Shown here: piece by piece, positions 1 through 64,000 of the stretch
How positions within the stretch are numbered: the first letter of the stretch is position 1
Layout: each line of letters starts with the position of its first letter
From: a virus
Virus record (IMG/VR): IMGVR_UViG_3300046361_000034
Coordinates: 1-64,000 of that record
Strand: one strand, 5' to 3'
DNA: 64,000 nt
The notes under the pieces: generated by a model
What the model was told of the DNA's origin: nothing
Databases searched by the model: none
The model's input: only the letters and a program-made list of their open reading frames with translations
Made by a program: the position numbers and the translations under genes

Positions 1-248
1 AAAGTATTAAAATCAGCATCAGGAATTTCATAATGAAAATGATTTAAGGCTTCAAGTATATTAATTCCTTTATATTCTAAAAATTTAATGTAATAAGGTA
101 CTCCTATTTCTATTCTAGTTTGTTCTAATTGAATAACTTTAAATTTATCTCCTTCAAAAATGGTTTCTATAAATTTTCTACATTCAATAAAAGTTTCTTT
201 ATTTTGAGCTAAAGCTATTACTAGATGATTTGGGTTATAAGTACTCAT
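1..248 (-). CDS. Partial hypothetical protein (3' end beyond window)
   Basis: This leftward reading frame opens with ATG at 248-246 and stays open to the window edge, giving 82 residues that begin MSTYNPNHLVIALAQNKETF. Its start overlaps the stop of the upstream helicase gene (TAATG), the usual sign of translational coupling in this operon. The visible part looks like a small soluble alpha/beta protein with many charged residues. I do not recognise the family. The overlap and the unbroken frame support a real gene downstream of the replication module. Confidence 0.6.
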   Translation of the reverse strand, partial: MSTYNPNHLVIALAQNKETFIECRKFIETIFEGDKFKVIQLEQTRIEIGVPYYIKFLEYKGINILEALNHFHYEIPDADFNT

Positions 249-1600
249 TACATATATAATAAATTAAGTTCACTTGTTCTAGATATAGCAACATATATAA
301 GTTGTCTACGTTCTTGAGGTGTTTTATTTTTTAATATATCAGTTAATGTAATACCTACATTTTTATATGTACTACCTTGACATTTATGAACTGTAATAGC
401 ATAACCATAATCAATATCTTTATCACATTTTTGGTCAATTGCTGAACCAAATACAATAGTTTCAAGTAAAATAATTTGATTCTTAAAATCATAATATTGT
501 TTCCATTGTCTGAATTGTTTAGCTTTAGTATGACGAGCATGCATTTCAATTCTAAAATCTTCATAACTATCTTGATGTAATATAAACATAGGTGTTTTAC
601 CATCTTTAACTTCTACTACATAACCTTTATAAGTATTATGCATTATACGTTTTTCAAGTAAATCACATTTTGTTACAATATAATCAACAGAATTTTTAAC
701 AATAGGTACATAAAATGGTGGGGCATCTATATCTTTTCCAATAGATTTATACCCCATAAGTATTTCTCCTACTGCAATAGCTTCTTCTGATTTAATAACA
801 TTTTTTCTAATATATTTGTTAATAGATGTTACAGCTATATTTGTCCATGCAAGGGTTTTAATAATATCAGGATTTTGTTGGTATTCACTATCATAATATT
901 TTTCTAATAAACTATTATAATATGTGTCTTTATCTAAAAGTTTAAATCCTTCATTACCATTTAAATCAGTATTAATGGTTTTAAGGTATTCTAAACAAGT
1001 ATCTGTTTTATCTCTAACATCATTTCTAGCAAGTTCAATAAGTTTTTGATTTGGATTAGAATTAGATTGCCTTACAATTTCTGTAAGATGTACAATATTT
1101 TTATGTTTAAATGTAGTACTTAATACTTCTCCTACAGGTGGTAATTGATATTCATCACCAGTATAAATAATTTTAGTTTTATGATTAAATGCAGTATCTT
1201 CTAACAATTCTGCAAGTTTTTTATTTATCATAGATGCTTCATCTATAATAACTAATTTATAAGCACCTATTCTTTGTTCTCCTTGAACTTCAAATATAGG
1301 TTTATTTGGATTAAAATCTTCTAAAGCAATATTAGGTTTTAATCCTAGTAGTGCCTGTAAAGTTTCTCCATTTTGTCCAGTCATTTTACTTATAACTTCT
1401 TTGGCTTTATGTGTAGGAGCAGATACAGCTAATTTTACATTATACTTTACTTCTTGTATAATAGTATTCATTATTGTAGTTTTACCTGTACCAGCAAAGC
1501 CTGAAAGAGTATAAATATAATCTTCTTTTTCTGTAGGTTTACTATTTATAAACTCAATAAGTTTATCTTTAGCAATATTTTGTTCATCAGTTAATATCAT
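248..1600 (-). CDS. Dda/RecD2-like SF1B DNA helicase
   Basis: This 450-residue protein has the full motif set of a superfamily 1B helicase. The Walker A motif GFAGTGKTT is at residues 34-42. A Walker B IIDEAS is followed by GDEYQLPPVGE (motif III), and near the C-terminus come VHKCQGSTY (motif V) and YVAISRT (motif VI). Length and motif spacing match T4 Dda and the RecD2-type helicases of phages. Such enzymes use ATP to move 5' to 3' on single-stranded DNA and help start or restart replication forks. It sits directly downstream of, and overlaps by 4 bases, the RepL-like gene, in a compact leftward replication operon with a DnaQ-type exonuclease. All key residues are present, so it is probably active. 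Confidence 0.93.
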   Translation of the reverse strand: MILTDEQNIAKDKLIEFINSKPTEKEDYIYTLSGFAGTGKTTIMNTIIQEVKYNVKLAVSAPTHKAKEVISKMTGQNGETLQALLGLKPNIALEDFNPNKPIFEVQGEQRIGAYKLVIIDEASMINKKLAELLEDTAFNHKTKIIYTGDEYQLPPVGEVLSTTFKHKNIVHLTEIVRQSNSNPNQKLIELARNDVRDKTDTCLEYLKTINTDLNGNEGFKLLDKDTYYNSLLEKYYDSEYQQNPDIIKTLAWTNIAVTSINKYIRKNVIKSEEAIAVGEILMGYKSIGKDIDAPPFYVPIVKNSVDYIVTKCDLLEKRIMHNTYKGYVVEVKDGKTPMFILHQDSYEDFRIEMHARHTKAKQFRQWKQYYDFKNQIILLETIVFGSAIDQKCDKDIDYGYAITVHKCQGSTYKNVGITLTDILKNKTPQERRQLIYVAISRTSELNLLYM

Positions 1601-2061
1601 TTACTCTCTATGGTTTTTATTATTAAATAGTTACCTTTATAGAATTTAGTATGGTTTATCCAATATAATTTATCGGTATCAGTTCTTGCTATATATTTAT
1701 GTTCAATAAGTTCATTAATAGTAGCATATAAAGCTTTATGTTTTTTATAATTAATTAAAACAGCAAAGACTTTAAGGTCTAAATGAAAAGTAAGATTATT
1801 ATATTCAAGTCTATCTTGAGTAATATAATAGAGTAAAGATTTTGCTAAGTTAGATAAATTATAATAAGCAGTAATATTAGTTTTACGTTCTACAACTTGC
1901 TTAATAAATTCTTCTGACTTAATAATAATCTTTTTTGTAATATAATAATCTTCTTTTTCATTATATTCTAATGGTATTAATTTTGTCTTATAACCTAATT
2001 CTTTTTTATCAAAGAAAGGACTAGAATTTAATAGATACTGTTTATTTCGTTTTTCAACCAC
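1597..2061 (-). CDS. RepL-like winged-helix replication protein
   Basis: A 154-residue protein whose second half reads like the RepL family: helices followed by LIEHKYIARTD and LYWINHTKFYKGN, matching the wing signature YWINP-x-FF-x-GDR of RepL plasmid initiators and their Crassvirales homologues. RepL proteins bind origin DNA through a winged helix-turn-helix domain. In crAss-like phages a RepL homologue is a conserved gene near other replication genes, as here between a helicase and an exonuclease. Its start lies 34 bases inside the upstream exonuclease gene and its stop overlaps the helicase start, so translation is probably coupled. The family call rests on pattern recognition, not on a search. 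Confidence 0.65.
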   Translation of the reverse strand: MVEKRNKQYLLNSSPFFDKKELGYKTKLIPLEYNEKEDYYITKKIIIKSEEFIKQVVERKTNITAYYNLSNLAKSLLYYITQDRLEYNNLTFHLDLKVFAVLINYKKHKALYATINELIEHKYIARTDTDKLYWINHTKFYKGNYLIIKTIESK

Positions 2062-2699
2062 ATTTGTAATTTATCATCTGTTCTTATTAAATGTAAAAAA
2101 CAATCTCTGGTAGCACCAACATCACCTAAAGCATCATGAGCTTTATATTCTTCAGTAAGTTCTTTACCTGTACAATGTCTAAATAATTCATCAAGTCTAG
2201 GCCACTTAAATGCTCCACCAAATTTAGGATTAGGAAGCTTAAGTAAATCAGTAGTATATTTCATAGTACATAATGATTTTGTTCCTATTTTAATATTAGG
2301 TTTAATCCCTAATCTAAGAAGTTCAGATACCATAACATTTCTATCAAATTGATAATTATGACAAACAATAACATGACTAATAGATAAAAGTCCTTGAAAT
2401 ATCATAGCAACAGTAAACATTTCATCACCATTATCTAAACAATCTTGTAATGATATACCATGAACTTTAAAAGCTTCCTCAGCTAATTGAATAGGAAGAT
2501 TATTTCTAGTTGGTTTAACTAAAGCATTAAGAGAATAAATAAATTTAGGTCTAGCATTAAAATCATCTGTATCAATTTCAAATAATTCTGCACCTAATTG
2601 CATTAAATGTGGGTAATTATTTAAATCTTCTTCAGCATTTTTAAAATGTTTAGCTTTATCAGAAGTTTCTGTATCGAATATTAATATCAGTTGTTTCAT
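2028..2699 (-). CDS. DnaQ-like 3'-5' exonuclease (DEDDh)
   Basis: A 223-residue nuclease with all three DEDDh motifs. Exo I is FDTETS (D9, E11), Exo II is the HNYQFDRNV segment, and Exo III is AHDALGDVGATRD, with the catalytic His and the last Asp. This is the fold of the DNA polymerase III epsilon subunit and of stand-alone phage exonucleases that remove nucleotides from DNA 3' ends. No polymerase domain is fused to it. Neighbours are a RepL-like protein and a Dda-like helicase, so a role in replication fidelity or in processing replication ends is likely. Its ATG overlaps the stop of the tiny upstream gene (ATGA). Confidence 0.9.
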   Translation of the reverse strand: MKQLILIFDTETSDKAKHFKNAEEDLNNYPHLMQLGAELFEIDTDDFNARPKFIYSLNALVKPTRNNLPIQLAEEAFKVHGISLQDCLDNGDEMFTVAMIFQGLLSISHVIVCHNYQFDRNVMVSELLRLGIKPNIKIGTKSLCTMKYTTDLLKLPNPKFGGAFKWPRLDELFRHCTGKELTEEYKAHDALGDVGATRDCFLHLIRTDDKLQMWLKNEINSIY

Positions 2700-2860
2700 G
2701 GTTTCTCTTTTCTTTCGGTTAGATATACAGTTTGAAATATACCTTTAGTATTTACAGCTGTTGAAAGAACTTTAACAAAATGAGTTTTTAAATGTTCATT
2801 AAGAGCTTGTTCAGATTCTGTTGCTGTCTTAGATTCTATAATTTTAAATTGACCTGTCAT
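2696..2860 (-). CDS. Small hypothetical protein (54 aa)
   Basis: A short leftward frame with ATG at 2860-2858 encodes 54 residues starting MTGQFKIIESKTATESEQAL and ending in a basic tail. Its TGA stop overlaps the exonuclease ATG (ATGA). It fills the only gap between two tightly packed genes, and the composition is that of a soluble protein, so it is probably real despite its size. No family is recognised. Confidence 0.6.
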   Translation of the reverse strand: MTGQFKIIESKTATESEQALNEHLKTHFVKVLSTAVNTKGIFQTVYLTERKEKP

Positions 2861-2862
2861 AA

Positions 2863-3123
2863 TTAATTATCTTTAGAAATTAGTTTAGGTGGATTTAACT
2901 GCTCTTTCAAATAAGCAATAGCTTTTTCAACATTATCAAATACTTCATCTTTTGGATAAGCTTTTATAATGAGTTTATCTTCTTGAAAAGTTTCAAATTG
3001 TACAGCTATTTCTCTATTGTCATTACTTACAACATTTCCTACAGCAATTGTAGCAGATTGTGTAATATTATGTCCATATAATTCTAGATTAGATATTACA
3101 TAAACTTTAGTTCCATTATTCAT
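2863..3123 (-). CDS. Hypothetical protein
   Basis: An 86-residue soluble protein, predicted as mostly beta-strand in the first two thirds (alternating hydrophobic segments VYVISN, TIAVGNVV, IAVQFETF, KLIIKAYP) followed by one helix. It overlaps the start region of its upstream neighbour by 8 bases and sits two bases upstream of the next gene, so it belongs to the leftward operon. The strand-rich layout could suit a small nucleic-acid-binding or adaptor protein, but nothing in the sequence proves a function. Confidence 0.6.
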   Translation of the reverse strand: MNNGTKVYVISNLELYGHNITQSATIAVGNVVSNDNREIAVQFETFQEDKLIIKAYPKDEVFDNVEKAIAYLKEQLNPPKLISKDN

Positions 3124-3319
3124 CTTTAAGGAGTTTAAATATTTTTCTTGATTTTATTCTTAATTGTTCTGTTAATATATCAAGATATTCAAAATTAATA
3201 GAAGTTCTAGTAATAAATTCTATCTGATTTTTAAGATAACCTTTAGACATATCTTTAATAAAATGTTCTTTGCCTAAATGATCTATATAGATATTAAGTG
3301 ATTGCTGTTCTTCATTCAT
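3116..3319 (-). CDS. Hypothetical protein (67 aa)
   Basis: A 67-residue helical, charged protein beginning MNEEQQSLNIYIDHLGKEHF. Its 3' end overlaps the next gene by 8 bases. It contains no cysteine cluster, membrane segment or motif I can name. Position in a closely spaced operon is the main support. Confidence 0.55.
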   Translation of the reverse strand: MNEEQQSLNIYIDHLGKEHFIKDMSKGYLKNQIEFITRTSINFEYLDILTEQLRIKSRKIFKLLKDE

Positions 3320-3335
3320 TGTTTGGTTTAGATTA

Positions 3336-3611
3336 TTAATTATTGTTTAAATAAAATACTAAAAGAGTTTGAGTAGTATCATTAAGTGCAGTATTATCTA
3401 CAAATACTACTTCTCTTTCTGTTTCTTCGTGATTATATTTAGGTTTACACATCATAATTTGATTAGTAAAAGTATTATAACCAAGTATAGACCAAAAACC
3501 TATATTAGTATTATTTAAATAACCTTTATTATGATTATTCAGTATATCTTCATTAGATTTAATAAGTCTTATAGTAGTAAAATTAAAAACTTCAGTTTTA
3601 AAACTGCACAT
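3336..3611 (-). CDS. Hypothetical protein (91 aa)
   Basis: A 91-residue protein with several short hydrophobic strands (FNFTTIRLI, FWSILGYNTF, TQTLLVFYL). The ATG at 3611-3609 lies 14 bases inside the end of the upstream gene, suggesting coupled translation. No recognised domain; probably a small soluble phage-specific protein. Confidence 0.55.
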   Translation of the reverse strand: MCSFKTEVFNFTTIRLIKSNEDILNNHNKGYLNNTNIGFWSILGYNTFTNQIMMCKPKYNHEETEREVVFVDNTALNDTTQTLLVFYLNNN

Positions 3612-3909
3612 AATAATGAATAGTTTTATCTTGTATTAATAACTTTACTTGCTTACTACAATTTATTTCATTAAGTGTACCAGATAATTTTAAATCAGTT
3701 ATTTTTTGATTATCAGATGAAATTAATTCATAAGTTTTAGTATCTATTTTAGTAACAACTCCTGATAATATTTTAGAATTTGCTATTACATCTTTAGCTT
3801 TATTAACCTTACCTACAATAACATCATTATCTATAAATCTATTACTAGATTTACATTGAATACCTTCATGTAATAAATACCCTATAATAATAGTATTAAC
3901 TTTAGACAT
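3598..3909 (-). CDS. Hypothetical protein (103 aa)
   Basis: A 103-residue, lysine-rich, strand-rich protein with repeated short beta segments (VIVGKVNKAK, SGVVTKIDTKTYELIS, VKLLIQDKTIHYYVQF) suggesting a small beta-barrel. It overlaps the GroES-like gene stop by 8 bases and the next gene by 14. An OB- or SH3-like fold is possible, but no motif establishes this. Confidence 0.55.
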   Translation of the reverse strand: MSKVNTIIIGYLLHEGIQCKSSNRFIDNDVIVGKVNKAKDVIANSKILSGVVTKIDTKTYELISSDNQKITDLKLSGTLNEINCSKQVKLLIQDKTIHYYVQF

Positions 3910-4315
3910 TTACATTTACTTGGGTATTATCAGGAAGTAATTCAGCTAATATATAATCTGCATTAGTAAGAAGTACTACATTAGTACCTTCAATTGGTAA
4001 GTCAAATTTATCTACACCATGAGCAGCAAATATAACAGTTTTACCTATAAGAGATACTTCAGCTTGTAGTGTATTTGGGTCAATATCAGTATCTTTGCCT
4101 TTAGAGAGAATAGTAGAGAGTCTTTCTTTAACAACATTATCTAATTTACCTTGTGCAATAATTACACCAGTTCTCATTACTTGATTACGTTTTTCTTCTT
4201 CTATTTCAGCAGTAGCACGTTGAATACCACCAGCAGTAGTTTCTTTTACCTCAACAGGATGTGCATCAATTAGGATTTTGTTCTCTATAAGAACGATGTG
4301 TTTTAAGTTTAACAT
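3902..4315 (-). CDS. GroES-like co-chaperonin (Cpn10 fold)
   Basis: The protein follows the Cpn10 pattern from end to end. An opening strand HIVLIENKILID is followed by the mobile-loop region with TTAGGI, the strand TGVIIAQG, then VIFAAHGVDKFDLP and the closing VVLLTNADYILAEL, which matches the GroES ending (E-x-D-ILA-x-L). GroES caps the GroEL chamber; phage versions such as T4 gp31 replace it so that host GroEL can fold the large capsid protein. I start the gene at the ATG at 4315 (137 residues) because the fold begins there; a longer frame from a TTG at 4378 adds a hydrophobic leader that does not fit the family. It is longer than the usual 95-110 residues because of an insert (SKGKDTDIDPNTL). 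It is the first gene downstream of the hairpin-rich region. Confidence 0.78.
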   Translation of the reverse strand: MLNLKHIVLIENKILIDAHPVEVKETTAGGIQRATAEIEEEKRNQVMRTGVIIAQGKLDNVVKERLSTILSKGKDTDIDPNTLQAEVSLIGKTVIFAAHGVDKFDLPIEGTNVVLLTNADYILAELLPDNTQVNVNV

Positions 4316-4389
4316 TTGAATATGATTTAAGATTAATAATAAGTTAAATAATTTCTTCAACATTTCTTTTATAGGCAAATAGTCGCTCT

Positions 4390-4433
4390 AGTACTATAAA
4401 ACGTGGTACACGAGTACCATAAAACATAGTACT
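4390..4433. repeat. Two-tier hairpin
   Basis: A perfect 8-bp outer stem AGTACTAT/ATAGTACT encloses two unpaired 7-base flanks and a perfect 5-bp inner stem GGTAC/GTACC with the 4-base loop ACGA. It lies upstream of the GroES-like gene, so a leftward transcript would carry it in the 5' leader. The octamer AACGTGGT at its inner edge recurs in the loop of the hairpin at 4767-4796. Confidence 0.6.
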
Positions 4434-4610
4434 GATTTAAGAAAAAAGTGAGTGTTTATAGGGGTTAACAAAGGTTGCTTCTATATAATAATAGTAAGCC
4501 ATTCGGATTGATTTTCCTAGTGATTTGATATATTAATTTTGGCTTATTATAAAGCCCTCTATTACATAATAATTTATATAGTAATATCAGAATATAACTT
4601 TTAAAAATAA

Positions 4611-4674
4611 TTGCAATACGGTTAACGCATAGGCTCACACAAAGGCGTATGACTATACATTTAACCGTATGCAA
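4611..4674. repeat. Long stem-loop, 14 bp with one bulge
   Basis: TTGCAATACGGTTAA at 4611-4625 pairs with TTAACCGTATGCAA at 4661-4674, leaving one unpaired A in the left arm. The 35-base interior can form a further short CATA/TATG stem. It is the strongest stem of the array and is GC-richer than its surroundings, consistent with a structured RNA or a protein-binding palindrome. Confidence 0.6.
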
Positions 4675-4766
4675 CTATAACCAAACAACTAACAACAATC
4701 AATCACAAATTGTATGTTAAATGCTCTAGTATAATCAATACTAATAGCATTATAAGTTCTTTTAGC

Positions 4767-4796
4767 ACCATTATATACAACGTGGTCTATAATGGT
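4767..4796. repeat. 9-bp hairpin
   Basis: ACCATTATA at 4767-4775 and TATAATGGT at 4788-4796 form a perfect 9-bp stem around a 12-base loop that contains AACGTGGT, an octamer also present in the hairpin at 4390-4433. No T-run follows on either strand, so it is unlikely to be a simple terminator. Confidence 0.55.
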
Positions 4797-5004
4797 CAAG
4801 CTGGTAACTCCTTACACGCCAACAAGTATCTCAATGAGTATCTCTATGTTCAGCTTCTAATACCATATCAGCTGTTGTGTAGATAAGTTTATATGTACTC
4901 CCAATTTTAGTATGTAACTTAATGTTAAACTAAAGCACAACTTCACTATATCTTTCTTTTCTATATCATCATATAGTAGGTTTCAAGGTTTAACCTAGAT
5001 TTTG

Positions 5005-5187
5005 CTAATGATTTAGCGTATGAATTTGCATGAATGTTAACAATAGAGAAGATAGTATTCCATATTGTTTATATGCAGTTGTAAGATTATCAACTGTTCG
5101 GTTAATAAGTTCTTGTTTTTGTGGGTTAGTAGATGCTACTAATCTTCCTTTAGAAATTCTTCTACGTTGTTTGGTTGGGTTTGTCAT
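5005..5187 (-). CDS. Small basic hypothetical protein (60 aa)
   Basis: A 60-residue protein with a strongly basic N-terminus (KQRRRISKGR) and a more hydrophobic C-terminal half. It begins 19 bases downstream of the Cys-cluster gene on the same strand, the normal spacing in this operon. The basic start suggests nucleic-acid binding, but this is only composition. It is the last gene before the hairpin array. Confidence 0.45.
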   Translation of the reverse strand: MTNPTKQRRRISKGRLVASTNPQKQELINRTVDNLTTAYKQYGILSSLLLTFMQIHTLNH

Positions 5188-5206
5188 TATGATTAATATT
5201 AATTAG

Positions 5207-5956
5207 TTATAAGTATTTGTTTATAAGTTCTAAATATAGTTCATTAAAATCTTTATTATTTCTTTCAGATAATGTACCAGCAATACCACATTTTAATCCA
5301 AAAGATAGTATTTCTTCTCTAGTAAAACTATTTTTTAATTTCTTAATTGTAATAGTGTTGTCTTTAGGATTTACTTTTAATATTTCTTTATATGTAGGGT
5401 AACAACAAGGTAAAAAATGTAAAGCAGTAACTCCTGGCTTATGACATATACAAGTACACTGTCCTTCTATAAGATTTTCATATTCAACTAATACATCAGT
5501 AATAACTTCACCTTTATTATAAGATTCAATATATTTTTCAATGAATTGTTGTGATGGTTGAGGTAAATATTCAATAGTATGAAAAGCTCTTTTAGTACTA
5601 TCAGAATAATGTGTAGGATTTAATACTAATGAAGTATCTGTTGTAGCTATGATTTTTTTCCAATTAGCAATATTTACAATATCCTCTCCTTTACTAAATA
5701 CATTATTTTTATGTATATTCATATACCAAGCATAAAAATTAACTTCTTTTATTTCATCGTCTGAAATAATATATAAATAATAATAATTGAAATTACCACT
5801 ACAAATAAATTCTAAAAAATATAATATATTTTCATCATATTTTTCAGAATCTGAATTTTTAGCTCTACCAAAATGAAAACTTTTATTACATAAAGCAATT
5901 TTTGTTTTATTGTCTGTTGGTAACATTACCACTTTTATTCTTTTAAACTGTTCCAT
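5207..5956 (-). CDS. Hypothetical protein with Cys/His cluster
   Basis: A 249-residue protein opening with KRIKVVMLPTDNKTKI, a start I associate with uncharacterised proteins of Bacteroidota phages. Near the C-terminus is a compact cluster, CTCICHKPGV...HFLPCC, with five Cys and two His that could bind zinc. The middle is rich in aromatic residues. I cannot assign an activity. It lies between two structured non-coding stretches (5957-6167 upstream, 4379-5004 downstream). Confidence 0.65.
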   Translation of the reverse strand: MEQFKRIKVVMLPTDNKTKIALCNKSFHFGRAKNSDSEKYDENILYFLEFICSGNFNYYYLYIISDDEIKEVNFYAWYMNIHKNNVFSKGEDIVNIANWKKIIATTDTSLVLNPTHYSDSTKRAFHTIEYLPQPSQQFIEKYIESYNKGEVITDVLVEYENLIEGQCTCICHKPGVTALHFLPCCYPTYKEILKVNPKDNTITIKKLKNSFTREEILSFGLKCGIAGTLSERNNKDFNELYLELINKYL

Positions 5957-6007
5957 AACATTTGTTTTTAAGATTATTAATTTGTTTATTTATTTCTATG
6001 GTTTTTA

Positions 6008-6050
6008 CACTAATAGCTTTCAGAGTTAGTCCTCTGTGCTTACATTAGTG
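6008..6050. repeat. Two-tier hairpin upstream of the Cys-cluster gene
   Basis: The outer stem CACTAAT/ATTAGTG (6008-6014/6044-6050) encloses an inner stem CAGAG/CTCTG with a 6-base loop, with a further GC/GC pair between them. All pairs are Watson-Crick. It sits in the leader of the leftward gene at 5207-5956 and repeats the build seen at 4390-4433. Confidence 0.5.
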
Positions 6051-6092
6051 TCATCAAATCTACTTATATCTCATCTTTATAATCTTACGATT

Positions 6093-6150
6093 AAAGGTTC
6101 AATCAGCAATAAGTACTTGACCAGGAGTACGCATATAAGTTGCTGCCTTT
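6093..6150. repeat. Three-tier nested hairpin
   Basis: Three stems are nested: AAAGG/CCTTT (6093-6097/6146-6150), AGCAA/TTGCT (6105-6109/6140-6144) and GTACT/AGTAC (6113-6117/6126-6130). I tried to read it as a tRNA on both strands because of GGTTCAATC, but arm lengths and spacing do not fit. A structured leader RNA is the best guess. Confidence 0.45.
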
Positions 6151-6167
6151 GAAACAGCTGGAAATGC

Positions 6168-6428
6168 TTAATCTTTTAGTTCATCTTGAACTACTTGTCT
6201 TATTACAACATCAGGAGTAATATTTCCTTTAATTTGTTGTATAATTTCATTTGAACTAAAGGTACATAAACCTAATAATTCTATAGGATTAAAACCTTCA
6301 TTAATACGTTGTATTGTACTAGTTTTATCATCATAGCTTGTTACTTTGATAACATATCTTTGTACTTTAATTTCTTTACGTTCAATAGGTTTAGTAACTT
6401 CTTTACTGGATTTTTTATTTGTTGTCAT
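6168..6428 (-). CDS. Hypothetical protein (86 aa)
   Basis: An 86-residue protein with a Lys/Glu-rich N-terminus (TTNKKSSKEVTKPIERKE) and a C-terminal half of mixed strands and helices. It starts two bases from the stop of the upstream gene. No family is recognised; the disordered charged start followed by a small fold suits an accessory DNA- or protein-binding role, which is only an inference. Confidence 0.55.
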   Translation of the reverse strand: MTTNKKSSKEVTKPIERKEIKVQRYVIKVTSYDDKTSTIQRINEGFNPIELLGLCTFSSNEIIQQIKGNITPDVVIRQVVQDELKD

Positions 6429-6430
6429 AT

Positions 6431-6727
6431 TTAGTGTCTTGTATCTGCTATAATTTTAGCAATATTAAATCCATTTTGTCTTTGTCCTCTGTGATTAACA
6501 GCATTTACACTAAATCTATAACGATATAGTTTTCTAACGCCACGATGTTTACCTACTAGAGTAATTGTTCTTTCTATATCTCCTAATGTTAAATTAGTAG
6601 TTACAGGGGGTTTTTGTCCACCACGATTAGGATTTTTAATAGCACCATTTTTGTTTAAGATGTAACCATTAATAGTATATCTTTGATAATCAGTTGTACG
6701 TTTTTTTTGTAATTTACGATTTGACAT
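6431..6727 (-). CDS. Very basic hypothetical protein (98 aa)
   Basis: A 98-residue protein with many Arg and Lys residues spread along its length (NRKLQKKR, NRGGQKPP, KHRGVRKLYRYRF, HRGQRQNG). The pattern resembles small nucleic-acid-binding or ribosomal-like proteins, but no signature confirms it. It lies in the leftward string of small genes, 16 bases downstream of a membrane protein gene. Confidence 0.55.
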   Translation of the reverse strand: MSNRKLQKKRTTDYQRYTINGYILNKNGAIKNPNRGGQKPPVTTNLTLGDIERTITLVGKHRGVRKLYRYRFSVNAVNHRGQRQNGFNIAKIIADTRH

Positions 6728-6743
6728 TGTTTGTTAATTTAAG

Positions 6744-7085
6744 TTAATGTGTTAAATAATAGAAATAAGACCATGTTAAGCATAAGATTATATGATATAA
6801 TTTGATGAACCAATCTTGTTGATAAAATGGTATATTCCCATCGTTATCAAATTGATTAGCTAAACTAATAGTTTTATCCTTAGTTTCATCATAATCTCCT
6901 TCATCATTTATTCCGGAATCTCTATCCTGATTAATAATAAAAATTTGTTGTTTATGATTTTCTGCTTCTAAAAATCCTAGAAATCCATAATGTTCATTAA
7001 GCGCATATTTAAATGTACCTCCTGTAAGTAATAAAGCAATAAATAGTATAATACTATCTAAGGAATTTAGTATGAATTGCATCAT
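6744..7085 (-). CDS. Two-span membrane protein (113 aa)
   Basis: A 113-residue protein with a hydrophobic N-terminal span (SIILFIALLLTGGTF) and a C-terminal aromatic span (LYHIILCLTWSYFYYL) separated by an acidic loop (NDEGDYDETKD). Both ends would be anchored in the inner membrane. It is not next to the lysis genes, so a holin role is unlikely; a take-over or exclusion role is possible but unproven. Confidence 0.55.
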   Translation of the reverse strand: MMQFILNSLDSIILFIALLLTGGTFKYALNEHYGFLGFLEAENHKQQIFIINQDRDSGINDEGDYDETKDKTISLANQFDNDGNIPFYQQDWFIKLYHIILCLTWSYFYYLTH

Positions 7086-7095
7086 AATTTAAAAT

Positions 7096-7500
7096 TTAAG
7101 TTGTTTCTAGTTGAGTATCTCGTAATTTTTCCATATCATTAAAGATTTGTAATGCTCTAGGAAACTCATGTGTAAGTTCTCTTATACCTTTCCAATATCT
7201 ATACTTAGCTACAATAACATTACCTATTTCAACTTCCTCTCTAAATGTATTAATTATAAAAGGGTTATTAGATGATGTATCTAAAGATTGTTTAGTAATA
7301 GCAAGGTATTTGTTGTAGATGTTATTGTTTACAAGTAGCTCTTCTATTTCTTGTTTAGTAATAGAGTGTGTAATAGTTGTTACTAAATCTATCATAACTA
7401 ATTCATTAGTTTGTTCTAGATTATTAGTAATTTTAAACTGATTATCATTAAGTATATTAATGACAGCTAAAGTGCTAAAGTTATATGATGTGTTATACAT
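7096..7500 (-). CDS. Hypothetical protein (134 aa)
   Basis: A soluble 134-residue protein of mixed structure beginning MYNTSYNFSTLAVINILNDN, with several long polar helices. No known motif. It starts 8 bases from the stop of the upstream gene, consistent with one leftward transcript. Confidence 0.55.
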   Translation of the reverse strand: MYNTSYNFSTLAVINILNDNQFKITNNLEQTNELVMIDLVTTITHSITKQEIEELLVNNNIYNKYLAITKQSLDTSSNNPFIINTFREEVEIGNVIVAKYRYWKGIRELTHEFPRALQIFNDMEKLRDTQLETT

Positions 7501-7508
7501 AGGATTAA

Positions 7509-7826
7509 TTATTGAGTTGTTACAAAGCCAAATTCTTTAAGTTTATCAGAAAATCTATTAGTATCTTTACCATAAGTAAATGCTAAATCTTCTAATAACT
7601 GTTGTCTTAATGCAGGAGTAATAAGAATTCTAGTAGGAGGAGTTAATTCTAGATTAATAGAATGTATTGCATCCCAGTCACTATCAAAATTTCTATCACG
7701 GTATATACCACAATCTACTTCTTTTCCTGCACTAATCCCTTTAGTAATATGTAATATAGGTATATTAGATTTGATTACTAAAAGGGAATAATTAATTTTT
7801 GTTGTTTTATCTTCAATTATTTGCAT
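7509..7826 (-). CDS. Hypothetical protein (105 aa)
   Basis: A 105-residue protein with beta-rich first half (INYSLLVIKSNIPILHIT) and a helical C-terminus (LRQQLLEDLAFTYGKD). No recognised motif. It lies just downstream of a 31-residue membrane peptide gene. Confidence 0.55.
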   Translation of the reverse strand: MQIIEDKTTKINYSLLVIKSNIPILHITKGISAGKEVDCGIYRDRNFDSDWDAIHSINLELTPPTRILITPALRQQLLEDLAFTYGKDTNRFSDKLKEFGFVTTQ

Positions 7827-7836
7827 GATTAGTTAT

Positions 7837-7932
7837 TTAAGATTTTGTTGCATCAATGAATAAGAAAATCATAACCATTATTAAGAATATGATTAATAGT
7901 TTATATGCTAAGGGCATTTTTAGTTTGTCCAT
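7837..7932 (-). CDS. 31-aa single-span membrane peptide
   Basis: A very short leftward frame starts with ATG at 7932-7930 and ends at TAA 7839-7837. It encodes a lysine-containing start (MDKLKMPLAYK) followed by one continuous hydrophobic span (LLIIFLIMVMIFLFI) and a short polar tail. The positive-inside layout of a small membrane peptide and its place in a gap between operon genes support it, but frames of this length can occur by chance. Confidence 0.4.
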   Translation of the reverse strand: MDKLKMPLAYKLLIIFLIMVMIFLFIDATKS

Positions 7933-8022
7933 AATTAGTTTTAGTTGTTTATTTGGTATATATTGCTTTATTTTAATGTCAAGCGATATAAGCCAATGAG
8001 TTAATATGAATGGTTCAATGAG

Positions 8023-8310
8023 TTAACCGAATATGATAGTATGTTTATTAAACTTTAATTCTATTATTTTACCAGTTTCTCTAGCATTATAACATTGTTT
8101 AATAACTTCTTGCATATCTTGTGCAGATATAGCATCATCAACCATAAGAACTAGCATATGAGAATTTAATCCAAATATAAGTTCAGTTTTTAATGTTTTA
8201 TCTGGATTAAGAAGTACAAGTCTATCAGATGATATACCAAAATATTGATTATTAGGTATAGGTTGACCAAATGGATTTGGATTTACTTGGTGTGATGCGG
8301 ATAATTGCAT
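8023..8310 (-). CDS. Hypothetical protein (95 aa)
   Basis: A 95-residue protein with a Pro/Asn-rich start (NPNPFGQPIPNNQ), then a compact alpha/beta part containing HMLVLMVDDAISAQDM. No family is recognised. It is preceded upstream by the C-free block at 8383-8558, which a leftward transcript would read as a G-free leader. Confidence 0.5.
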   Translation of the reverse strand: MQLSASHQVNPNPFGQPIPNNQYFGISSDRLVLLNPDKTLKTELIFGLNSHMLVLMVDDAISAQDMQEVIKQCYNARETGKIIELKFNKHTIIFG

Positions 8311-8676
8311 AGTATGATTGAGTTAAGTTATTGGTTGAGGTACAGTAATAACACGTTGTGTAACGAAGTTAATATTGTAAGCTGTTGGAAATGATTTGGA
8401 TATGGAAAGAGTGTTGATTGATTAAGGGAAGGATTATAGGTATGATTAGGATTAGGAGGATTAGAATGATTAGGATATTAAAGATGAGGAGGATTAGGAT
8501 AAGGATGATTAGGAGATTGATGGGTAGGTAGGAGGAGGAAGATGTATAGATAATATAGCATGAGTAGGTTCATGTTAATCATACTTAATCCAACCCTGCT
8601 TCTGTCAGTTTACACCTCTGCATCTCCCTAGATTACAGTCAGTCATAACTCCAGTCCCATCAACTCCATTATCATC
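8311..8676. other. Gene-free stretch with a C-free, G-rich block
   Basis: No gene is visible in these 366 bases. From 8383 to 8558 the plus strand contains no C at all (176 bases) and is built of loosely repeated units such as GATTAGGA and GGAGGATTAG. The flank at 8586-8670 is in contrast C-rich. The G-runs are mostly two or three bases long, so G-quadruplex or R-loop formation on the plus strand is possible. A similar block in the opposite orientation lies at 10270-10499. Confidence 0.6.
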
Positions 8677-9258
8677 TTACTTTTTATCAATAAGTCCCTC
8701 AATTTCATTATTAATCTGTACTTTCTTTACTCTCTTACGTCGTTCTTCAGATGTAACAATCTTACCACCAGTATTATCTACGGCATCACAATCCGTAACC
8801 TTATCAACATCAGTTGATTTACCAATAGGTTCAAATGCTAAAGGGTATTTATCCTTTAATTCTTCTTCAGATTTAACACCAGTAGGCTTAATAAACGACT
8901 CAGCCCAATCTTTTACAGATGTATCATCTTTAACATCATCCATTGTAACTTCTCTAGTCTTAACTTTAAGTTTATTCATAACTTCTCTAATCATCTTTAA
9001 AGTTTCTTCTACAGATTTTTCTTCCTTATCGGCTTTATATTTCTTATAGATTATATCTATATTAATATAAAGTAAGAATATAAAGAATATAAGTTGAGCT
9101 ACATTAGAATATATTGTAGCAGCTTTGAGTTTATATAACTCAATGGTGGTTACATCAATTGTAAGTGTTTCAGATATATCATATATGCATAATATGATTA
9201 ATAGTGAGTTTACTATTGTAATTAGTATCATAAATACTATAAAGTTTGTTAATTTCAT
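8677..9258 (-). CDS. Membrane protein with long charged cytoplasmic tail
   Basis: I start this protein at the ATG at 9258 (193 residues); a longer frame from 9360 adds an unlikely leader and crosses a hairpin. Two membrane spans are clear, IVFMILITIVNSLLIILCI near the start and IFFIFLLYINIDIIY around residues 60-75. A charged tail follows, with KVKTREVTMDDVKDDTS and a basic ERRKRVKKVQ motif near the end. The tail probably faces the cytoplasm. No family is recognised. It is the second gene of the leftward unit after the divergent promoter region. Confidence 0.6.
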   Translation of the reverse strand: MKLTNFIVFMILITIVNSLLIILCIYDISETLTIDVTTIELYKLKAATIYSNVAQLIFFIFLLYINIDIIYKKYKADKEEKSVEETLKMIREVMNKLKVKTREVTMDDVKDDTSVKDWAESFIKPTGVKSEEELKDKYPLAFEPIGKSTDVDKVTDCDAVDNTGGKIVTSEERRKRVKKVQINNEIEGLIDKK

Positions 9259-9305
9259 GGTTGTTATTATTAAGTGATTTGTTATTAGTTTTAAATGTGA
9301 GTCTA

Positions 9306-9378
9306 TTAAGACAACGGTCTTAAGTGGTGGCTGTACTGCCAATAGTAGTAACATATGCACCTACGTTATGCAGGTGCA
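9306..9378. repeat. Pair of strong hairpins between genes
   Basis: Two perfect stems lie in the 142-base gap between leftward genes: TTAAGAC/GTCTTAA (9306-9312/9317-9323, loop AACG) and TGCACCT/AGGTGCA (9356-9362/9372-9378). Neither is followed by a T-run in the leftward direction, so they are not classical intrinsic terminators. They could protect the abundant upstream message or reduce read-through. Confidence 0.55.
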
Positions 9379-9400
9379 ATATGTCTACTAACTTAATCAA

Positions 9401-10009
9401 TTACTTTTTACTTGTTGCAGTTGCAGGTGCAAATGCCTCAGAAGCCTCAGGTGTTGGAAGAGCTTTAGGATCTTCATCAAGAGGGACTTCACGAACTTGT
9501 GCAACAGGTGCTCCTAATGAAACACCAAATGCTGATGCAAATGCGTTAGCAATTTTACTTGCAACGTTATCCATAAGTTCATCATTTTGTGTTAATGGAA
9601 TAGTTAAGAAGCCCTCAACCCAAACACCGTCTTTAGTTGCTTTAAGAGAACCACCCTCTTTAACTTTACCAAAAGCCTCGTGAGAAGGGTCAACAAGTGC
9701 AGGATGATTACCTGTAACAATATATTCATCTCCAGCTTTAACTGCTTTGATATCTCCAACAAGAGTTTTACCATTACAATACATTAAAGCTTTAATGAAT
9801 TTCTCTTTAGTACCTTGCGATACACCCTCAACTCCTCTACTAAACTCTTTAGCATCGATGTCTAATGCTCTACCAGAATTCTGTAAATCAGTAATTGCTT
9901 GTCTAGGATTACGTACAATACTGTCGTGTCCTGCCACATCAAATACTACAATTGGTTTGTCGATGTTAAAAATTGTTCTAACACCTACGATTTGCAATGT
10001 TGTTTTCAT
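9401..10009 (-). CDS. Promoter-proximal protein of unknown function, possibly ssDNA-binding
   Basis: A 202-residue protein from the ATG at 10009 (another ATG lies four codons upstream at 10021). Its codon use is markedly richer in G and C than its neighbours, with an Ala-rich C-terminal tail (EASEAFAPATATSKK). The body has alternating strands such as TLQIVGVRTIFNI and PIVVFDVAGHD. It is the first gene of the leftward unit, so it is likely made early and in quantity. A single-stranded DNA-binding protein would fit the position and size, but the tail is not the acidic SSB type and I see no decisive motif. Confidence 0.55.
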   Translation of the reverse strand: MKTTLQIVGVRTIFNIDKPIVVFDVAGHDSIVRNPRQAITDLQNSGRALDIDAKEFSRGVEGVSQGTKEKFIKALMYCNGKTLVGDIKAVKAGDEYIVTGNHPALVDPSHEAFGKVKEGGSLKATKDGVWVEGFLTIPLTQNDELMDNVASKIANAFASAFGVSLGAPVAQVREVPLDEDPKALPTPEASEAFAPATATSKK

Positions 10010-10153
10010 AATGAAATACATTTAATTTAATAATACAAAGTTCATACTGTATAGGTCGTGATACAGCTACACGTTAATTATAATGTGGTCAATGACTAAA
10101 ATGAAGTTGAAGTCTATGACTAATGTTAACTTTAAAACTATATTTATCAATAT

Positions 10154-10166
10154 GAGCATTATGCTC
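10154..10166. repeat. Perfect short palindrome
   Basis: GAGCAT and ATGCTC flank a single T, making a 13-base palindrome suitable for binding a dimeric regulator. It lies about 145 bases upstream of the start of the leftward gene at 10009. Confidence 0.45.
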
Positions 10167-10223
10167 TTGACTATTATATGGTATAAACATAGGGGGAAGT
10201 TTCAATCCCGCAAAACTTGGTGG

Positions 10224-10248
10224 GGGTTCATGTAGGGTGGGTTCATGT
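10224..10248. repeat. 10-base direct repeat (iteron-like)
   Basis: GGGTTCATGT occurs at 10224-10233 and again at 10239-10248, a 15-base period, in a patch that is GC-richer than its surroundings. Two copies are too few to call iterons firmly, but a RepL-type initiator is encoded in this genome and could use such repeats. Confidence 0.45.
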
Positions 10249-10269
10249 GTGCGTACTTCATATATAAAG

Positions 10270-10499
10270 TACCCTATACCTCAACATCCTTATCAATTCC
10301 CTCTCATCTATTTCCCTTACCAATAATCACCATCTTCTTCATCATCATCATCTAATCCACAATCTTCATAATCTCCAATATCTCCCTCATAATCTCAATC
10401 CCCATAATCCTCTCCATTTCCAAAATCTCTAATATCATTCCATTACCTAATCTCAAATCCTCACTCAAATCCACCATTTCCATCATCAAAACTCTCCTC
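10270..10499. other. 230-base G-free block
   Basis: The plus strand contains no G from 10270 to 10499 and is built of A, C and T in loosely repeated units (ATCATC, AATCTCC, CATTTCC). The minus strand is therefore C-free and purine-rich. If leftward transcription starts upstream of it, the nascent RNA would be G/A-rich, which favours stable RNA:DNA hybrids. No open frame of interest crosses it. Confidence 0.65.
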
Positions 10500-10576
10500 G
10501 CATATAAGTTTACATAAAGCTATATCAGTTCTACTACCATTATCGTACCTAACATCATTATTATATATAATATACC

Positions 10577-10611
10577 TATCAGTATATTTATTAATATTAT
10601 ATCAGTATATT
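10577..10611. repeat. 12-base direct repeat
   Basis: TATCAGTATATT is present at 10577-10588 and 10600-10611, spaced 23 bases start to start, about two helical turns, in a strongly AT-rich stretch. This could be a pair of regulator sites on the same DNA face or part of a DNA-unwinding element. Confidence 0.45.
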
Positions 10612-10689
10612 CTTACATAAATGCGTGGGTGTGGTAGAGGTTAAAATTAAATATATAATAATATATAATGTAGTAAATACAATGTATGA

Positions 10690-10809
10690 TTGCCTTTAGG
10701 AGAAACTCTTGGTGTTACTTATGTAAATTATTATATAATATATATAGTAATTCAGAATATTATGCTATATTTGTACACCGACTACACCAATAACCACTCC
10801 TAAAGGCAA
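10690..10809. repeat. Long inverted repeat around the rightward promoter region
   Basis: TTGCCTTTAGGAG at 10690-10702 is the exact reverse complement of CTCCTAAAGGCAA at 10797-10809. A second pair inside it, TTGGTGT at 10709-10715 and ACACCAA at 10784-10790, continues the symmetry. The 68-base centre is AT-rich and holds the promoter-like box. The right arm ends 37 bases before the first rightward gene. Confidence 0.65.
10766..10773 (+). promoter_or_regulatory. Candidate Bacteroidota -7 promoter box (TAnnTTTG)
   Basis: TATATTTG matches the TAnnTTTG -7 element of primary-sigma promoters in Bacteroidota and lies about 75 bases upstream of the first rightward gene. No good TTTG -33 element is seen at the usual distance, so it may need an activator, or it may be a chance match in AT-rich DNA. 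It lies between the arms of the inverted repeat. Confidence 0.4.
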
Positions 10810-10846
10810 ATATCCACAAAAACATCAACTTAAATCTACTGATAAT

Positions 10847-11305
10847 ATGCGACATCAAACTCTTATACAAACTACTACAACTATTAATAAAATATTAGTA
10901 CTTATGACTAATCAAGCCTATGCTAATAATCATAAACTTACTTATAAGGTAATTTGGCTTAAAGGAGATCAAGTTATTGCTGATGTAGATAATAAGGCAA
11001 CTAAGAATTATTATAAATTTAGATTTTATCTTATTGATAAGACTAATAGTCCTACTGGTAAAGAAGTTGATTTACTTATTAATTATTATCCTATTAAACA
11101 AGGTATTCAATCTTTAGAACATCTTGAAGAAGCTGCATATAATGAATTTTTGTTTAATGGTGTAATATCTTTAGCAAATATTAGTTATGCTTTACATCTA
11201 AAATCTTTAGAAAAAGAAGCTGTAAAAGCCGAAGATATTAAAATAGATGAAAAGATTGAGCAACTTAAAAAATCTGTTGAAACTCCTAAACTATATGTAC
11301 CATAA
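10847..11305 (+). CDS. Hypothetical protein, first gene of the rightward operon
   Basis: A 152-residue protein with a Thr-rich start (TLIQTTTTINK), an alpha/beta centre containing KVIWLKGDQVIADVD, and a charged C-terminal helix rich in Lys and Glu. A second ATG at 10904 is a possible start. The stop overlaps the ATG of the HU/IHF-like gene (the A of TAA is also the A of ATG). No family is recognised. Being the first gene of the structural block, it may be regulatory or a small virion protein. Confidence 0.6.
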   Translation: MRHQTLIQTTTTINKILVLMTNQAYANNHKLTYKVIWLKGDQVIADVDNKATKNYYKFRFYLIDKTNSPTGKEVDLLINYYPIKQGIQSLEHLEEAAYNEFLFNGVISLANISYALHLKSLEKEAVKAEDIKIDEKIEQLKKSVETPKLYVP

Positions 11306-11742
11306 TGATATTAGATAATACCTTAACAAAAATTATTAATATTGTCATACAAGAAGTTAAAGATAAGTATGATGTAGAATATTCTGTTGAGCAAATCTTT
11401 AATATTGTAAATACTCAAATGGAAGCTACTAAACTTGGATTTGTTAAAGGTATTACTGTACATTGGTCAAGATTTGGTAAATTTGTTTATAGTAAAAGAT
11501 ATGATAGAAAAATGGAAACTATTAGATATTCTAGAGAACTTGAACAGCAAGAACAATCTTTAGAATTATCTGCTCAAGATAGAGAACAACTGTTAAAAGA
11601 ATATATTGTAACAAAAGCTAAAGAGAAAGATAAGTTTCATAAAGAATCTAATAAATGGTATTTTCCTCATACAGATTTAAAAACTGTTATGGCAACTGAT
11701 GATAAAAATAAAATACAAGTAAAGTTTAAATTATTAAATTAA
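11305..11742 (+). CDS. HU/IHF-like DNA-binding protein (putative)
   Basis: A 145-residue protein whose first 70 residues follow the HU/IHF layout: two helices (KIINIVIQEVKDKY, VEQIFNIVNTQMEA), then a short strand entering WSRFGKFVYSKRYDRK, which matches the I-x-x-FG-x-F-x-x-x-x-R turn of the family. The C-terminal half is a charged helix not found in bacterial HU. HU/IHF-type subunits are a known conserved component near the structural genes of crAss-like phages. They bend DNA and may help condense or package the genome. The assignment rests on the FGKF motif and layout and needs a profile search. Confidence 0.5.
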   Translation: MILDNTLTKIINIVIQEVKDKYDVEYSVEQIFNIVNTQMEATKLGFVKGITVHWSRFGKFVYSKRYDRKMETIRYSRELEQQEQSLELSAQDREQLLKEYIVTKAKEKDKFHKESNKWYFPHTDLKTVMATDDKNKIQVKFKLLN

Positions 11743-11748
11743 TTATCT

Positions 11749-12417
11749 ATGGGACTTATTAATACATTATTTTATCTTGAGGCTAATGGTGATTTTGTTG
11801 TAAATAAACCAGAAGCTAAAAAAATTAAAGAGTATGCTATACTATTTAAAAGGGATAAGGAACTTGATGGTTCTAATAGTAGATTAGCTTGTAATGAGAT
11901 GTATATGATATATCTTATACATGATGTTAGAAGTGCTTATTATAATTTAGACTATAATACTAAATTTGAAAAAGCTAAAGAAGATGTTAAGATTCATGAA
12001 CGATGGAAACCTGATGTTGCTTGGTTAGCTGCTTGTGAAAAATATAAAGAAGATTTTCAACTTACTGCTGCTGGTAAAGCTTTCATAACTGCTGAACGTG
12101 CTTACTATTCTATGACTACTGATGTTGCTGAAATGCAGGAAGAAATTATAGAACATAAAGTACTATTAAGTAAGGTACTTAAAAAGGTTAAAAGTTTAGG
12201 TACAAGAAGTGATGATATTACTACTGTAACATTAATTAATGAATCTACTGCACTTATGAGAGAAATTACTAATGTACAGAAAGAAATGTATAATATTATT
12301 AAAACTTTTGAGCAATTAGGAAAAACTGTTAAAGAACTTGCAACTAAGTTTGTTGAAGAAGGTGGTAATCTTAAAATTCCAGTAGGAGGTGGAACTCTTG
12401 GTAATCGAGAGGAATAA
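11749..12417 (+). CDS. Helical hypothetical protein (222 aa)
   Basis: A largely helical 222-residue protein. The C-terminal half (about residues 120-210) is coiled-coil-like, with heptad patterns such as LSKVLKKVKSLG and MYNIIKTFEQLGKTV, and it ends in a Gly-rich tail (PVGGGTLGNREE). Its position between the HU/IHF-like gene and the PD-(D/E)XK nuclease upstream of the terminase matches a conserved but poorly characterised Crassvirales slot. A structural or assembly role is possible. Confidence 0.6.
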   Translation: MGLINTLFYLEANGDFVVNKPEAKKIKEYAILFKRDKELDGSNSRLACNEMYMIYLIHDVRSAYYNLDYNTKFEKAKEDVKIHERWKPDVAWLAACEKYKEDFQLTAAGKAFITAERAYYSMTTDVAEMQEEIIEHKVLLSKVLKKVKSLGTRSDDITTVTLINESTALMREITNVQKEMYNIIKTFEQLGKTVKELATKFVEEGGNLKIPVGGGTLGNREE

Positions 12418-12422
12418 TAAAT

Positions 12423-12707
12423 ATGTTAGTACTATTACCTATAGAAAATATACATCCTTTAACTAATAATAGTTTAGGAAAAAAAGCTGCTTTAGTTAAC
12501 CTATCTGATGCAGGAATATTAAGTATTGATGAAGATACTGAAACAGGTTATGCTACTATTAGATATCATAGTAATGCTGTTGTAAAAACATTTATGTCTT
12601 TTATACAATTGCTTGATATATTAGTACAACAAGGTAGGGTAGAAGTATCTGGTTATGCTATTACTGCTGTACACTCAAAAAATGTTAAATCTTATTTTAA
12701 ATTATAA
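12423..12707 (+). CDS. Hypothetical protein (94 aa)
   Basis: A 94-residue protein with small alpha/beta features and the segment ETGYATIRYHSNAVVKTF. It lies three bases upstream of the nuclease gene. No recognised motif; the location suggests a small partner of the packaging module. Confidence 0.55.
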   Translation: MLVLLPIENIHPLTNNSLGKKAALVNLSDAGILSIDEDTETGYATIRYHSNAVVKTFMSFIQLLDILVQQGRVEVSGYAITAVHSKNVKSYFKL

Positions 12708-12709
12708 TT

Positions 12710-13672
12710 ATGGCTGTACAAGAAATTGATATATTATTTGATGAAGCTCAGCATAAGTATTATGATAGAGATAATAATGTATATACTTCGGTAACTACTC
12801 TTATAGGTAAATATACAGACACATTTGATGGAGAGTATTGGTCTATGTACACTGCTCTTAAAAATCATGGTTATAGAGTTAAACAATCTGATAGTCCTGC
12901 TAAACAAAGATTTATTCTTGTATCTGGACATAAAAATAAATTATCTGATTTATATAAGGATAGTTTATTTAAAGCTTGGGCTGAAGAAGTTGTTGCTGTA
13001 TGGAAAGGTATTAATCTTGAAGCGTGTCTAAGAGGTAATATGACACATAACTTATTAGAAAATAGTATTAATATTAGTAAAGGTGATAATAATGGTAGTA
13101 CTAATAATTATATTAAACCTAATATTGGTAAAAGAACTATTCAAACTATTCACGACTTAGATAAAACTGAATTAAAAACTACCCACCCTATTGTATATAA
13201 TAGATTAGGTGGCTATATTGAAAGAGGTTTTTCTGTATTTGCTGAAAAAAGAGTTTATCTTTCTGACTTTAGTATTGCAGGTATGATTGATGTACCCCTT
13301 ATTAAAGATAAATATTTTGCTATATTAGATTGGAAAACTAATAAAGATGTTATGCATGAAACTACTGGTTATTATAAAAAAATATTAGTAGGTGGTAAAT
13401 GGATTAAATCTGATAAATGGATAGAAACTGATGATAGACTTAAGTATCCATTAGATATGCTTCCTTCATCTAAATTTCATATTTATGCTTTACAGTTATC
13501 TTTATATGCTTATATACTTGAACAATGGGGATATATTTTACTTAATAATGGTTTAGAAATATTACATTTTCCTTTAGGATTAGAACCTAAACTTATTAAA
13601 GTTCCTTATCTTAAACAAGAAGTAGAAATTATGTTACACCATCATAAACAAAATATACTAATAGCATCATGA
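12710..13672 (+). CDS. PD-(D/E)XK nuclease, Cas4/RecB-like
   Basis: A 320-residue protein with the RecB/Cas4-type nuclease signature in order: GNMTH (H113) in the helical entry, IAGMIDVP (D194), ILDWKTNK (D207 and K209, the D-x-K pair), and a Q-L-x-x-Y motif in YALQLSLYAYILEQ. These enzymes cut or trim DNA with two metal ions. PD-(D/E)XK nucleases are conserved in crAss-like phages. Placement immediately before the terminase suggests processing of concatemers or DNA ends for packaging, although a recombination role is equally possible. The stop overlaps the next ATG (ATGA). All catalytic residues are present. Confidence 0.85.
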   Translation: MAVQEIDILFDEAQHKYYDRDNNVYTSVTTLIGKYTDTFDGEYWSMYTALKNHGYRVKQSDSPAKQRFILVSGHKNKLSDLYKDSLFKAWAEEVVAVWKGINLEACLRGNMTHNLLENSINISKGDNNGSTNNYIKPNIGKRTIQTIHDLDKTELKTTHPIVYNRLGGYIERGFSVFAEKRVYLSDFSIAGMIDVPLIKDKYFAILDWKTNKDVMHETTGYYKKILVGGKWIKSDKWIETDDRLKYPLDMLPSSKFHIYALQLSLYAYILEQWGYILLNNGLEILHFPLGLEPKLIKVPYLKQEVEIMLHHHKQNILIAS

Positions 13673-14136
13673 GAAGAGCCTTATTTATAACATTAGATAA
13701 TACTTTAATATCTACTAGAAGTGGACAAAAGTATGCTTTACATAGTGAAGATTGGAAACTTAATCTTCAAGTTGTTGAAGCTATAAGAGAATTTACAGAT
13801 AAAAGTTACCTTATATTTATTATTACAAATCAAGTTCAAATAGAACAAGGTCTTGTTAATGAAAAAACATTTAATAGAAAATTAGATTTAATTACTTCTA
13901 CTTTAGAAAAAGATTTAAAATTAAAGAAAGGGAGTATTACTTGTGAATATTGTACAAATTCTTCTGAGTTTAAATATCTTCCTAATCCTGGAATGATATA
14001 TCAACTTGCATTAGAGTTTGAGTTAAGTGTTAAAGAGTCTTATTTTATTGGTAATTCTGAATTTGATAAAACATTAATGAGATACTCTGGTATTGGTACT
14101 TATATTAATGCATCTGAATTAACTTATTCTGTTTAA
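13669..14136 (+). CDS. HAD-superfamily protein with degenerate catalytic motifs
   Basis: This 155-residue protein follows the HAD phosphatase layout of the polynucleotide 3'-phosphatase/histidinol-phosphatase branch: FITLDNTLI (motif I), IITNQ (motif II, T53), YLPNPGM (the R/K-K-P-x-PGM segment) and YFIGNSEFD (motif IV). Motif I normally reads D-x-D-x-T; here the first Asp, the nucleophile, is Thr (T8), while D10 and T12 remain. The Lys before P-N-P is Leu104, and the first Asp of motif IV is Asn129. It is probably not a working phosphatase and may be a binding or scaffolding version. It overlaps the nuclease gene and lies two bases before the terminase. Confidence 0.75.
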   Translation: MRRALFITLDNTLISTRSGQKYALHSEDWKLNLQVVEAIREFTDKSYLIFIITNQVQIEQGLVNEKTFNRKLDLITSTLEKDLKLKKGSITCEYCTNSSEFKYLPNPGMIYQLALEFELSVKESYFIGNSEFDKTLMRYSGIGTYINASELTYSV

Positions 14137-14138
14137 TT

Positions 14139-16406
14139 ATGAGAAGTATTAATTCAAAAGCATTTGAACAAGTAGCATCATTAGGAGATTCTATACATAA
14201 TCTAAAACGTTGTCCTATTAGTGGAATATACACAACACCTTATGTTGAGAAGCCATTAGATACATATACTGAAGAATCTTTAGGATTGACTATGTTTGGT
14301 GCAGATGATATTGCATTTTGTAACACTAACGAATTTACTTCTACAGGCAAAGAGTTTATTAAGTCAGGAAAATACACTAAAGCTCATCCTGTATATGATC
14401 GTGCAGAATATAATGCTTTTTGGGATGAAGAAGAAAGACGTTGTCGTGATGGTTATACTGTGCCAGGAAAACTTATAAAAGTTGATGGAGAATATAAACT
14501 TCAAGACATACATATTACTGGAGAACATTATGGGTATCTTAACTTTGCAGAAATTAAACGTTCTAAAGGGTTTGAAAAATCTAATGGTGTTCTCCTTTCT
14601 GCTAGTGGGGAACCTATAAATAAAGTTAATCAAAGTACTTCTGCAAAAGATTTTTATCTTCCTGATTTTTGGGATGGAGATTATTATTTTTTTAAAGCTA
14701 TTGAATTATGTAGACATATAGGTAAACATCTTGTAGTGGGTAAAGCTAGACGTAAAGGGTACTCTTATAAGAATGGTTGGCTTGTTGCAAATAAAGCTAA
14801 TTTATATAGACGTAGTAATTCAGTTGTAGGTGCTTATGATGCTGCATCATTATTTGATGATGGTACTATGGTTAAAGTAATGAATTATCTTGACTTTATT
14901 AATAAGAATACTGATTGGAAAAAGCGTAGACTTCATAATACTCTTGAACATATACAAGTAGGTTATCGTCTTAAAGGTGAAGCTGAGATATATGGGTATA
15001 ATAGTCAAATACATACAGCTGTACTTAAAGGTAATCCTGGAGGTATGCGTGGTAAAGATGCTGATTTACTTTTACTTGAGGAAGCAGGGAAATGTCCTAA
15101 TATGTCTGAGATTCTTGATGCTACATTAAAAACTCTTACTGATGGTATTCATACTACTGGATTATTTATTACATTTGGTACAGGTGGTGGTGATGATAAT
15201 CAATGGCAAGGATTTGAAGATTTATTTTATGAAGCCTATACTAGAAATTTTGTTATGTTTGAAAATATATGGGATGATGATATGCAAGGAACTGGATGTG
15301 GTTATTTTCATCCTAGTTTTATGAATAAACCTGGACTTATTGATGTTCATGGAAATAGTGATATTGTTAAGACTCTTGCTTTTGATGATTTAGATTTTGC
15401 TAAGATTAAACATGATCCTAAGAAAACTAATGCACTTGAGATGGAAGAACCTAGAAAACCTTCTCAAGCATTTAGTCGTGCATCTAATAGTATTTTTCCT
15501 GCTAAAGATGTTGATGAGCAATTAAGACGTGTTCTTAGAGACCCTACATTACAAGGTATAGGTAGAGAGGGTATATTTATACAAGGAGTAAAAGGAGTTA
15601 AATTTATAGATAGAACATCTGCAGAAGATCTTCAAAAAGATTTAATTCCTCCTGCTGTAAATATGTATCCTTCTAAACCATCAGATGATTTACGAGGTTG
15701 TTGGATATTATATGATATGCCTTTTAGAGATGAAACTGGTAATATTCCTGATGGATTATATACTAGTTGGAATGATCCTTATGGTATATCTAAAGAAAAA
15801 GAATATTATAGTGTAAAAGATTCTCTTGGTTGTACTATGATATATGAAAATGGAAATAATTTTACTCCTACTAAAGGGGAAAGATTAGTAGCAATGTTTG
15901 TAGGTAGACGTGAAGATACTGAAGAATATGATGACCAAATGTTTCTTGGTATACAATATTTTAATGCTAAATTATTATATGAAAATGATAGAGGTGATGT
16001 ATATAGTAATGCAAAGAAAAGGGGGTTGTTAGAGCTATTAAAAGATGAACCCGAATTCCAATATCAAAAGTCCCTACAAAAGGGCGGTGGTGGGCGTAAA
16101 AAGGGTATCTCCATAGCGGGAAACCTCAACCGAAAACTCAACGGTGTGGTATATTTAAAAAATCATTTAATACAAGAGCGTGGAACTGATACTAACGGTA
16201 ATAAATTACTAAATTTGCATTATATTTATGATGCTGGTTATTTAAGAGAATTACTTAAATATGATGGTAAACGTAATACTGATAGAGTATCTTGTGCTAT
16301 TGTTGGTATGTTTGATATACGTGAAACTTTAAATAAAGGTATTGTTCCTGAGAAAGCTAGAACAAATAATGTTAATGATAATTACTTTAACGATTTATAT
16401 AATTAA
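14139..16406 (+). CDS. terL: Terminase large subunit
   Basis: This 755-residue protein is a Crassvirales-type packaging motor. The ATPase half has a Walker A-like GKARRKGYSYKN from residue 201 and a Walker B ADLLLLEEAG near residues 307-317, followed by the FGTGGGDDN coupling segment. The nuclease half begins near LYTSWNDPYG (about residue 545) and ends with a conserved NTDRVSCA stretch. It uses ATP to pump DNA through the portal and cuts the concatemer. It precedes the portal gene by two bases. A stretch of about 140 bases at 16010-16150 (residues ~625-670) uses C- and G-ending codons unlike the rest of the gene. Confidence 0.95.
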   Translation: MRSINSKAFEQVASLGDSIHNLKRCPISGIYTTPYVEKPLDTYTEESLGLTMFGADDIAFCNTNEFTSTGKEFIKSGKYTKAHPVYDRAEYNAFWDEEERRCRDGYTVPGKLIKVDGEYKLQDIHITGEHYGYLNFAEIKRSKGFEKSNGVLLSASGEPINKVNQSTSAKDFYLPDFWDGDYYFFKAIELCRHIGKHLVVGKARRKGYSYKNGWLVANKANLYRRSNSVVGAYDAASLFDDGTMVKVMNYLDFINKNTDWKKRRLHNTLEHIQVGYRLKGEAEIYGYNSQIHTAVLKGNPGGMRGKDADLLLLEEAGKCPNMSEILDATLKTLTDGIHTTGLFITFGTGGGDDNQWQGFEDLFYEAYTRNFVMFENIWDDDMQGTGCGYFHPSFMNKPGLIDVHGNSDIVKTLAFDDLDFAKIKHDPKKTNALEMEEPRKPSQAFSRASNSIFPAKDVDEQLRRVLRDPTLQGIGREGIFIQGVKGVKFIDRTSAEDLQKDLIPPAVNMYPSKPSDDLRGCWILYDMPFRDETGNIPDGLYTSWNDPYGISKEKEYYSVKDSLGCTMIYENGNNFTPTKGERLVAMFVGRREDTEEYDDQMFLGIQYFNAKLLYENDRGDVYSNAKKRGLLELLKDEPEFQYQKSLQKGGGGRKKGISIAGNLNRKLNGVVYLKNHLIQERGTDTNGNKLLNLHYIYDAGYLRELLKYDGKRNTDRVSCAIVGMFDIRETLNKGIVPEKARTNNVNDNYFNDLYN

Positions 16407-16408
16407 CT

Positions 16409-18724
16409 ATGGTACTTCCCCCTCAAAAATTATCACGAGCTGAAAAGCTTATTAGACATGAACTTAAAGGTAAGAACAACATTGAAGAAACTGTTGATTT
16501 TTACATAGGTAGTTGTAATTGGAATAAACAGACACAAGAGATACTTGATTTATATAAAGCTGTTGAAGGAAATCTTGTACATGATTATAAAACAATTCAA
16601 AATCCATATAATGCTACAAAAAATGGAGATACTCCATTAAAATATAATGCTACTCTACAAAATCATAATATACTTAAAGGTATTGTTAATTTACTAATGG
16701 GAGAGTTTGGTAGACGAGTACATGAATATAATGTCACTACTGTTAATAGTTCAGATACTTTTGCTTATAAAGATGGTTTAAATATTGTTATTAAAAACTA
16801 TTATGCACAACACGTTGCAAATGAATTAGATAAATTAGGAGTAAAATTAGGACAACAAGTTAAAGAACTTGAACCTTTAGAATCTTATGTTGAAAAATTT
16901 AAACAAACATTTGAAGAAACTAGAATTATATCTGGACAAGAGATTTTAGATTATATAGTATTTGCTTGTGATTTACCTAGTAAATATTTAGACCTTTATT
17001 ATGATTGGGTAATTACTGGTAGATTTTTTACATTTAAAACTGTAAATCATGATAATGTATATTTTGAAGTTGTACCTGTTCATGAAATGTTTGTTCCTCA
17101 AGAAAAACATAGTAGATTTGTTGAAGATTATACATATCATGTTCGTAGACAAATTATGCCTATGTTTAAGGTAGTTGATTTCTTTAGAGGTAGATTACCT
17201 GATGATATTATAGATGATTTAGAAAAACAACTTACTACTGGTCTTGTTCAAAACTTTGCTAATGTATCTCTTACAGGTAGACAAGGACTTATTATATTAC
17301 CAACTGAATATACAAGTGACAGTTCTTTTAAAACCATTAACTCTATTAATAATGGTGTTGAAGTTTTTCACGTTGTTTATGATACTTGGAGAAAATATGG
17401 AGTACTTAAATATAATGATCCTCTTATAGGAGAAACTGAAATGGAAGTTGGTGAGGATCATACTTTAGATAAAAGTAATGGAGATATATCTATTAAATGG
17501 GCTTGGGAAAAAGAGAAATATCAGGCTTTTAAAGTTCTTGATTATTATCTTGATGCTGGTCCACTTCCTGCTAATCGTGCTGACCTTGACCAAGAGGGAT
17601 TACAAAAATCTCCTTATAATGGTACAATAGAAAGAAGTATAAATGGAGATATTCAATCTATTATTAAAGAAGGTTTACCTTATCAAAAATCTATTAATGT
17701 TTTACATTATCAAGTACAAAAACTTGTTAATAAAAATAAAGATAAATTAATTGTTATGCCTTATGGATTAATTCCTACTAAACAAGGTATAGATGCTTCT
17801 AAACAAATGTATCATGCTGATGCTACTGGTATTCTTTGGATTGATGAAACTGCTCCTAATGCACAACTTGCTGCACAAACGATTAAAACTCTAGATATGT
17901 CTTTAGGTAATTATATTGCTGGAGCTGTTGAACTTATTAAATACATTAAATCAGAATATTGGGAAGCAATTGGTATGAACCCACAACGTTATGCTAATGT
18001 AGGAGATAATGCAGGTAAAGGTGTAACAGAACAAGCTATTATTCAAAGTGCAATTATAACTTATGAATTGACTAGACAATTTGATAAAGTTATTGAAAAA
18101 GATTATCAAGGATTATTAGATATATCTAAATTAGCATATATTAATGGTAAAAAAGCTAAATATGTTAGAGGTGATGCAAGTGTTGCTTTTTTAAATATGA
18201 ATATAGATGCTGCTAATTATCATTCAGAAAATTCTTATAATATATTTGTACAAGATGCTTCTATAATGACTGAAGCTATTAAAAACATTAGAGCACAAGC
18301 TACTAATCTTGTACAAAATGGCGGAGATACTTCTGTATTAGGTCATTTATTTTCTACTAATAACGTAACTAAACTTACTAAGATATTAGAAAAACTAGAA
18401 GATAATAAAAGAGCTTATGATGAACAACTTCAAAAATCTCAACAAGATTCTAATGAAAGAGTACAACAATCTGTTGCAAATGTTGCAGAGAAAGATAGAG
18501 AAGTTAGATACTATGAGATTGATAAATCTTATGAAGCTACTATTGAATCTGCAACTATTCGTTCACAAAAAGATGATGGACATAATCAACCTCGACCTGC
18601 TAATGATGTAGAAGTTTCTTTAGCAAATCATAAAATTAATAATGATAATCAAGAAGTAGCATTAAAAGAAAAAACTTTAGCATTAAAAGAAAAAGATTTA
18701 CATATTAAAAATAATAATAAATAA
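16409..18724 (+). CDS. Portal protein
   Basis: A 771-residue protein directly after the terminase, with the crAss-like portal pattern: NPYNATKNGDTPLKYNATL near residues 70-90, then the segment ILKGIVNLLMGEFGRR, and a long central body. A dodecameric portal forms the DNA channel at one capsid vertex and docks the terminase. The C-terminal 100 residues are a charged coiled coil ending in a short duplicated KEKTLALKEKDL segment, encoded by an imperfect direct repeat near 18656-18700. No motif appears to be missing and the length is normal for the group. Confidence 0.92.
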   Translation: MVLPPQKLSRAEKLIRHELKGKNNIEETVDFYIGSCNWNKQTQEILDLYKAVEGNLVHDYKTIQNPYNATKNGDTPLKYNATLQNHNILKGIVNLLMGEFGRRVHEYNVTTVNSSDTFAYKDGLNIVIKNYYAQHVANELDKLGVKLGQQVKELEPLESYVEKFKQTFEETRIISGQEILDYIVFACDLPSKYLDLYYDWVITGRFFTFKTVNHDNVYFEVVPVHEMFVPQEKHSRFVEDYTYHVRRQIMPMFKVVDFFRGRLPDDIIDDLEKQLTTGLVQNFANVSLTGRQGLIILPTEYTSDSSFKTINSINNGVEVFHVVYDTWRKYGVLKYNDPLIGETEMEVGEDHTLDKSNGDISIKWAWEKEKYQAFKVLDYYLDAGPLPANRADLDQEGLQKSPYNGTIERSINGDIQSIIKEGLPYQKSINVLHYQVQKLVNKNKDKLIVMPYGLIPTKQGIDASKQMYHADATGILWIDETAPNAQLAAQTIKTLDMSLGNYIAGAVELIKYIKSEYWEAIGMNPQRYANVGDNAGKGVTEQAIIQSAIITYELTRQFDKVIEKDYQGLLDISKLAYINGKKAKYVRGDASVAFLNMNIDAANYHSENSYNIFVQDASIMTEAIKNIRAQATNLVQNGGDTSVLGHLFSTNNVTKLTKILEKLEDNKRAYDEQLQKSQQDSNERVQQSVANVAEKDREVRYYEIDKSYEATIESATIRSQKDDGHNQPRPANDVEVSLANHKINNDNQEVALKEKTLALKEKDLHIKNNNK

Positions 18725-18748
18725 TTTAATTAACTTAATAAATAAACT

Positions 18749-20089
18749 ATGGTAACAAACGATGGCGGTACTCCAGGTGGAGAACCAAGTAAATCAGATG
18801 TAAGTTTAGGAGCATTATATAATCCAATTCCAGGACAAGCTCCTCCTGTTACACCTCCAGCAACTCTTCCAGTTGTTGATCCTGCTACACCTCCAGTAGT
18901 TGATCCTCCTACTACTACACAACCTATTGTAGTAGACCCTCCTGCTGTTCCTGCACAAGAGACTTTTGAAGATATTATAAAATTATTTAATTCTGATACT
19001 ATATCAGCAGAAGATAAACTAGATAAAGACCTTCTATTATCTAGTTTTAAAGCAACTAAATTAGATGATAAAGGTAATTTACTAAATGATGCTAATGAAG
19101 TAGTTTTAAATGCTACTAAAGTTAAAGCATTTTTAGATAATAATACTTTACCTTTAGATGATAAAGGTAATGTAATTAATGATAAGGGAGAAATTATTAA
19201 AACTAAAGAACAAGTTTTAAAAGAAAACTCTGTTGTAGATTACGTACGAAATGCTATTGAAACAAATACTGGTCTTACATTACCTGCTGATTTAGAATTA
19301 CCAGATGATGAAACAGGTATTGTTACAATAGTTACTGAATTACTTAAAAGTCAACGACAAACACTTATTCCTAATTTTTTAGATGCTAATCCCGAACTTA
19401 AAGGATTTGCTGAGCATTTAATGTTAGGAGGTACTGCTGAAAATTATTCTAGTTCTAATATAGATTATAAGGCTATTAAGCTAAAAGATTTAGATGATAC
19501 ATCTAAGTTAGGTCTAGTTAGAAAATCTTTTGAAATTCAAGGTAGTCCAAATAGTGAAATGTTACTTGACTTAATCAAAACTGGTGGTGATGATAAAATA
19601 AATCAAGCTACTGCTGATGCTATTAAATTTCTTGATGCTAAACAATCCGAAAATAATTCCTTACGTTCTCAACAAGTCGCACAAGCACAAAAAGTAGAGG
19701 AACAACGTGCTGAAATATATTGGGGTAAAGTTCAAGATATAGTTACAAAATCTGGTAAAGTTGGTAATATTGTTATTCCTGTTGTAGATAGAGAAAAATT
19801 CTTTGATTACTTATCTCATCCTATTGATGAGGAATATAATACTGCTGACTATATCAATTCTACTAAAGATTCTGTTGAGTTTAATCTATTAGTTTCATAC
19901 TTACGCTATAAAGGCGGTGATGTAGGAAAATTAGCTGCATTAGTTGCTCAACAACAACACGTTGAAAATTTACGTTCTCGATTTGATACTCTTAGAGGTC
20001 TTACAAATGGTAACGGTGTACCGCAAACAAGTAATACTAAAGCTAATTCTAAAGGTACTAATTTATCTTTAGAGAATTTAATGGGTTAA
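18749..20089 (+). CDS. Probable capsid scaffolding protein
   Basis: A 446-residue acidic protein between portal and major capsid genes, the usual slot for a scaffold. Residues ~25-75 are a Pro/Val/Thr-rich low-complexity stretch with repeated P-P-V-V-D-P units. The body is helical and rich in Asp, Lys and Gln (for example SQQVAQAQKVEEQ), and it ends in a short basic Asn/Lys tail. Scaffolds guide capsid subunits and are later removed or cleaved. No protease motif is visible. The call rests on position and composition; a minor structural protein is the alternative. Confidence 0.6.
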   Translation: MVTNDGGTPGGEPSKSDVSLGALYNPIPGQAPPVTPPATLPVVDPATPPVVDPPTTTQPIVVDPPAVPAQETFEDIIKLFNSDTISAEDKLDKDLLLSSFKATKLDDKGNLLNDANEVVLNATKVKAFLDNNTLPLDDKGNVINDKGEIIKTKEQVLKENSVVDYVRNAIETNTGLTLPADLELPDDETGIVTIVTELLKSQRQTLIPNFLDANPELKGFAEHLMLGGTAENYSSSNIDYKAIKLKDLDDTSKLGLVRKSFEIQGSPNSEMLLDLIKTGGDDKINQATADAIKFLDAKQSENNSLRSQQVAQAQKVEEQRAEIYWGKVQDIVTKSGKVGNIVIPVVDREKFFDYLSHPIDEEYNTADYINSTKDSVEFNLLVSYLRYKGGDVGKLAALVAQQQHVENLRSRFDTLRGLTNGNGVPQTSNTKANSKGTNLSLENLMG

Positions 20090-20137
20090 AATCAACTAAT
20101 ATTAATTTAATTACTAATCAATTTAATCTTAAACATT

Positions 20138-21649
20138 ATGGTAGGTACACCTAACAGCTCTTTTGCACTTCAAAATGGTAATTATGCTAGAATAGTGCAA
20201 CATGAATCTTTTGGAGATGAAGGATATACTAATAATCTTTCTCTTGCTAAAGCTCGTATGACTAATCCTGATAGTCTTAATCCAGTAATTACTCATTTAA
20301 TGGGTAATGAATCTAAAAAGTTTCCTTTACTTTATCTTACTGAAGGACAAGTTGGAGGAAATAAGTTTGTTGAAATACAAGATGTTGAGTATGATTGGCC
20401 TGTATTTGGTAGACTTCGTCGTACTGATGCTGTTGCAGGACATGATTATGCTCCTACAGATAAACCAGGATATGGTGGTCAAGACGTTTATGTTATCTTT
20501 AAAACTCGTTGGTTAAAATATCAACATAATATTGTATCTCCTAATGGTGTATGGGCACGTATTGTATCACAACCTGAAAAAGTATCTACTGGTTTTAAAT
20601 ATAAACTTGACCTTATTAGACAAAATAATGTTACATCTGTACCATTATCTGAATTAAAAACAGGAACTCTTTGGGCAATGTCTGCTGGAGCTAACGTTTC
20701 TGAATCTTATTCTACTGGTAATGAAAGTAATAAACAATTTCCTGGAAAACTTAAAAACCAAATTGGTATTTTAAGAAAATCTTATGAAATTGGTGGTAAT
20801 GTTTCTAATAGAATGACTACATTTCATTTCTCTGTTAATGGTAAAGAAGAGAATTATTATTTACCATTTGAAGAATGGCAACATGAGATGACATTCAAGC
20901 AAGATTGTGAGGAGTCTTTATGGGAATCTAAATATAATAGAGATGCTCAAGGAAATATTATGAATATTGATCCAGATACTCAACTTCCTATTCCTTATGG
21001 TGCTGGTGTTAAAGATCAAATTCCTAATAGAGATTCTTATGGTGTTCTTACACTAAAGAAACTTAAAATGGTAATTAGTGAAGTTATGTATGGTGCTACT
21101 GATTCTGATAAAATGAATGTAGTTTTATTTACAGGACTTGGTGGTAAAGAAGAATTTTCTAATGCTATTATGAATGAGGCTAGTGGATGGTCTTTATTTC
21201 AAGGTGCTTTAAATAATACTATTACTGGTTCTCCAATGGGATTAGTATTTGGTAATGCATTTACACAATATCGTCATATTGATGGTCATATGGTAACTGT
21301 ATCTCATTTACCTTATCTTGATTTTGGTGGTACTGCACAAAATGCCCCTACTCACCCTATTAGTGGTAAACCAATGACTTCTTATGAAATGCACTTTGTT
21401 GATATGTCTGTATATGATGGTGTAAATAACCTTCAATTAGTAACTCAAAAAGGTCGTTCTCTTATTAGAGGTATTGAACAAGGTATGACTTTGTTAAAAG
21501 GTCTTAACTATGGTGATTATTCTGGTAACACTATGGATATTAAATTGTCTACTTCTCAAGATAAAACAAGTATTCATTACATGAAAACTCTTGGTGTAGC
21601 TATTCGTAGAAATACACATTGTTTCTCTTTATATTGTACTGCTAGTTAA
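20138..21649 (+). CDS. Major capsid protein
   Basis: This 503-residue protein matches the Crassvirales capsid protein in position and style: LTEGQVGGNKFVEIQDVEYD near the start, SPNGVWARIV, FHFSVNGKEENYYLPFEEW, and a C-terminal LKGLNYGDYSGN region. It should form an HK97-fold shell. Codon use is of the strongly expressed type for this genome, and the gene is followed by a strong hairpin terminator, consistent with its own abundant transcript. The phage GroES-like protein may assist its folding (inference). Confidence 0.9.
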   Translation: MVGTPNSSFALQNGNYARIVQHESFGDEGYTNNLSLAKARMTNPDSLNPVITHLMGNESKKFPLLYLTEGQVGGNKFVEIQDVEYDWPVFGRLRRTDAVAGHDYAPTDKPGYGGQDVYVIFKTRWLKYQHNIVSPNGVWARIVSQPEKVSTGFKYKLDLIRQNNVTSVPLSELKTGTLWAMSAGANVSESYSTGNESNKQFPGKLKNQIGILRKSYEIGGNVSNRMTTFHFSVNGKEENYYLPFEEWQHEMTFKQDCEESLWESKYNRDAQGNIMNIDPDTQLPIPYGAGVKDQIPNRDSYGVLTLKKLKMVISEVMYGATDSDKMNVVLFTGLGGKEEFSNAIMNEASGWSLFQGALNNTITGSPMGLVFGNAFTQYRHIDGHMVTVSHLPYLDFGGTAQNAPTHPISGKPMTSYEMHFVDMSVYDGVNNLQLVTQKGRSLIRGIEQGMTLLKGLNYGDYSGNTMDIKLSTSQDKTSIHYMKTLGVAIRRNTHCFSLYCTAS

Positions 21650-21666
21650 TATAAAGAAACTTATTT

Positions 21667-21702
21667 AGAAAGACTACTTATTATAAGTAGTCTTTCTTTT
21701 TA
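21667..21702 (+). terminator. Intrinsic terminator after the major capsid gene
   Basis: AGAAAGACTACTTA and its exact reverse complement form a 14-bp stem (21667-21680/21684-21697) with a TTA loop, followed by a T-rich stretch. It lies 17 bases after the capsid stop and should stop or reduce rightward transcription there. Confidence 0.88.
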
Positions 21703-21748
21703 TTCTAACTGAAAAATTAATTATTCTTAATAAATATATTTATATAAT

Positions 21749-22873
21749 ATGGACACACTTAAAGATAATAGTACTCCTGATATTACAGGTACAACTAACG
21801 CTACTCCTATTCCTTCAACTCCACCAACATCTGATACTACTCTCATTGCTTCTACCCCATCTACAACTCCTGATGAATCTAAACATCAATGTTCCGTAGT
21901 TTGTTCTATTCGTCGTAAACCTAATAATACTGCATTACCTGGACAAGACCCTGCTGAAAGGACTTATAAAGTAGGAGCATCTTTAGATTTAAAAACTAGA
22001 GCTAATCTTAAAGGAGTAACTGGGGATTTAGAAATGTTATTTATGCCTTCTTTAATTGGTATTAGTGATAATGACCCTTTGTTTAGAAGAAATGTAGATG
22101 ATTATTGGGCAAGTATTAGTAGACCTGTTCCACATGATGAAGTCTTTCTTAAAGACCATGAAAAAGGAATTGCTATTAATATTAAACTTACTGTTTTAGG
22201 TAAAGCAAGAAAAGAACGACTTGATTCTATTATAGGTATTGAAGATAAAGTTGCAAAAGTAAATGAATTAATTCAATTAGGTATAACTAAATCTACTAGA
22301 GAAAATCCTGTAGTATATGTTAAAGTTGATGATGAAAGTGTTTCGGATTACTTACTTTTAAATTACTGTTTAAGATATTCTAAAGTAGCTAATAAATTTG
22401 AAGATATTGATAAATCTCCTAAAATAGACTTTTATATCTTCGAGAAAGCTGCATCTGTTAAAGCTCAACTTAATAAAATTGAACTTAGAAATACAGCTGT
22501 TGCACTTATGCAAGACTTGGCTACTAATAGTAGAAGAATTGATGCAGTATTACTTATGTTCAGTCTTAATCCTAAAGACTTTGATACTGATACTGATAAA
22601 TTACTTAAAATTGATGAACTTGCTTTCTCTGAGCCTGTTGAAAATATGGTTAACTTTGTTAACTATGCTAAAGATGAACAATGGGAAGATAAGTATTTAG
22701 TTTATCAAGCAGTAAGATTAAATAAAGTTAGAAATGCTCCTAATACAACTTCATATTATTTTAATGATGACTTATTAGGATTAACTCTTTCTGATGCAGT
22801 TAACTTCTTAAACAATGAAGAAAAAGGTAAAAAATATAAAGAAACTTTATTAAGAGAAATACAACTTAAATAA
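21749..22873 (+). CDS. Structural protein downstream of capsid (function unknown)
   Basis: A 374-residue protein with a Thr/Pro/Ser-rich start of about 45 residues, then a folded part containing KHQCSVVCSIRRKP and TYKVGASLDLKTRANLKGVT. It occupies the first slot after the capsid gene, which in crAss-like phages holds a conserved structural gene. The flexible N-terminus resembles those of head decoration or vertex proteins. I cannot name the exact role. Its stop overlaps the ATG of the next gene. Confidence 0.6.
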   Translation: MDTLKDNSTPDITGTTNATPIPSTPPTSDTTLIASTPSTTPDESKHQCSVVCSIRRKPNNTALPGQDPAERTYKVGASLDLKTRANLKGVTGDLEMLFMPSLIGISDNDPLFRRNVDDYWASISRPVPHDEVFLKDHEKGIAINIKLTVLGKARKERLDSIIGIEDKVAKVNELIQLGITKSTRENPVVYVKVDDESVSDYLLLNYCLRYSKVANKFEDIDKSPKIDFYIFEKAASVKAQLNKIELRNTAVALMQDLATNSRRIDAVLLMFSLNPKDFDTDTDKLLKIDELAFSEPVENMVNFVNYAKDEQWEDKYLVYQAVRLNKVRNAPNTTSYYFNDDLLGLTLSDAVNFLNNEEKGKKYKETLLREIQLK

Positions 22874-23910
22874 TGACTACACAAGAGTTACATATTGCAA
22901 TAGATATATTATTACAAAAGTCTAGTAGTAATTGGAATAAAAACTTCCTACCTCAAGAACTAGATTTTTTTCTTAATAGAGAAATTACTAAATTTATTAA
23001 AACTAGATTTAATCCTCGTTCTAATACTAAACAACTTGGTTCTTTTGATACTATAAAAAGAGTTCAAGACACTAATGTACTATACAATACTGTATCTCTA
23101 CCAATTTTAAGTCTTAATCAAAAGGAAGTTTATATCAAACTTCCTTTTGATTTTTTAGATTATATTAGTAGTGAAATAGATCTTATTCCTAATTGTAATC
23201 CTTCTTTAGTTCCTGACTCTCAAATAAGTTATAATTATAAAACTGTAACAATTCCTAATTTTATTAGTGCTAGTACATTAATTATTAGTACTGTTATAAA
23301 TGGTCTTACTACTGTTCTTTTTGATTTAACTTCTTTACCTAATGAGTATTTTCCTCAAGATAGTATACAAGACTACCGAAAAGAATTTATATATAGTAAT
23401 GCTATTATAGGAGAGATTACAAGAAAGCTTCCAAAAGATTTAGAATTTAGATATAATAAATTAACTAAGAAGTTAGAGTTTAGAAGTACTAAATTATTCC
23501 TAATTAATGTTATTAGAAATGGTGTAGTTATTACCACTACTGATACTATTGAAGTAGATTTATATAAATTAATTACTACAACTTTAACATCTCCTGTTAG
23601 AATAGTTGATGAAGAATTTAAAAGTGATATTAATAATTCTTATTTATCTAAAAGTAAAGATGAAAATGTTGTAGCTTATCTTCGTGATGATGGTATCATT
23701 TTTCCGAAAGTTAAAAATGTGGTAATGAAAACCGTAAATTTAACATATAAAGTGAAACCATTAAAAATAGATTTACTTTTAGGATATAATTCTGAATTAC
23801 CTGATACTGTATTAGAAGAAATTGTAGGAAATGTAGCTGAATCTATTAAAGCTGTAATTGCTTCTGATACTTATGAGAAATTTAAACAAGATAATTTATT
23901 AACTGAATAA
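22873..23910 (+). CDS. Structural protein, possible head-tail connector
   Basis: A 345-residue protein beginning TTQELHIAIDILLQKSSSNW, a start resembling small-helix connector or ring proteins of crAss-like phages. It then has mixed strands, including a VYIKLPFDFLDYIS segment. A perfect 16-bp hairpin followed by a T-run lies inside the gene at 23116-23156 (residues ~82-94) and looks exactly like an intrinsic terminator. The reading frame is intact through it. Role assigned by position only. Confidence 0.5.
   Translation: MTTQELHIAIDILLQKSSSNWNKNFLPQELDFFLNREITKFIKTRFNPRSNTKQLGSFDTIKRVQDTNVLYNTVSLPILSLNQKEVYIKLPFDFLDYISSEIDLIPNCNPSLVPDSQISYNYKTVTIPNFISASTLIISTVINGLTTVLFDLTSLPNEYFPQDSIQDYRKEFIYSNAIIGEITRKLPKDLEFRYNKLTKKLEFRSTKLFLINVIRNGVVITTTDTIEVDLYKLITTTLTSPVRIVDEEFKSDINNSYLSKSKDENVVAYLRDDGIIFPKVKNVVMKTVNLTYKVKPLKIDLLLGYNSELPDTVLEEIVGNVAESIKAVIASDTYEKFKQDNLLTE
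23116..23156 (+). terminator. Terminator-like hairpin inside a coding gene
   Basis: AATCAAAAGGAAGTTT at 23116-23131 and its exact reverse complement at 23137-23152 form a 16-bp stem with a 5-base loop (ATATC), followed by TTTT. Structurally it equals the strong terminators between genes in this genome, yet it lies about 240 bases inside an open structural gene, where it could act as an attenuator. Confidence 0.75.
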
Positions 23911-23920
23911 TTTAAATAAT

Positions 23921-24907
23921 ATGGAAAATTTACTAGTAGTAAAACAAATTGGTGCTATTGCAACTATTGCATCTATTGCCGAATTAGATGACATGATTGT
24001 TGGTGATTTAATTGCTGTTGGGGATGGAAGAGAAATTATTGGAGTAGGTTCTGCTGCTGCTGATTTAACCTCTCTTAAAGAAATTAAATTTATTACTAAA
24101 CTTGCTGATGGTAAGTTTAGAGTTTCTGCTCCTATTAATCGTTTTAATATTACTTCTTATAGTGAGCAATTATATTCTGCACCACAGAATAAGGTTGTTC
24201 GTATTGGTGGTATTACTGCATTATTGACTCTTAATATTCCTTCTACAGGCGAAGGTAATATTACAGTAAGAAATCTTAGTTATGATCATACTATTGCTAC
24301 ACAACGTATTAATGCATCTGTAACAAAAAATGCTAATGAAACTCCAGAAGCTTATGTAGATAGAGTAATAGCACAATTAAATACAGCTATGACTAATACT
24401 GGAAATGTATTTGCTACTGCTGCTAAAGTAATTGATGGTACTAATACTTTCTTAGGTATTACTTTTACTTGTGCAAATGAGCACGTAGATTTAGCTTTAT
24501 CTTTAGATGGAATATTTGCTGGTGTTGTTCCAGTAACAACTACTGAAGCTAAATGTGGATTAGGTAAAGGAACTGATATTCTTGCTATGGAAAAAGACTA
24601 TACTAAAAATCTTGGAAATAGTGGTTATGTAGAATTACCTGATTTATGGTATTCTGCTCCTAATCAAGTTGATAGTGCATTAAACTTTAATGTTATTACT
24701 CTTGGGTGGGATGGAATTGCGTCTACGGCTACTACTAATCGTCAAGTAGCTAGAAATACTATGACTTTTGCTGCTCCTACTGCAAGTACATTTGCAACTA
24801 TTACTGCATTTTTTCAATTAATTCTTGGAAATACATATGCAATGGTAGGAGGGGCTGAACCTGGTGATGAGCCTGATACTAATGCCATAGATAATGCTGT
24901 ATCTTAA
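23921..24907 (+). CDS. Structural protein (auxiliary capsid or tail-type)
   Basis: A 328-residue, strand-rich protein with GGITALLTLNIPSTGEGNI and the segment GKGTDILAMEKDYTKNLGNS, which I associate with structural proteins of Bacteroidota phages. Composition (Ala, Thr, Gly, few charges) is that of an abundant virion protein, and it has its own downstream terminator. The hydrophobic stretch near residues 280-310 ends in an acidic tail. An auxiliary capsid protein is the likeliest role, unproven. Confidence 0.55.
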   Translation: MENLLVVKQIGAIATIASIAELDDMIVGDLIAVGDGREIIGVGSAAADLTSLKEIKFITKLADGKFRVSAPINRFNITSYSEQLYSAPQNKVVRIGGITALLTLNIPSTGEGNITVRNLSYDHTIATQRINASVTKNANETPEAYVDRVIAQLNTAMTNTGNVFATAAKVIDGTNTFLGITFTCANEHVDLALSLDGIFAGVVPVTTTEAKCGLGKGTDILAMEKDYTKNLGNSGYVELPDLWYSAPNQVDSALNFNVITLGWDGIASTATTNRQVARNTMTFAAPTASTFATITAFFQLILGNTYAMVGGAEPGDEPDTNAIDNAVS

Positions 24908-24928
24908 AGTCTTTTTACTTATGATTTT

Positions 24929-24970
24929 AAACCTACTAATACTAACTAAGTGTTAGTAGGTTTTTTATTT
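24929..24970 (+). terminator. Intrinsic terminator
   Basis: AACCTACTAA and TTAGTAGGTT form a 10-bp stem around a loop of about 13 bases that can pair a little further (TACT/AGTG region), followed by TTTTTTATTT. It lies about 20 bases after the stop of the structural gene ending at 24907. Confidence 0.85.
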
Positions 24971-24986
24971 AACACCTAATGTACTT

Positions 24987-26114
24987 ATGATAACAATTCA
25001 AAATAATATATTCCTATTAAAAAGATTTAAAGATGATTTTGTTCTTTATAATAGAACTATTAATCTAACTACTTATACTTTATCTTCTATAGATTGTACT
25101 GGTATTGCTAAAACAATAGTAACTGCTACTTTAGTAGGAATTAATGATGTAGATTATATTACTAAAGGTAATATAGTTTTACCTATTCTTACTGATGGAA
25201 ATTATAGAGTATTTATGGGTGGCGTTAATGTATATTTTTCCTCTTGGAAAAATTATAGAACTAGACTTATTCCTTTAATAGAGAAAACTTTATGTTCAAA
25301 ATGTAATGATTGTGGTAATTGTAATGATTCTGATGAAAATTGTATTAGTAAAGAAGCTAAAGTTTGTTTAAGAAATCAAAGTCTTTTTAATTATATTCAA
25401 GTATATAATAATTTAATTAAACCTTTTACTTTTAATGCTCCTACTAAATTTAATACTTTTTTAGATAATTTTAATTCAGAAGCTATTTATAATAACATTT
25501 GTTTTATTAAAGAAGAATTATGTAAACAATTATTAGAAACTGATATTGATGGAAAAACTCACACAAATCAAGATTTATTTAATTATTTTATATCTATATA
25601 CTATTTAGGTTTATATTTATATGATAAGAGTTTTATTCCTACTTCAATTTTTACAAATGATGAAGTAATTGAAGAACTAGAATATCTTAAAACTATTTAT
25701 AAATACGATACTATTAAAAAATGTATTCTTAATTTAGGAATAAATGTTGATTCTCTTATAGAAATAATTACTTCTACTGAAAATTTAGAAGTTTATTATT
25801 GGCAAGATAATAATATTGAAAATACTATAACAGAAATATATCCTTTAATTACTCAAGCTTACTTAAATGGTAAAAGTGTTAAACCATTTAATGAGTTTAA
25901 TCAAGGTGTTTCTATTGTATTATCTAATATTGGTAGAATAGCTTTTGTAATAAAAGCTACACCATTAACTAATTTCATAATTGAGGACTCTTTAGGTAAT
26001 AATATAACTCATGAATTTGATGTAGACTATGTTACCTTATTATCTGCTGCTGTATTTGTAACTAAAGAATATCATTCTTATGGAACTGTAAACTTTAAAT
26101 TTAAAATCTTATAA
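24987..26114 (+). CDS. Structural protein with Cys-rich zinc-type cluster
   Basis: A 375-residue protein. Around residues 103-127 it has a dense Cys cluster (CSKCNDCGNC, then two more Cys within 15 residues) able to bind one or two zinc ions. The N-terminus is beta-rich and the centre is helical. It sits between a virion structural gene and the spike gene, and similar Cys-cluster proteins occur in this slot in Bacteroidota phages as far as I recall. It may link fibres or spikes to the virion; this is inference. Confidence 0.5.
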   Translation: MITIQNNIFLLKRFKDDFVLYNRTINLTTYTLSSIDCTGIAKTIVTATLVGINDVDYITKGNIVLPILTDGNYRVFMGGVNVYFSSWKNYRTRLIPLIEKTLCSKCNDCGNCNDSDENCISKEAKVCLRNQSLFNYIQVYNNLIKPFTFNAPTKFNTFLDNFNSEAIYNNICFIKEELCKQLLETDIDGKTHTNQDLFNYFISIYYLGLYLYDKSFIPTSIFTNDEVIEELEYLKTIYKYDTIKKCILNLGINVDSLIEIITSTENLEVYYWQDNNIENTITEIYPLITQAYLNGKSVKPFNEFNQGVSIVLSNIGRIAFVIKATPLTNFIIEDSLGNNITHEFDVDYVTLLSAAVFVTKEYHSYGTVNFKFKIL

Positions 26115-26116
26115 CA

Positions 26117-28015
26117 ATGGAGAATAGAATAAATGGTTTTAGTGTAACTACTCAATTGCCTTTAGACGATAAAGTGGAAGTAAAAAATATTGCACAGATT
26201 TCTACATTAGGTCTTAATAATAATAAAGCTTTTACTTATTATAGAAATATGGTAATACGTTGTTTAGAAGAAGGAGTATCTTATAGATGGCAAGAAATTC
26301 TTAATAGTGAGCAAGGACTACTTGCTTCTGATTATACTTATCCTGTTGGAAGTATTTGTATGGGTATAGATTATTCTAACAAAGTATATAATTTTGTATT
26401 AGTTCCTCCTATATTAAATATTGTATCTAATAGTTTAATTAGTACTATCGTTGGTGATACTCAAACATTAGAATTACCACAAACATCTTCTGTACCTAGT
26501 ATATATATTAATAATAGTTACTTTCCTACTTATGATGATTGGTTGAAAGCAAATAAACTTGCTAATAATAATATTCCTATTATTGCTTTTGATTATGTAG
26601 GAGAAGGTACTTTAGCTAAACCCTTTACTAATACAATTAGATTTGTTTTAAACTCTCCTTTAACTTTACCAACTATTACTTCTGATAGTGCTATGCAAAA
26701 TGGTATAGCTTATTTTATAGGTTCTGGTACTAGATTACTACCACAAAGAAGTGGACAAAAAATTCAAATACTTTCTAGTATATTTGGTTATACTTATGCT
26801 GGAGATTTTAGTGTTAGTGATTTAGATTTAGAAATAGGAGGTTATATAATTTCTACTACTATTGGTAAATTAATTGATATGGATAACCCTGCTCATTTTA
26901 GTAATAGTAATGTAGGGTATATTGCTGCAAAACTTACTATGTTAAAAGATAGTTTATTAGAAATACAAGGAAGTGGTTTTTGGAATAGTGGTAATTCTGT
27001 TAATTCAAGTACTTATATATCTGGTAAAACTCTTTATCTTTTTGGAGAAGGTGAAATTACTAGTTTACAAACTGATATTAATAAATATCTTATTAATAGT
27101 GGTACTACTTTTTTAAATAATCAAAATGCAGGATTTTTAACTTTTGAAATTACTTGTAGATTAACAGCACCTCAACAAGGTATAGTAAAAAATGAAGGAA
27201 AATCTAAAATAGAGTTTAGAGAAAACGCTTCTATAGGAAGTGGTACATTAACTTCTCCTATTAATCCTTTATTAGAGGCTATTAAAATTACTGGAGGTTG
27301 GGTTAGAGTATTTAATTGTTTAATTTCTGTACAATCTTTTGTAGATGTATTAAATCCTGATAGAGAAAGAGCAATAACATTAGATGCAGCTACTATAGAT
27401 TTAATAGATGGTCCTTTATTTATTGCAAGAAATTGTGAATTTAGGGGTCATGCTAAAAGATTTTTTGATAGAAAAGGTATTGCTGGTCGTCTTGATATAA
27501 GTAATTGTAATACCGTTTATTTTAGTACTGATTTATTAATAAATGGAGGAGGATTAATAACTTCTACTGGAAATTCTAATATATGGGGAATTAATAGTAA
27601 TACTGAGGGAAGTGTAGTATTTAATTCTAATGTATTTGAGGGTTCAGAAATTGATACTGTTAAAATAGACTTAACATTAGGAGGGTATAGAAGTGCTTAT
27701 AATATTATTGGTAGAGATATTATAGAATCTTTAAGAATCTTTCCTGATAAACAGGCTGCTATTATTGCAGGTTTACCTATAGGTGCTGCTTTTATAGTTA
27801 GAAGAGATATTACTAGTAATATTACTTTTGCCTCTTATCCTATAGGTACTGCATTTAGAATTGCTACTCAGTCTAGTCCTATTAGAGATTTTAGTTCTGT
27901 AGGCGCACCTGATAATAATGTTAATACTCTTTTTATTAAGTCTGCAGTAAATTTAGCTGCTTGGAATCCTGCAGATGGTGCTGTTCTTCATTACGAATAT
28001 CGAGATACTATTTAA
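26117..28015 (+). CDS. Tail spike / receptor-binding protein, beta-helix type
   Basis: A 632-residue protein. Its N-terminus carries the attachment-domain pattern VEVKNIAQISTLG, seen in fibre and spike proteins of Bacteroidota phages. Residues ~160-530 are a series of short strands and Asn/Gly/Ser turns, as in right-handed parallel beta-helix spikes (for example RFVLNSPLTLP, GRLDISNCNTVYFST). The C-terminal ~90 residues form a separate compact domain. Such spikes bind, and often cut, surface polysaccharide. No catalytic residues can be assigned with confidence. Confidence 0.65.
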   Translation: MENRINGFSVTTQLPLDDKVEVKNIAQISTLGLNNNKAFTYYRNMVIRCLEEGVSYRWQEILNSEQGLLASDYTYPVGSICMGIDYSNKVYNFVLVPPILNIVSNSLISTIVGDTQTLELPQTSSVPSIYINNSYFPTYDDWLKANKLANNNIPIIAFDYVGEGTLAKPFTNTIRFVLNSPLTLPTITSDSAMQNGIAYFIGSGTRLLPQRSGQKIQILSSIFGYTYAGDFSVSDLDLEIGGYIISTTIGKLIDMDNPAHFSNSNVGYIAAKLTMLKDSLLEIQGSGFWNSGNSVNSSTYISGKTLYLFGEGEITSLQTDINKYLINSGTTFLNNQNAGFLTFEITCRLTAPQQGIVKNEGKSKIEFRENASIGSGTLTSPINPLLEAIKITGGWVRVFNCLISVQSFVDVLNPDRERAITLDAATIDLIDGPLFIARNCEFRGHAKRFFDRKGIAGRLDISNCNTVYFSTDLLINGGGLITSTGNSNIWGINSNTEGSVVFNSNVFEGSEIDTVKIDLTLGGYRSAYNIIGRDIIESLRIFPDKQAAIIAGLPIGAAFIVRRDITSNITFASYPIGTAFRIATQSSPIRDFSSVGAPDNNVNTLFIKSAVNLAAWNPADGAVLHYEYRDTI

Positions 28016-28038
28016 TTTTTAATCTTTAATTTAAAATT

Positions 28039-29277
28039 ATGAAAAATATATTTAAAATCTTATTGTTGCTTTTTATAGCAACTGCTTCTGCACAAAATCC
28101 TATTAAATTTGACCAAAAATTACAATTTACTAATGTACCTACTTTTAATCCTTTAACCACTACTAAACCTGTAACAAGTTTAAGACAGTTATATATAGAT
28201 GTACTTGGTAATGTTATTAATTTACCTTATGGTAGTGGAGGTGGTACATCTACAGTACCTACTATTGCACAAGTTTTAATTTCTGGGAATGTTAGTAATC
28301 TTGGTCAATATATACAACTTAGACCTACTAATAATTTATCGTTTTCTCGTTTAGGAGGGGACTATATTTCAGTAGAAGGAAATGGTGATATACAAGGTGT
28401 TTATATATCTAAAACAGGAATAGATTTTAGAGGTACTCAATCTTTTGCTTCTACAATAAAATGTACAAATATAACACAAAGTTCTTTTTTAGAATTACCT
28501 AATACTACTGGTACTCATTCTTTACCTATTTCAGTTAATAATGTTTTTGCAGATATTAATGGTAATATTACAATTGCTGCTAGTGGTGGTACTGTTACTA
28601 GTGTTAGTGGTACAACTAATGTAATTACTGTAGCTACTGGCACAACTACTCCTGTTATTGATATATCTTCAACATATACAACTACTAGAGATGCTTATGC
28701 GGATACTAAAGTAGCAAATGACTTATCTTCTTCTACTACTGTTGCCCCTAGTAAAAGTGCTGTAAATATTGGATTAGGATTAAAAGCTGATATAAGTGGA
28801 AATCTTTCACAATTTTCTACTACTACATCAAGTGAATTAATAGGAGTATTATCTGATGAAACTGGTACTGGTACTGCCGTATTTAGTACCTCTCCTACTT
28901 TATCTAATCCTATTGTAGGTACACAAACTGTTAATGATAATTCTACTAAAGCCGCTAGTACCGCTTATGTGGACACTACTTATGCTCCTGTTACAGGACT
29001 TACATTCAATGGTACTAATATATCTTTAGATAAAATAGGAGGAAGATCTTATCTAGCTTATACACAAACTGGTACAATAACTTTTGCTGTATCAGGTACA
29101 CCAACTATATTAGGATTTGCTGTTTTGACTATTACAGCTAATGGTAGCCCAATAAACCCAGTAGGTGCATGGAAAAACATAGGTAATGATACTATTGTAA
29201 CTACAAATGGAACAGTTAATAGATTTATATTTACGCAAGTTGATGGAGAAATTTGGTATTCAGTAAAAGTTAATTAA
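28039..29277 (+). CDS. Fibre-like protein with N-terminal signal peptide
   Basis: A 412-residue protein starting KNIFKILLLLFIATASAQ, a clear signal peptide with cleavage before Gln in the style of Bacteroidota. The rest looks like a tail fibre: Gly/Thr-rich strands, the module SDETGTGTAVFSTSPTLSNP, and a KAASTAYVDTTYAP segment, both familiar from phage fibre proteins. A fibre with an export signal is odd, because virion parts normally assemble in the cytoplasm. It may be exported during infection instead. It precedes another signal-peptide gene by one base. Confidence 0.65.
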   Translation: MKNIFKILLLLFIATASAQNPIKFDQKLQFTNVPTFNPLTTTKPVTSLRQLYIDVLGNVINLPYGSGGGTSTVPTIAQVLISGNVSNLGQYIQLRPTNNLSFSRLGGDYISVEGNGDIQGVYISKTGIDFRGTQSFASTIKCTNITQSSFLELPNTTGTHSLPISVNNVFADINGNITIAASGGTVTSVSGTTNVITVATGTTTPVIDISSTYTTTRDAYADTKVANDLSSSTTVAPSKSAVNIGLGLKADISGNLSQFSTTTSSELIGVLSDETGTGTAVFSTSPTLSNPIVGTQTVNDNSTKAASTAYVDTTYAPVTGLTFNGTNISLDKIGGRSYLAYTQTGTITFAVSGTPTILGFAVLTITANGSPINPVGAWKNIGNDTIVTTNGTVNRFIFTQVDGEIWYSVKVN

Positions 29278-29278
29278 T

Positions 29279-31141
29279 ATGAAACATATATATAAAATAT
29301 TATTATTATTTTCTATTATTAGTTATAGTCAAAAAGCTATAACTATTTCTAGTATGATGAATGGTTTTAATCCTAGTACACTATCTCCTACATTATTTAT
29401 TAATCCTTATAAAGATGCTTTTGTATCTACGGTTGATAACAATGGAACTCGACAAAGAGGGAATATCATAAATAGTGCAACTGCAACAACGGGACAAGCA
29501 CTAGCAACCGCTGGTACTTTAGGAAGTAAACCCATATATAATGGAGAAGGATGGTTTTTTGGTGATGGAGCTGAAATGATTACAGGTACTTCAGCAGATT
29601 ATAATTTTATACATACTGGTAGTGATTTTGATATTTGGGCTACTGTATTTATATGTCCTACAGCTACCTCTACATATAATAGAGTAATTCTTTGTAATAA
29701 TGGATTTTCTAATACTGATAAAGGAATTCTGTTTAGAGCATCTAATAGTGGTACTAATCGACTTGAATTTAGGGTAGGAAATGGTACAGCAGCTTTTATT
29801 AGTTTAAATGGCGCTAATAACTTAACTGTTAATACTACTAATATAATTAGAGTTACTCGTTCTGGTTCTACTGCAACTATGTTTGTTAATGGTACACAAG
29901 TTGCTACACAAACTATTTCTTTAAGTCCTGGTGTAGGTAATGCTATCGGTGTAATGAATGTTTGTCAAAGTTTGGCTGCATCTGCTAATTTTTATTTAAA
30001 AGATATAGTAGTATTTAATAGGACTTTAACAACATCAGAAGCAATATCTATGAATAGTAGACGATTTCAGTCCATTACTCCTAGTCCTATTAATGTGTAT
30101 TTATTTGCTGGAGATTCTAATGCTGCTGGTAGAGGAGTTAATGCATCTATTGCTGGTGATTTAATAGGTAATATATCAGGAACATTTGCAGAATTATTTC
30201 CTAGTTATAATTATACTTCTTGGGCAGGTAAATTACTATTAGGCACAAATCAAACTATACCTACTGAAAATCCTTCTACACAACATGGTGCTGAAATGAG
30301 ATTTGGTAAATCAATGGGGGCAGTACAAGATAATTTTATTATAAAATATGGAGTAGGTTCTAATACGGTATTTCAACGAAATGATGGAGGGTTTGCTGAT
30401 TTTAATACTAGTACAGCTATTTCGTCATATAATAGATTTACAACTGCTGTAATTCCTCAAGCACTATATGATCTAGTTCATAGTTATAGAAGAATTCCTG
30501 TATTTAGAGGATTTATTTGGATAGAGGGTGCTAATGATGCTTTATTTGGTTCACAAAGTGCTACTTGGGTTAGAGTTGGTACAACTGCTACTATAACATC
30601 AACTAATCATGGTTTAGTTACTCAATGTAAACCTGGATTTTATAGTTCATCTGATACTACTCCTATCCCTTCAGGAGATTATCAAATAACTAAAATTGAT
30701 AATAATACCTTTACAATAACTGTTGTTAATTCCGGAGCAACTTCTGGCACTATATCTTGGACTGGTGGATATAATTATAAACAAAATACTTATAATCTTA
30801 TAAATAATACAATTGATTATATTCAAAATACAACTAAAAATCAATTAACAAATGGAAATGGTTATACTGTAAATAAATTAAGATTATTTTTTCCACAAAC
30901 AACACAAGGTATAGGAGCAGGTTTAAATGCGGATTCGTTTAATCAAGTTGTTGCTAGTCAAGTAGCGATGGGTACTGATTATTTAACTGATAATCCTAGT
31001 AGAAGTTCTAATGTTGTTGGTAGTACATCACAAAGTACAACTGGTTTTCCTATGCAAGATGGTGTACATTATGCTACTGCTGGTTATGATACTTTAGGAG
31101 GAAATATTGCTACTTATTTTATACCTTTTGTTAATGAATAA
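29279..31141 (+). CDS. Secreted LamG-like + SGNH esterase (sialate O-acetylesterase type)
   Basis: A 620-residue protein. Residues 1-18 (KHIYKILLLFSIISYSQ) form a signal peptide. Residues ~70-265 resemble a LamG/concanavalin-like sugar-binding domain (FDIWATVFICP, VFNRTLTTSEA). From ~275 a SGNH hydrolase follows: LFAGDSNAAGRG with nucleophile S280, FIWIEGANDALFG, and DGVHYATAGY with D594 and H597 of the catalytic triad. Such enzymes remove acetyl groups from surface sugars. It could modify the receptor polysaccharide, either as a virion enzyme or, given the signal peptide, from the host periplasm or surface. Catalytic residues are intact. Confidence 0.75.
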   Translation: MKHIYKILLLFSIISYSQKAITISSMMNGFNPSTLSPTLFINPYKDAFVSTVDNNGTRQRGNIINSATATTGQALATAGTLGSKPIYNGEGWFFGDGAEMITGTSADYNFIHTGSDFDIWATVFICPTATSTYNRVILCNNGFSNTDKGILFRASNSGTNRLEFRVGNGTAAFISLNGANNLTVNTTNIIRVTRSGSTATMFVNGTQVATQTISLSPGVGNAIGVMNVCQSLAASANFYLKDIVVFNRTLTTSEAISMNSRRFQSITPSPINVYLFAGDSNAAGRGVNASIAGDLIGNISGTFAELFPSYNYTSWAGKLLLGTNQTIPTENPSTQHGAEMRFGKSMGAVQDNFIIKYGVGSNTVFQRNDGGFADFNTSTAISSYNRFTTAVIPQALYDLVHSYRRIPVFRGFIWIEGANDALFGSQSATWVRVGTTATITSTNHGLVTQCKPGFYSSSDTTPIPSGDYQITKIDNNTFTITVVNSGATSGTISWTGGYNYKQNTYNLINNTIDYIQNTTKNQLTNGNGYTVNKLRLFFPQTTQGIGAGLNADSFNQVVASQVAMGTDYLTDNPSRSSNVVGSTSQSTTGFPMQDGVHYATAGYDTLGGNIATYFIPFVNE

Positions 31142-31165
31142 TATTATTAATCTAAATTAAATTTT

Positions 31166-31627
31166 ATGAAAAATTTATTCGTATTTATTTTGTTTTTATG
31201 TACTTTGATTAGTACAGCTCAATTACAAGGAACTATTACTAGAATTAAAGATGGTGATACTTATGTATTAACTGATAGTATTAAACATGGTACTACTATT
31301 AGACTAGCAGGAGTTGATTGTCCTGAGAAAAAACAAGAATATGGTGATAGTGCTGCAATTTTTAGTACTAGAGCTATACTTAATAAAGAAGTTTTAGTAT
31401 ATATAGATAGAATTGATATGTATGGTAGAACAGTTGGTTTTATAATTTATGGTAAAAATAAAAGTCTTTCAAGAGAATTACTTAAACAAGGTTTAGCATG
31501 GCATTATAAAAAATATAATAAATCTAGTTATTTAGCTTCATTAGAAAGAACTGCTAAAAAAAATAAAAAAGGATTATGGAAATCTTCTAATCCTATAAAT
31601 CCTGAAGTATTTAGAACTAAAAAATAA
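31166..31627 (+). CDS. Secreted thermonuclease (SNase family)
   Basis: A 153-residue protein with a signal peptide (KNLFVFILFLCTLISTAQ) and a complete staphylococcal-nuclease-like domain. D31 in KDGDTY, R46 and D51 in TIRLAGVDCPE, E54, and R88 in DMYGRTVG correspond to the catalytic Asp21, Arg35, Asp40, Glu43 and Arg87 of the family. It cuts DNA and RNA with calcium. Being exported, it would act in the periplasm or outside, where it could degrade incoming DNA of competing phages or clear debris (inference). It is the third signal-peptide gene in a row. Confidence 0.88.
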   Translation: MKNLFVFILFLCTLISTAQLQGTITRIKDGDTYVLTDSIKHGTTIRLAGVDCPEKKQEYGDSAAIFSTRAILNKEVLVYIDRIDMYGRTVGFIIYGKNKSLSRELLKQGLAWHYKKYNKSSYLASLERTAKKNKKGLWKSSNPINPEVFRTKK

Positions 31628-31660
31628 CATTATTAATTAGTAACTTTAAATTTTATATAT

Positions 31661-31867
31661 ATGAAAAATGTTTTTAAAAATTGGAAAACTACTTCTGCTG
31701 GTCTTTTATTAATCTTAGGTAGTGGTTATTCTCTTGTTCATTCTGTTATGACAGGAACACTTACACAGGAAACTTTTACTTTACAAATAGGAGGAATTCT
31801 TGGAGGACTTGGTTTAATTGCTGGAGCAGATGCTACTACTCCACCTACTACTCCACCTACTACTTAA
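31661..31867 (+). CDS. Putative holin
   Basis: A 68-residue protein with two hydrophobic stretches (SAGLLLILGSGYSLVHSVM and IGGILGGLGLIAGAD), a basic start (KNVFKNWK) and a Thr/Pro tail made of a 12-base tandem repeat (near 31836-31866). This size and layout, followed soon by an endolysin, fits a class II-type holin that makes holes in the inner membrane to start lysis. A perfect hairpin follows the gene. Confidence 0.6.
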   Translation: MKNVFKNWKTTSAGLLLILGSGYSLVHSVMTGTLTQETFTLQIGGILGGLGLIAGADATTPPTTPPTT

Positions 31868-31887
31868 AATTGATTAATTATTAATTT

Positions 31888-31914
31888 AAAGGGTAACTGT
31901 AATAGTTACCCTTT
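31888..31914 (+). terminator. Hairpin after the putative holin
   Basis: AAAGGGTAACT (31888-31898) and AGTTACCCTTT (31904-31914) form a perfect 11-bp stem with a 5-base loop. Only a short T-stretch lies in the 3' arm and no T-run follows, so it may pause or attenuate transcription between holin and the downstream lysis genes. Confidence 0.65.
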
Positions 31915-31930
31915 ATTAACTTATCTCCCT

Positions 31931-32269
31931 ATGGATTATATTGCTACACTTATACCATTAATAACTGCTATAGTAGGATTTTTAATGGCACGTTTATTTA
32001 AAAAAGATGATAAATCTGATGAAGAAACACAACAGACTTTAAAAGAAGTTAAAGATTTACTTGATACTGTAAATTTAAATCTTAATACTATTAAAATTAA
32101 TTTAGAACATACTGTTCATGATACTAGAGAATTACAAAGAGAGAGTAAAACTAGTATTACTAAGGTAAATAATATTGAAAAAGAAGTAGCAATCCTTACT
32201 ACTATTAATAATAGCAGTGTTAAAAGATTGGATTTACTTCAAGATATAGTAACTAAAAGTTTAAAATAA
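31931..32269 (+). CDS. Membrane-anchored coiled-coil protein in lysis cassette
   Basis: A 112-residue protein with one N-terminal membrane span (YIATLIPLITAIVGFLMA), a basic stop-transfer (RLFKKDDK) and a long coiled coil (LKEVKDLLDTVNLNLNTIK onward). In a lysis cassette this layout suits a second holin, an antiholin, or an Rz-like inner-membrane spanin. It sits between the putative holin and the endolysin. Confidence 0.55.
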   Translation: MDYIATLIPLITAIVGFLMARLFKKDDKSDEETQQTLKEVKDLLDTVNLNLNTIKINLEHTVHDTRELQRESKTSITKVNNIEKEVAILTTINNSSVKRLDLLQDIVTKSLK

Positions 32270-32287
32270 TAATTAAAAAATAAAGTT

Positions 32288-32782
32288 ATGACTCCAGAAG
32301 AATTTGTAAAAACATATCTTCCTTTTGCTAAAACAGTTGAGAAGAAAACAGGATTTAGTTATCTTATACCATTAACACAAGGTGCACAAGAAAGTGGTTG
32401 GGGTAAAAAAGCAGTAGGAAATAATTTCTTTGGTATTAAAGATACTGACGGAATAAATGACAATGAACAATTAATAATTACTACTGAATTTTCTAAAAAT
32501 GGAAATTTAAAATTTCCAATTATATTAAGTAAAGTTTTTAGTGGTAAATTATTCAAATACACTATTAAAGATTACTTTAGAAAATATGATTCTGCTGAAA
32601 TTGCTTTTACAGATCATATTAATTTCTTTTTAAAAAATCCTAGATATAAAGAAGCAATAAAATATAAACAAGATCCTGATAGATTTTTTATAGAAATTGC
32701 TAAAGCTGGTTATGCAACTGACCCTAATTATGCTACTAATCTAATTGCTGTTAAGAAATCTGTATTAAGACGAATTAAATAA
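32288..32782 (+). CDS. Endolysin, GH73-type glucosaminidase
   Basis: A 164-residue single-domain enzyme with the glucosaminidase signature: GAQESGWGKKAVGNNFFGIK with the catalytic Glu at E35, a DYFRKYDSAEIAFTDH segment, FFLKNPRYKEA, and the C-terminal AKAGYATDPNYATNL. It cleaves the glycan chains of peptidoglycan. There is no signal peptide, so it would depend on the holin to reach the cell wall. Motifs are complete. Confidence 0.9.
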   Translation: MTPEEFVKTYLPFAKTVEKKTGFSYLIPLTQGAQESGWGKKAVGNNFFGIKDTDGINDNEQLIITTEFSKNGNLKFPIILSKVFSGKLFKYTIKDYFRKYDSAEIAFTDHINFFLKNPRYKEAIKYKQDPDRFFIEIAKAGYATDPNYATNLIAVKKSVLRRIK

Positions 32783-32789
32783 TAAAATT

Positions 32790-33539
32790 ATGATAAACAC
32801 TAATATAAAAAGAGTTATTCAAGTAATAGTAATACTTGTTATTCTAATTTTCTTTTTTCATGCTTGTAAAAATACTATTAAACCAGCAATTATTAATGGT
32901 TTAGGAGGATATACAGATACTGAGTATAAAATACATACTGATACTTTAAAATCTACATTTGATTCTATATACTTTAAGTATGATAGTTTACAAACTGTTA
33001 TATATAGATTAGGTAAACAAAAAGTAATTACTGATTTTAAAACTCAAATAGTATATAAGGATAGAAAAGACACTAACACTAAAGTTTCTTCTAAAGGCAA
33101 TACATCTGCTTTATCCACTTTTTTGACTTCAACCGACACCATTTATGCTAGTGTTTTCGAGCAAGTCAACGCATTTTCAGATACCTTAAACGAGGGAACA
33201 GTAACAAGTTATGTTAACCCTAGCGACTGTAAAATTATCGCTCAAACCTTGTGTTATAAGCCAAAAAACCCTATACTTGTAAGAGAAACCAAAAATGTAA
33301 TTACTACTAAAGAAACTACATTAACAAATAAACCTAGAGGACTTATAGGATTTGGTGGAGCAATTGATAGTAATAAAAATTTAGGTATTTCTGGTGCATA
33401 TATGTTTCCTAATAAGTTACAAATTCAAGGAAGTTATTTATGGAATACAGAAACAAAAAATCCTGTTACTAAAGCTTATCAAAATGAAGCTTTATTTAAA
33501 GATAAAGTTGTAGCAATATCAATCATTAAATTCTTTTAA
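32790..33539 (+). CDS. Membrane-anchored protein, possible spanin
   Basis: A 249-residue protein with an N-terminal hydrophobic segment (VIQVIVILVILIFFFHAC) whose end resembles a weak lipobox with C26. A coiled or extended middle follows (KIHTDTLKSTFDSIYFKYDSL), then a Gly-rich beta C-terminus (IGFGGAIDSNKNLGISGAYM). It lies directly after the endolysin, where spanins are found, so it may disrupt the outer membrane. Residues ~105-170 are encoded by DNA with unusually C-rich codons (33103-33295) compared with the flanks. Confidence 0.5.
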   Translation: MINTNIKRVIQVIVILVILIFFFHACKNTIKPAIINGLGGYTDTEYKIHTDTLKSTFDSIYFKYDSLQTVIYRLGKQKVITDFKTQIVYKDRKDTNTKVSSKGNTSALSTFLTSTDTIYASVFEQVNAFSDTLNEGTVTSYVNPSDCKIIAQTLCYKPKNPILVRETKNVITTKETTLTNKPRGLIGFGGAIDSNKNLGISGAYMFPNKLQIQGSYLWNTETKNPVTKAYQNEALFKDKVVAISIIKFF

Positions 33540-33540
33540 A

Positions 33541-34263
33541 ATGACTACATTAAATCAAATAGCTGAAAATATTGCATATAAATTAGGAGATCAATTTAAT
33601 CTTACTTTACGAGAAAGTATTAAAGATACTGTAATAATTTATAGAGCTAAATTTATTCGTGATGATTTAGATAAAAACTTTTTATCTGAATCACATTTTT
33701 CACAAGTGGGGACTATACAATTTGAAGTAGTTAATTTACTTGAAGAATTTAATGCTGACTTCAGTAATATTTCAGCTATTTGTGCAAATGTAACTAAACA
33801 AGATAAATATAAAATTCTTAGAAGTAAACAATTAATTCCTACTTCTGTAAGAACTAAAGTATCTAGTAGAAACCCTTTTCTATTTCTAGGTAAAGTAGAT
33901 GGTAGTAAAAACTTTACATTTACTACATTAGATAAATATTATTATTATCAACATATTCCTTATCAAGAAAATAATATATTTTATATATATTTAAACAATA
34001 GAATATATATTATTAATAATTTAAACCTTTGTGATATTAATGAATCTTTAAATATTAGTAATGTAATGATTAAAGGAATATTTGAAAATCCTAGAGAACT
34101 TTATAATGCTTGTGTTAATAATGATACTTATATGGATGATATGCCTTTTCCTATTGGATTAGATATGTTAATGAGTATTACAAATAATATACTTAAAGGA
34201 GAATATCCTATTAAAGTAAAAGATGGTGAACAAGTAAATATACATCCTGATGATAACGAATAA
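33541..34263 (+). CDS. Conserved-type structural protein, possible ring/connector
   Basis: A 240-residue protein beginning TTLNQIAENIAYKLGDQFN and TLRESIKDTVIIYRAKFIRDD, which resembles small connector or ring proteins between portal and tail in crAss-like phages. Centre and end are strand-rich with many Tyr and Asn. It starts the run of tail genes (33541-39761). Exact role unproven. Confidence 0.45.
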   Translation: MTTLNQIAENIAYKLGDQFNLTLRESIKDTVIIYRAKFIRDDLDKNFLSESHFSQVGTIQFEVVNLLEEFNADFSNISAICANVTKQDKYKILRSKQLIPTSVRTKVSSRNPFLFLGKVDGSKNFTFTTLDKYYYYQHIPYQENNIFYIYLNNRIYIINNLNLCDINESLNISNVMIKGIFENPRELYNACVNNDTYMDDMPFPIGLDMLMSITNNILKGEYPIKVKDGEQVNIHPDDNE

Positions 34264-34267
34264 TACA

Positions 34268-35017
34268 ATGTATGAATTACATGAAGTTAAATTTAATATT
34301 GAGTTAGATATTATTAATAAAGAACTTAAACTTCTTGAAAGAAATAAAAAAAAGTTATTAAGTTATTTTAAACTAATTAGTTTACCTGATAATGTAAATT
34401 TTGAAAATATTGAGTTAGGTAAAGAAAAAGTAATTGATAATCCTACAAGTTCTTATGAAATATTTTATAATGCTAAACTTAAAGATTATAATTCCTCTTG
34501 TATTATTTATAATAATAAAATAGAAGTTAAAAATTTAATATTACAACATAAAATTAAACCTGTAATATTTAATTATATACTTAATAGATTTAATGAATTA
34601 CTTAGTGAAGAAATTATTTATTATAAGTATAAATTTAAAGATTTATTTCTTGGGGGTTTATTACTTATATCTAATAAAAGTCCTAGACCTAGTATTAATT
34701 GGAAAATTAGTTTAGATAATAAAAAGAAACTTATTGAAGAAGGTAAAATACCTTATCTTAAAAATGATGCTGAAGTAGCTAAACAAAATAATCAAGAATA
34801 TAATGGTATTAAATGGCTACATGAGTTTACTGGTTTTAGTTTATTTTTTCAATGGGAGTTAGAGAATAAACAATTTATAAGACTTCCTAATATTAAAAAC
34901 TTTACATTTGAGCCATATAGAGGTTCTAATAGTCCTGTAAGTAAATTGACTGAATATAAAAATACTCTTACAGAAGCACAACTTACTAACTTTAATACAG
35001 AACATTATGCTACTTAA
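34268..35017 (+). CDS. Hypothetical tail-module protein (249 aa)
   Basis: A Lys/Asn/Leu-rich, mainly helical protein. I choose the ATG at 34268, five bases after the upstream stop, instead of 34250, which would overlap it. Segments such as LLERNKKKLLSYFKLI are coiled-coil-like. It lies between a possible ring protein and the tubular protein, so a tail-assembly or tail-structure role is likely, but no motif is recognised. Confidence 0.5.
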   Translation: MYELHEVKFNIELDIINKELKLLERNKKKLLSYFKLISLPDNVNFENIELGKEKVIDNPTSSYEIFYNAKLKDYNSSCIIYNNKIEVKNLILQHKIKPVIFNYILNRFNELLSEEIIYYKYKFKDLFLGGLLLISNKSPRPSINWKISLDNKKKLIEEGKIPYLKNDAEVAKQNNQEYNGIKWLHEFTGFSLFFQWELENKQFIRLPNIKNFTFEPYRGSNSPVSKLTEYKNTLTEAQLTNFNTEHYAT

Positions 35018-35684
35018 TCTAATATCCATTAAAGTTGTTATAGGTAGATTTCTTAAAGAGTATAATATAGATGATACTAATTATGTAGATGATCTTCCTC
35101 AATGGACTCGTGATGCTATTGAAATTATAGGTATTCCTAATTATTTTATTCCTAAACATACTATTAAAAAAATTGAAAGTAATAGATGTTCGTTACCTTG
35201 TGATATTGAGAACCTTTATGGTATCTGGGTAACTAATTCTACTGATAGAGCACAAACTATTACAGAGTTAGGTAAACTTGAAATTAGAAATAACCCATTA
35301 ATTGGTGCAGGAATAAAAAGAGAAACTCCTGAAAGATTTATGTATGGTAATATAAGTGGTAATTTTCTAAATACAAGTTTTTCAAGTGGTTATGTTTATA
35401 TTGCTTATAAAGGTTTACCAACAGATTGTGATGGTTATCCTATGGTTCCTAAAGATACTAAATTAAATAATGCTTTACAATATTATTTTATATGGCGTAT
35501 GGCATTATCAGGATATACTCATCCTGTAATATCTCCTAAAGATGCTTTAGCATTGTGGGAAAAAAATTATCCTGCTGCTGCTAACTCAGTTAATTGGATG
35601 GATATATCAGAATTACAAGAGTTTACTAATATGTGGACTAATCCAATATTAGGAGATTTACATACTAATAATTATATAGTATAA
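35007..35684 (+). CDS. Tail tubular protein A-like (P22 gp4 / T7 gp11 type)
   Basis: A 225-residue protein with the layout of the gp4/gp11 head-completion family: an N-terminal helical pair (ISIKVVIGRFLKEYNID, PQWTRDAIEIIGIP), a middle beta part (NRCSLPCDIENLYGIWV, GYVYIAYKGLPTDCDGYPM) and C-terminal helices (LQYYFIWRMALSGY, ALALWEKNYPAAANS). This ring connects the portal to the tail nozzle. It is immediately followed by the gp10-like gene, the standard pair in crAss-like phages. It overlaps the previous gene by 11 bases. Confidence 0.75.
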   Translation: MLLNLISIKVVIGRFLKEYNIDDTNYVDDLPQWTRDAIEIIGIPNYFIPKHTIKKIESNRCSLPCDIENLYGIWVTNSTDRAQTITELGKLEIRNNPLIGAGIKRETPERFMYGNISGNFLNTSFSSGYVYIAYKGLPTDCDGYPMVPKDTKLNNALQYYFIWRMALSGYTHPVISPKDALALWEKNYPAAANSVNWMDISELQEFTNMWTNPILGDLHTNNYIV

Positions 35685-35687
35685 GTT

Positions 35688-38600
35688 ATGGAAGAATTTA
35701 ATGGAATGCATAGAAATAATATTAAAAGTAAAATTCCCACAGGTATGTGGGAATTTGCTCGTAATATACTTATGACAAAAGGTTGGAAATCTATAATGGA
35801 TGAAGATGGGTTTGATCTTAAAGTAACTATTCCTGGACAAATTATTGGAAGAATTGATACAAATGAAGAAGTTATATGTTTTAGTGTTGATGGTATATAT
35901 TCGTGTATTGGTATTTATACAGAAATATCAGGAATTGGTCAATATATTCCTAAAATAAGAAGTCTTTATTTAGGTTTTAAAGTTGATAGACCAATTGAAG
36001 GAGTATTTTTTTATAATTTTAAAAAAGAATTAATTGTTGCTTTTTGTGATGGTGTTTTTGCTGATAGTAATGTACCACGTTTAATTAATCTTACTAATTT
36101 TCCTGTACCTTTAACAGGATTAGAATTAACTAATCCTACTGATGTAGTAAAATTAAATCTATTTTTAGATGCTTTAGATGCTGATATAGATGTAAAATAT
36201 ATAAATAATGGTACATTAGAAGCTGATGTTATTTATATAAGTTATAGTTATGTAAGTAATGATTCTTTAACATCTACTGTATTTTTTCCTATTCATGTAG
36301 CTACTTATCCTACTTATAATTTTAGAGAATTAAATAAACGAAATATAGAAGTATTTTTAACTAATTTAGATGCAAGGTATTCTAAACTTAGATTAGGTTT
36401 ATTAGTTGTAAAAGATTCTGGATTATTTGGATATCAAAGTGAAGTACTTACTTATTCAGGTACAAGTTATAATACCATTATATCTTCTTTAACAAATTAT
36501 ACTACTATAGCTACAGATGAATTAGTTGTTCCTAAGGCTATTTATAGTAGAGTAGAAACTATGACTTTTAATAATAGTGAATTACTTATTGGTCATCTTG
36601 TAGGTACAGAAGCATTTAAATTTCAAAAATATGCAAATCAATTAGAATTAGAATTAACTTATGATATTAAAAAAGCTAGTGATTTTACTACACCTATGTT
36701 ATGTCCTGATGAAGTATATTCTATAACAATATGTCCTCAATTTCTTAATGGCACTTATGGAGAAGAGTATCATATTCCTGGTGTAAAACCTTATGGAGAT
36801 AATTTAAATGTATTATCTTCTACAGATATTGATAATCTTGGTCTAAATAGTTTAAATCCTGAAGTGTTTAAAAAATTTAGAATATTTAATACTGGAGGAT
36901 TTGTTAATAATACTATACCTATTAGTATTCCTTACAATCCTGCGGAATTTCTTCTTAGATGGGGTTATTGGGAAAACCAAGAAACTTATCCAAATGACAA
37001 TGAGTATAATAGTGGAGTAGATTATGATGGTTCTACTATAGTTGGTGGAGAAGATTTAAGAAGTACTAATATTAGATATCATCGTGTTCCTGGTCTTAAT
37101 GCCCTAGTAACAAAATTTCCTTGTATTTTAGGATATGATAATAAGAATGAAGAAAATCCTTTTGGTGATCCCTTAAGTAAATTTAGAGGACTTATTCCTG
37201 CATTTGGAATAAATGTTACTAATTTTAATACTGTTGTTCCTCCTGCTATATTAAATCAAATTCAAGGATATAAATTATCAATAGTTAAAAGAAAAGCAGG
37301 AGATTATTTAGTTGAAGATATTAATTTTATAAAACAAGCTTTAGCATACAATGCTAGTGGAGTAACAAATATTGATACTGGTGTATCTACTGTATTTGAA
37401 TCCACTATGTATACTAAAATGCCTTCACTTGCTCCTAGTACTCCCCCTTATAATTTATATGCTTGTCAATTTGGTTTTAGTAAAGTAAGAAGTAATACTT
37501 TATTTTCTTATACTCCTAAAATAACTCCTAGAATAATTAAAGCTAATTATGCACTTAGAGATGCTTATGGTCCTGTATCAGGTGTAGTTAGTGCTGAAAA
37601 TCTAGACTATACAAAAGAAGCGACTAGAGGAACTGTTGGAGGAGTATCTGAAGTATCTGCTACAGCTATTCCTAGTTTTTACTTAGTTCCTGATGCTCAA
37701 AGATTTGCTGTGGTTAATGATATTAAATATGTTCCTGAGAATAATCAAGCTGCATTTACTTTATATACTGAAACAGGTATTAATTTATTTTGTCATAATA
37801 CTCTTGAGCCATTAATAGGGACACATAAATATCAAAATAATAGATGGAATCCTTTAGGAATAGTTGGTTTTTATGATGGGACAGATGATAGTGGAATACC
37901 TGGAAACGTATCTATAGATGCTTACGATAGTACTTTAAAAAAATATGATTCTATTAATATATCTGGATTTAAAGTTTTTAGTATAGGACTTAACACTACA
38001 CTTTTAAATTTACCTATTAATGTATATGCTGGGTTTAATCCTAAAGATTTTATTGTTTTAGGTAAAAAAACTATAAATAATCCTAATCCTTTTATAAATT
38101 GTGGAGATATATTTACTAATAATTTATATAATGTTGTTACTACTGTAATAATAGGTTTTCAAGTAGGAAATTATAATTTTGCTAGAGTTAAATTTTTTAA
38201 ATTAGGTATTAAAGGAGGATTTAGTGTTTGTGCTAATTCTGAAATATATTTAGATAAAGGACAAAAGCAATTAGCCAATACTTATGAGTATCTTGATTCC
38301 CCACCTAATGATATTGATTTATTGAATACTTTTGATTATAAGTTAGAAGTTTTTAATAAAGAAACATTAAGAAGTTTAAATGATATTTTTGTTGGGGTAA
38401 GTTTTAGTATAACTAATATATTTGTAAGTTATTTCCCTTATCGAATACATCGTAGCTTAGTAGTAGCTGATGAAAATTTAACTACTACTGGTATTAGAAC
38501 TTTTCTTGCTAATAGTTATAAAGAGATGCTTAATGATAGAGGAGCTATTACTGCATTAAGAGGAACAAATAAAATATTATTTATTCAGCAAAAGTATTCT

Positions 38601-39761
38601 CTATTTCTTGCAAGTATAAAAGACAAATTAACTCATGATAATACTGAAACTTATTTAGGAGTAGGAGATTTATTTGATAGACAACCTGATGAGATATTTT
38701 ATAATAGTAATAAAGGTTATATTGGTTGTACTAGTAAATTTGCTTCTATAGTATTTAAAGGAGGTTATGTTGTAGGAGATCAAGTTAAAGGTAAAATATT
38801 TATTATATCAGAAGGAGGTAGTGAAATTTCTGAAGAAGATATGAGTATATGGTTTACAGAAAATTGGTCAACAGCTGAATTAGGTATTTATACTCTTGAT
38901 AGATTTGGAAATCAACAAAATGTTGATAACCCTTTTACTCAAATTGGTCATATTATAGGCTATGATGAAAAATATCATAGATTATTATTTACTAAAAAGG
39001 CTTATATTATTGATATAGATGCAGTAGAAAATAGTGCTCCTGAAACAGGAGCAATAGGAGTATTTATGGATGGAGTACGAGATGCAAATACTTTAGAACT
39101 TATACCTTTTACAAATACTGATTATTATAAAGAAATATCTAAAACTATATCATATGATTTAGATAAGAAAAAATGGATATGTGAGCATGATTATTTTCCA
39201 TCTACTTATTTTAATACAAATAAAAATCTCTATAATGCAGTAAATACTAATTCAGATGCTTTGTTATATCAACAAAATAGTTTAACTACCAAAAGATTAT
39301 TTCATTTTGGAATTAAAGCTAAAAGTTATATAGATTTAATCTTTAATAATCGTATAGATATTTCTAAACTATATCAAAATGTTACTTGGAATACAATAGT
39401 TACAGATAAAAATGGAGAAAATTATTATTTTAAAACTATTGATGCTTTAATGCTTTATACAGATTTTCAATGTACTGGAGAATTAAGTATACCGAGTAAT
39501 ACAATTAAGATAAGTAGAAATAATGAAGGTAATTGGGATTTTAATGGTTTTAGAGATTTTGTAGTTAATTCTAATTTGCCTATAGTGAATAACGTTGGTA
39601 GTATTAATGTAAGTAATATTAATATTAATAAAAGTTGGTTTGATAAATCAAATTTTATTCATACCTTTATAGTGGTTCGTATGATTATTAATAATGATAC
39701 TAATAATACTACTTATATTAATGTAGTGAATGTTAAGAGTAGAAATAGTGATAGAACTTAA
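35688..39761 (+). CDS. Tail stabilisation / 'muzzle' protein (P22 gp10 / T7 gp12 type)
   Basis: A 1357-residue protein, much larger than P22 gp10 but in the normal range of the crAss-like muzzle. It begins with the typical entry of the family (NIKSKIPTGMWEFARNILMTKG, then GWKSIMDEDGFD). It continues as a long series of beta-strands, as in a beta-propeller, with repeated short Gly/Asn turns. It forms the nozzle at the end of the tail through which DNA leaves. Two perfect hairpins lie inside the gene, at 35731-35756 and 39035-39053. Confidence 0.78.
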   Translation: MEEFNGMHRNNIKSKIPTGMWEFARNILMTKGWKSIMDEDGFDLKVTIPGQIIGRIDTNEEVICFSVDGIYSCIGIYTEISGIGQYIPKIRSLYLGFKVDRPIEGVFFYNFKKELIVAFCDGVFADSNVPRLINLTNFPVPLTGLELTNPTDVVKLNLFLDALDADIDVKYINNGTLEADVIYISYSYVSNDSLTSTVFFPIHVATYPTYNFRELNKRNIEVFLTNLDARYSKLRLGLLVVKDSGLFGYQSEVLTYSGTSYNTIISSLTNYTTIATDELVVPKAIYSRVETMTFNNSELLIGHLVGTEAFKFQKYANQLELELTYDIKKASDFTTPMLCPDEVYSITICPQFLNGTYGEEYHIPGVKPYGDNLNVLSSTDIDNLGLNSLNPEVFKKFRIFNTGGFVNNTIPISIPYNPAEFLLRWGYWENQETYPNDNEYNSGVDYDGSTIVGGEDLRSTNIRYHRVPGLNALVTKFPCILGYDNKNEENPFGDPLSKFRGLIPAFGINVTNFNTVVPPAILNQIQGYKLSIVKRKAGDYLVEDINFIKQALAYNASGVTNIDTGVSTVFESTMYTKMPSLAPSTPPYNLYACQFGFSKVRSNTLFSYTPKITPRIIKANYALRDAYGPVSGVVSAENLDYTKEATRGTVGGVSEVSATAIPSFYLVPDAQRFAVVNDIKYVPENNQAAFTLYTETGINLFCHNTLEPLIGTHKYQNNRWNPLGIVGFYDGTDDSGIPGNVSIDAYDSTLKKYDSINISGFKVFSIGLNTTLLNLPINVYAGFNPKDFIVLGKKTINNPNPFINCGDIFTNNLYNVVTTVIIGFQVGNYNFARVKFFKLGIKGGFSVCANSEIYLDKGQKQLANTYEYLDSPPNDIDLLNTFDYKLEVFNKETLRSLNDIFVGVSFSITNIFVSYFPYRIHRSLVVADENLTTTGIRTFLANSYKEMLNDRGAITALRGTNKILFIQQKYSLFLASIKDKLTHDNTETYLGVGDLFDRQPDEIFYNSNKGYIGCTSKFASIVFKGGYVVGDQVKGKIFIISEGGSEISEEDMSIWFTENWSTAELGIYTLDRFGNQQNVDNPFTQIGHIIGYDEKYHRLLFTKKAYIIDIDAVENSAPETGAIGVFMDGVRDANTLELIPFTNTDYYKEISKTISYDLDKKKWICEHDYFPSTYFNTNKNLYNAVNTNSDALLYQQNSLTTKRLFHFGIKAKSYIDLIFNNRIDISKLYQNVTWNTIVTDKNGENYYFKTIDALMLYTDFQCTGELSIPSNTIKISRNNEGNWDFNGFRDFVVNSNLPIVNNVGSINVSNININKSWFDKSNFIHTFIVVRMIINNDTNNTTYINVVNVKSRNSDRT
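35731..35756. repeat. 10-bp hairpin at the start of the muzzle gene
   Basis: AAATTCCCAC and GTGGGAATTT form a perfect 10-bp stem with a 6-base loop (AGGTAT), about 45 bases inside the coding region. There is no T-run after it. A hairpin this close to the start codon could slow ribosomes or regulate expression. Confidence 0.6.
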
Positions 39762-39772
39762 AATTATAGATT

Positions 39773-42097
39773 ATGATACAACCTAAGAAATCTAAACAAA
39801 TTAATGTTCCTAATAAAGAACATCCTAGATATAAAGCCTATGTAGATAGTCTATATCTTTATAATAGAAGTAGATATAATAATACTTTAGCTAAAGATGA
39901 AAATCTTAAATCTATTAATAAATATAATGAACTAAAAAAAATATATGAACCTGAATTAGCAGAAAATGTATTTAAAAGTAAAGCAGATGATTTTACTCCT
40001 ACTACTCCTAATGGTTCTAAAATAAAACCAATAAGTAATATTACTTATACAAGTAAAACAAAAAATTCTTTAATTCCTAAAAGTTTTGCAGGTACTTATA
40101 ATAAAGTAAGTGGTAATGAAGGAGTTATTACTTTTAACTTTAAAGCTCCTGAAGAAAAAGTTAATTTAAAATCTAATAGTCCTACTAAACTAATACAAAA
40201 TAAAAAACTAATAGGTATTAGTAAAGATAAAATTAATACTAATAAATCTGAAAATATAAATAATTTTAGTAAGAGTAATGATAAAGTAGAATTTATACAA
40301 AATAATTTAAAACCTCAAGACGTAATAAAAATAAAAAATCCTACTATTAATCCAACAATAATTAGTCCTATAATAAAACCACCAAATAGTTATAAAATTC
40401 ATGAAGAGCATGGCAATGGTAACACTACAGATTATGAGGTCAATGATTTAAATAATATTAATACAGATGTTAATAGAACTAGAACAATCACACCTAAGTT
40501 TGATTTAGGTGGTAAACTAAATACTATGAAAACAATTAAAAGATTACCTAAAACTAAAAACTATTATTTTGATGGTGGAGGAGCATTATCAGGAATAGCT
40601 GGTGTGGCAAGTACTGCTGGTCCTTGGGGTGCTGCAGTAGGTGCTGGTCTAGGATTAATACAATCAACAATGGCTGGACAAGATGTTGCTGATGCTAGAC
40701 AAGAGCAAGTAGCTAGAATAATGGCAAATCAAGCTGTTGAGGATGCTGCATATTTAAAAACATATAATACTAAAGGTACTAATGATGTTAATTATTATGC
40801 TGGTGGAGGAAACTTAAGACAAGGTTTTCCTAAAGGCAAATATGCAACAATAGGTGGAGATTTAGAATCTTTAAGTTCTAATGCTGAAGTTGCAGAAGGT
40901 AATACTCATGGAGAAAATAAAATTGATGGTCAATACGGAATTACTTTACATGATGCTCAAGGTAATCCTAAAGCAGAAATAGAAGATGATGAAGTTATTG
41001 TAGATAACGAAAAAGTATTTAGTGATAGACTTAAATATAATTCTAAAAATACATTTGCTCAAATGGCTAAAAAGATTGCTACTAAAGCAGGTAAACTAGA
41101 AGAAAAATTAGAAGGTATTAAAGATACAAAAGATCGTAATGGTTTAGAAAGAAATCTTGCAGGAATGAAAATGGCACATGAAGTATTGTTTAATAAACAA
41201 GAAGAAGTTAAACAATCAGAAGGTCATAAAGAATTAAAAATGTTAGCTGCTGGTGGATATATTCCTAAAATGGGATATGGTGATTTAATTGATCCTCCTA
41301 CATATAGACCTAATTATAAAAGACGAGTAGGTAATGCAATGTTAGATGAATTATCTGGACCAGGTAGTTTAATTAAGGGTATGGGTAAAATTAAAGATGG
41401 TTTACCTAATCCTCCTTCTGCATTTTCTGAAATGGCTCCTAGTCTTATTGATAATGCTGCTGGTTTAATTATGGCTAATAACTCTCCTAAAGTTCCTAAA
41501 CCTATTCTAAATAGATATATTCCTATGAAAACTTCCGTAGATGCTACCCCTCAATTAGCTGCTATTGCTAATACAACTAAGACCAATAGAGATGATATAT
41601 TAGGAAATACATCTAATAGTTCTATTGCTAGAGCAAATATTGCTTCATCTAATTTAAGAGGTAATGAGCAGAAAATGGGAGTATTAGGTCAAAAAGAAAA
41701 TATAGAAACTCAATTAAAAAATCAAGATACAGAAGCTAGAATGAAAAATGCTTCAGAAAATAATAAGTTATCTGATGAATATAATAAAGCTAATTATGAA
41801 AGAAGTACCTCTATTAATAGAGATATAATGAAGAATATTAGTAATATGTCTGCTGATTTTGCTGATTATAAAGAGAAAAAAGATTTAACTAAATTTTATG
41901 ATGCTGATAATATGGCTGATTTACTTGATGACCCTACTGGAGAAAAATTAAAAGCTGCTCAAGCTAATCCTTATTTTAATAAATCACCTGAAATGATGGC
42001 TGCATTAAAAAAAGAATATGCTAGACGTAATCTTCCTGCAAAAAGAAAATTTAATTATAATGGTTCTAACAGTTTTGTACCTTCAACAATTAATTAA
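39773..42097 (+). CDS. Virion-internal (cargo/ejection) protein, putative
   Basis: A 774-residue protein. Residues 1-245 are Lys/Asn-rich and low in complexity. From ~250 a Gly/Ala-rich membrane-active segment follows (FDGGGALSGIAGVASTAGPW and GAAVGAGLGLIQSTMAGQDV). Then comes the pattern AEVAEGNTHGENKIDG...YGITLHDAQGNPKAEIEDDEVIV, which I know from predicted ejection proteins of Bacteroidota phages. The C-terminus is coiled-coil-like. The Gly-rich segment could form a channel in the host envelope. It is followed by two more large proteins of the same kind. Confidence 0.6.
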   Translation: MIQPKKSKQINVPNKEHPRYKAYVDSLYLYNRSRYNNTLAKDENLKSINKYNELKKIYEPELAENVFKSKADDFTPTTPNGSKIKPISNITYTSKTKNSLIPKSFAGTYNKVSGNEGVITFNFKAPEEKVNLKSNSPTKLIQNKKLIGISKDKINTNKSENINNFSKSNDKVEFIQNNLKPQDVIKIKNPTINPTIISPIIKPPNSYKIHEEHGNGNTTDYEVNDLNNINTDVNRTRTITPKFDLGGKLNTMKTIKRLPKTKNYYFDGGGALSGIAGVASTAGPWGAAVGAGLGLIQSTMAGQDVADARQEQVARIMANQAVEDAAYLKTYNTKGTNDVNYYAGGGNLRQGFPKGKYATIGGDLESLSSNAEVAEGNTHGENKIDGQYGITLHDAQGNPKAEIEDDEVIVDNEKVFSDRLKYNSKNTFAQMAKKIATKAGKLEEKLEGIKDTKDRNGLERNLAGMKMAHEVLFNKQEEVKQSEGHKELKMLAAGGYIPKMGYGDLIDPPTYRPNYKRRVGNAMLDELSGPGSLIKGMGKIKDGLPNPPSAFSEMAPSLIDNAAGLIMANNSPKVPKPILNRYIPMKTSVDATPQLAAIANTTKTNRDDILGNTSNSSIARANIASSNLRGNEQKMGVLGQKENIETQLKNQDTEARMKNASENNKLSDEYNKANYERSTSINRDIMKNISNMSADFADYKEKKDLTKFYDADNMADLLDDPTGEKLKAAQANPYFNKSPEMMAALKKEYARRNLPAKRKFNYNGSNSFVPSTIN

Positions 42098-42103
42098 AAT
42101 ATT

Positions 42104-45100
42104 ATGGGAAATTATGGAGATATAGGAGAATTTGTATATAATGAACAACGTTCTAGATTTGTTGCTCCTCCTAATGCTAAATTTCAAGCATTAGGTAAAA
42201 AACGAGAAGCTGATTATGTTCAAACTAAAAATGATGTTAATGCTTTGCAAACAATGATGAGAGCATTACCTAAAGATACTGATCCTGAATTATATAATGA
42301 AATATTAGCTAAACAAAATCAAGTATTATCTGGAGTAAATGCTGATAATTATGCAGATAAAGTTTTAGATATAGATCAATATTCTTACGATTTTGTAAAT
42401 AAAGATGGTGCATCTGAATTAATGCAGAAACAAAAACAAATTGGTGATGCTTATAAAGTTTATGATGATGCTTATGAAAAGGGTGAAATAGAAGATCCTG
42501 CTAAAGCTGAGTGGCATAAGCAACGTATAATGGCAGAAGCTAAAGCTAATCCTTTAAAGCGTGATGTTAATGGATTTATATCTAAACCTAATATTAAGCC
42601 TCATGCTTTTGTACCTTATGTTAATGGTCAAGAATTAGTTGATAAAACATTAAAAGGATGGGAAGCAGATGGAAGTGTTGTTTTAGATCCTAAAACTGGC
42701 AAATATAAAGTAAGTGATGAGGTTAGAGGTTACTTAGGTATAACAGATAGAGAAAGTATATCAGAAGCTGAGTTACTTCAAGCTGGTATTAAAACTTTAC
42801 AAAATGATGGTAAATACCAAAGTTATTTAAAAGAAGATGCTCAGTTTAAAACTAGAAATATTGAGCCTAATGCTGAAAATGTAAATGCTATATTAAGTGT
42901 TAATGTTAAAAAAGGATTATTTGGTACAGATAAACCTACTAATGAACAAATTCAAGAATCTATTAATAATGGTAGTTTAAATCCAGTATATGCTATTCAA
43001 GAGGCTTTTAAGAATGAAGAAATGATTAGTAAATCTGTTGTTCCTGCTGCTAAATATGGTTACACTAAAGATAAACTTACTTTATATAAAGATGAGTTAT
43101 TATTAGGTGCATTAAAAGCACAACAAGAAACTTATAAAGCACAAGCTAAACAACAAGCTGAATCTAATGTAGTTGTTACAGTAGAGCCTTTTACTTCTCA
43201 ACAAATTATTAATCCTACAAATATTAAAGCACTTGAAACTAATAAACAAAATTTAATAGAGCAACGTAAAAATCTTCAAATTACATTAAGAGCTAATCAA
43301 CAAGCATATAATAAAGGTAATTCTAATATTACTTTAGAAAAATTAGAAGATAATAATAAACAAGTAACTTTATTAGATAGACAGATTGAAGAACATGAAC
43401 AACAACAGAAATCTTTATCTAAAGCTTTACCTGACAGTGCTAAAAAATTAGGTATTAATTTAATTGATGGAAAAGATAGTGTTTATGATAAAAGTTATAA
43501 ACCTAGTTATGATATTGTTAAAAAGAAGAATCTTGAGACTTTAAAATCAATGGATTTTGAGGTAGATTTAACTGCTGACATAAAAACTGATAAAAATGGA
43601 GTAAAATATATAGATGATCCTGAATATACTTCTGGAAAAAGAATTGTTTATGACCCCTCTGTAAAAACTAATCCTGCATATTCTTCTACTGATACTGGTT
43701 TACAAAGAGTAGGAGATAAGTATATTTTAAAAGTTAAAGGTTCTAGTGGTACAATACCTACATTAATGACCTCTTATTTTTTAAAAAATGATGGAACTTT
43801 GAAAAATAATGTTACATTAAATAATCAAGATGATAAATCTAGATTATATAAAGTTCCTGATAGAGAAGAATTTGGTAAAATGGCTTTACAAGGTTATATT
43901 GATGATGAAACAAGTAGTAGTTTTGATGTTCCTTACACATATGAGAATACAGGTAAAAATTATAAACTTATGCATACTTCTGCTTTTCTTGATGATATTC
44001 AAAAAGTAAAAGATAGTCAAGGTACAATAGGTTTACCTCTTGTTCAAAGTCTTTCAGATATTATGGTTACTGGTGCAACAGTTAAAGATGCTGAGATGTC
44101 TTATGTTAACTTTGAAAAATCTAAAAATAAATCTTTTAGAGATACACCAAGTCAATATAGTATAGAAACAGTAGATGGTGTTACACCATTAGGAGATTAT
44201 CTTAAAGATAAATTTGGTATACCTGCTATAGATGGAAGATACATTGATTGGAAGGCTAGTGATATTAAAACGTTAATACAGACTTCTAGAGAATATGGTC
44301 AAAAAAATGGTATTAATATTGTTTTAACTCCTTACGGTAAAACATTTTTAGATAAGGAAACTGGTGCTGATGAAACTTATGCTAGAGAAAGACAAATTAA
44401 ATTAGTAGGTGTCAATACAATTAAAGATACTAGAGAAGAACAAAATGCACTTAAAAATATACTATTTAAATCATATGCTGGTCAAGCAGGAGATGGTTCT
44501 GACCATGCTACCGATATGAAGAAACAAATGGGTATTATTTATGCTAATAATTCTCCTGAGGGACAAGATTTAAATAGTAAGAATTTATATACTATGAGTG
44601 CTGGAGATGTTAAGCATTGGGATGTTAGAGGAACAGATTATCAAATTACTACTACTTCTAGAGATGCACAACAATCTGATATAATGAATGTAGATTTTCA
44701 TTTAGCTACTGTACAAAATGGACAACAAGTTACTTTAGCTAAATCTGAAAGTACAGGAATTACATCATGGGTTCCTACTAAAGATTTAGATGCAAATAAA
44801 GATATGGCAAGAGTAATATTTGAAAGTCCTGAAGATATTAAAGCTGTTGTTGGTGCTAAGTTACTAGATGAAGATTTTAAAGTTAATAAAGCAACAGTTA
44901 CTAGAAATGCTTTTGCTGAGTACTTACAAGTTAACACTGGTTATAAGTCTACTAATAGTGGTTCAGTAATTGAAACATATCAATCTATTCTTACTAGAAA
45001 TAAATCTTATTATGATGCTGAAAATACAATTAGTATATTAAATAATAAAGGAGAAAAGAAAACATTTGTTTCTAGAGTACCACAAGAAGATTTAGTTGAT

Positions 45101-45427
45101 TTAAGACAAACTGCTCCTGGAAATATCGATACAAATGTTCAATATCCTTATGTAAATAAAGATGTAGCACCAAATGTTAATAAGTTTATAGAAGATACTA
45201 ATGCTAAGGTTACTGGTGGTTTTAGAGGAAACTCTACCCATAATTTAGCTAAAGCAGGTGAGAATAGTTTACATAAATATGGTTATAGTTTAGATTTTGG
45301 TTATACTGATGAATTGTTTACAAATGTTAATAATCCTGAATTTTTAAAAGAACATGGTATTGTTAAATTTGAAAAGCATGAAAATCCGTTACATTTACAT
45401 ATAGAATTTGCACCTAATAATCCTTAA
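42104..45427 (+). CDS. Virion-internal protein with C-terminal M15-type peptidase domain
   Basis: A 1107-residue protein. The first ~1000 residues are helical and Lys/Gln/Asn-rich, without recognised domains, as in ejection proteins. The last ~80 residues hold an M15 (D-Ala-D-Ala carboxypeptidase/VanY) metal site: SLHKYGYSLDFGY with H1057 and D1064 (H-x6-D), and LHLHIEF with H1097/H1099. Such peptidases cut peptidoglycan cross-bridges or stems. A packaged enzyme at this position would open the cell wall during DNA entry. The domain is at the extreme C-terminus and complete in its ligands. Confidence 0.75.
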   Translation: MGNYGDIGEFVYNEQRSRFVAPPNAKFQALGKKREADYVQTKNDVNALQTMMRALPKDTDPELYNEILAKQNQVLSGVNADNYADKVLDIDQYSYDFVNKDGASELMQKQKQIGDAYKVYDDAYEKGEIEDPAKAEWHKQRIMAEAKANPLKRDVNGFISKPNIKPHAFVPYVNGQELVDKTLKGWEADGSVVLDPKTGKYKVSDEVRGYLGITDRESISEAELLQAGIKTLQNDGKYQSYLKEDAQFKTRNIEPNAENVNAILSVNVKKGLFGTDKPTNEQIQESINNGSLNPVYAIQEAFKNEEMISKSVVPAAKYGYTKDKLTLYKDELLLGALKAQQETYKAQAKQQAESNVVVTVEPFTSQQIINPTNIKALETNKQNLIEQRKNLQITLRANQQAYNKGNSNITLEKLEDNNKQVTLLDRQIEEHEQQQKSLSKALPDSAKKLGINLIDGKDSVYDKSYKPSYDIVKKKNLETLKSMDFEVDLTADIKTDKNGVKYIDDPEYTSGKRIVYDPSVKTNPAYSSTDTGLQRVGDKYILKVKGSSGTIPTLMTSYFLKNDGTLKNNVTLNNQDDKSRLYKVPDREEFGKMALQGYIDDETSSSFDVPYTYENTGKNYKLMHTSAFLDDIQKVKDSQGTIGLPLVQSLSDIMVTGATVKDAEMSYVNFEKSKNKSFRDTPSQYSIETVDGVTPLGDYLKDKFGIPAIDGRYIDWKASDIKTLIQTSREYGQKNGINIVLTPYGKTFLDKETGADETYARERQIKLVGVNTIKDTREEQNALKNILFKSYAGQAGDGSDHATDMKKQMGIIYANNSPEGQDLNSKNLYTMSAGDVKHWDVRGTDYQITTTSRDAQQSDIMNVDFHLATVQNGQQVTLAKSESTGITSWVPTKDLDANKDMARVIFESPEDIKAVVGAKLLDEDFKVNKATVTRNAFAEYLQVNTGYKSTNSGSVIETYQSILTRNKSYYDAENTISILNNKGEKKTFVSRVPQEDLVDLRQTAPGNIDTNVQYPYVNKDVAPNVNKFIEDTNAKVTGGFRGNSTHNLAKAGENSLHKYGYSLDFGYTDELFTNVNNPEFLKEHGIVKFEKHENPLHLHIEFAPNNP

Positions 45428-45436
45428 ATAATAAAT

Positions 45437-48400
45437 ATGGCATTAAATCCTAACTTTAGAAAAACTGTATCTAGTAAAGATATAGTTTTACCTCCAGATG
45501 CATCATCTGAAAATCCTCAACAAACTGTTGGGGATTTAGGCGTTCAAATTGGTTCACCTGTTTCAAGTACTTCTCATCCCTTAGAGGACTTAGGAAGTTT
45601 AGTACAAGGATATGTAGAAACTGGTAAAGAAAAATTACTTAATCTTAACTTAGATGAGTATGCTCCTTATTTTGGTAATAATATCGGAGCCTTTGGTAGC
45701 AAAGAAGACCTTGATAAAAGTAGAGCTTTTAGACAAGGAAGTGGGGAACAATTTCTTAATGCTGCTGGTAGAGTAGCTATTAACGTTGTTCCTGAAATGG
45801 TATCACAGCTAGCTAATGCTGCTGACTTTGAAGATTACTTTAATTCAGACCAAGAAGTTGGTAACTGGGTTAGTAATGCTATTAATAAATTTGAAGTAGG
45901 AGTAGATAAAGCTTTACCTATATACAGAGAAAATCCTGATAAACCTTTAGATATAGGTGATAATGCTTGGTGGTTTGAAAATGGTAGTAGTTTAGTTAAA
46001 TCTGCTGCTGCATTTGTTGGTGCAGGTTATCTTACTGGTGCTGCTGCAGGCTCACTATTTACTAAAGGCGGAGAAGCTCTTAAATGGCTTAGTACAATGG
46101 GTAAAGAAAGTCAGTTAGCAGATACAGGTAAACAAATTGCTAATGCTGGTGCAACTCTTGCTAATGCAATGATGTTAAATCAGGCTGAAGGTGTTGGTAT
46201 AGCAACCGATCAATTTCAAAAGAGTTATACTAGGGCATCTAATGACCTTAAAGCATCTGAAGAAGGTAAATCTTTAAGTGATGAAGAAATAGATAATCAA
46301 GCTAGAAAGATTGCTGCACAAGAAGCTACATCTGCACTTAACTTTAATAAGATTAATATTCTGTTAAATTTAACTTCTGCTAATATGTTTATGAAAACTT
46401 CTTTAGGTACTAGAAGTTTATTAAATGCTCCTAGTCTTAAACATGGGTTAATAGAACTCGGTAGAGAAGGTGCTCAAGAATATGGAGAAGAAGTTATTAA
46501 TGATATTTCTCAAAATCAAGCTACTGATAAAGATTATAGTTTTCAGAAAGCTATGGAGTACTCAATGACCGCACAAGGTATCGAAAGCGGGTTACTAGGC
46601 TTCATTGGAGGTGTCGGACAGACCGCCTTAACCAAAGCTGGAAAGTACCTACCTATATATAGCAATCGTGCCTACAATCAAGCGTATGCAAGTCATTATC
46701 AAAGTATGAAAAACACAGACTTGACTGATATTGAAAAAGATGCTAAAGCTAAAGAACTTGCATTAAGAGATGTAGGTACTAATAAATCTAGAGTTTCTGA
46801 TAAGTTTAATGAATCTAGTAGATATACTCAACAACAAAATGCTCTTAACAGGTGGCAGAATTTAGAAAATTCTGATAAAATTGGAGATATATCTAATGCT
46901 TTTTCTACTACTGATGAAATACTAGCTTTACATAAACAAATTGCTGATGCTCATGCTTCAGGAGATGTTGCTAAAGCTAAATCTTTAGAAGAAAGAACAT
47001 TTGGTTTACAAGCTAAACAAGCATTTCAAACTGGAACTACTGATGCATTTGAAAAAACATATAAATCTTTTGCTGCTTTAACACATGAAGAAGCTGAAAA
47101 GAAAGATATATATACAGAAGGAGATGAAAATACACCTAATTATTATAAAACTAGAGCTAATGAAGCAGTTAAAGATATTCAATCTCTAGAAACTATTTAT
47201 AATAATAGTCAAGCATATTTAAATAGTAATGATGTTTATGATATGGAAGAACATAAACATTATACTAATAAAGCTATTAAGTTAAATTTAGAAAATGTAA
47301 CTAAAGAATTTAATAATGCTTTAGAATTATATAAAAATAGACCTGAAACTTTACCTAGTAAAACTAATAGTTTTGTAGATTTAAATAGTCCATCTGGTTA
47401 TGATTTAAATAAAACTCAACCTAATTTTAAAAAGACTCCTAGCTATAGAAAGATTAAAGCTATGCTAGAAGCTGATAAAATTTATAGAGATAATATAGGA
47501 AATATACAAGAAGTTATAGATTTAACAACTTCTAGTAGTTACCAAGAAAAATTAAAAAATGCTATTAATAATAGTAGAAAAGCAGTAGTTAAAGAAAATA
47601 AGTTAAAACAAGTATTTAAGAAAAGATCTGAAAAGAAAAAAGAAATTAATACTTTAGTTAACACCTTAGCTAAACAAGCAAAAACAGAAGTAAATACTAA
47701 TAGTGTAGTAGAAGATGTTAATACTATTAATGATGTTATAGAACCTGGAAAAACTTTGCCTGTAGAGAATATTGAAGAAGAATCTGTTGTTACTCCTAAA
47801 CAAGATGAGGTTAAAAAGTCTTTTCCTAGTAAACCTGTATTTGTTAATGTTCCTTCATTTAATGATGCTACTATAAATAACAAATTTATAGAACTTAAAG
47901 GTATAGCTGAGAATCCTGATATATATTTAGAAGATAGTATTGATTATTTAGAAAAATCTATTGATGCTGTTAGAGTAGCAAAAGACTCTAACGCAATCCC
48001 TTCTCTAGAGGCAAACAATGTAGAGATTGGTTTAAATAGTCTTACAGAAGCTCTTAATGATTTAAAAGCACAAAAAGCACAAGAAGTTGTTAAGGCAGAT
48101 GTACTTAAAAGTATAGGGCGTCAATTATTAAATTCTATTAATGGAGAAGAAGATATTGATACAAATAATACCGATTCCCCTTCTAAGCAATTTGATAAAG
48201 CAAAACAACAAAGAGAAATTAATTTATTAATGGATTATCTTAATGTATTAGATAATACAGGAGTAGATATTACAGATTTCAAACAAGTTGTTAATTCATT
48301 TGAAAACAGTACTTCTAAAGCAGAAGTTATAAAAGCTTTTACTAAACTTAAAGGTCTTTTTATGGCTTATACTGGTCAAGAAGTTGAGGGTAGTTATGCT

Positions 48401-51400
48401 GAAATAATGTATGATTCTGTTGAGAAACAAAAATTATCTGATAGGTATAAAGGTATCAATAAGTATAATGTTATTGGTGATTTTTATACTGCTCCTAAAG
48501 ATGATATCTCTACAGATGCTTTAAATTCTATTGCTGATTTAGCTAAGTTAAATGGTTTAGATGTAAATGGTTCTGGTGTATCTACACAAATTTATAATGA
48601 TACTGCTGCTAATTTATTGGCATACTTATCTAAAAAATATAAAACTACATTTACTAGTAAAAAATCTGATAGTGGTCATAGATATATTGAGGTAACAAAA
48701 TCAGATTTAAATAATTTACTTAATGAGGCATTAAACCAAAGAGTATTAGATCCTGACTTTTTATCTGTTGGTAAAGAAATTACTTTTGTTCCTTTAGATT
48801 CAGTTACTTTAGAAAATGGTGATTTGTTATATGCTAAAGATGTGGATGTAAATGAAAAACCTATTGGTATTGCAGTAGATGGAGAATTAATTGATGGTTT
48901 ATATTTACACGATACTGGTTGGATAAATATAAATAATATAGATAATACTTCTGCAAATATTGTTAATGACCAAAATACTCTTAGAAATTTAAGAGCACAT
49001 ATATTAAATAGTAAAATACCTGTTACTACAGTTGTACAAGAAAGAAGTGCTGGTGTACCTATTTTAGATGAAAGTGGTGAATTAAGTACTGTATTAGAAA
49101 ATACACCTGATGTTGAAATAGGAATTATAAAAGAAGGTTCTGTATTTACTGGTAGAGAATCTATTGTACAAACAGTTAATATTTCTAGAATAGATGAAGG
49201 TAAAGGAGTTATTATTATTCCTTTTAATAATGAAAAATTAGCATTATCGGTAAAAAGAGCTAAATTAGATACTGGTGTAATTGATTCAATTATTACTGCT
49301 ACAGAATTGTATTTAAATGGTACTAAAACTGAGTTAACAGATGAATTAGATAAAACTTATCAAATTAATATATTAACTTCTAGAGGATTAGAACAGTATA
49401 TTAATCAATTTATTGGTTATTCGTCTTTAGATATTAAAGATAAACAATCTTTTTCTGATAAATTAATCAATATTGCTGATAATATTTCTTTAATACAATT
49501 TAATAATGGTAGGTTATATTATGGACAAGGACAAGAAATAGGAGTAAATGATATTTATCCTAGTAAAAATAATGGAGAAGAAAGACAAAAAGATTTAAAA
49601 CATTTTAGACAACATTTGAAAAAAATGTATCATCATATAAATTTAGATTTATTAGGTACAGATACTGGAATTAAACTTATGCAAAATAATAAAGTATTAA
49701 TACCTTATAATACTTATAATGAGTATGCTAAATCTGTTATGTTATCTCCTTATCTTTCTATGAAATTAGATAATGGTAAAACTATTTATACTTTACAAAG
49801 TAGAATTAAGTTTGATTTAGAAAAAGCATTTAGTAGTAATAATAAAGCTAAAAATGTTATTAAATCTTTATCAGAGCCTTTAGATAATACAAATGTAGAA
49901 AATACTGTTCAGCCTTTATCAGAACCTAAAAGTAATGATATAAGTTTACCTAATGGTAAAACTTTTAGTTTTAATGATGTAACAGAAGATACTTTAAGTC
50001 CTGCTAAAGAAAATAATAATTTACCAAATGTATTACTACCTATAGGAACATCAGGTAGTGGTAAATCTACATTTATAAAATCTTTACCACAAGAAAATTT
50101 AGTAATTATAGAACCTGATGCTATGAGAGTAGAATTTACAGGAGATATAAATAATAAAACTAAAGATAAAGAAATATATGAAGAAGCTACTAAAAGAGCT
50201 ATCATTGCTATTAAACAAGGCAAACAAGTAGTATTTGATACTACTAATTTAACTAAAGATAAAAGACTTCCTTTTATTGAAGCTATTAAAAAAGAAATAC
50301 CTAATGCTAATATTCAATATAAGTTAATGGAATTAAATCCAGAACTTGCTAAACAAAGAATAAAAGCGCAAATTGAAAAAGGAGAAAATAGAGCTAATGT
50401 TTCAGATGAAACAATAAATAGACATGCGCAAGCTTATCAACAAATGTTAGAAGATATTAAAGAAGAACCTTTAACAGAATTTAATGATAGTCCTAATTTA
50501 ATTGGAAATGAAAATTATGATGATTTAATTAATTCATCTTCTTTAATTCCAGGATTATCTGTTACTACTCAAACATCATTAGTTAGAAGTATTGTAAATG
50601 ATATTTATAACGAAGCTTCTGATAGTGCTGAACCTGTTAAACTTAATAAACAACTTAAATTAGCAGTTGAAAGTCTAGAAATGATTAGAGATAAAGCTGT
50701 TGAAATTAATCATTCTAAAGCTGGTGAAATTAATAAAGTTGTAGAAGCTGTTAAAGCTAATGTTAAAAAATTAACTAAGGCTGTTAATCTTGAGTACAAG
50801 AAAAGAAACAGTGTTGTAGGAGTTATTAATTTAGATAACTATAATGAATTATCTATAGATGAAGAACAAAGTATTAAAGATGGTGGTAACGATAAATTAC
50901 AACTAACTGAATATACTATTGACCCTAAAACTACTTTAACAGGTAGAGCTAAACAAATGTTAGAAGGTATTACTGATAAGAAAGTAACTATTACTGAAGA
51001 TGGTAAAGAATTTACTACTAAAACTACTTTATTAAATTTAAATATATTTATTCCTTTTGATATTGTTTATAATAACTTAATTAGTATATTAGGTAAATCT
51101 AATACTAATGCTAATATGGTTCAAGTAGATTCTAAATTGATTGAAAAACATGGTAAACATCCTGATTATGTAGTTCATGCTTTAGAAGAACTTTCTAAAC
51201 ATATTGAAACTAAACCATATTTAATTGATGTTATGGAGAAACTTAAAACTGCAGAACCTGATGTTCAAAACTCATTTATATCTGCATTGAATAAAGTTTC
51301 TACTAATCATATATATGTTCATGCATTATATGATAAACCTAATAACAAATATAGTTTAAGAATTAACAAAGCTGCTAGTAAAAATATTACAAATCTTGTA

Positions 51401-54400
51401 CTATCTGAATGGCAAAATAATCTTAATTATAGTAAATTACTTAGTTTAGACAATGATAGAATTATTTATAATTTTAGAGCCATAGATGCATTTAATAAAC
51501 AATTTAAAGAAATTGCTGATAAAAATGTCAATCCTAATTATAAAGAACTTAGTGATTTATTAAAATTAGTAGGAATAGAAATTCCTATTCAACTTTATAA
51601 TACTTGGAATAAATATGGAATTAAAGTAAAAGGAACTAATCAAACATTATTAGATTCTTTTAAATTTTCTACTGGTATATTTAAGAATATAGGTAAAAGA
51701 CTTAATTCTTATAATACTAATAATGCAGAATGGTTAAATCTATCTGAAAATAATTTATATGACGATAGTTCTTTTACAAGTTTAGCAAATTTAGTATCAT
51801 ATTATAGAGTAGACTTATTTAATGACTCTTTTAAAAATGCTAATGGTGATACTATTTTTGGTTATACAAATGATAGATATGCTATTACTAGAGCATTAAA
51901 ATTAAAAACAGATGTTAAATTATTATCTGATTTAAAGTCTGATGTATTTGCTCAAGATTCAGTTTGGTTAAACCAATTACTTAAAAAAGGAGATACTATA
52001 GCTATTAATGAAGAAAGTACTTTCTATAAATACTTTCAATATGGTACAGCTGAAAGCCTTAAAACTAAAAATGCTCTATTAGGTAAAACTATTGATACTC
52101 TTAAACCTGCTGAGTTAGCTAAATTTCATTTTAGTTTGTTTCAAAATGGTGGACTTAAAATAGGTAAAGATTCAGATCCTACTCCTATTATGCAAGTTAT
52201 TTATCCTACTATGGAAGAAAAAGCTAATGCTTTTATATTTCAAGTTCCTGGAGAATATTATAAACTTACTGCAGAAGGTAAAATGCATCCATCAGATAAA
52301 CAAAAACTTGTTGAAATTTTGATATATCCTGAAATTCAAAGAATATTAAAACATCAAGCTGATCCTAATGCTGTACAAATTGATGGGTATAAAGAAGGTG
52401 CTGGAAAATTTTTATTATTTCCTAAACTAAATGATGATGCTAGATTATTTGATAAAACAGGTCAATTATTAGATGAAGTTCTTTTACCTGAATTTAATGG
52501 TATAGATTTTCAAAATATACTACAAGAGCATTTATATAATCATTTAATGCAAATATTTAAAGATACTAGAGAAAATTGGAAAAAATTTGGTATTATTACT
52601 ACTGATAAAAATAGTAAACAAGATCAGTTTCAATATATAGATGCTAGTTATAAAGCTGCTTTTGCTGTACAAGGTATTAATACTACTCTTTTAAATTATG
52701 TAATTAATACTACTGTTGCTAATATGAATATACAACAGCTATTTATAGGAGATCCTGCTTTATATTATAAAGGAAGTTCTGATGCTATGACTACTGGTCA
52801 ACTTACAGCAGATAATCAAGGTAAACGCTTATCAGCTGATAATGCAGGTGCTATTCAATTATTATTCCCACAAGGAAGTACATTTAATACTTTAGTTATT
52901 AAAGATAATTATGTATCTAGTAAAAGAGCTGATTATATTGAAAAATTATATAAAGGTTTTCCTGATATTTATGGACAATATAAAAAAGGAACATTAATGT
53001 CAAATGGTAAACAATCTAAAGGTATAAACTCTACTGATGCTCAAGGTTATCATACTTTAGAAGAACATCTTGATATTATGCATTCATTAGGTACACTTAG
53101 TTTAAAAGATAAAACTAAAATTTTAGATACTTATAATAAAACTGGCAAAATTAATAAAAGTGATAAAGCATTAGTTTTACAACCTTTTAAACCTAGATAT
53201 GTAAATAACTTTAACAGATTTGGTGTTAATGCTAGGCTTTATTTTAAGTACTCTACTCTACCATTAATTAAACAATTTACTCAAGGTACTGATTTAGATG
53301 TATTAAGAGAACATATGGAGAAAAACAAAATACAACTTGTATTACATGAATCTGCTGTAAAAGTTGGAGGATCTGCTAATATTATTGATGTTTATGACTC
53401 TAAAGGTAATATTGTTATACCTGTTAAATGGAAAAGTAGTTTAATTACTAATATTCCTAGAGAAGGATTAGGTATACAACAAGATGTACCATACAATTCT
53501 AAACAAAAAACTGTTAATGATGGTACTCAACAAGCTAAAGAGTTGTTTACAAATATTATGGATATTGATGGATTTATTGATCCTGAAACTGGTAAAGCCG
53601 TAACTGGTAGAGAGTTATCTAAAACCTATTTAGTTAAATACAAAAAATCATTTTTATCTAAATATAATAAATTAATTCAAGAATTAGATTTTGATACTAA
53701 AACACATACTATAGGAAATTATGATAAATTATATAAACTTTTAGAAGATGAGGGTTATAATAGAAATTATAGTTCAAATGATATTCAAGGCTTAGAAACA
53801 GTTAAGATAGGTAATAAATCTGTTAAATTTACTGTACCATTATGGTTAAATACTGCTGATAGTAAAATCGTAGCATTACTAAATTCTATTGTAGATAATA
53901 AAGTTAGAAAAAGAAGTTTTAGAGGTAAGTCTTTTGTACTAGCTTCTGAAAGCGGTACTCAACTTAAAACTATTAAAGATGTTAATTTATCTGAAGTAGT
54001 AAAAGTAGGAGATTGGGATGGTACATTAAAAGGTGCTTGGGAAGATAATGAAAATAAAGGACAAATGTCTTATGCTGAAGTACTTGTTCCTTTTAAATTT
54101 TGGGATAATAAAGGAGAACTTCTTAAGTTAGATGAATTTATGAATGATGGAGTAATAGATTTAACTAGATTACCTGAAGAATTATTAGAAATATTTGGTT
54201 ATCGTATTCCTACATCTGGTTTAAATCTTATATCTAATATTAAAATAGTAGGATTTTTACCTGCTAGTTATGGCGATATAGTCATTGCTCCTGCTGATTT
54301 TATTGTACAAATGGGTTCTGACTTTGATGTTGATAAATTATATACTCATATGTATAATACTCATTATAATGATGTTACTAAATCTTTACATATTGTTAAT

Positions 54401-57400
54401 AAAGATATTAGTAGTCAACATAATAACATTACTCAAAGTATTAAAGTAATGGAAGATAGAGTTAAAGAACTTTCTAGGAATGGAGTAGCATCTGCTAAGG
54501 ATAATAATTTAATAGTTGCTTTACAACAACAAATAAATTTATTAAAAGAAAGTGATTTAATGCAATTAAAAGATATTGATGAACAAGTTATACAAAATGA
54601 TTTATTAGATATTCATAAAGCTGTTTTAAATAACCCTAATGTAGAAGTTCAAAAAGCTAGAACTAATCCATTAAGTTTTGGAGAATTACCTGCATTAGCT
54701 AAAGAAATTTATAAAGAATCTAATAGATTTTTTACACCTTTAGCTAATACTTATCAACAAAATAAATATTTAAGTGCTAGAGCAAGTAAAACTGCTGTAG
54801 GTGTATTTTCACTTGATACTGTTTTTAATAGTGTACTACAATATATAGAAAAACCTATGTATTTTACTAAAGTTGTTAAAGAGGGTGAAAATATGGTAAC
54901 AAAAGATATTAGATATACTATTGGTGGTTATACAACTAATGCTTTAAATAATCCTAAAAGATTAGATGGTAAATGGAAATCTGATAGTTTTATTGCTTTT
55001 ATGGCTACTGCTCTTGATAATGGTAAAGAACAATTATTAGGTAAATTAAATATTAATAGTGATACATTTGATTTTATTAGAGCAGCAAATCAATTAGGAC
55101 TACCTGAGAATTTAGTTATCTTAATGATTAATCAACCTGCTATTAAAGCATATCAATTATCTAAACAATTTTTTGAGGATGTTGAAATTAAGCCTTTTAA
55201 TGAAGATATTGAAAATATATTATCTACAACATCTATAGAAAATTTATTAAAAACTGTTAAAGGTGATGATATAACTTCTGATAGACAACAAGCCTATTTA
55301 AGCTTCTTCAAAGAACTATCTTCTAAAGGCAGACAATTAAAAATACTACAATCTGCTATCAATTCTGATAGTAGTGGTATAGGTAAAAATATATTTTATA
55401 GTATTAAAAAAGCTGAACAAATATTAAATTTACCTAAATCTACAGAAATTTCTAATGTAGATAATTTAATTGGTAATTATATATATCTAAATGAAAGTCC
55501 TGCTTATAATAAATTATCTGTTGAAGAGCAAGAGGGGTATATTAATACTAAAAAAGAAGATGGTTATATTTTATATAATAATGTATTAATTCAACCTACA
55601 TCTTTAGGAGGTATGGCTGGAGTTTATGCTACAATGTTAAATAATCAATTATGGAGTAAATTATATCCTTACACTGATAAGAATTATTATAGTATAATTA
55701 CTAGTATTATCCCTGCTGATTCTGATAATAGTACTATTCAAGGTAGTGCAGATGCTTTACAAAATTCTGTAACTAATTATAAGTCTTTTTTAATTTCTAA
55801 TACATTTAATTTGTTTACATCTAAATATACAAGTATAACTGAAGCAAGAAAAGATTTGTTATTTGATAGAGAAAATCATTTAAGTCTAGGTAGTTTTATT
55901 AGTCAAATTAAAAATACTAAAGCTTATTCTAATGCAATGTTAGATAGATTACAAATTGGTAGAAGTAATCAAATTGTTGATATTACTGGAAGTATTCCTA
56001 CTGTTATTACATATCAAAATGCAGGAAGTGTTGAAATGGATGAAGAAGTTATTATTAATAGTTTTATTGATATGATTGTAAATCCTCAAGACTTAGGACA
56101 ATTTAATGGTGAAAGTATTAATACTAAACAATTAGCAGATTTGTTAATTACTCATCAAATGATTAATGGTGGTATTCAAAAATCAAATCAATTTATTAAA
56201 TATATACCATTTAAGTACTTACAAAAAAGAGGATTTTATAAAGCTGTAGAATCTACTAATGTTGTTACAAATGTAGATACTGTTAATCAAATTCGTAATA
56301 CGTATTATACTCAATATTTACAACATAATCCAGAAGAATTTTATAATGAATTTTATGATATAGAGTCCCCTAAATTTGTAAATGACTATAAAAATATTGT
56401 TAATGGTAAATTAGTAGGAGTAGATCCTCAATTATCTGAAAAAACTAATTTTGTTATTACTAATAAAGCTAATTCTGAAATTTATAGAATTTTTAAACAT
56501 GATGATATGTCAGGAGATTTTATAGAGATAGATAACTTAGGATGGAAGGGTAACAATGAGTATGACATTAATGCAACTTTTGCTGCTAGAAGTTCTATTT
56601 ATATAAATCAAGTAGATAACTATTCTAATTTTGATAAATTAAATGGTATAGATACTAGTAATTTTGAAGAAATCAATGATGATGTTATTGAAAATGCTGA
56701 AGAGCATCTTCCTAATCCTACAGAAACGTCAAATTTTTTACGTTTGGATAGAGATACAAAGTCAGATAATTCTCCTGCTATTTATAATGAAAATAAGTAT
56801 GATTTGGTTAAAAAGTATTATTTAGATGATAATAATTTATCTATTGAAGATAAGTATAGATTGATATTAAAAGAAGTTGAGGCTAATAGTACTAATCCTA
56901 TTGTACAATATTTTAGTAAAAAATTGGTTGATATTATTCCCTATCTTGCAGAAACACCATTGTATGTAAATACTAAACTTCCTGTTCAAGGTAGAGCTAC
57001 TACAACTAAGTTATTAGGAGAACCTGTCAGAATTGAAATTAATCCTAATCTTATTAGTAGTGATGAAGAAATGGCAGAAGTTTTGATGGAGGAAATGATA
57101 CATGGTTTACTTAAAACTGAAATAAGTAAAGGTAGTTCTGAATTTGTAAAAAGTCTTAATAGTATTAAGAATGAAGTAAGAAGTATATTAATAGAAAAGT
57201 ATGGTAAAGAAGCTTTTGATACTGTAGATAAAAAGATTGTTGGAAAATTGCCTTTAAAAGAAGGTGTGGAGCGAAACCTTATCTATAATGTATATAATCT
57301 TGATGAATTTGTTGCTGCTGCTATTAAAGATAAAACATTTCAAGCTTTTCTTAATAGTACTGAAAGTTTAGATTCTACTAAATCTATATTTTCTAGATTT

Positions 57401-60400
57401 GTTGATTACATTAAAAATCTTTTAGTTAAGTTAGGTGTAGTACCTGATAAAAACTTAAGTGCTGTTTTACATGAAATTATCAATGTTGTAGAATCTCCTA
57501 ATTTTCAAGTAGGTAGAGAATTGGTTACTCCTAAATATGTTAGAACTGTTGGTTATCTTAATAATAAGTTTAACTTAACAAACAACACTAACGAATTACG
57601 TTCTAAAGGTAATGCTGAAGAAATAGCAGATTTTATTAATAGAAATATAGTTAATGTAGAGGCTGTTGTTAAAGATAATTTTGTAATACTTACTTCTAAA
57701 AAATTATATGAAGTAAATGAGGATAACTCTTTTGGTACAGAAGATATACAAGATGAGGGATTTGGTTCTAATCTTGTTAATTACTATCAATCTTTAACTC
57801 TTAGAGTAGCCAAATTAAAAGCTAATATTAAAAAAGCTGTTGAATTAAAAGATTTTGTTAGGGTAGCTGATTTAACAGAAAGATATAATGTAGAAAAAGA
57901 TAAATTAGTTGGTGTTAAAAAAATTACAGCTGCTGTAGATTTAGCTGATAAGGGTGAAGAAGATTTACAAATGATAGAAACTATTTTAAATCGTAAGATG
58001 ACTTCTGAAGATATTGTATATGCTAGAGGAGTACTTAACTTTTGGAAAGATGCTAAACGTTTAGTATTTAATGAAAGATTAAATAGTTCTAAGCCTTTAA
58101 CTAGAATTTATGGTGCTATTGAGGGTAGTGCAGAAGCTCTATCAGATAAGTTATTTAAAATTGAGAAAACTTATATGGAAGAGTACATTAAAAAATATAC
58201 TGACCAAGATATTAATCTCGATCAACAGTTTAAAGATTATAAAGATATTAATATTATTCAAGCAAATGTTAGAGATATCTCATCTTATGATAATATTTTA
58301 TTATCTTCTATTTGGTCATCTGTAAAACATGCTAATATAGCTGCTACTAATGAAGGTAATGAGAAGTTAGAAAGTATAAACAATCAATTAACTAAAGTAG
58401 TTCCTGTATTAAAGTCTTTAGGAAATGCTGAATTATTTGAGGTGTTTAGACAGAAAAATTCTAATGGTAAGTTAACTGGTCATATTATTAATCCTTATAC
58501 TGATATATTTTATAAAGATAGAGCAAAAGTTCTTAAAAAATTAAATAAAGACAATACTCAAACTAATTTTATTAAATATCTTAATTGGATTAATCAATCT
58601 GCTTTTGATGTAGATTTAGAGTCTATTTTTCCTACTACTGGTGAAACAGATGCTACAACAATAGTTAGAGAAGAATTAAAACAAAAGTTAGGAGCAGGTG
58701 TTTATAGTTTTTGGTTTAAAAATCAAAAGAATAAAATAGATTCTTATAATGACCATAAGTTTGGACAAACTCAATCATTATTAGCTAAGTATAAATTAGC
58801 ATCTGAACAAGATATTCTTAATAGTGATGAGGCTAATAGAGAATATAAATTTTGGATAGAAAAAAATAGCCCATACAGATTAGCTAAATATGCTTTCCAA
58901 GATAATATTAAATTATCTTCTGAATTTGGTTATACCTCACAAAAATATTATGAAGTTATTCCTAAGGATTCTGAGTACTTAGATAGTAATTATGATACTA
59001 TTTCTAATAATCCTGAATTGTTAGAGTTTTATAATACTATAACAGATTTGTTTAAAGATTTAAAGAAATATGTACCTGAAAGTCAACAAAAAACTTTAGC
59101 TTATGGTGGTGTTCCTTCTCTTGAGAAATCTATTGTAGAATTATATACTGAACATGGTATGCAATTAGGAGTATTACCTATTCAAGATATATGGACTAAA
59201 TCAATGCAAAGTAGTTTTGGTGATAATACCTCAACTATTATTGACCCTGTTACTAATAGACCTATAAATGAAATGCGTATTCCTATTATTAAAGATAACT
59301 ATAAAGAAGTTCAAAAATATATTAAACAAAAATCTGCTGAGTATTTAATAGAAAATAATAAAGCACCTAGTGCTGACATTATTAAAGGATTTGAAGAAGA
59401 TATTATTAATGAAATATCAGAAGGTAAATCATTTGATTTAGGTAAAATTGCTAAAGTTTATACTGCATTAGTATTAGCCCATAAACATAAATCTAAAATA
59501 GAAGATAGTGTTAAAATTGCAAATACTGTTTTAAACAAATATGAGGAAACTAGATTAAGACCTGATGGTACTCCAGAAACAGATGCCATGACTGGTGCTA
59601 TTCAAAGAAAAGGAGCTGATCAATCATTTGGTAATATTAAATCTGCTTATGAGTCTTACATAAATAATGTATTTTATGGGGATATTCATGAAGAAGAAGG
59701 TAAAGGTAAAAAATCTTTAACTAAATCTGAAAAATTAGAAAAAGCTAAATTATTAGGTTTACTTAATCAATTAGAAGTTCAACATGATAATAAACTTATA
59801 GAGGATGAATTATATAAAAGTACTAAAGATAACTTAACTGAACAACTTGGTAATCTTGGTAAAACATTTATATATTCTAAAGCTGGAGATAATGTTCTTA
59901 AATATGTACAATTAAAGTTAATGGGTTGGAATGTATTAGGCGGTATTAGTAATATGGGTTTTGGTTGGCTCTCGAATCAAATAGAAGCCGCAGGTGGACA
60001 GTTTTTTAATAAAGCTGATTTAGCCTATGCCTACAAATTATCGTTGCACTCAATCACTAAAAATGCGTCATTTAATAAACTAGAAACTGATACTGCTAGA
60101 AAGATACGAGAAGGTATGGATAAATGGGACATATTAAAAGATGCATCACATGAGCTTTATACCTCTAGCACTCCTAGTAGTTTTGATAGTAAATTAAAGT
60201 TTCTTAAACCCTTTAATGTAAATCAACGTACAGAATATTTGAATCAAGCACCATTATTTATTGCATTATCTCGTAATACTATGGTAGATACAACTAAAGG
60301 AAAAATTTCTTTATGGGATGGTTTTGATAAAGATTGGAATTGGAATGAAGCTGAATATGGTGCAGAACCTACAGAAGTTATTAATAAAATGAGAATTAAA

Positions 60401-61141
60401 TTAGATGTACTTATTAAAAGAACTCATGGTAATTATGATAACTTATCCCCTTTAAAAGTTAAACGTACTTTTACTGGTAGAGCTGCTAGTCAATTTAGAA
60501 CTTGGTTATATGAGTCTATTGCTACTCGTATAGAAGATGAAAGATTTGATGCTAATTTAGGAGAAACTGTCAAAGGTAGATATAGAAGTGTAGGAAGTTT
60601 AGCTAATATAACAGATAAAAATAATGCTGGAAATATTGCTTTTACTTTACTTAAAGGTTTCTTACAACAATTTAGTTTTGGAACTTTACCTATAAATGGT
60701 AACTTTGAAGAACTAATTGATGGGGAGAAATTTAAAGAAATTGATGCGGTAAATATGAGAAAAGTTTGTATGGAAATTGCATTAGCATTAGATTTGTATT
60801 TATTCTTACTATTAGTATCTGCATTTGCTGGAGATGATGATGAAGCTTATACTAATATATTATTAAATCAAGGTGCTAGACTTAAAACAGATTTATTATT
60901 GTATGTAAATCCTATTGAAGCTAGAAATATTGTTAAAGATATTATTCCTGCTATGAGTATTGTTAAAGATACAGGAGATTGGATGAATAGTGTTGGAAGG
61001 TTTGCTATAGGAGAAGATGAAATAGAAAGTGGAGTTCATGATGGAGATAGTAGAGTACTTAGTAATACTATTAAAATGTTACCATTTGGTAGTAAAGCAT
61101 ATAGTATTTATAATTCAGGTTCACAACAATATTCTAAATAA
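45437..61141 (+). CDS. Giant virion RNA polymerase polyprotein (5234 aa)
   Basis: One uninterrupted frame. Residues 1-400 resemble an ejection protein, with hydrophobic AAFVGAGYLTGAAAGSLF and EGAQEYGEEVIN. A P-loop kinase domain lies at G1537-T1545 (GTSGSGKST), with EPDAMR and VVFDTTNLTKDKR downstream, as in polynucleotide-kinase-like AAA_33 proteins. The RNA polymerase core is marked by GSDFDVDK at 2960-2967 (D2962, D2964, D2966), equivalent to DFDID/DFDGD of the crAss-like phi14:2 virion polymerase and YonO-type enzymes. A zincin-like region has EEMIH at 3885-3889 (first His replaced by Glu) followed by DEFVAAA. Near the end FTGRAASQFRTWLYES matches the C-termini of giant phage virion proteins. 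It should be packaged, injected and start early transcription. Confidence 0.82.
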   Translation: MALNPNFRKTVSSKDIVLPPDASSENPQQTVGDLGVQIGSPVSSTSHPLEDLGSLVQGYVETGKEKLLNLNLDEYAPYFGNNIGAFGSKEDLDKSRAFRQGSGEQFLNAAGRVAINVVPEMVSQLANAADFEDYFNSDQEVGNWVSNAINKFEVGVDKALPIYRENPDKPLDIGDNAWWFENGSSLVKSAAAFVGAGYLTGAAAGSLFTKGGEALKWLSTMGKESQLADTGKQIANAGATLANAMMLNQAEGVGIATDQFQKSYTRASNDLKASEEGKSLSDEEIDNQARKIAAQEATSALNFNKINILLNLTSANMFMKTSLGTRSLLNAPSLKHGLIELGREGAQEYGEEVINDISQNQATDKDYSFQKAMEYSMTAQGIESGLLGFIGGVGQTALTKAGKYLPIYSNRAYNQAYASHYQSMKNTDLTDIEKDAKAKELALRDVGTNKSRVSDKFNESSRYTQQQNALNRWQNLENSDKIGDISNAFSTTDEILALHKQIADAHASGDVAKAKSLEERTFGLQAKQAFQTGTTDAFEKTYKSFAALTHEEAEKKDIYTEGDENTPNYYKTRANEAVKDIQSLETIYNNSQAYLNSNDVYDMEEHKHYTNKAIKLNLENVTKEFNNALELYKNRPETLPSKTNSFVDLNSPSGYDLNKTQPNFKKTPSYRKIKAMLEADKIYRDNIGNIQEVIDLTTSSSYQEKLKNAINNSRKAVVKENKLKQVFKKRSEKKKEINTLVNTLAKQAKTEVNTNSVVEDVNTINDVIEPGKTLPVENIEEESVVTPKQDEVKKSFPSKPVFVNVPSFNDATINNKFIELKGIAENPDIYLEDSIDYLEKSIDAVRVAKDSNAIPSLEANNVEIGLNSLTEALNDLKAQKAQEVVKADVLKSIGRQLLNSINGEEDIDTNNTDSPSKQFDKAKQQREINLLMDYLNVLDNTGVDITDFKQVVNSFENSTSKAEVIKAFTKLKGLFMAYTGQEVEGSYAEIMYDSVEKQKLSDRYKGINKYNVIGDFYTAPKDDISTDALNSIADLAKLNGLDVNGSGVSTQIYNDTAANLLAYLSKKYKTTFTSKKSDSGHRYIEVTKSDLNNLLNEALNQRVLDPDFLSVGKEITFVPLDSVTLENGDLLYAKDVDVNEKPIGIAVDGELIDGLYLHDTGWININNIDNTSANIVNDQNTLRNLRAHILNSKIPVTTVVQERSAGVPILDESGELSTVLENTPDVEIGIIKEGSVFTGRESIVQTVNISRIDEGKGVIIIPFNNEKLALSVKRAKLDTGVIDSIITATELYLNGTKTELTDELDKTYQINILTSRGLEQYINQFIGYSSLDIKDKQSFSDKLINIADNISLIQFNNGRLYYGQGQEIGVNDIYPSKNNGEERQKDLKHFRQHLKKMYHHINLDLLGTDTGIKLMQNNKVLIPYNTYNEYAKSVMLSPYLSMKLDNGKTIYTLQSRIKFDLEKAFSSNNKAKNVIKSLSEPLDNTNVENTVQPLSEPKSNDISLPNGKTFSFNDVTEDTLSPAKENNNLPNVLLPIGTSGSGKSTFIKSLPQENLVIIEPDAMRVEFTGDINNKTKDKEIYEEATKRAIIAIKQGKQVVFDTTNLTKDKRLPFIEAIKKEIPNANIQYKLMELNPELAKQRIKAQIEKGENRANVSDETINRHAQAYQQMLEDIKEEPLTEFNDSPNLIGNENYDDLINSSSLIPGLSVTTQTSLVRSIVNDIYNEASDSAEPVKLNKQLKLAVESLEMIRDKAVEINHSKAGEINKVVEAVKANVKKLTKAVNLEYKKRNSVVGVINLDNYNELSIDEEQSIKDGGNDKLQLTEYTIDPKTTLTGRAKQMLEGITDKKVTITEDGKEFTTKTTLLNLNIFIPFDIVYNNLISILGKSNTNANMVQVDSKLIEKHGKHPDYVVHALEELSKHIETKPYLIDVMEKLKTAEPDVQNSFISALNKVSTNHIYVHALYDKPNNKYSLRINKAASKNITNLVLSEWQNNLNYSKLLSLDNDRIIYNFRAIDAFNKQFKEIADKNVNPNYKELSDLLKLVGIEIPIQLYNTWNKYGIKVKGTNQTLLDSFKFSTGIFKNIGKRLNSYNTNNAEWLNLSENNLYDDSSFTSLANLVSYYRVDLFNDSFKNANGDTIFGYTNDRYAITRALKLKTDVKLLSDLKSDVFAQDSVWLNQLLKKGDTIAINEESTFYKYFQYGTAESLKTKNALLGKTIDTLKPAELAKFHFSLFQNGGLKIGKDSDPTPIMQVIYPTMEEKANAFIFQVPGEYYKLTAEGKMHPSDKQKLVEILIYPEIQRILKHQADPNAVQIDGYKEGAGKFLLFPKLNDDARLFDKTGQLLDEVLLPEFNGIDFQNILQEHLYNHLMQIFKDTRENWKKFGIITTDKNSKQDQFQYIDASYKAAFAVQGINTTLLNYVINTTVANMNIQQLFIGDPALYYKGSSDAMTTGQLTADNQGKRLSADNAGAIQLLFPQGSTFNTLVIKDNYVSSKRADYIEKLYKGFPDIYGQYKKGTLMSNGKQSKGINSTDAQGYHTLEEHLDIMHSLGTLSLKDKTKILDTYNKTGKINKSDKALVLQPFKPRYVNNFNRFGVNARLYFKYSTLPLIKQFTQGTDLDVLREHMEKNKIQLVLHESAVKVGGSANIIDVYDSKGNIVIPVKWKSSLITNIPREGLGIQQDVPYNSKQKTVNDGTQQAKELFTNIMDIDGFIDPETGKAVTGRELSKTYLVKYKKSFLSKYNKLIQELDFDTKTHTIGNYDKLYKLLEDEGYNRNYSSNDIQGLETVKIGNKSVKFTVPLWLNTADSKIVALLNSIVDNKVRKRSFRGKSFVLASESGTQLKTIKDVNLSEVVKVGDWDGTLKGAWEDNENKGQMSYAEVLVPFKFWDNKGELLKLDEFMNDGVIDLTRLPEELLEIFGYRIPTSGLNLISNIKIVGFLPASYGDIVIAPADFIVQMGSDFDVDKLYTHMYNTHYNDVTKSLHIVNKDISSQHNNITQSIKVMEDRVKELSRNGVASAKDNNLIVALQQQINLLKESDLMQLKDIDEQVIQNDLLDIHKAVLNNPNVEVQKARTNPLSFGELPALAKEIYKESNRFFTPLANTYQQNKYLSARASKTAVGVFSLDTVFNSVLQYIEKPMYFTKVVKEGENMVTKDIRYTIGGYTTNALNNPKRLDGKWKSDSFIAFMATALDNGKEQLLGKLNINSDTFDFIRAANQLGLPENLVILMINQPAIKAYQLSKQFFEDVEIKPFNEDIENILSTTSIENLLKTVKGDDITSDRQQAYLSFFKELSSKGRQLKILQSAINSDSSGIGKNIFYSIKKAEQILNLPKSTEISNVDNLIGNYIYLNESPAYNKLSVEEQEGYINTKKEDGYILYNNVLIQPTSLGGMAGVYATMLNNQLWSKLYPYTDKNYYSIITSIIPADSDNSTIQGSADALQNSVTNYKSFLISNTFNLFTSKYTSITEARKDLLFDRENHLSLGSFISQIKNTKAYSNAMLDRLQIGRSNQIVDITGSIPTVITYQNAGSVEMDEEVIINSFIDMIVNPQDLGQFNGESINTKQLADLLITHQMINGGIQKSNQFIKYIPFKYLQKRGFYKAVESTNVVTNVDTVNQIRNTYYTQYLQHNPEEFYNEFYDIESPKFVNDYKNIVNGKLVGVDPQLSEKTNFVITNKANSEIYRIFKHDDMSGDFIEIDNLGWKGNNEYDINATFAARSSIYINQVDNYSNFDKLNGIDTSNFEEINDDVIENAEEHLPNPTETSNFLRLDRDTKSDNSPAIYNENKYDLVKKYYLDDNNLSIEDKYRLILKEVEANSTNPIVQYFSKKLVDIIPYLAETPLYVNTKLPVQGRATTTKLLGEPVRIEINPNLISSDEEMAEVLMEEMIHGLLKTEISKGSSEFVKSLNSIKNEVRSILIEKYGKEAFDTVDKKIVGKLPLKEGVERNLIYNVYNLDEFVAAAIKDKTFQAFLNSTESLDSTKSIFSRFVDYIKNLLVKLGVVPDKNLSAVLHEIINVVESPNFQVGRELVTPKYVRTVGYLNNKFNLTNNTNELRSKGNAEEIADFINRNIVNVEAVVKDNFVILTSKKLYEVNEDNSFGTEDIQDEGFGSNLVNYYQSLTLRVAKLKANIKKAVELKDFVRVADLTERYNVEKDKLVGVKKITAAVDLADKGEEDLQMIETILNRKMTSEDIVYARGVLNFWKDAKRLVFNERLNSSKPLTRIYGAIEGSAEALSDKLFKIEKTYMEEYIKKYTDQDINLDQQFKDYKDINIIQANVRDISSYDNILLSSIWSSVKHANIAATNEGNEKLESINNQLTKVVPVLKSLGNAELFEVFRQKNSNGKLTGHIINPYTDIFYKDRAKVLKKLNKDNTQTNFIKYLNWINQSAFDVDLESIFPTTGETDATTIVREELKQKLGAGVYSFWFKNQKNKIDSYNDHKFGQTQSLLAKYKLASEQDILNSDEANREYKFWIEKNSPYRLAKYAFQDNIKLSSEFGYTSQKYYEVIPKDSEYLDSNYDTISNNPELLEFYNTITDLFKDLKKYVPESQQKTLAYGGVPSLEKSIVELYTEHGMQLGVLPIQDIWTKSMQSSFGDNTSTIIDPVTNRPINEMRIPIIKDNYKEVQKYIKQKSAEYLIENNKAPSADIIKGFEEDIINEISEGKSFDLGKIAKVYTALVLAHKHKSKIEDSVKIANTVLNKYEETRLRPDGTPETDAMTGAIQRKGADQSFGNIKSAYESYINNVFYGDIHEEEGKGKKSLTKSEKLEKAKLLGLLNQLEVQHDNKLIEDELYKSTKDNLTEQLGNLGKTFIYSKAGDNVLKYVQLKLMGWNVLGGISNMGFGWLSNQIEAAGGQFFNKADLAYAYKLSLHSITKNASFNKLETDTARKIREGMDKWDILKDASHELYTSSTPSSFDSKLKFLKPFNVNQRTEYLNQAPLFIALSRNTMVDTTKGKISLWDGFDKDWNWNEAEYGAEPTEVINKMRIKLDVLIKRTHGNYDNLSPLKVKRTFTGRAASQFRTWLYESIATRIEDERFDANLGETVKGRYRSVGSLANITDKNNAGNIAFTLLKGFLQQFSFGTLPINGNFEELIDGEKFKEIDAVNMRKVCMEIALALDLYLFLLLVSAFAGDDDEAYTNILLNQGARLKTDLLLYVNPIEARNIVKDIIPAMSIVKDTGDWMNSVGRFAIGEDEIESGVHDGDSRVLSNTIKMLPFGSKAYSIYNSGSQQYSK

Positions 61142-61194
61142 GTTTCATTATCTAGTTCACTAGAAACGTTAAATTTTTTATTAGGATTAAAATT

Positions 61195-61225
61195 AAAAGG
61201 GATAACAGTATATGTTATCCCTTTT
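61195..61225. terminator. Bidirectional terminator between convergent genes
   Basis: AAAAGGGATAACA (61195-61207) pairs perfectly with TGTTATCCCTTTT (61213-61225) around a 5-base loop, with A-rich DNA on one side and T-rich on the other. It lies between the end of the giant rightward gene and the end of the leftward gene at 61229, and would stop transcripts from both sides. Confidence 0.88.
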
Positions 61226-61228
61226 TAT

Positions 61229-61708
61229 TTATTTCTGTTTAAGAGAATTAGTAATAGTTTCTAATTTATTACTAAGTTGAGTAATACTAAGATTTTTTAA
61301 TTTCTTTAAATCATCGACTAATACATAAACATCTTTATGATAAAGATAAATTAATTTTCCATCTTTAATAACTCTTTTATCTGTTCCATTTGGTCCTTTA
61401 CTTCTAAGTCTACATCTAGCAATAATACTTCCAGACATTTTAACCTCAAATGATTTTTTAATATCATTATCAACTAGTGCAACAGGAGTTTCAGAATGAA
61501 GTTGTAAAAAGAAATTAACAATTTTTCGATAATCATTAAGAGTTTTTTCCTTAGTATTTGTATCATCGGCATAATACTTTTCACGTTTATCTAGACGATT
61601 AGTTAAAGTATTACATAGATTAAAATATTTTATATATTTTCCATAAGATATAAATGCAATAACAGCAAATAAAAAACAAAGTACACATAATATCAATATA
61701 TTACTCAT
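61229..61708 (-). CDS. Membrane-anchored hypothetical protein (159 aa)
   Basis: A 159-residue protein with one N-terminal membrane span (ILILCVLCFLFAVIAFISYG), a helical stretch, and a soluble C-terminal domain with several strands (FEVKMSGSIIARCRLR, KLIYLYHKDVYVLVDDL). It shares its build with the next gene upstream (single span, helix, small domain). No family is recognised. Confidence 0.6.
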   Translation of the reverse strand: MSNILILCVLCFLFAVIAFISYGKYIKYFNLCNTLTNRLDKREKYYADDTNTKEKTLNDYRKIVNFFLQLHSETPVALVDNDIKKSFEVKMSGSIIARCRLRSKGPNGTDKRVIKDGKLIYLYHKDVYVLVDDLKKLKNLSITQLSNKLETITNSLKQK

Positions 61709-61710
61709 AA

Positions 61711-62265
61711 TTAAGATTTTTTAATATTATTAATATTGGTTATTAGAGTAGATAAATTAGGTAATTTATTAGAAGTTGCACTAGCGTTTTGTAAACTTCC
61801 TAATATATCTGATAGCATAATAAAATCATCACCTTTAGTATCTATTAAAAATTTAATTTTATCATTTATTACTTCTTGTTTTGAATAATTATATACATTA
61901 TAATTTCCATTTGTGGCAGTAAGTCTTAAAGCAGGACAAGTTATACTTTCAGTATCAACAACTCTTAATCTATTAAACCACTCTTTATCTAATAGGTGTA
62001 ATAAGTAAATAGCATAAAAGAATTTCCTATGTAAATCATTATAACTTGTTTCTTGATTTTGAATCATAGTTACTAATTTCTTTTCACTAGTTTCATAGCA
62101 TAAATTAATAAGATCTCTTTCTTTTTGAAAAGCATCTTTATCTTTAGATAAATCTTCTTCAAGTTCTTTAATTTTAATAGTTTTAATACTTCCAATAATA
62201 AATTGAATTACTACACATATTGCAAGTATTACAGCAATAGCAACGATAATGGCATGATTAATCAT
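61711..62265 (-). CDS. Membrane-anchored hypothetical protein (184 aa)
   Basis: A 184-residue protein with an N-terminal membrane span (IIVAIAVILAICVVIQFIIG), a coiled-coil (IKELEEDLSKDKDAFQKERD) and a C-terminal soluble domain. It lies two bases from the neighbouring gene with the same layout; the two could be distant paralogues or partners in a membrane complex. Function unknown. Confidence 0.6.
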   Translation of the reverse strand: MINHAIIVAIAVILAICVVIQFIIGSIKTIKIKELEEDLSKDKDAFQKERDLINLCYETSEKKLVTMIQNQETSYNDLHRKFFYAIYLLHLLDKEWFNRLRVVDTESITCPALRLTATNGNYNVYNYSKQEVINDKIKFLIDTKGDDFIMLSDILGSLQNASATSNKLPNLSTLITNINNIKKS

Positions 62266-62267
62266 AA

Positions 62268-62822
62268 TTAATTAGTTTTAAGTTTATAAATATAGTTATT
62301 AAAATTAGTATGTGTATCAATAGTAGGAACAAATCTCCAATAATCCTCTACTCGTATAAAGTAATTGTTATGATTATAAGTTGTACCATTAGATAAATTA
62401 GTTTTAACTTCTAATTGAAGTTTATCAGTAGTTATAATAGGTAAAGAATAATAATAATCTTTAACTTCCTCTAACTGTTCAGTAATACCAGTTTTATAAG
62501 TATTAGTAAATTGAATCATAAGTAAAAAGATTAATAAAGCTAATTGTTCTTTATTACTCTCTCCATATAAAAATAGTTTAAATAATTCTTTAACCTCATG
62601 TATATTAACTTGAGTTTGCTTTTCTTTAGGAATTACATCTAATACTCGTTTCTGAATATCTTGTATAATAAAATCAGGATAAAGAGGTAAACTTTGTAAA
62701 AGAATATTTACAATATCTGCTACTTCAAGTACGTGAAATCTATCATATATTGTATCGCCTTCTTGTGTTCGTGCTCTTTCTAATGCAGAAAATATTATAG
62801 CTTGTAATTTTTCATATTCCAT
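62268..62822 (-). CDS. Hypothetical protein (184 aa)
   Basis: A 184-residue, mainly helical soluble protein with segments such as HVLEVADIVNILLQSLP and KEQLALLIFLLMIQFTN, and a short strand-rich end. Its start overlaps the stop of the DUF932 gene by one base. No recognised motif. Confidence 0.55.
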   Translation of the reverse strand: MEYEKLQAIIFSALERARTQEGDTIYDRFHVLEVADIVNILLQSLPLYPDFIIQDIQKRVLDVIPKEKQTQVNIHEVKELFKLFLYGESNKEQLALLIFLLMIQFTNTYKTGITEQLEEVKDYYYSLPIITTDKLQLEVKTNLSNGTTYNHNNYFIRVEDYWRFVPTIDTHTNFNNYIYKLKTN

Positions 62823-63847
62823 TATAGAGATATTATTTCTTTAAATATAAGTTCACGAGTTGTAGTATCCATAAGATTATTTTTAAATTTACTGTCAGCA
62901 GTTCTATACTCTTTAGTGTTTTGTAGATAACCAGTAATACCATTAAATAATCCCCAACCTGTACCAATAAGTCCTTCTTGTCCTACACCTATATTATAAT
63001 AAGTCCAAGCAGCCTCAAGAATATTTTTACCTTTAGTTGAAAGATTACCATATTTATCATCTGGTACTTTTAATACTTTTTGCATAATAGTTTTGGCTTC
63101 ATCATCTGTAACAGGTACTCTAGCAATATGAGAAAATGCTTCTTGATATGCAAGAGTTTGTTGGTCAACAATACCTAGTACTTTTTTAGATTGTTCTAGT
63201 TTATCATTGGCAGAAGATGTGTGACGTATTACTACTCTATTACTTTTTGCCTGTAGAGCCATACTTAGTGTGTTGTTGCATACAACCCTAATTGGTGTAA
63301 ACATTACAACAATACTACTACTACCATCATGTGACATAGTAAGTAATAAGTATTTATCAATTTGGTCATTATTAATAACCATTTCGGCTTTTAGTTTACA
63401 AGTAATAAATATAGTTTCACCGTTACCTAATGCACCTACTGTTTCATATTCAGCATATCTTTCTCCTACTATACTATCAATAAATTCAAATGCTTCGTGG
63501 TTTTGAATTACATGATACTTACTACCAACTATTCCTAAAGGCAAACCATTGTCAGTTCTCACAGTAGCAAACTTATCCTCAAACAACTCAATTCCTCTAT
63601 ATGTAGGTTTATTATCAATAAACTCTCTTGATATATGAGTCCGTTGTTTAGCTTCTTCAAAATCAAAAGTTTTAGTTCCTTGTACATATAAAGGCTGTTT
63701 ATCAACAATAAAATTTAATCCCCCAAGTTCAATAGCCTCTTTAGAAGTCATAGCTTCAACTACTGTACCTAATCCATGCCAAGCAGGTTCTTTACGGGTT
63801 ACAAATGATGCTATTCCGTTACGTCTAATGTTTAAAGTATGTGCCAT
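62822..63847 (-). CDS. DUF932 phage/plasmid-like protein
   Basis: A 341-residue protein matching the DUF932 (TIGR03299) family: an N-terminal KEPAWHGLG segment, then GSKYHVIQNHEAFEFIDSI, FITCKLKAEM, MSHDGSSSIVVMFTPIRVVCNN and TLSMALQAKSN, and a C-terminal region with NTKEYRTADSKFKN. The family is widespread in phages and plasmids, and its biochemical role is unknown to me; a link to recombination or DNA metabolism has been suggested. The protein is full length. Confidence 0.88.
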   Translation of the reverse strand: MAHTLNIRRNGIASFVTRKEPAWHGLGTVVEAMTSKEAIELGGLNFIVDKQPLYVQGTKTFDFEEAKQRTHISREFIDNKPTYRGIELFEDKFATVRTDNGLPLGIVGSKYHVIQNHEAFEFIDSIVGERYAEYETVGALGNGETIFITCKLKAEMVINNDQIDKYLLLTMSHDGSSSIVVMFTPIRVVCNNTLSMALQAKSNRVVIRHTSSANDKLEQSKKVLGIVDQQTLAYQEAFSHIARVPVTDDEAKTIMQKVLKVPDDKYGNLSTKGKNILEAAWTYYNIGVGQEGLIGTGWGLFNGITGYLQNTKEYRTADSKFKNNLMDTTTRELIFKEIISL

Positions 63848-63850
63848 ATA

Positions 63851-64000
63851 GTTAATTTAATTTGATTACTTTATATTCTCCTTTAGGAAAAAAATCTTTT
63901 CTTTCGTTAAATTCTTCTTCTGTATACTGATTATGGAAATCATAATTATCTTTCATATTTTTAGACATAAATCTATTAATAAAAGCTTCTTTAGCTTGAC
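63851..64000 (-). CDS. Partial hypothetical protein (5' end beyond window)
   Basis: A leftward frame enters from the right edge and ends at TAA 63853-63851. The last 49 residues include KNMKDNYDFHNQYTEEEF and end in GEYKVIKLN. The stop lies just upstream of the DUF932 start. It is charged and soluble in composition, and no family is recognisable from the fragment. Confidence 0.5.

Follow-up and report, generated by a model that had tools for sequence, protein, structure and literature searches.

GOLLD is a large structured RNA of phages and prophages that is often encoded near tRNA islands; its members are often >800 nt long and its function is unknown (PMC12286853). ROOL, an elaborate pseudoknotted phage RNA, shares the frequent proximity to tRNA islands and is non-essential where tested; a published example of 659 nt assembles into an octameric cage, and both GOLLD and ROOL form cages (PMC12286853). 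In addition, phage ICP1 produces an abundant long transcript without an ORF, which has been likened to GOLLD and ROOL (PMC7567579).

The predicted RNA described here resembles GOLLD and ROOL, by analogy, in setting and complexity. Some copies touch tRNA genes, namely type B copies in two contigs only (G003, on both sides according to Rfam, and G006, tRNA-Ser); none of the type A copies was found beside tRNA genes, and ARAGORN calls no tRNA in the window. In contrast to GOLLD, the core copies span 174–473 nt, match no GOLLD covariance model, and were found only in crAss-like phages, if one leaves aside two further Cellulophaga phages that have a P5 remnant. The RNA differs from ROOL in that Rfam cmscan searches gave no ROOL match. 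The ICP1 RNA, which comes from a Vibrio phage without tRNAs, is set beside it by description. Unlike tmRNA, the RNA has neither a tRNA-like domain nor a tag frame, and neither ARAGORN nor Rfam calls it a tmRNA; ARAGORN finds the neighbouring tRNA and tmRNA genes only, not the RNA copies themselves. Searches with Rfam 15 (cmscan) returned no match, either at the gathering score for the window and six relatives or at E values up to 5–10 for four copies. Since the Rfam models are unmatched and the size is smaller, we file the RNA as resembling GOLLD and ROOL and not as a member of either. Only a few large phage RNAs without a known function have been listed; the present one would be an unrelated, smaller family among them and would help to ask whether such RNAs share a role in translation. 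In the papers searched, no conserved structured RNA gene was described for crAss-like phages, tRNA and tmRNA aside, which does not prove that no such description exists.

Genomic setting and architecture of the RNA

The window, i.e. the whole 64,000-nt stretch of DNA analysed, belongs to a virus record of 83,005 bases. Its capsid protein (20138–21649) is ~23–37% identical to Crassvirales capsid proteins, and its Dda-like helicase (248–1600) has matches in crAss-like phages among many others. A 5234-aa ORF (45437–61141) represents a type of giant protein found in crAss-like phages, a group that dominates many viromes. Genes in the window to the left of ~10 kb are directed leftward. Within this region, 4316–5004 contains no convincing gene, as the sequence-only reading had proposed for 4379–5004, and for the ORF at 3902–4378 the ATG at 4315 is the most likely start codon.

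Comparative analysis indicates that a structured RNA core is encoded at 4760–4997 on the minus strand, with the same orientation as the genes on either side. Its order is H1, P1, P2 enclosing P3 and P4, the junction strand J, and P5 ending in GGUGCUAA. The features of the region, all on the minus strand, are as follows:

5005–5187, minus: small basic protein with a RRRISKGRLVASTN motif, adjoining the type A RNA or one gene upstream of it in five of six contigs
4760–4997, minus: conserved core, H1 to GGUGCUAAAA, with homologs in five more type A contigs; type B is more distant
4977–4997, minus: H1 hairpin UAGGUU-AAACCUUGA-AACCUA; the loop CCU is predicted to pair with AGG of J (PK1)
4881–4953, minus: P1 helix AGAUA..AAGUU / AACUU..AUCU, from sequence comparison by eye
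4877–4881, minus: P2 5' strand UACAC, partner GUGUA at 4813–4817
4851–4874, minus: P3 hairpin CAGC..GCUG; within its loop motif AUGGUAU, the letters GGUA are predicted to pair with UACC of J (PK2)
4824–4844, minus: P4, a variable helix, judged by eye in the relatives
4813–4817, minus: P2 3' strand GUGUA, from the type A alignment
4803–4812, minus: junction strand J, AGGAGUUACC, common to PK1 and PK2
4764–4802, minus: P5 hairpin AGC-UUG-ACCAUUAUA..UAUAAUGGU-GCU, with a compensatory change between types A and B
4721–4750, minus: lineage-specific 3' extension hairpin AUGCU..AGCAU, from the fold
4611–4674, minus: long 3' hairpin UUGCAUACGGUUAA../..UUAACCGUAUUGCAA, local z −5.0
4575–4595, minus: repeat AUAUUCUGAUAUUACUAUAUA, found again at ~10740–10760; candidate leftward promoter of the next unit
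4390–4433, minus: two-tier hairpin without a counterpart in the relatives, holding the only terminator-like site

The distal part of P1 holds a module, CUAAAAUUGGGA, that sits in P5 in two of the relatives (L017 and L044). These two contigs also carry a 3' hairpin placed similarly to that at 4611–4674 but with a different stem; the hairpin at 4611–4674 is possibly the 3' end of the RNA or a terminator. The longest open frame across all RNA copies is 55 codons.

Distribution in related phages

The predicted RNA is common to the window and at least 14 other phage records, one of them a cultured phage. By our comparison it constitutes a family in 15 phage records, with six records carrying type A, 11 carrying type B, which is longer, and two carrying both. 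As the relatives were reached mostly via one neighbouring protein family, this distribution is a biased sample. A search of viral contigs with the GroES-like protein yielded no relatives, and BLAST of the region against phages gave no match.

The nearest contig by helicase similarity (L017, 56% identity) has a gene-free gap at the equivalent place, and the two gaps have in common the blocks UAUGGUAUU, GAACAUA, and AGGAGUUACCAGCU.GACCAUUA. Pattern scans identified six contigs with type A, namely the window itself and L017, L005, L010, L035, and L044. Judged by context, the matches in 11 of 16 contigs in one scan and in 14 of 19 in another were due to chance; the candidates in L091 and L092 lie inside an ORF. 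The covariance model R1, which was built from the six type A members, detects each of them at no worse than 1.6e-9. It also gave a weak match in G014 (22.9 bits), where H1 and the J strand can be read, as can a P5 that shows compensatory changes. A motif search over the loci added L007 as type B, and BLAST with L007 led to an isolate, Cellulophaga phage phi14:2 (E 9e-8), in which the annotated ORFs overlying the copy have been withdrawn by RefSeq. A second model, R2, built from these three type B sequences (G014, L007, and phi14:2), recovered type B in eight further records (G003, G004, G005, G007, G008, G009, G010, and G012) with E values from 1.4e-9 to 2.3e-4, and each of these matches, when read, has H1 and the P5 end. 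G007 and G008 hold the same type B sequence, and G004 and G009 each carry one type A and one type B copy at different places.

Several other matches were rejected. Two in genome contigs were attributed to chance (L079 with just 19.7 bits, L080 without a hit), a 24-nt exact match in Pseudoalteromonas phage HM1 is a P3-like hairpin within an ORF on the other strand, and R1 matches at E 0.03–1 in reference phages were not accepted. Eleven other reference phages, including crAss001, crAss002, p-crAssphage, and cr127_1, gave no convincing match to R1 or R2.

Cellulophaga phages phi4:1 (L095, 3001–3100) and phi17:2 (L096, 3001–3098), which belong to another genus than phi14:2 but share its host, contain a P5-only remnant after the nearly identical end of a shared gene, suggesting that the RNA segment was transferred or has decayed. 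Such a moved or decayed segment would also be expected of a self-splicing or self-cleaving ribozyme or of a mobile-intron remnant between phage genes, as would the compact pseudoknotted core with its conserved single-stranded letters and the HNH-like ORF located 3' of the RNA in L035. We nevertheless consider this origin improbable, as no Rfam intron or ribozyme model matches and the flanking ORFs are complete wherever the context was read, leaving no split gene to be rejoined.

Covariation and pseudoknots

The helices vary in sequence while their pairing is retained. P2 is UACAC/GUGUA in the window and CACAC/GUGUG, AAUAC/GUAUU, or GCUAU/AUAGC in other type A members; within type A its pairing is 100%, and four of the five pairs have changed on both sides. 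In P3, two stem pairs differ on both sides between the window and the other type A members, and P5 changes from ACCAU/AUGGU in type A to ACCCU/AGGGU in type B. P4 reads, by eye, AAGA/UCUU, AGU/ACU, or AGGAUAU/AUAUCUG in the relatives.

In a MAFFT alignment of the six type A cores, from which the P4 and P5 loops had been excised, P2, P3, and P5 are paired in 100% of 118 cells. Double changes occur in 13 cells at six pairs, compared with 3.8 in shuffles, none of 500 being as high. P1 was left out of the covariation tests. For 14 distinct composites of types A and B that include both pseudoknots, 97.0% of 406 cells are paired, with 76 double changes vs. 23.4 in shuffles (0 of 500), and pairing drops to at most 43% once the partners are slid by 1–3 columns; however, these composites consist of helix letters only, and their registers were chosen by hand. 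This choice biases the result towards the adopted structure, and sliding the partners does not correct for it. One composite row (L112_L118) carries the letters of L112, and the L035 row is identical to that of L010.

The aligned copies show that the H1 loop and the P3 loop can each pair with J, giving two predicted pseudoknots. PK1 is formed by CCU/AGG in five type A members and by CAU/AUG in the type A member L044 and all of type B. As L044 is otherwise type A in every respect, its replacement of a predicted C-G pair by A-U is an extra double change, and the split between types A and B does not explain it. PK2 changes from GGUA/UACC in type A to GAGA/UCUC in type B; this double compensatory change may be one single event, since it varies only between the two types.

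Folding of the gene-free stretch

The sequence-only reading had described 4379–5004 as an array of similar stem-loops. This is confirmed in part, but a single conserved RNA gene accompanied by lineage-specific hairpins is the more fitting description. Compared with dinucleotide shuffles, a control of the kind suggested at the time, 4316–5004 has a far more stable fold on either strand: the global z is −3.4 on each strand, and with the pairing span limited to ≤120 nt it is −4.6 (plus) and −4.8 (minus), with 0 of 200 shuffles as low. Local fold z alone did not single out the region, as equally low values occur at several other places in the window and in L017. Much of the stability comes from the hairpins at 4390–4433 and 4611–4674. 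The postulated abundance of long stems is weaker than supposed: there are three perfect Watson-Crick stems of ≥8 bp (4390–4433, 4616–4670, and 4767–4796) vs. 0.89 in shuffles. Two of these three lie outside the conserved core, among them the clearest two-tier hairpin. The two-tier design is not conserved in the relatives, nor is the shared octamer AACGTGGT, which occurs once at the variable P5 tip and once in a hairpin that the relatives lack. ARAGORN finds no tRNA in 4316–5004, as had been stated, and Rfam has no match there. The reported absence of terminators does not hold entirely, since the minus strand contains one terminator-like site (4419–4404, then CGTTTTATAG).

The isolated core (246 nt) has a z of −1.2, a stability that is not unusual; the evidence for it is the covariation. 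Its lack of hyperstability, together with an excess of perfect stems that is modest enough to be reached by 33 of 500 shuffles, would fit chance folding of AT-rich DNA without a functional RNA, but the compensatory changes, which extend over both subfamilies and 15 records, contradict this explanation, which we regard as extremely unlikely. The interpretations first offered for the hairpins thus find partial support. Abundant compensatory changes in relatives, a check named beforehand, support a multi-hairpin non-coding RNA. An array of protein-binding sites in the DNA finds no support, as the conserved pairs are RNA-like (G-U occurs), every copy has the orientation of the adjacent genes, and the repeats show no conservation.

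Genomic context and possible role

All RNA copies are co-directional with the neighbouring genes. The 3' neighbour varies and can be a GroES-like gene, a 132-aa, 108-aa, or 81-aa gene, an HNH-like gene, a 249-aa-type gene, tRNA-Ser, or tRNA-Met. The HNH-like ORF (L035, 5342–5890) lies directly 3' of the RNA and is absent in the relative L010. In phi14:2 (L094, NC_021806.1), the RNA copy at 2910–3365 is followed, ~0.7 kb away, by a tmRNA at 4031–4500. ARAGORN assigns this tmRNA the tag GSSVQKLAMVA, Rfam scores it at 46.0 bits vs. a cut-off of 47, and the ORFs formerly annotated over it have been withdrawn in RefSeq.

The comparison shows that the predicted secondary structure, including its two pseudoknots, is conserved and that it recurs among related phages. 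We think it probable that this is a free-standing structured non-coding RNA that is released from the early operon and acts in trans, with translation as its likeliest target. The minus strand at ~4760–4997, possibly out to the hairpin at 4611–4674, would encode the RNA within the leftward early operon, and J would be paired in turn by the H1 loop and the P3 loop before continuing into P5. The RNA would be transcribed along with the early genes, freed by processing or termination, and folded into a compact particle that may act in trans on a phage or host complex. It would work like GOLLD and ROOL, outside both families. Several relatives lie against tRNA genes or near a tmRNA, which makes the translation machinery the likeliest target; the link to translation is suggested solely by this gene neighbourhood.

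The RNA lies within an operon of co-directional genes, and the following start codon is often only tens of bases away. Such a position might be expected of a cis-acting early-operon element governing the downstream genes, such as a riboswitch, an attenuator, or an antiterminator like the phage put RNA, and in both the window and L044 the RNA is followed by a hairpin and then the GroES-like gene. However, the downstream gene differs between members and is not a fixed family, and two records have two copies at different places, so that we consider such an element rather unlikely. With downstream genes that differ and copies that are co-directional, a trans-acting RNA cut from the early transcript is likelier than a cis switch.

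An RNA decoy or inhibitor directed against a host defence or another host factor had also been put forward. The early-region position, the two copies in some phages, and a structure kept while its surroundings change would suit this function, but nothing was found that links the RNA to a defence system and no Rfam defence RNA matches, making it very improbable.

An extension of the favoured trans-acting RNA, to which we assign a low probability, is a new class of RNA machines common to environmental Crassvirales, in which J would knit two loops and a helix into a compact core. The RNA would form a particle, with or without protein, that either remodels host translation or provides shelter for phage tRNAs. 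On this speculative reading, the small basic protein might be the particle partner for type A. As phi14:2, which carries a copy, and its host Cellulophaga baltica are both in culture, expression, deletion, and structure are directly testable.

The small basic protein family has the motif R-[IV]-x-x-G-x-[LIF]-V-x-S and relatives in six contigs (L017, L044, L010, L035, L005, and L011); Pfam has no match for it. A near-identical repeat, TATATAGTAAT(A)TCAGAATAT, follows the 3' hairpin (4575–4595), recurs in the divergent region (~10740–10760), and is a candidate phage promoter. The succession of the hairpin at 4611–4674 and this shared repeat suggests that one transcript ends here and the following one begins. 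A second phage-borne tmRNA, with the tag VDTEELAVAA, is called by ARAGORN in another crAss-like contig (L008, 9947–10366). Finally, L017 contains a very stable gene-free hairpin at 980–1030 (AAGCATATTCGCTACATATGTGGCGAGTATGCTT), apparently unrelated to the RNA.

Follow-up and report, generated by a model that had tools for sequence, protein, structure and literature searches.

A probable virion RNA polymerase cargo protein of a crAss-like phage encoded as a single chain, with a polynucleotide-kinase-type cassette that appears to be mobile

The DNA analysed here (the window) comprises 64,000 nucleotides, positions 1-64000 of a virus record totalling 83,005 bp. At 45437..61141 on the plus strand, ORF calling finds a single open reading frame that starts with ATG, contains zero internal stops (translation table 11) and encodes 5234 residues with a predicted mass of 589.8 kDa (~590 kDa). 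The best explanation overall, and one that we consider probable, is that this protein is the complete virion RNA polymerase (vRNAP) cargo of a crAss-like or Fipvunavirus-like phage made as one polypeptide, that the linkers between its modules act as slots, that one slot holds a horizontally acquired kinase cassette, and that the whole is delivered at entry. An initial annotation had described one uninterrupted 15.7-kb frame encoding a virion RNAP cargo polypeptide of the crAss-like kind with all modules in one chain; the frame is intact over 45437-61141 and the identification is supported by the results below. What that annotation missed is the character of the P-loop domain, which sequence comparisons indicate to be a mobile cassette gained horizontally rather than an old part of the protein.

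The genes flanking the giant ORF are those of a crAss-type structural block of podoviruses: terminase large subunit, portal, major capsid protein, ring, and tail tubular and stabilization proteins. For the terminase (14139..16406, plus strand) the matches listed are chiefly crAss-like and Fpv-type phages, together with Azobacteroides phage ProJPt-Bp1. The ring protein belongs to CrAss_Ring_2 (PF25702, E 8e-19, over the gathering cut-off; 33541..34263, plus strand), the P22 gp4-like tail tubular protein (35007..35684, plus strand) matches phi14:2 g072 by blastp (E 4e-13), and a 1357-aa virion protein (35688..39761, plus strand) is tail stabilization-like by homology. The block also encodes a Laminin_G_3/concanavalin-like domain protein and an endolysin (29279-31141 and 32288-32782). 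Upstream of the giant ORF lie a 774-aa ORF (39773..42097, plus strand), possibly a C1-type cargo protein given its weak likeness to p-crAss gp47 and R. jaberico gene49, and a 1107-aa ORF (42104..45427, plus strand), possibly another cargo protein, which ends 9 nt before the giant ORF, has a homolog in the relative L009 and gave zero matches to the cargo proteins tested. Equivalents of the C1 and C2 cargo are more likely to be such separate upstream ORFs than the N-terminus of the giant protein. The replication side of the genome includes a family A DNA polymerase, a DnaB-like helicase, an SF2 helicase, Thy1 and an ATP-dependent ligase; a check for an IHF-like gene gave a weak match under the cut-off (Bac_DNA_binding, E 0.006, at 11305-11742). 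On the minus strand, 62822-63847 encodes a DUF932 protein (PF06067, E 8e-56). A midpoint-rooted RNAP tree places the window phage with environmental and Fpv relatives, outside the recognised Crassvirales families and apart from phi14:2, crAss001 and p-crAss; the Fpv phages carry no family assignment.

Blastp searches, sequence profiles and structural models indicate that the giant ORF is a collinear fusion of three crAss-like virion RNAP proteins, namely an N-module, a two-barrel RNAP, and a zincin domain joined to a C-module. The collinear homologs are phi14:2 g067/g066/g065, crAss001 gp47/gp50/gp49, p-crAss gp45/gp44 and Fpv1 gp33/gp34. The N-module (residues 1-640; 45437..47356, plus strand) is homologous to the N-terminus of p-crAssphage gp45, the ZnMc protein of R. 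jaberico and phi14:2 g067, with HMM E-values of 1e-103 and 6e-106 for p-crAssphage gp45 and the R. jaberico zincin protein, and hhalign probabilities of 97 to phi14:2 g067 and 89 to crAss001 gp47. The N-terminus had been called ejection-protein-like; a Gly/Ala-rich hydrophobic segment seen by hydropathy (residues 190-208) is the one trait that fits this label, the homology being to an RNAP-associated cargo protein (p-crAss gp45/phi14:2 g067).

The two-barrel RNAP core (residues 2081-3280; 51677..55276, plus strand) was modelled with AF2 (pLDDT 85.5, pTM 0.81), and the top Foldseek match of the model is the phi14:2 vRNAP (6vr4_A, E 4.3e-45, TMq 0.73), followed by QDE-1 polymerases. The core alone, as a single sequence, also finds 6vr4_A by phmmer (E 6.7e-16). 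The catalytic metal motif DFDVD (D2962, D2964 and D2966; 54320..54334, plus strand) can be read directly in the sequence, and all three aspartates are invariant in an alignment of 42 sequences. The window protein therefore has the single-chain two-barrel fold with DxDxD in the beta'-like barrel that characterises crAss-like vRNAPs. The initial annotation had proposed an RNAP core with DFDVD and had named in advance the lack of a double-psi beta-barrel match as grounds for refutation; both sequence and structure confirm the core, with 6vr4 first and QDE-1 second. The phi14:2 RNAP is packaged in virions and active in rifampicin-resistant early transcription (PMC10136315). The IMG/VR relatives used throughout came from an alignment query, a scan with the RNAP core as a single protein having given nothing. 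In several of them an interruption of ~480-500 bp, lying upstream of the DxDxD barrel where the window protein has residue ~2750, breaks the RNAP ORF (L027:9330-9812, L035:9319-9812, L037:9306-9812, L061 and L067:10741-11225). These breaks may reflect a split gene or an intron that has escaped recognition; group I introns were considered as the cause and rejected, there being no Rfam match at the gathering threshold. The vRNAP ORF of L017 is divided into overlapping frames (9293-9330) at a point corresponding to window residues ~2350-2364, which suggests either a frameshift or a sequencing error.

Beyond the polymerase lies a zincin-like domain (residues 3700-4100; 56534..57736, plus strand) that matches phi14:2 g065 (E 1.5e-12) and Fpv1 gp33 (E 7e-40) by HMM and the C1 domain of N4 gp50 by hhalign (probability 94). 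Most relatives have HExxH at ~800-1100 residues past DxDxD. At E3885-E-M-I-H3889 (57089..57103, plus strand) the window phage has EEMIH instead, the first zinc-ligand His being replaced by Glu as in L009, L010, L020 and L013, with the general-base Glu, the second His and the distal Glu (E3957) retained. Thus the zincin-like region noted initially is present as a domain, but with a degenerate motif. Because the first zinc His is lost, canonical zinc peptidase activity appears doubtful in the window phage, which in turn makes self-cutting of the giant chain less likely and weakens the earlier suggestion of cleavage after delivery.

The remainder of the protein is the C-module (residues 4101-5234; 57737..61138, plus strand), a large alpha-helical domain related by HMM to phi14:2 g065, crAss001 gp49, Fpv1 gp34 and the end of p-crAss gp44. 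Its homology to phi14:2 g065 and crAss001 gp49 bears out the proposal of a giant-virion-protein C-terminus. The AF2 model (pLDDT 86.6, pTM 0.87) had no fold match in a PDB fold library from which full-length N4 entries are perhaps absent; in BFVD it finds crAss-like proteins. A hydrophobic helix detected by hydropathy, IALALDLYLFLLLVSAFAG (residues 5114-5132; 60776..60832, plus strand), has a conserved position among relatives, ~110-130 residues before the C-terminus. A crAss-like C-module was also seen in a 2748-aa cyanophage protein (Leptolyngbya phage Lbo-JY46, L091:10471-18717), strongly in a profile search (E 8e-56) and marginally in tblastn; a DFDxD-type motif was looked for in that protein and not found.

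The fusion itself had been regarded as exceptional, a view that does not survive comparison with relatives. Across 79 RNAP ORFs, changes between the fused and the split state recur, and a review gives crAss-like RNAP genes as reaching ~6000 aa, with giant RNAPs a hallmark of the group (PMC10136315). Other long proteins include those of Fpv1 (4401 aa) and R. jaberico (4098 aa), the annotation of p-crAssphage gp44 records a fusion, and a length of 4000-5600 aa is common for the DxDxD-bearing ORF among 80 IMG/VR relatives. Splits occur mainly at two places, between the N-module and RNAP and between the zincin domain and the C-module, for which at least 12 and at least 11 state changes were scored on the RNAP tree, the sample being the 80 best matches, non-random, and some forks of the tree being poorly supported. 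The clade of the window phage, L009 and L010 has full support on this tree, and L009 is fused like the window phage. The giant fusion is real, yet it is already known for the crAss-like group and is ordinary there.

Two other accounts of the single frame have to be weighed. Metagenome assembly might have created the fused ORF or inserted a domain into it, the window phage being one metagenomic record, but this is extremely improbable: L009, from a separate contig set, is fused in the same manner, and the kinase cassette lies in frame within an uninterrupted ORF and is seen again in contigs of many metagenomes. Alternatively, the product could be a polyprotein that is packaged and delivered as a single chain, after which a protease, either its own zincin or a different one, would release RNAP, kinase and C-module as independent proteins. 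Relatives encode the same modules as separate ORFs, split at the two recurrent places, so the modules are able to function as separate chains; moreover, processing by zincin-like peptidases has been proposed for polyvalent proteins (PMC5512222). Against such processing stand the His-to-Glu substitution shared by the window phage, L009, L010, L020 and L013, where most relatives have HExxH, and the N4 vRNAP, which has a similar layout and has been studied as a single 3500-residue chain (PMC12633501). There is also no sign of cleavage sites. We consider a cleaved polyprotein unlikely and favour a cargo that is one polypeptide.

Within the linker between the N-module and RNAP, at residues ~1530-1682 (50024..50482, plus strand), lies a polynucleotide-kinase-type P-loop cassette (PF13671, E 2e-16). 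The P-loop kinase reported initially is thereby confirmed, at G1540-SGKST. In PDB the cassette is matched best by bacterial Pnkp kinase domains (CthPnkp 4jst, E 7e-6, with the D-x-x-R residues aligned), the best NCBIfam match is a partial one to the polynucleotide kinase-phosphatase family TIGR04075 (E 1.8e-9), and the sequence carries the signature of 5'-OH polynucleotide kinases of the T4 Pnk/bacterial Pnkp type (GxxGxGK[ST], D-x-x-R and a lid Arg). K1543, S1544, D1561, R1564 and R1641 are invariant in 15 cassette copies; since these kinase residues are invariant and median dN/dS is 0.24, the cassette is under selection to remain functional.

The distribution of the cassette sets it apart from the modules around it. 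A profile search of the 80 nearest RNAP relatives and the reference genomes found it in none; L009 (51% identity) lacks it and has a short variable linker at that site. Scanning IMG/VR with the cassette retrieved 16 and then 28 loci, corresponding to ~25 independent carriers because a few of the 28 are near-duplicates. The host ORF, wherever assignable, belongs to the vRNAP block: HMM searches detect N, RNAP or C modules in 26 of the 28 loci, and the remaining two lie close to contig ends. Within this block the position of the cassette varies. It is found between the N-module and RNAP (the window, L131, L138 and L153), inside N-module ORFs (L148 and L154), after RNAP (L136, L139, L140, L142, L143, L145, L150 and L156), at or before the C-module (L132, L133, L141, L149, L151 and L155) and, in one case, within the RNAP span (L157). 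The copies are 54-85% identical in amino acids to that of the window over their full length, mostly 75-85% (best segments 60-88%), and the carriers' RNAP cores are 22-45% identical to the window core where long alignments exist. At the cassette edges nucleotide identity to the window rises from ~0.33 to ~0.77 and returns to ~0.33, each time within ~30-60 nt. Outside the RNAP active site, no other set of high-identity islands in an all-against-all nucleotide comparison was as large as that of the cassette family.

Composition and divergence bear on the timing of transfer. In L134/L135 the cassette has a GC3 of 0.05 versus 0.34-0.36 for the rest of the host ORF. For the L131-L136 pair dS is 1.37 in RNAP and 0.55 in the cassette, and for the window-L131 pair the values are 0.58 and 0.49. 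An attempt to date the cassette by synonymous divergence in AT-rich pairs was dropped, the RNAP core itself having a dS of only ~0.6; describing the transfer as recent depends instead on the amino acid identity, the composition of L134/L135 and the L131-L136 contrast. The tree of the cassette copies has low resolution and, as drawn, at least seven slot changes. In L153 (10361-10770) a nested insertion of ~140 aa with no Pfam match lies inside the cassette, and the L157 copy is also apparently interrupted. No cassette relative was found in the bacterial genome contigs scanned, and no cut-and-paste mechanism, flanking repeat or endonuclease was identified for the cassette.

These observations also bear on two different readings of the domain. 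It could be old and vertically inherited, strongly conserved where present and lost in most lineages, as its purifying selection (median dN/dS 0.24) and the shared N/RNAP linker placement of the window and L131 would allow. This is very unlikely, given that carriers hold the cassette at non-homologous positions, that none of the 80 nearest RNAP relatives has it, that its GC3 is discordant with the host in L134/L135, and that it is interrupted in L153 and apparently in L157. The other reading concerns the substrate: the embedded kinase might target peptidoglycan precursors, as zeta toxins do, or nucleotides, rather than RNA or DNA ends. The cassette does score 25 bits against PF06414 (Zeta_toxin), above the cut-off of 22.3, and fusions of phage MuF domains to kinases resembling zeta toxins have been described, with cell-wall weakening as the suggested role (PMC5512222). 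The score for PF13671 is far better (61 bits), however, and the top matches in PDB and NCBIfam are the bacterial Pnkp kinase domains, with D-x-x-R aligned, and TIGR04075. A zeta-toxin-like or nucleotide substrate therefore seems improbable, and we retain the assignment as a predicted polynucleotide kinase on a mobile cassette.

The kinase is one of several enzymes associated with these linkers. In Pfam scans of relatives, 16 of the 43 regions downstream of RNAP contained SF1 helicase domains, located after the zincin domain, and NADAR, cpYpsA SLOG, SprT-like and 2OG-Fe(II) oxygenase domains were also found after RNAP; N/RNAP linkers contained NUDIX, NADAR and histidine-phosphatase (His_Phos_1) domains. 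In the window phage the SF1 (RecD/PIF1-like) helicase is a stand-alone gene (248-1600, minus strand). NADAR occurs at different positions in vRNAP giants with a short shared nucleotide island (L053:5204-6253 and L087:14849-15448) and is a candidate second mobile cassette. A broader proposal is that crAss-like vRNAP proteins form a common carrier whose slots can be exchanged, in which polynucleotide kinase, NADAR, NUDIX, SLOG and helicase cassettes hop between phages and linker positions as a horizontally traded, entry-delivered counter-defence set; we put this forward tentatively, as a possibility that falls somewhat short of even likelihood.

Comparison with known systems places the window protein among crAss-like cargo. 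In phi14:2 (gp66, PDB 6vr4, with g067 and g065) all three counterparts are homologous and in equal order, and the RNAP fold and DxDxD are common to both, whereas phi14:2 uses three ORFs, has an intact HExxH in g065 (LHEIMH) and yields nothing to the kinase cassette profile. p-crAssphage likewise joins RNAP to the C-module in gp44 (4070 aa, annotated as 'RNAP catalytic subunit fused to unknown RNAP subunit') and shares the N-module family in gp45 (1957 aa, annotated as fused to a zincin protease), but there the N-module is a separate protein and the zincin is annotated in gp45. Fipvunavirus Fpv1 gp33 (4401 aa), from the closest annotated isolate in the RNAP search, combines RNAP and zincin in a single long protein; it differs in its intact HEVIH, in an N-terminal part that does not match the N-module profile and in having the C-module as a separate protein, gp34 (1596 aa). 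N4 gp50 (Schitoviridae) has the same order of a membrane-active N-terminal domain, RNAP, an HExxH domain (C1) and a helical C2 (PMC12633501), and its zincin is detectably related (hhalign probability 94). Its RNAP core is of the T7 type rather than two-barrel, with no match to our RNAP profile, and its C2 has no detectable similarity to the C-module (hhalign probability 0.1). A common chassis with N4 was considered and rejected: the C-module showed no profile similarity to C2 and no match in the PDB fold library, so the zincin and the layout are all that the two proteins detectably have in common. The giant protein is N4-vRNAP-like in layout and outside the N4 family. Thermus phage P23-45 gp96 (5002 aa, RNAP fused to tape measure) is also a giant virion two-barrel RNAP fusion, but on the chassis of a long-tail tape measure.

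The combination of RNAP, kinase and zincin-like domain in one large protein also agrees with the description of polyvalent proteins, big proteins of invading elements that unite unrelated enzyme domains, often zincins, and act early (PMC5512222). A text search of the main text of that paper found no mention of polynucleotide kinase, and near-identical, sharp-edged cassettes shifting position within one vRNAP family were not described in the limited set of literature searched.

How such a protein might act can be sketched from its relatives. The crAss001 equivalents were found in virions by mass spectrometry, and the crAss001 cargo has been proposed to exit the tail N-terminus first (PMC10172136); sequence records of phi14:2 g065-g067 cite MS/MS proteomics. 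For the window protein we infer packaging, threading, membrane tethering, and the activity and role of the kinase by analogy. By comparison with phi14:2, crAss001 and N4, the giant protein would be carried as head cargo, pass through the tail in a partly unfolded state with its N-terminus leading, and then refold. The hydrophobic segments near its N- and C-termini probably anchor it at the entry site or envelope, and the RNAP core would transcribe early genes and may assist in pulling DNA inward. The long variable linkers between modules would be tolerant insertion slots, and an enzyme fused into the ejected polypeptide would arrive at time zero, in the same act as RNAP delivery. T4 Pnk acts against PrrC. 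From such knowledge of the family, the kinase would most likely heal RNA or DNA ends broken by host defence nucleases.

Looking forward, the idea of multi-enzyme delivery is already known (PMC5512222), and the new part is the moving kinase cassette, a variation on the polyvalent-protein theme. The layout shared with the N4 vRNAP despite a different RNAP core raises the testable question of convergence versus a common chassis. The polynucleotide kinase cassette offers a concrete, expressible test piece. If it is true that cassettes move from the injected RNAP protein of one phage to that of an unrelated one, such proteins would constitute a natural protein-delivery system, and the list of cassettes would be a catalogue of the enzymes required by phages just after infection begins, within minutes.
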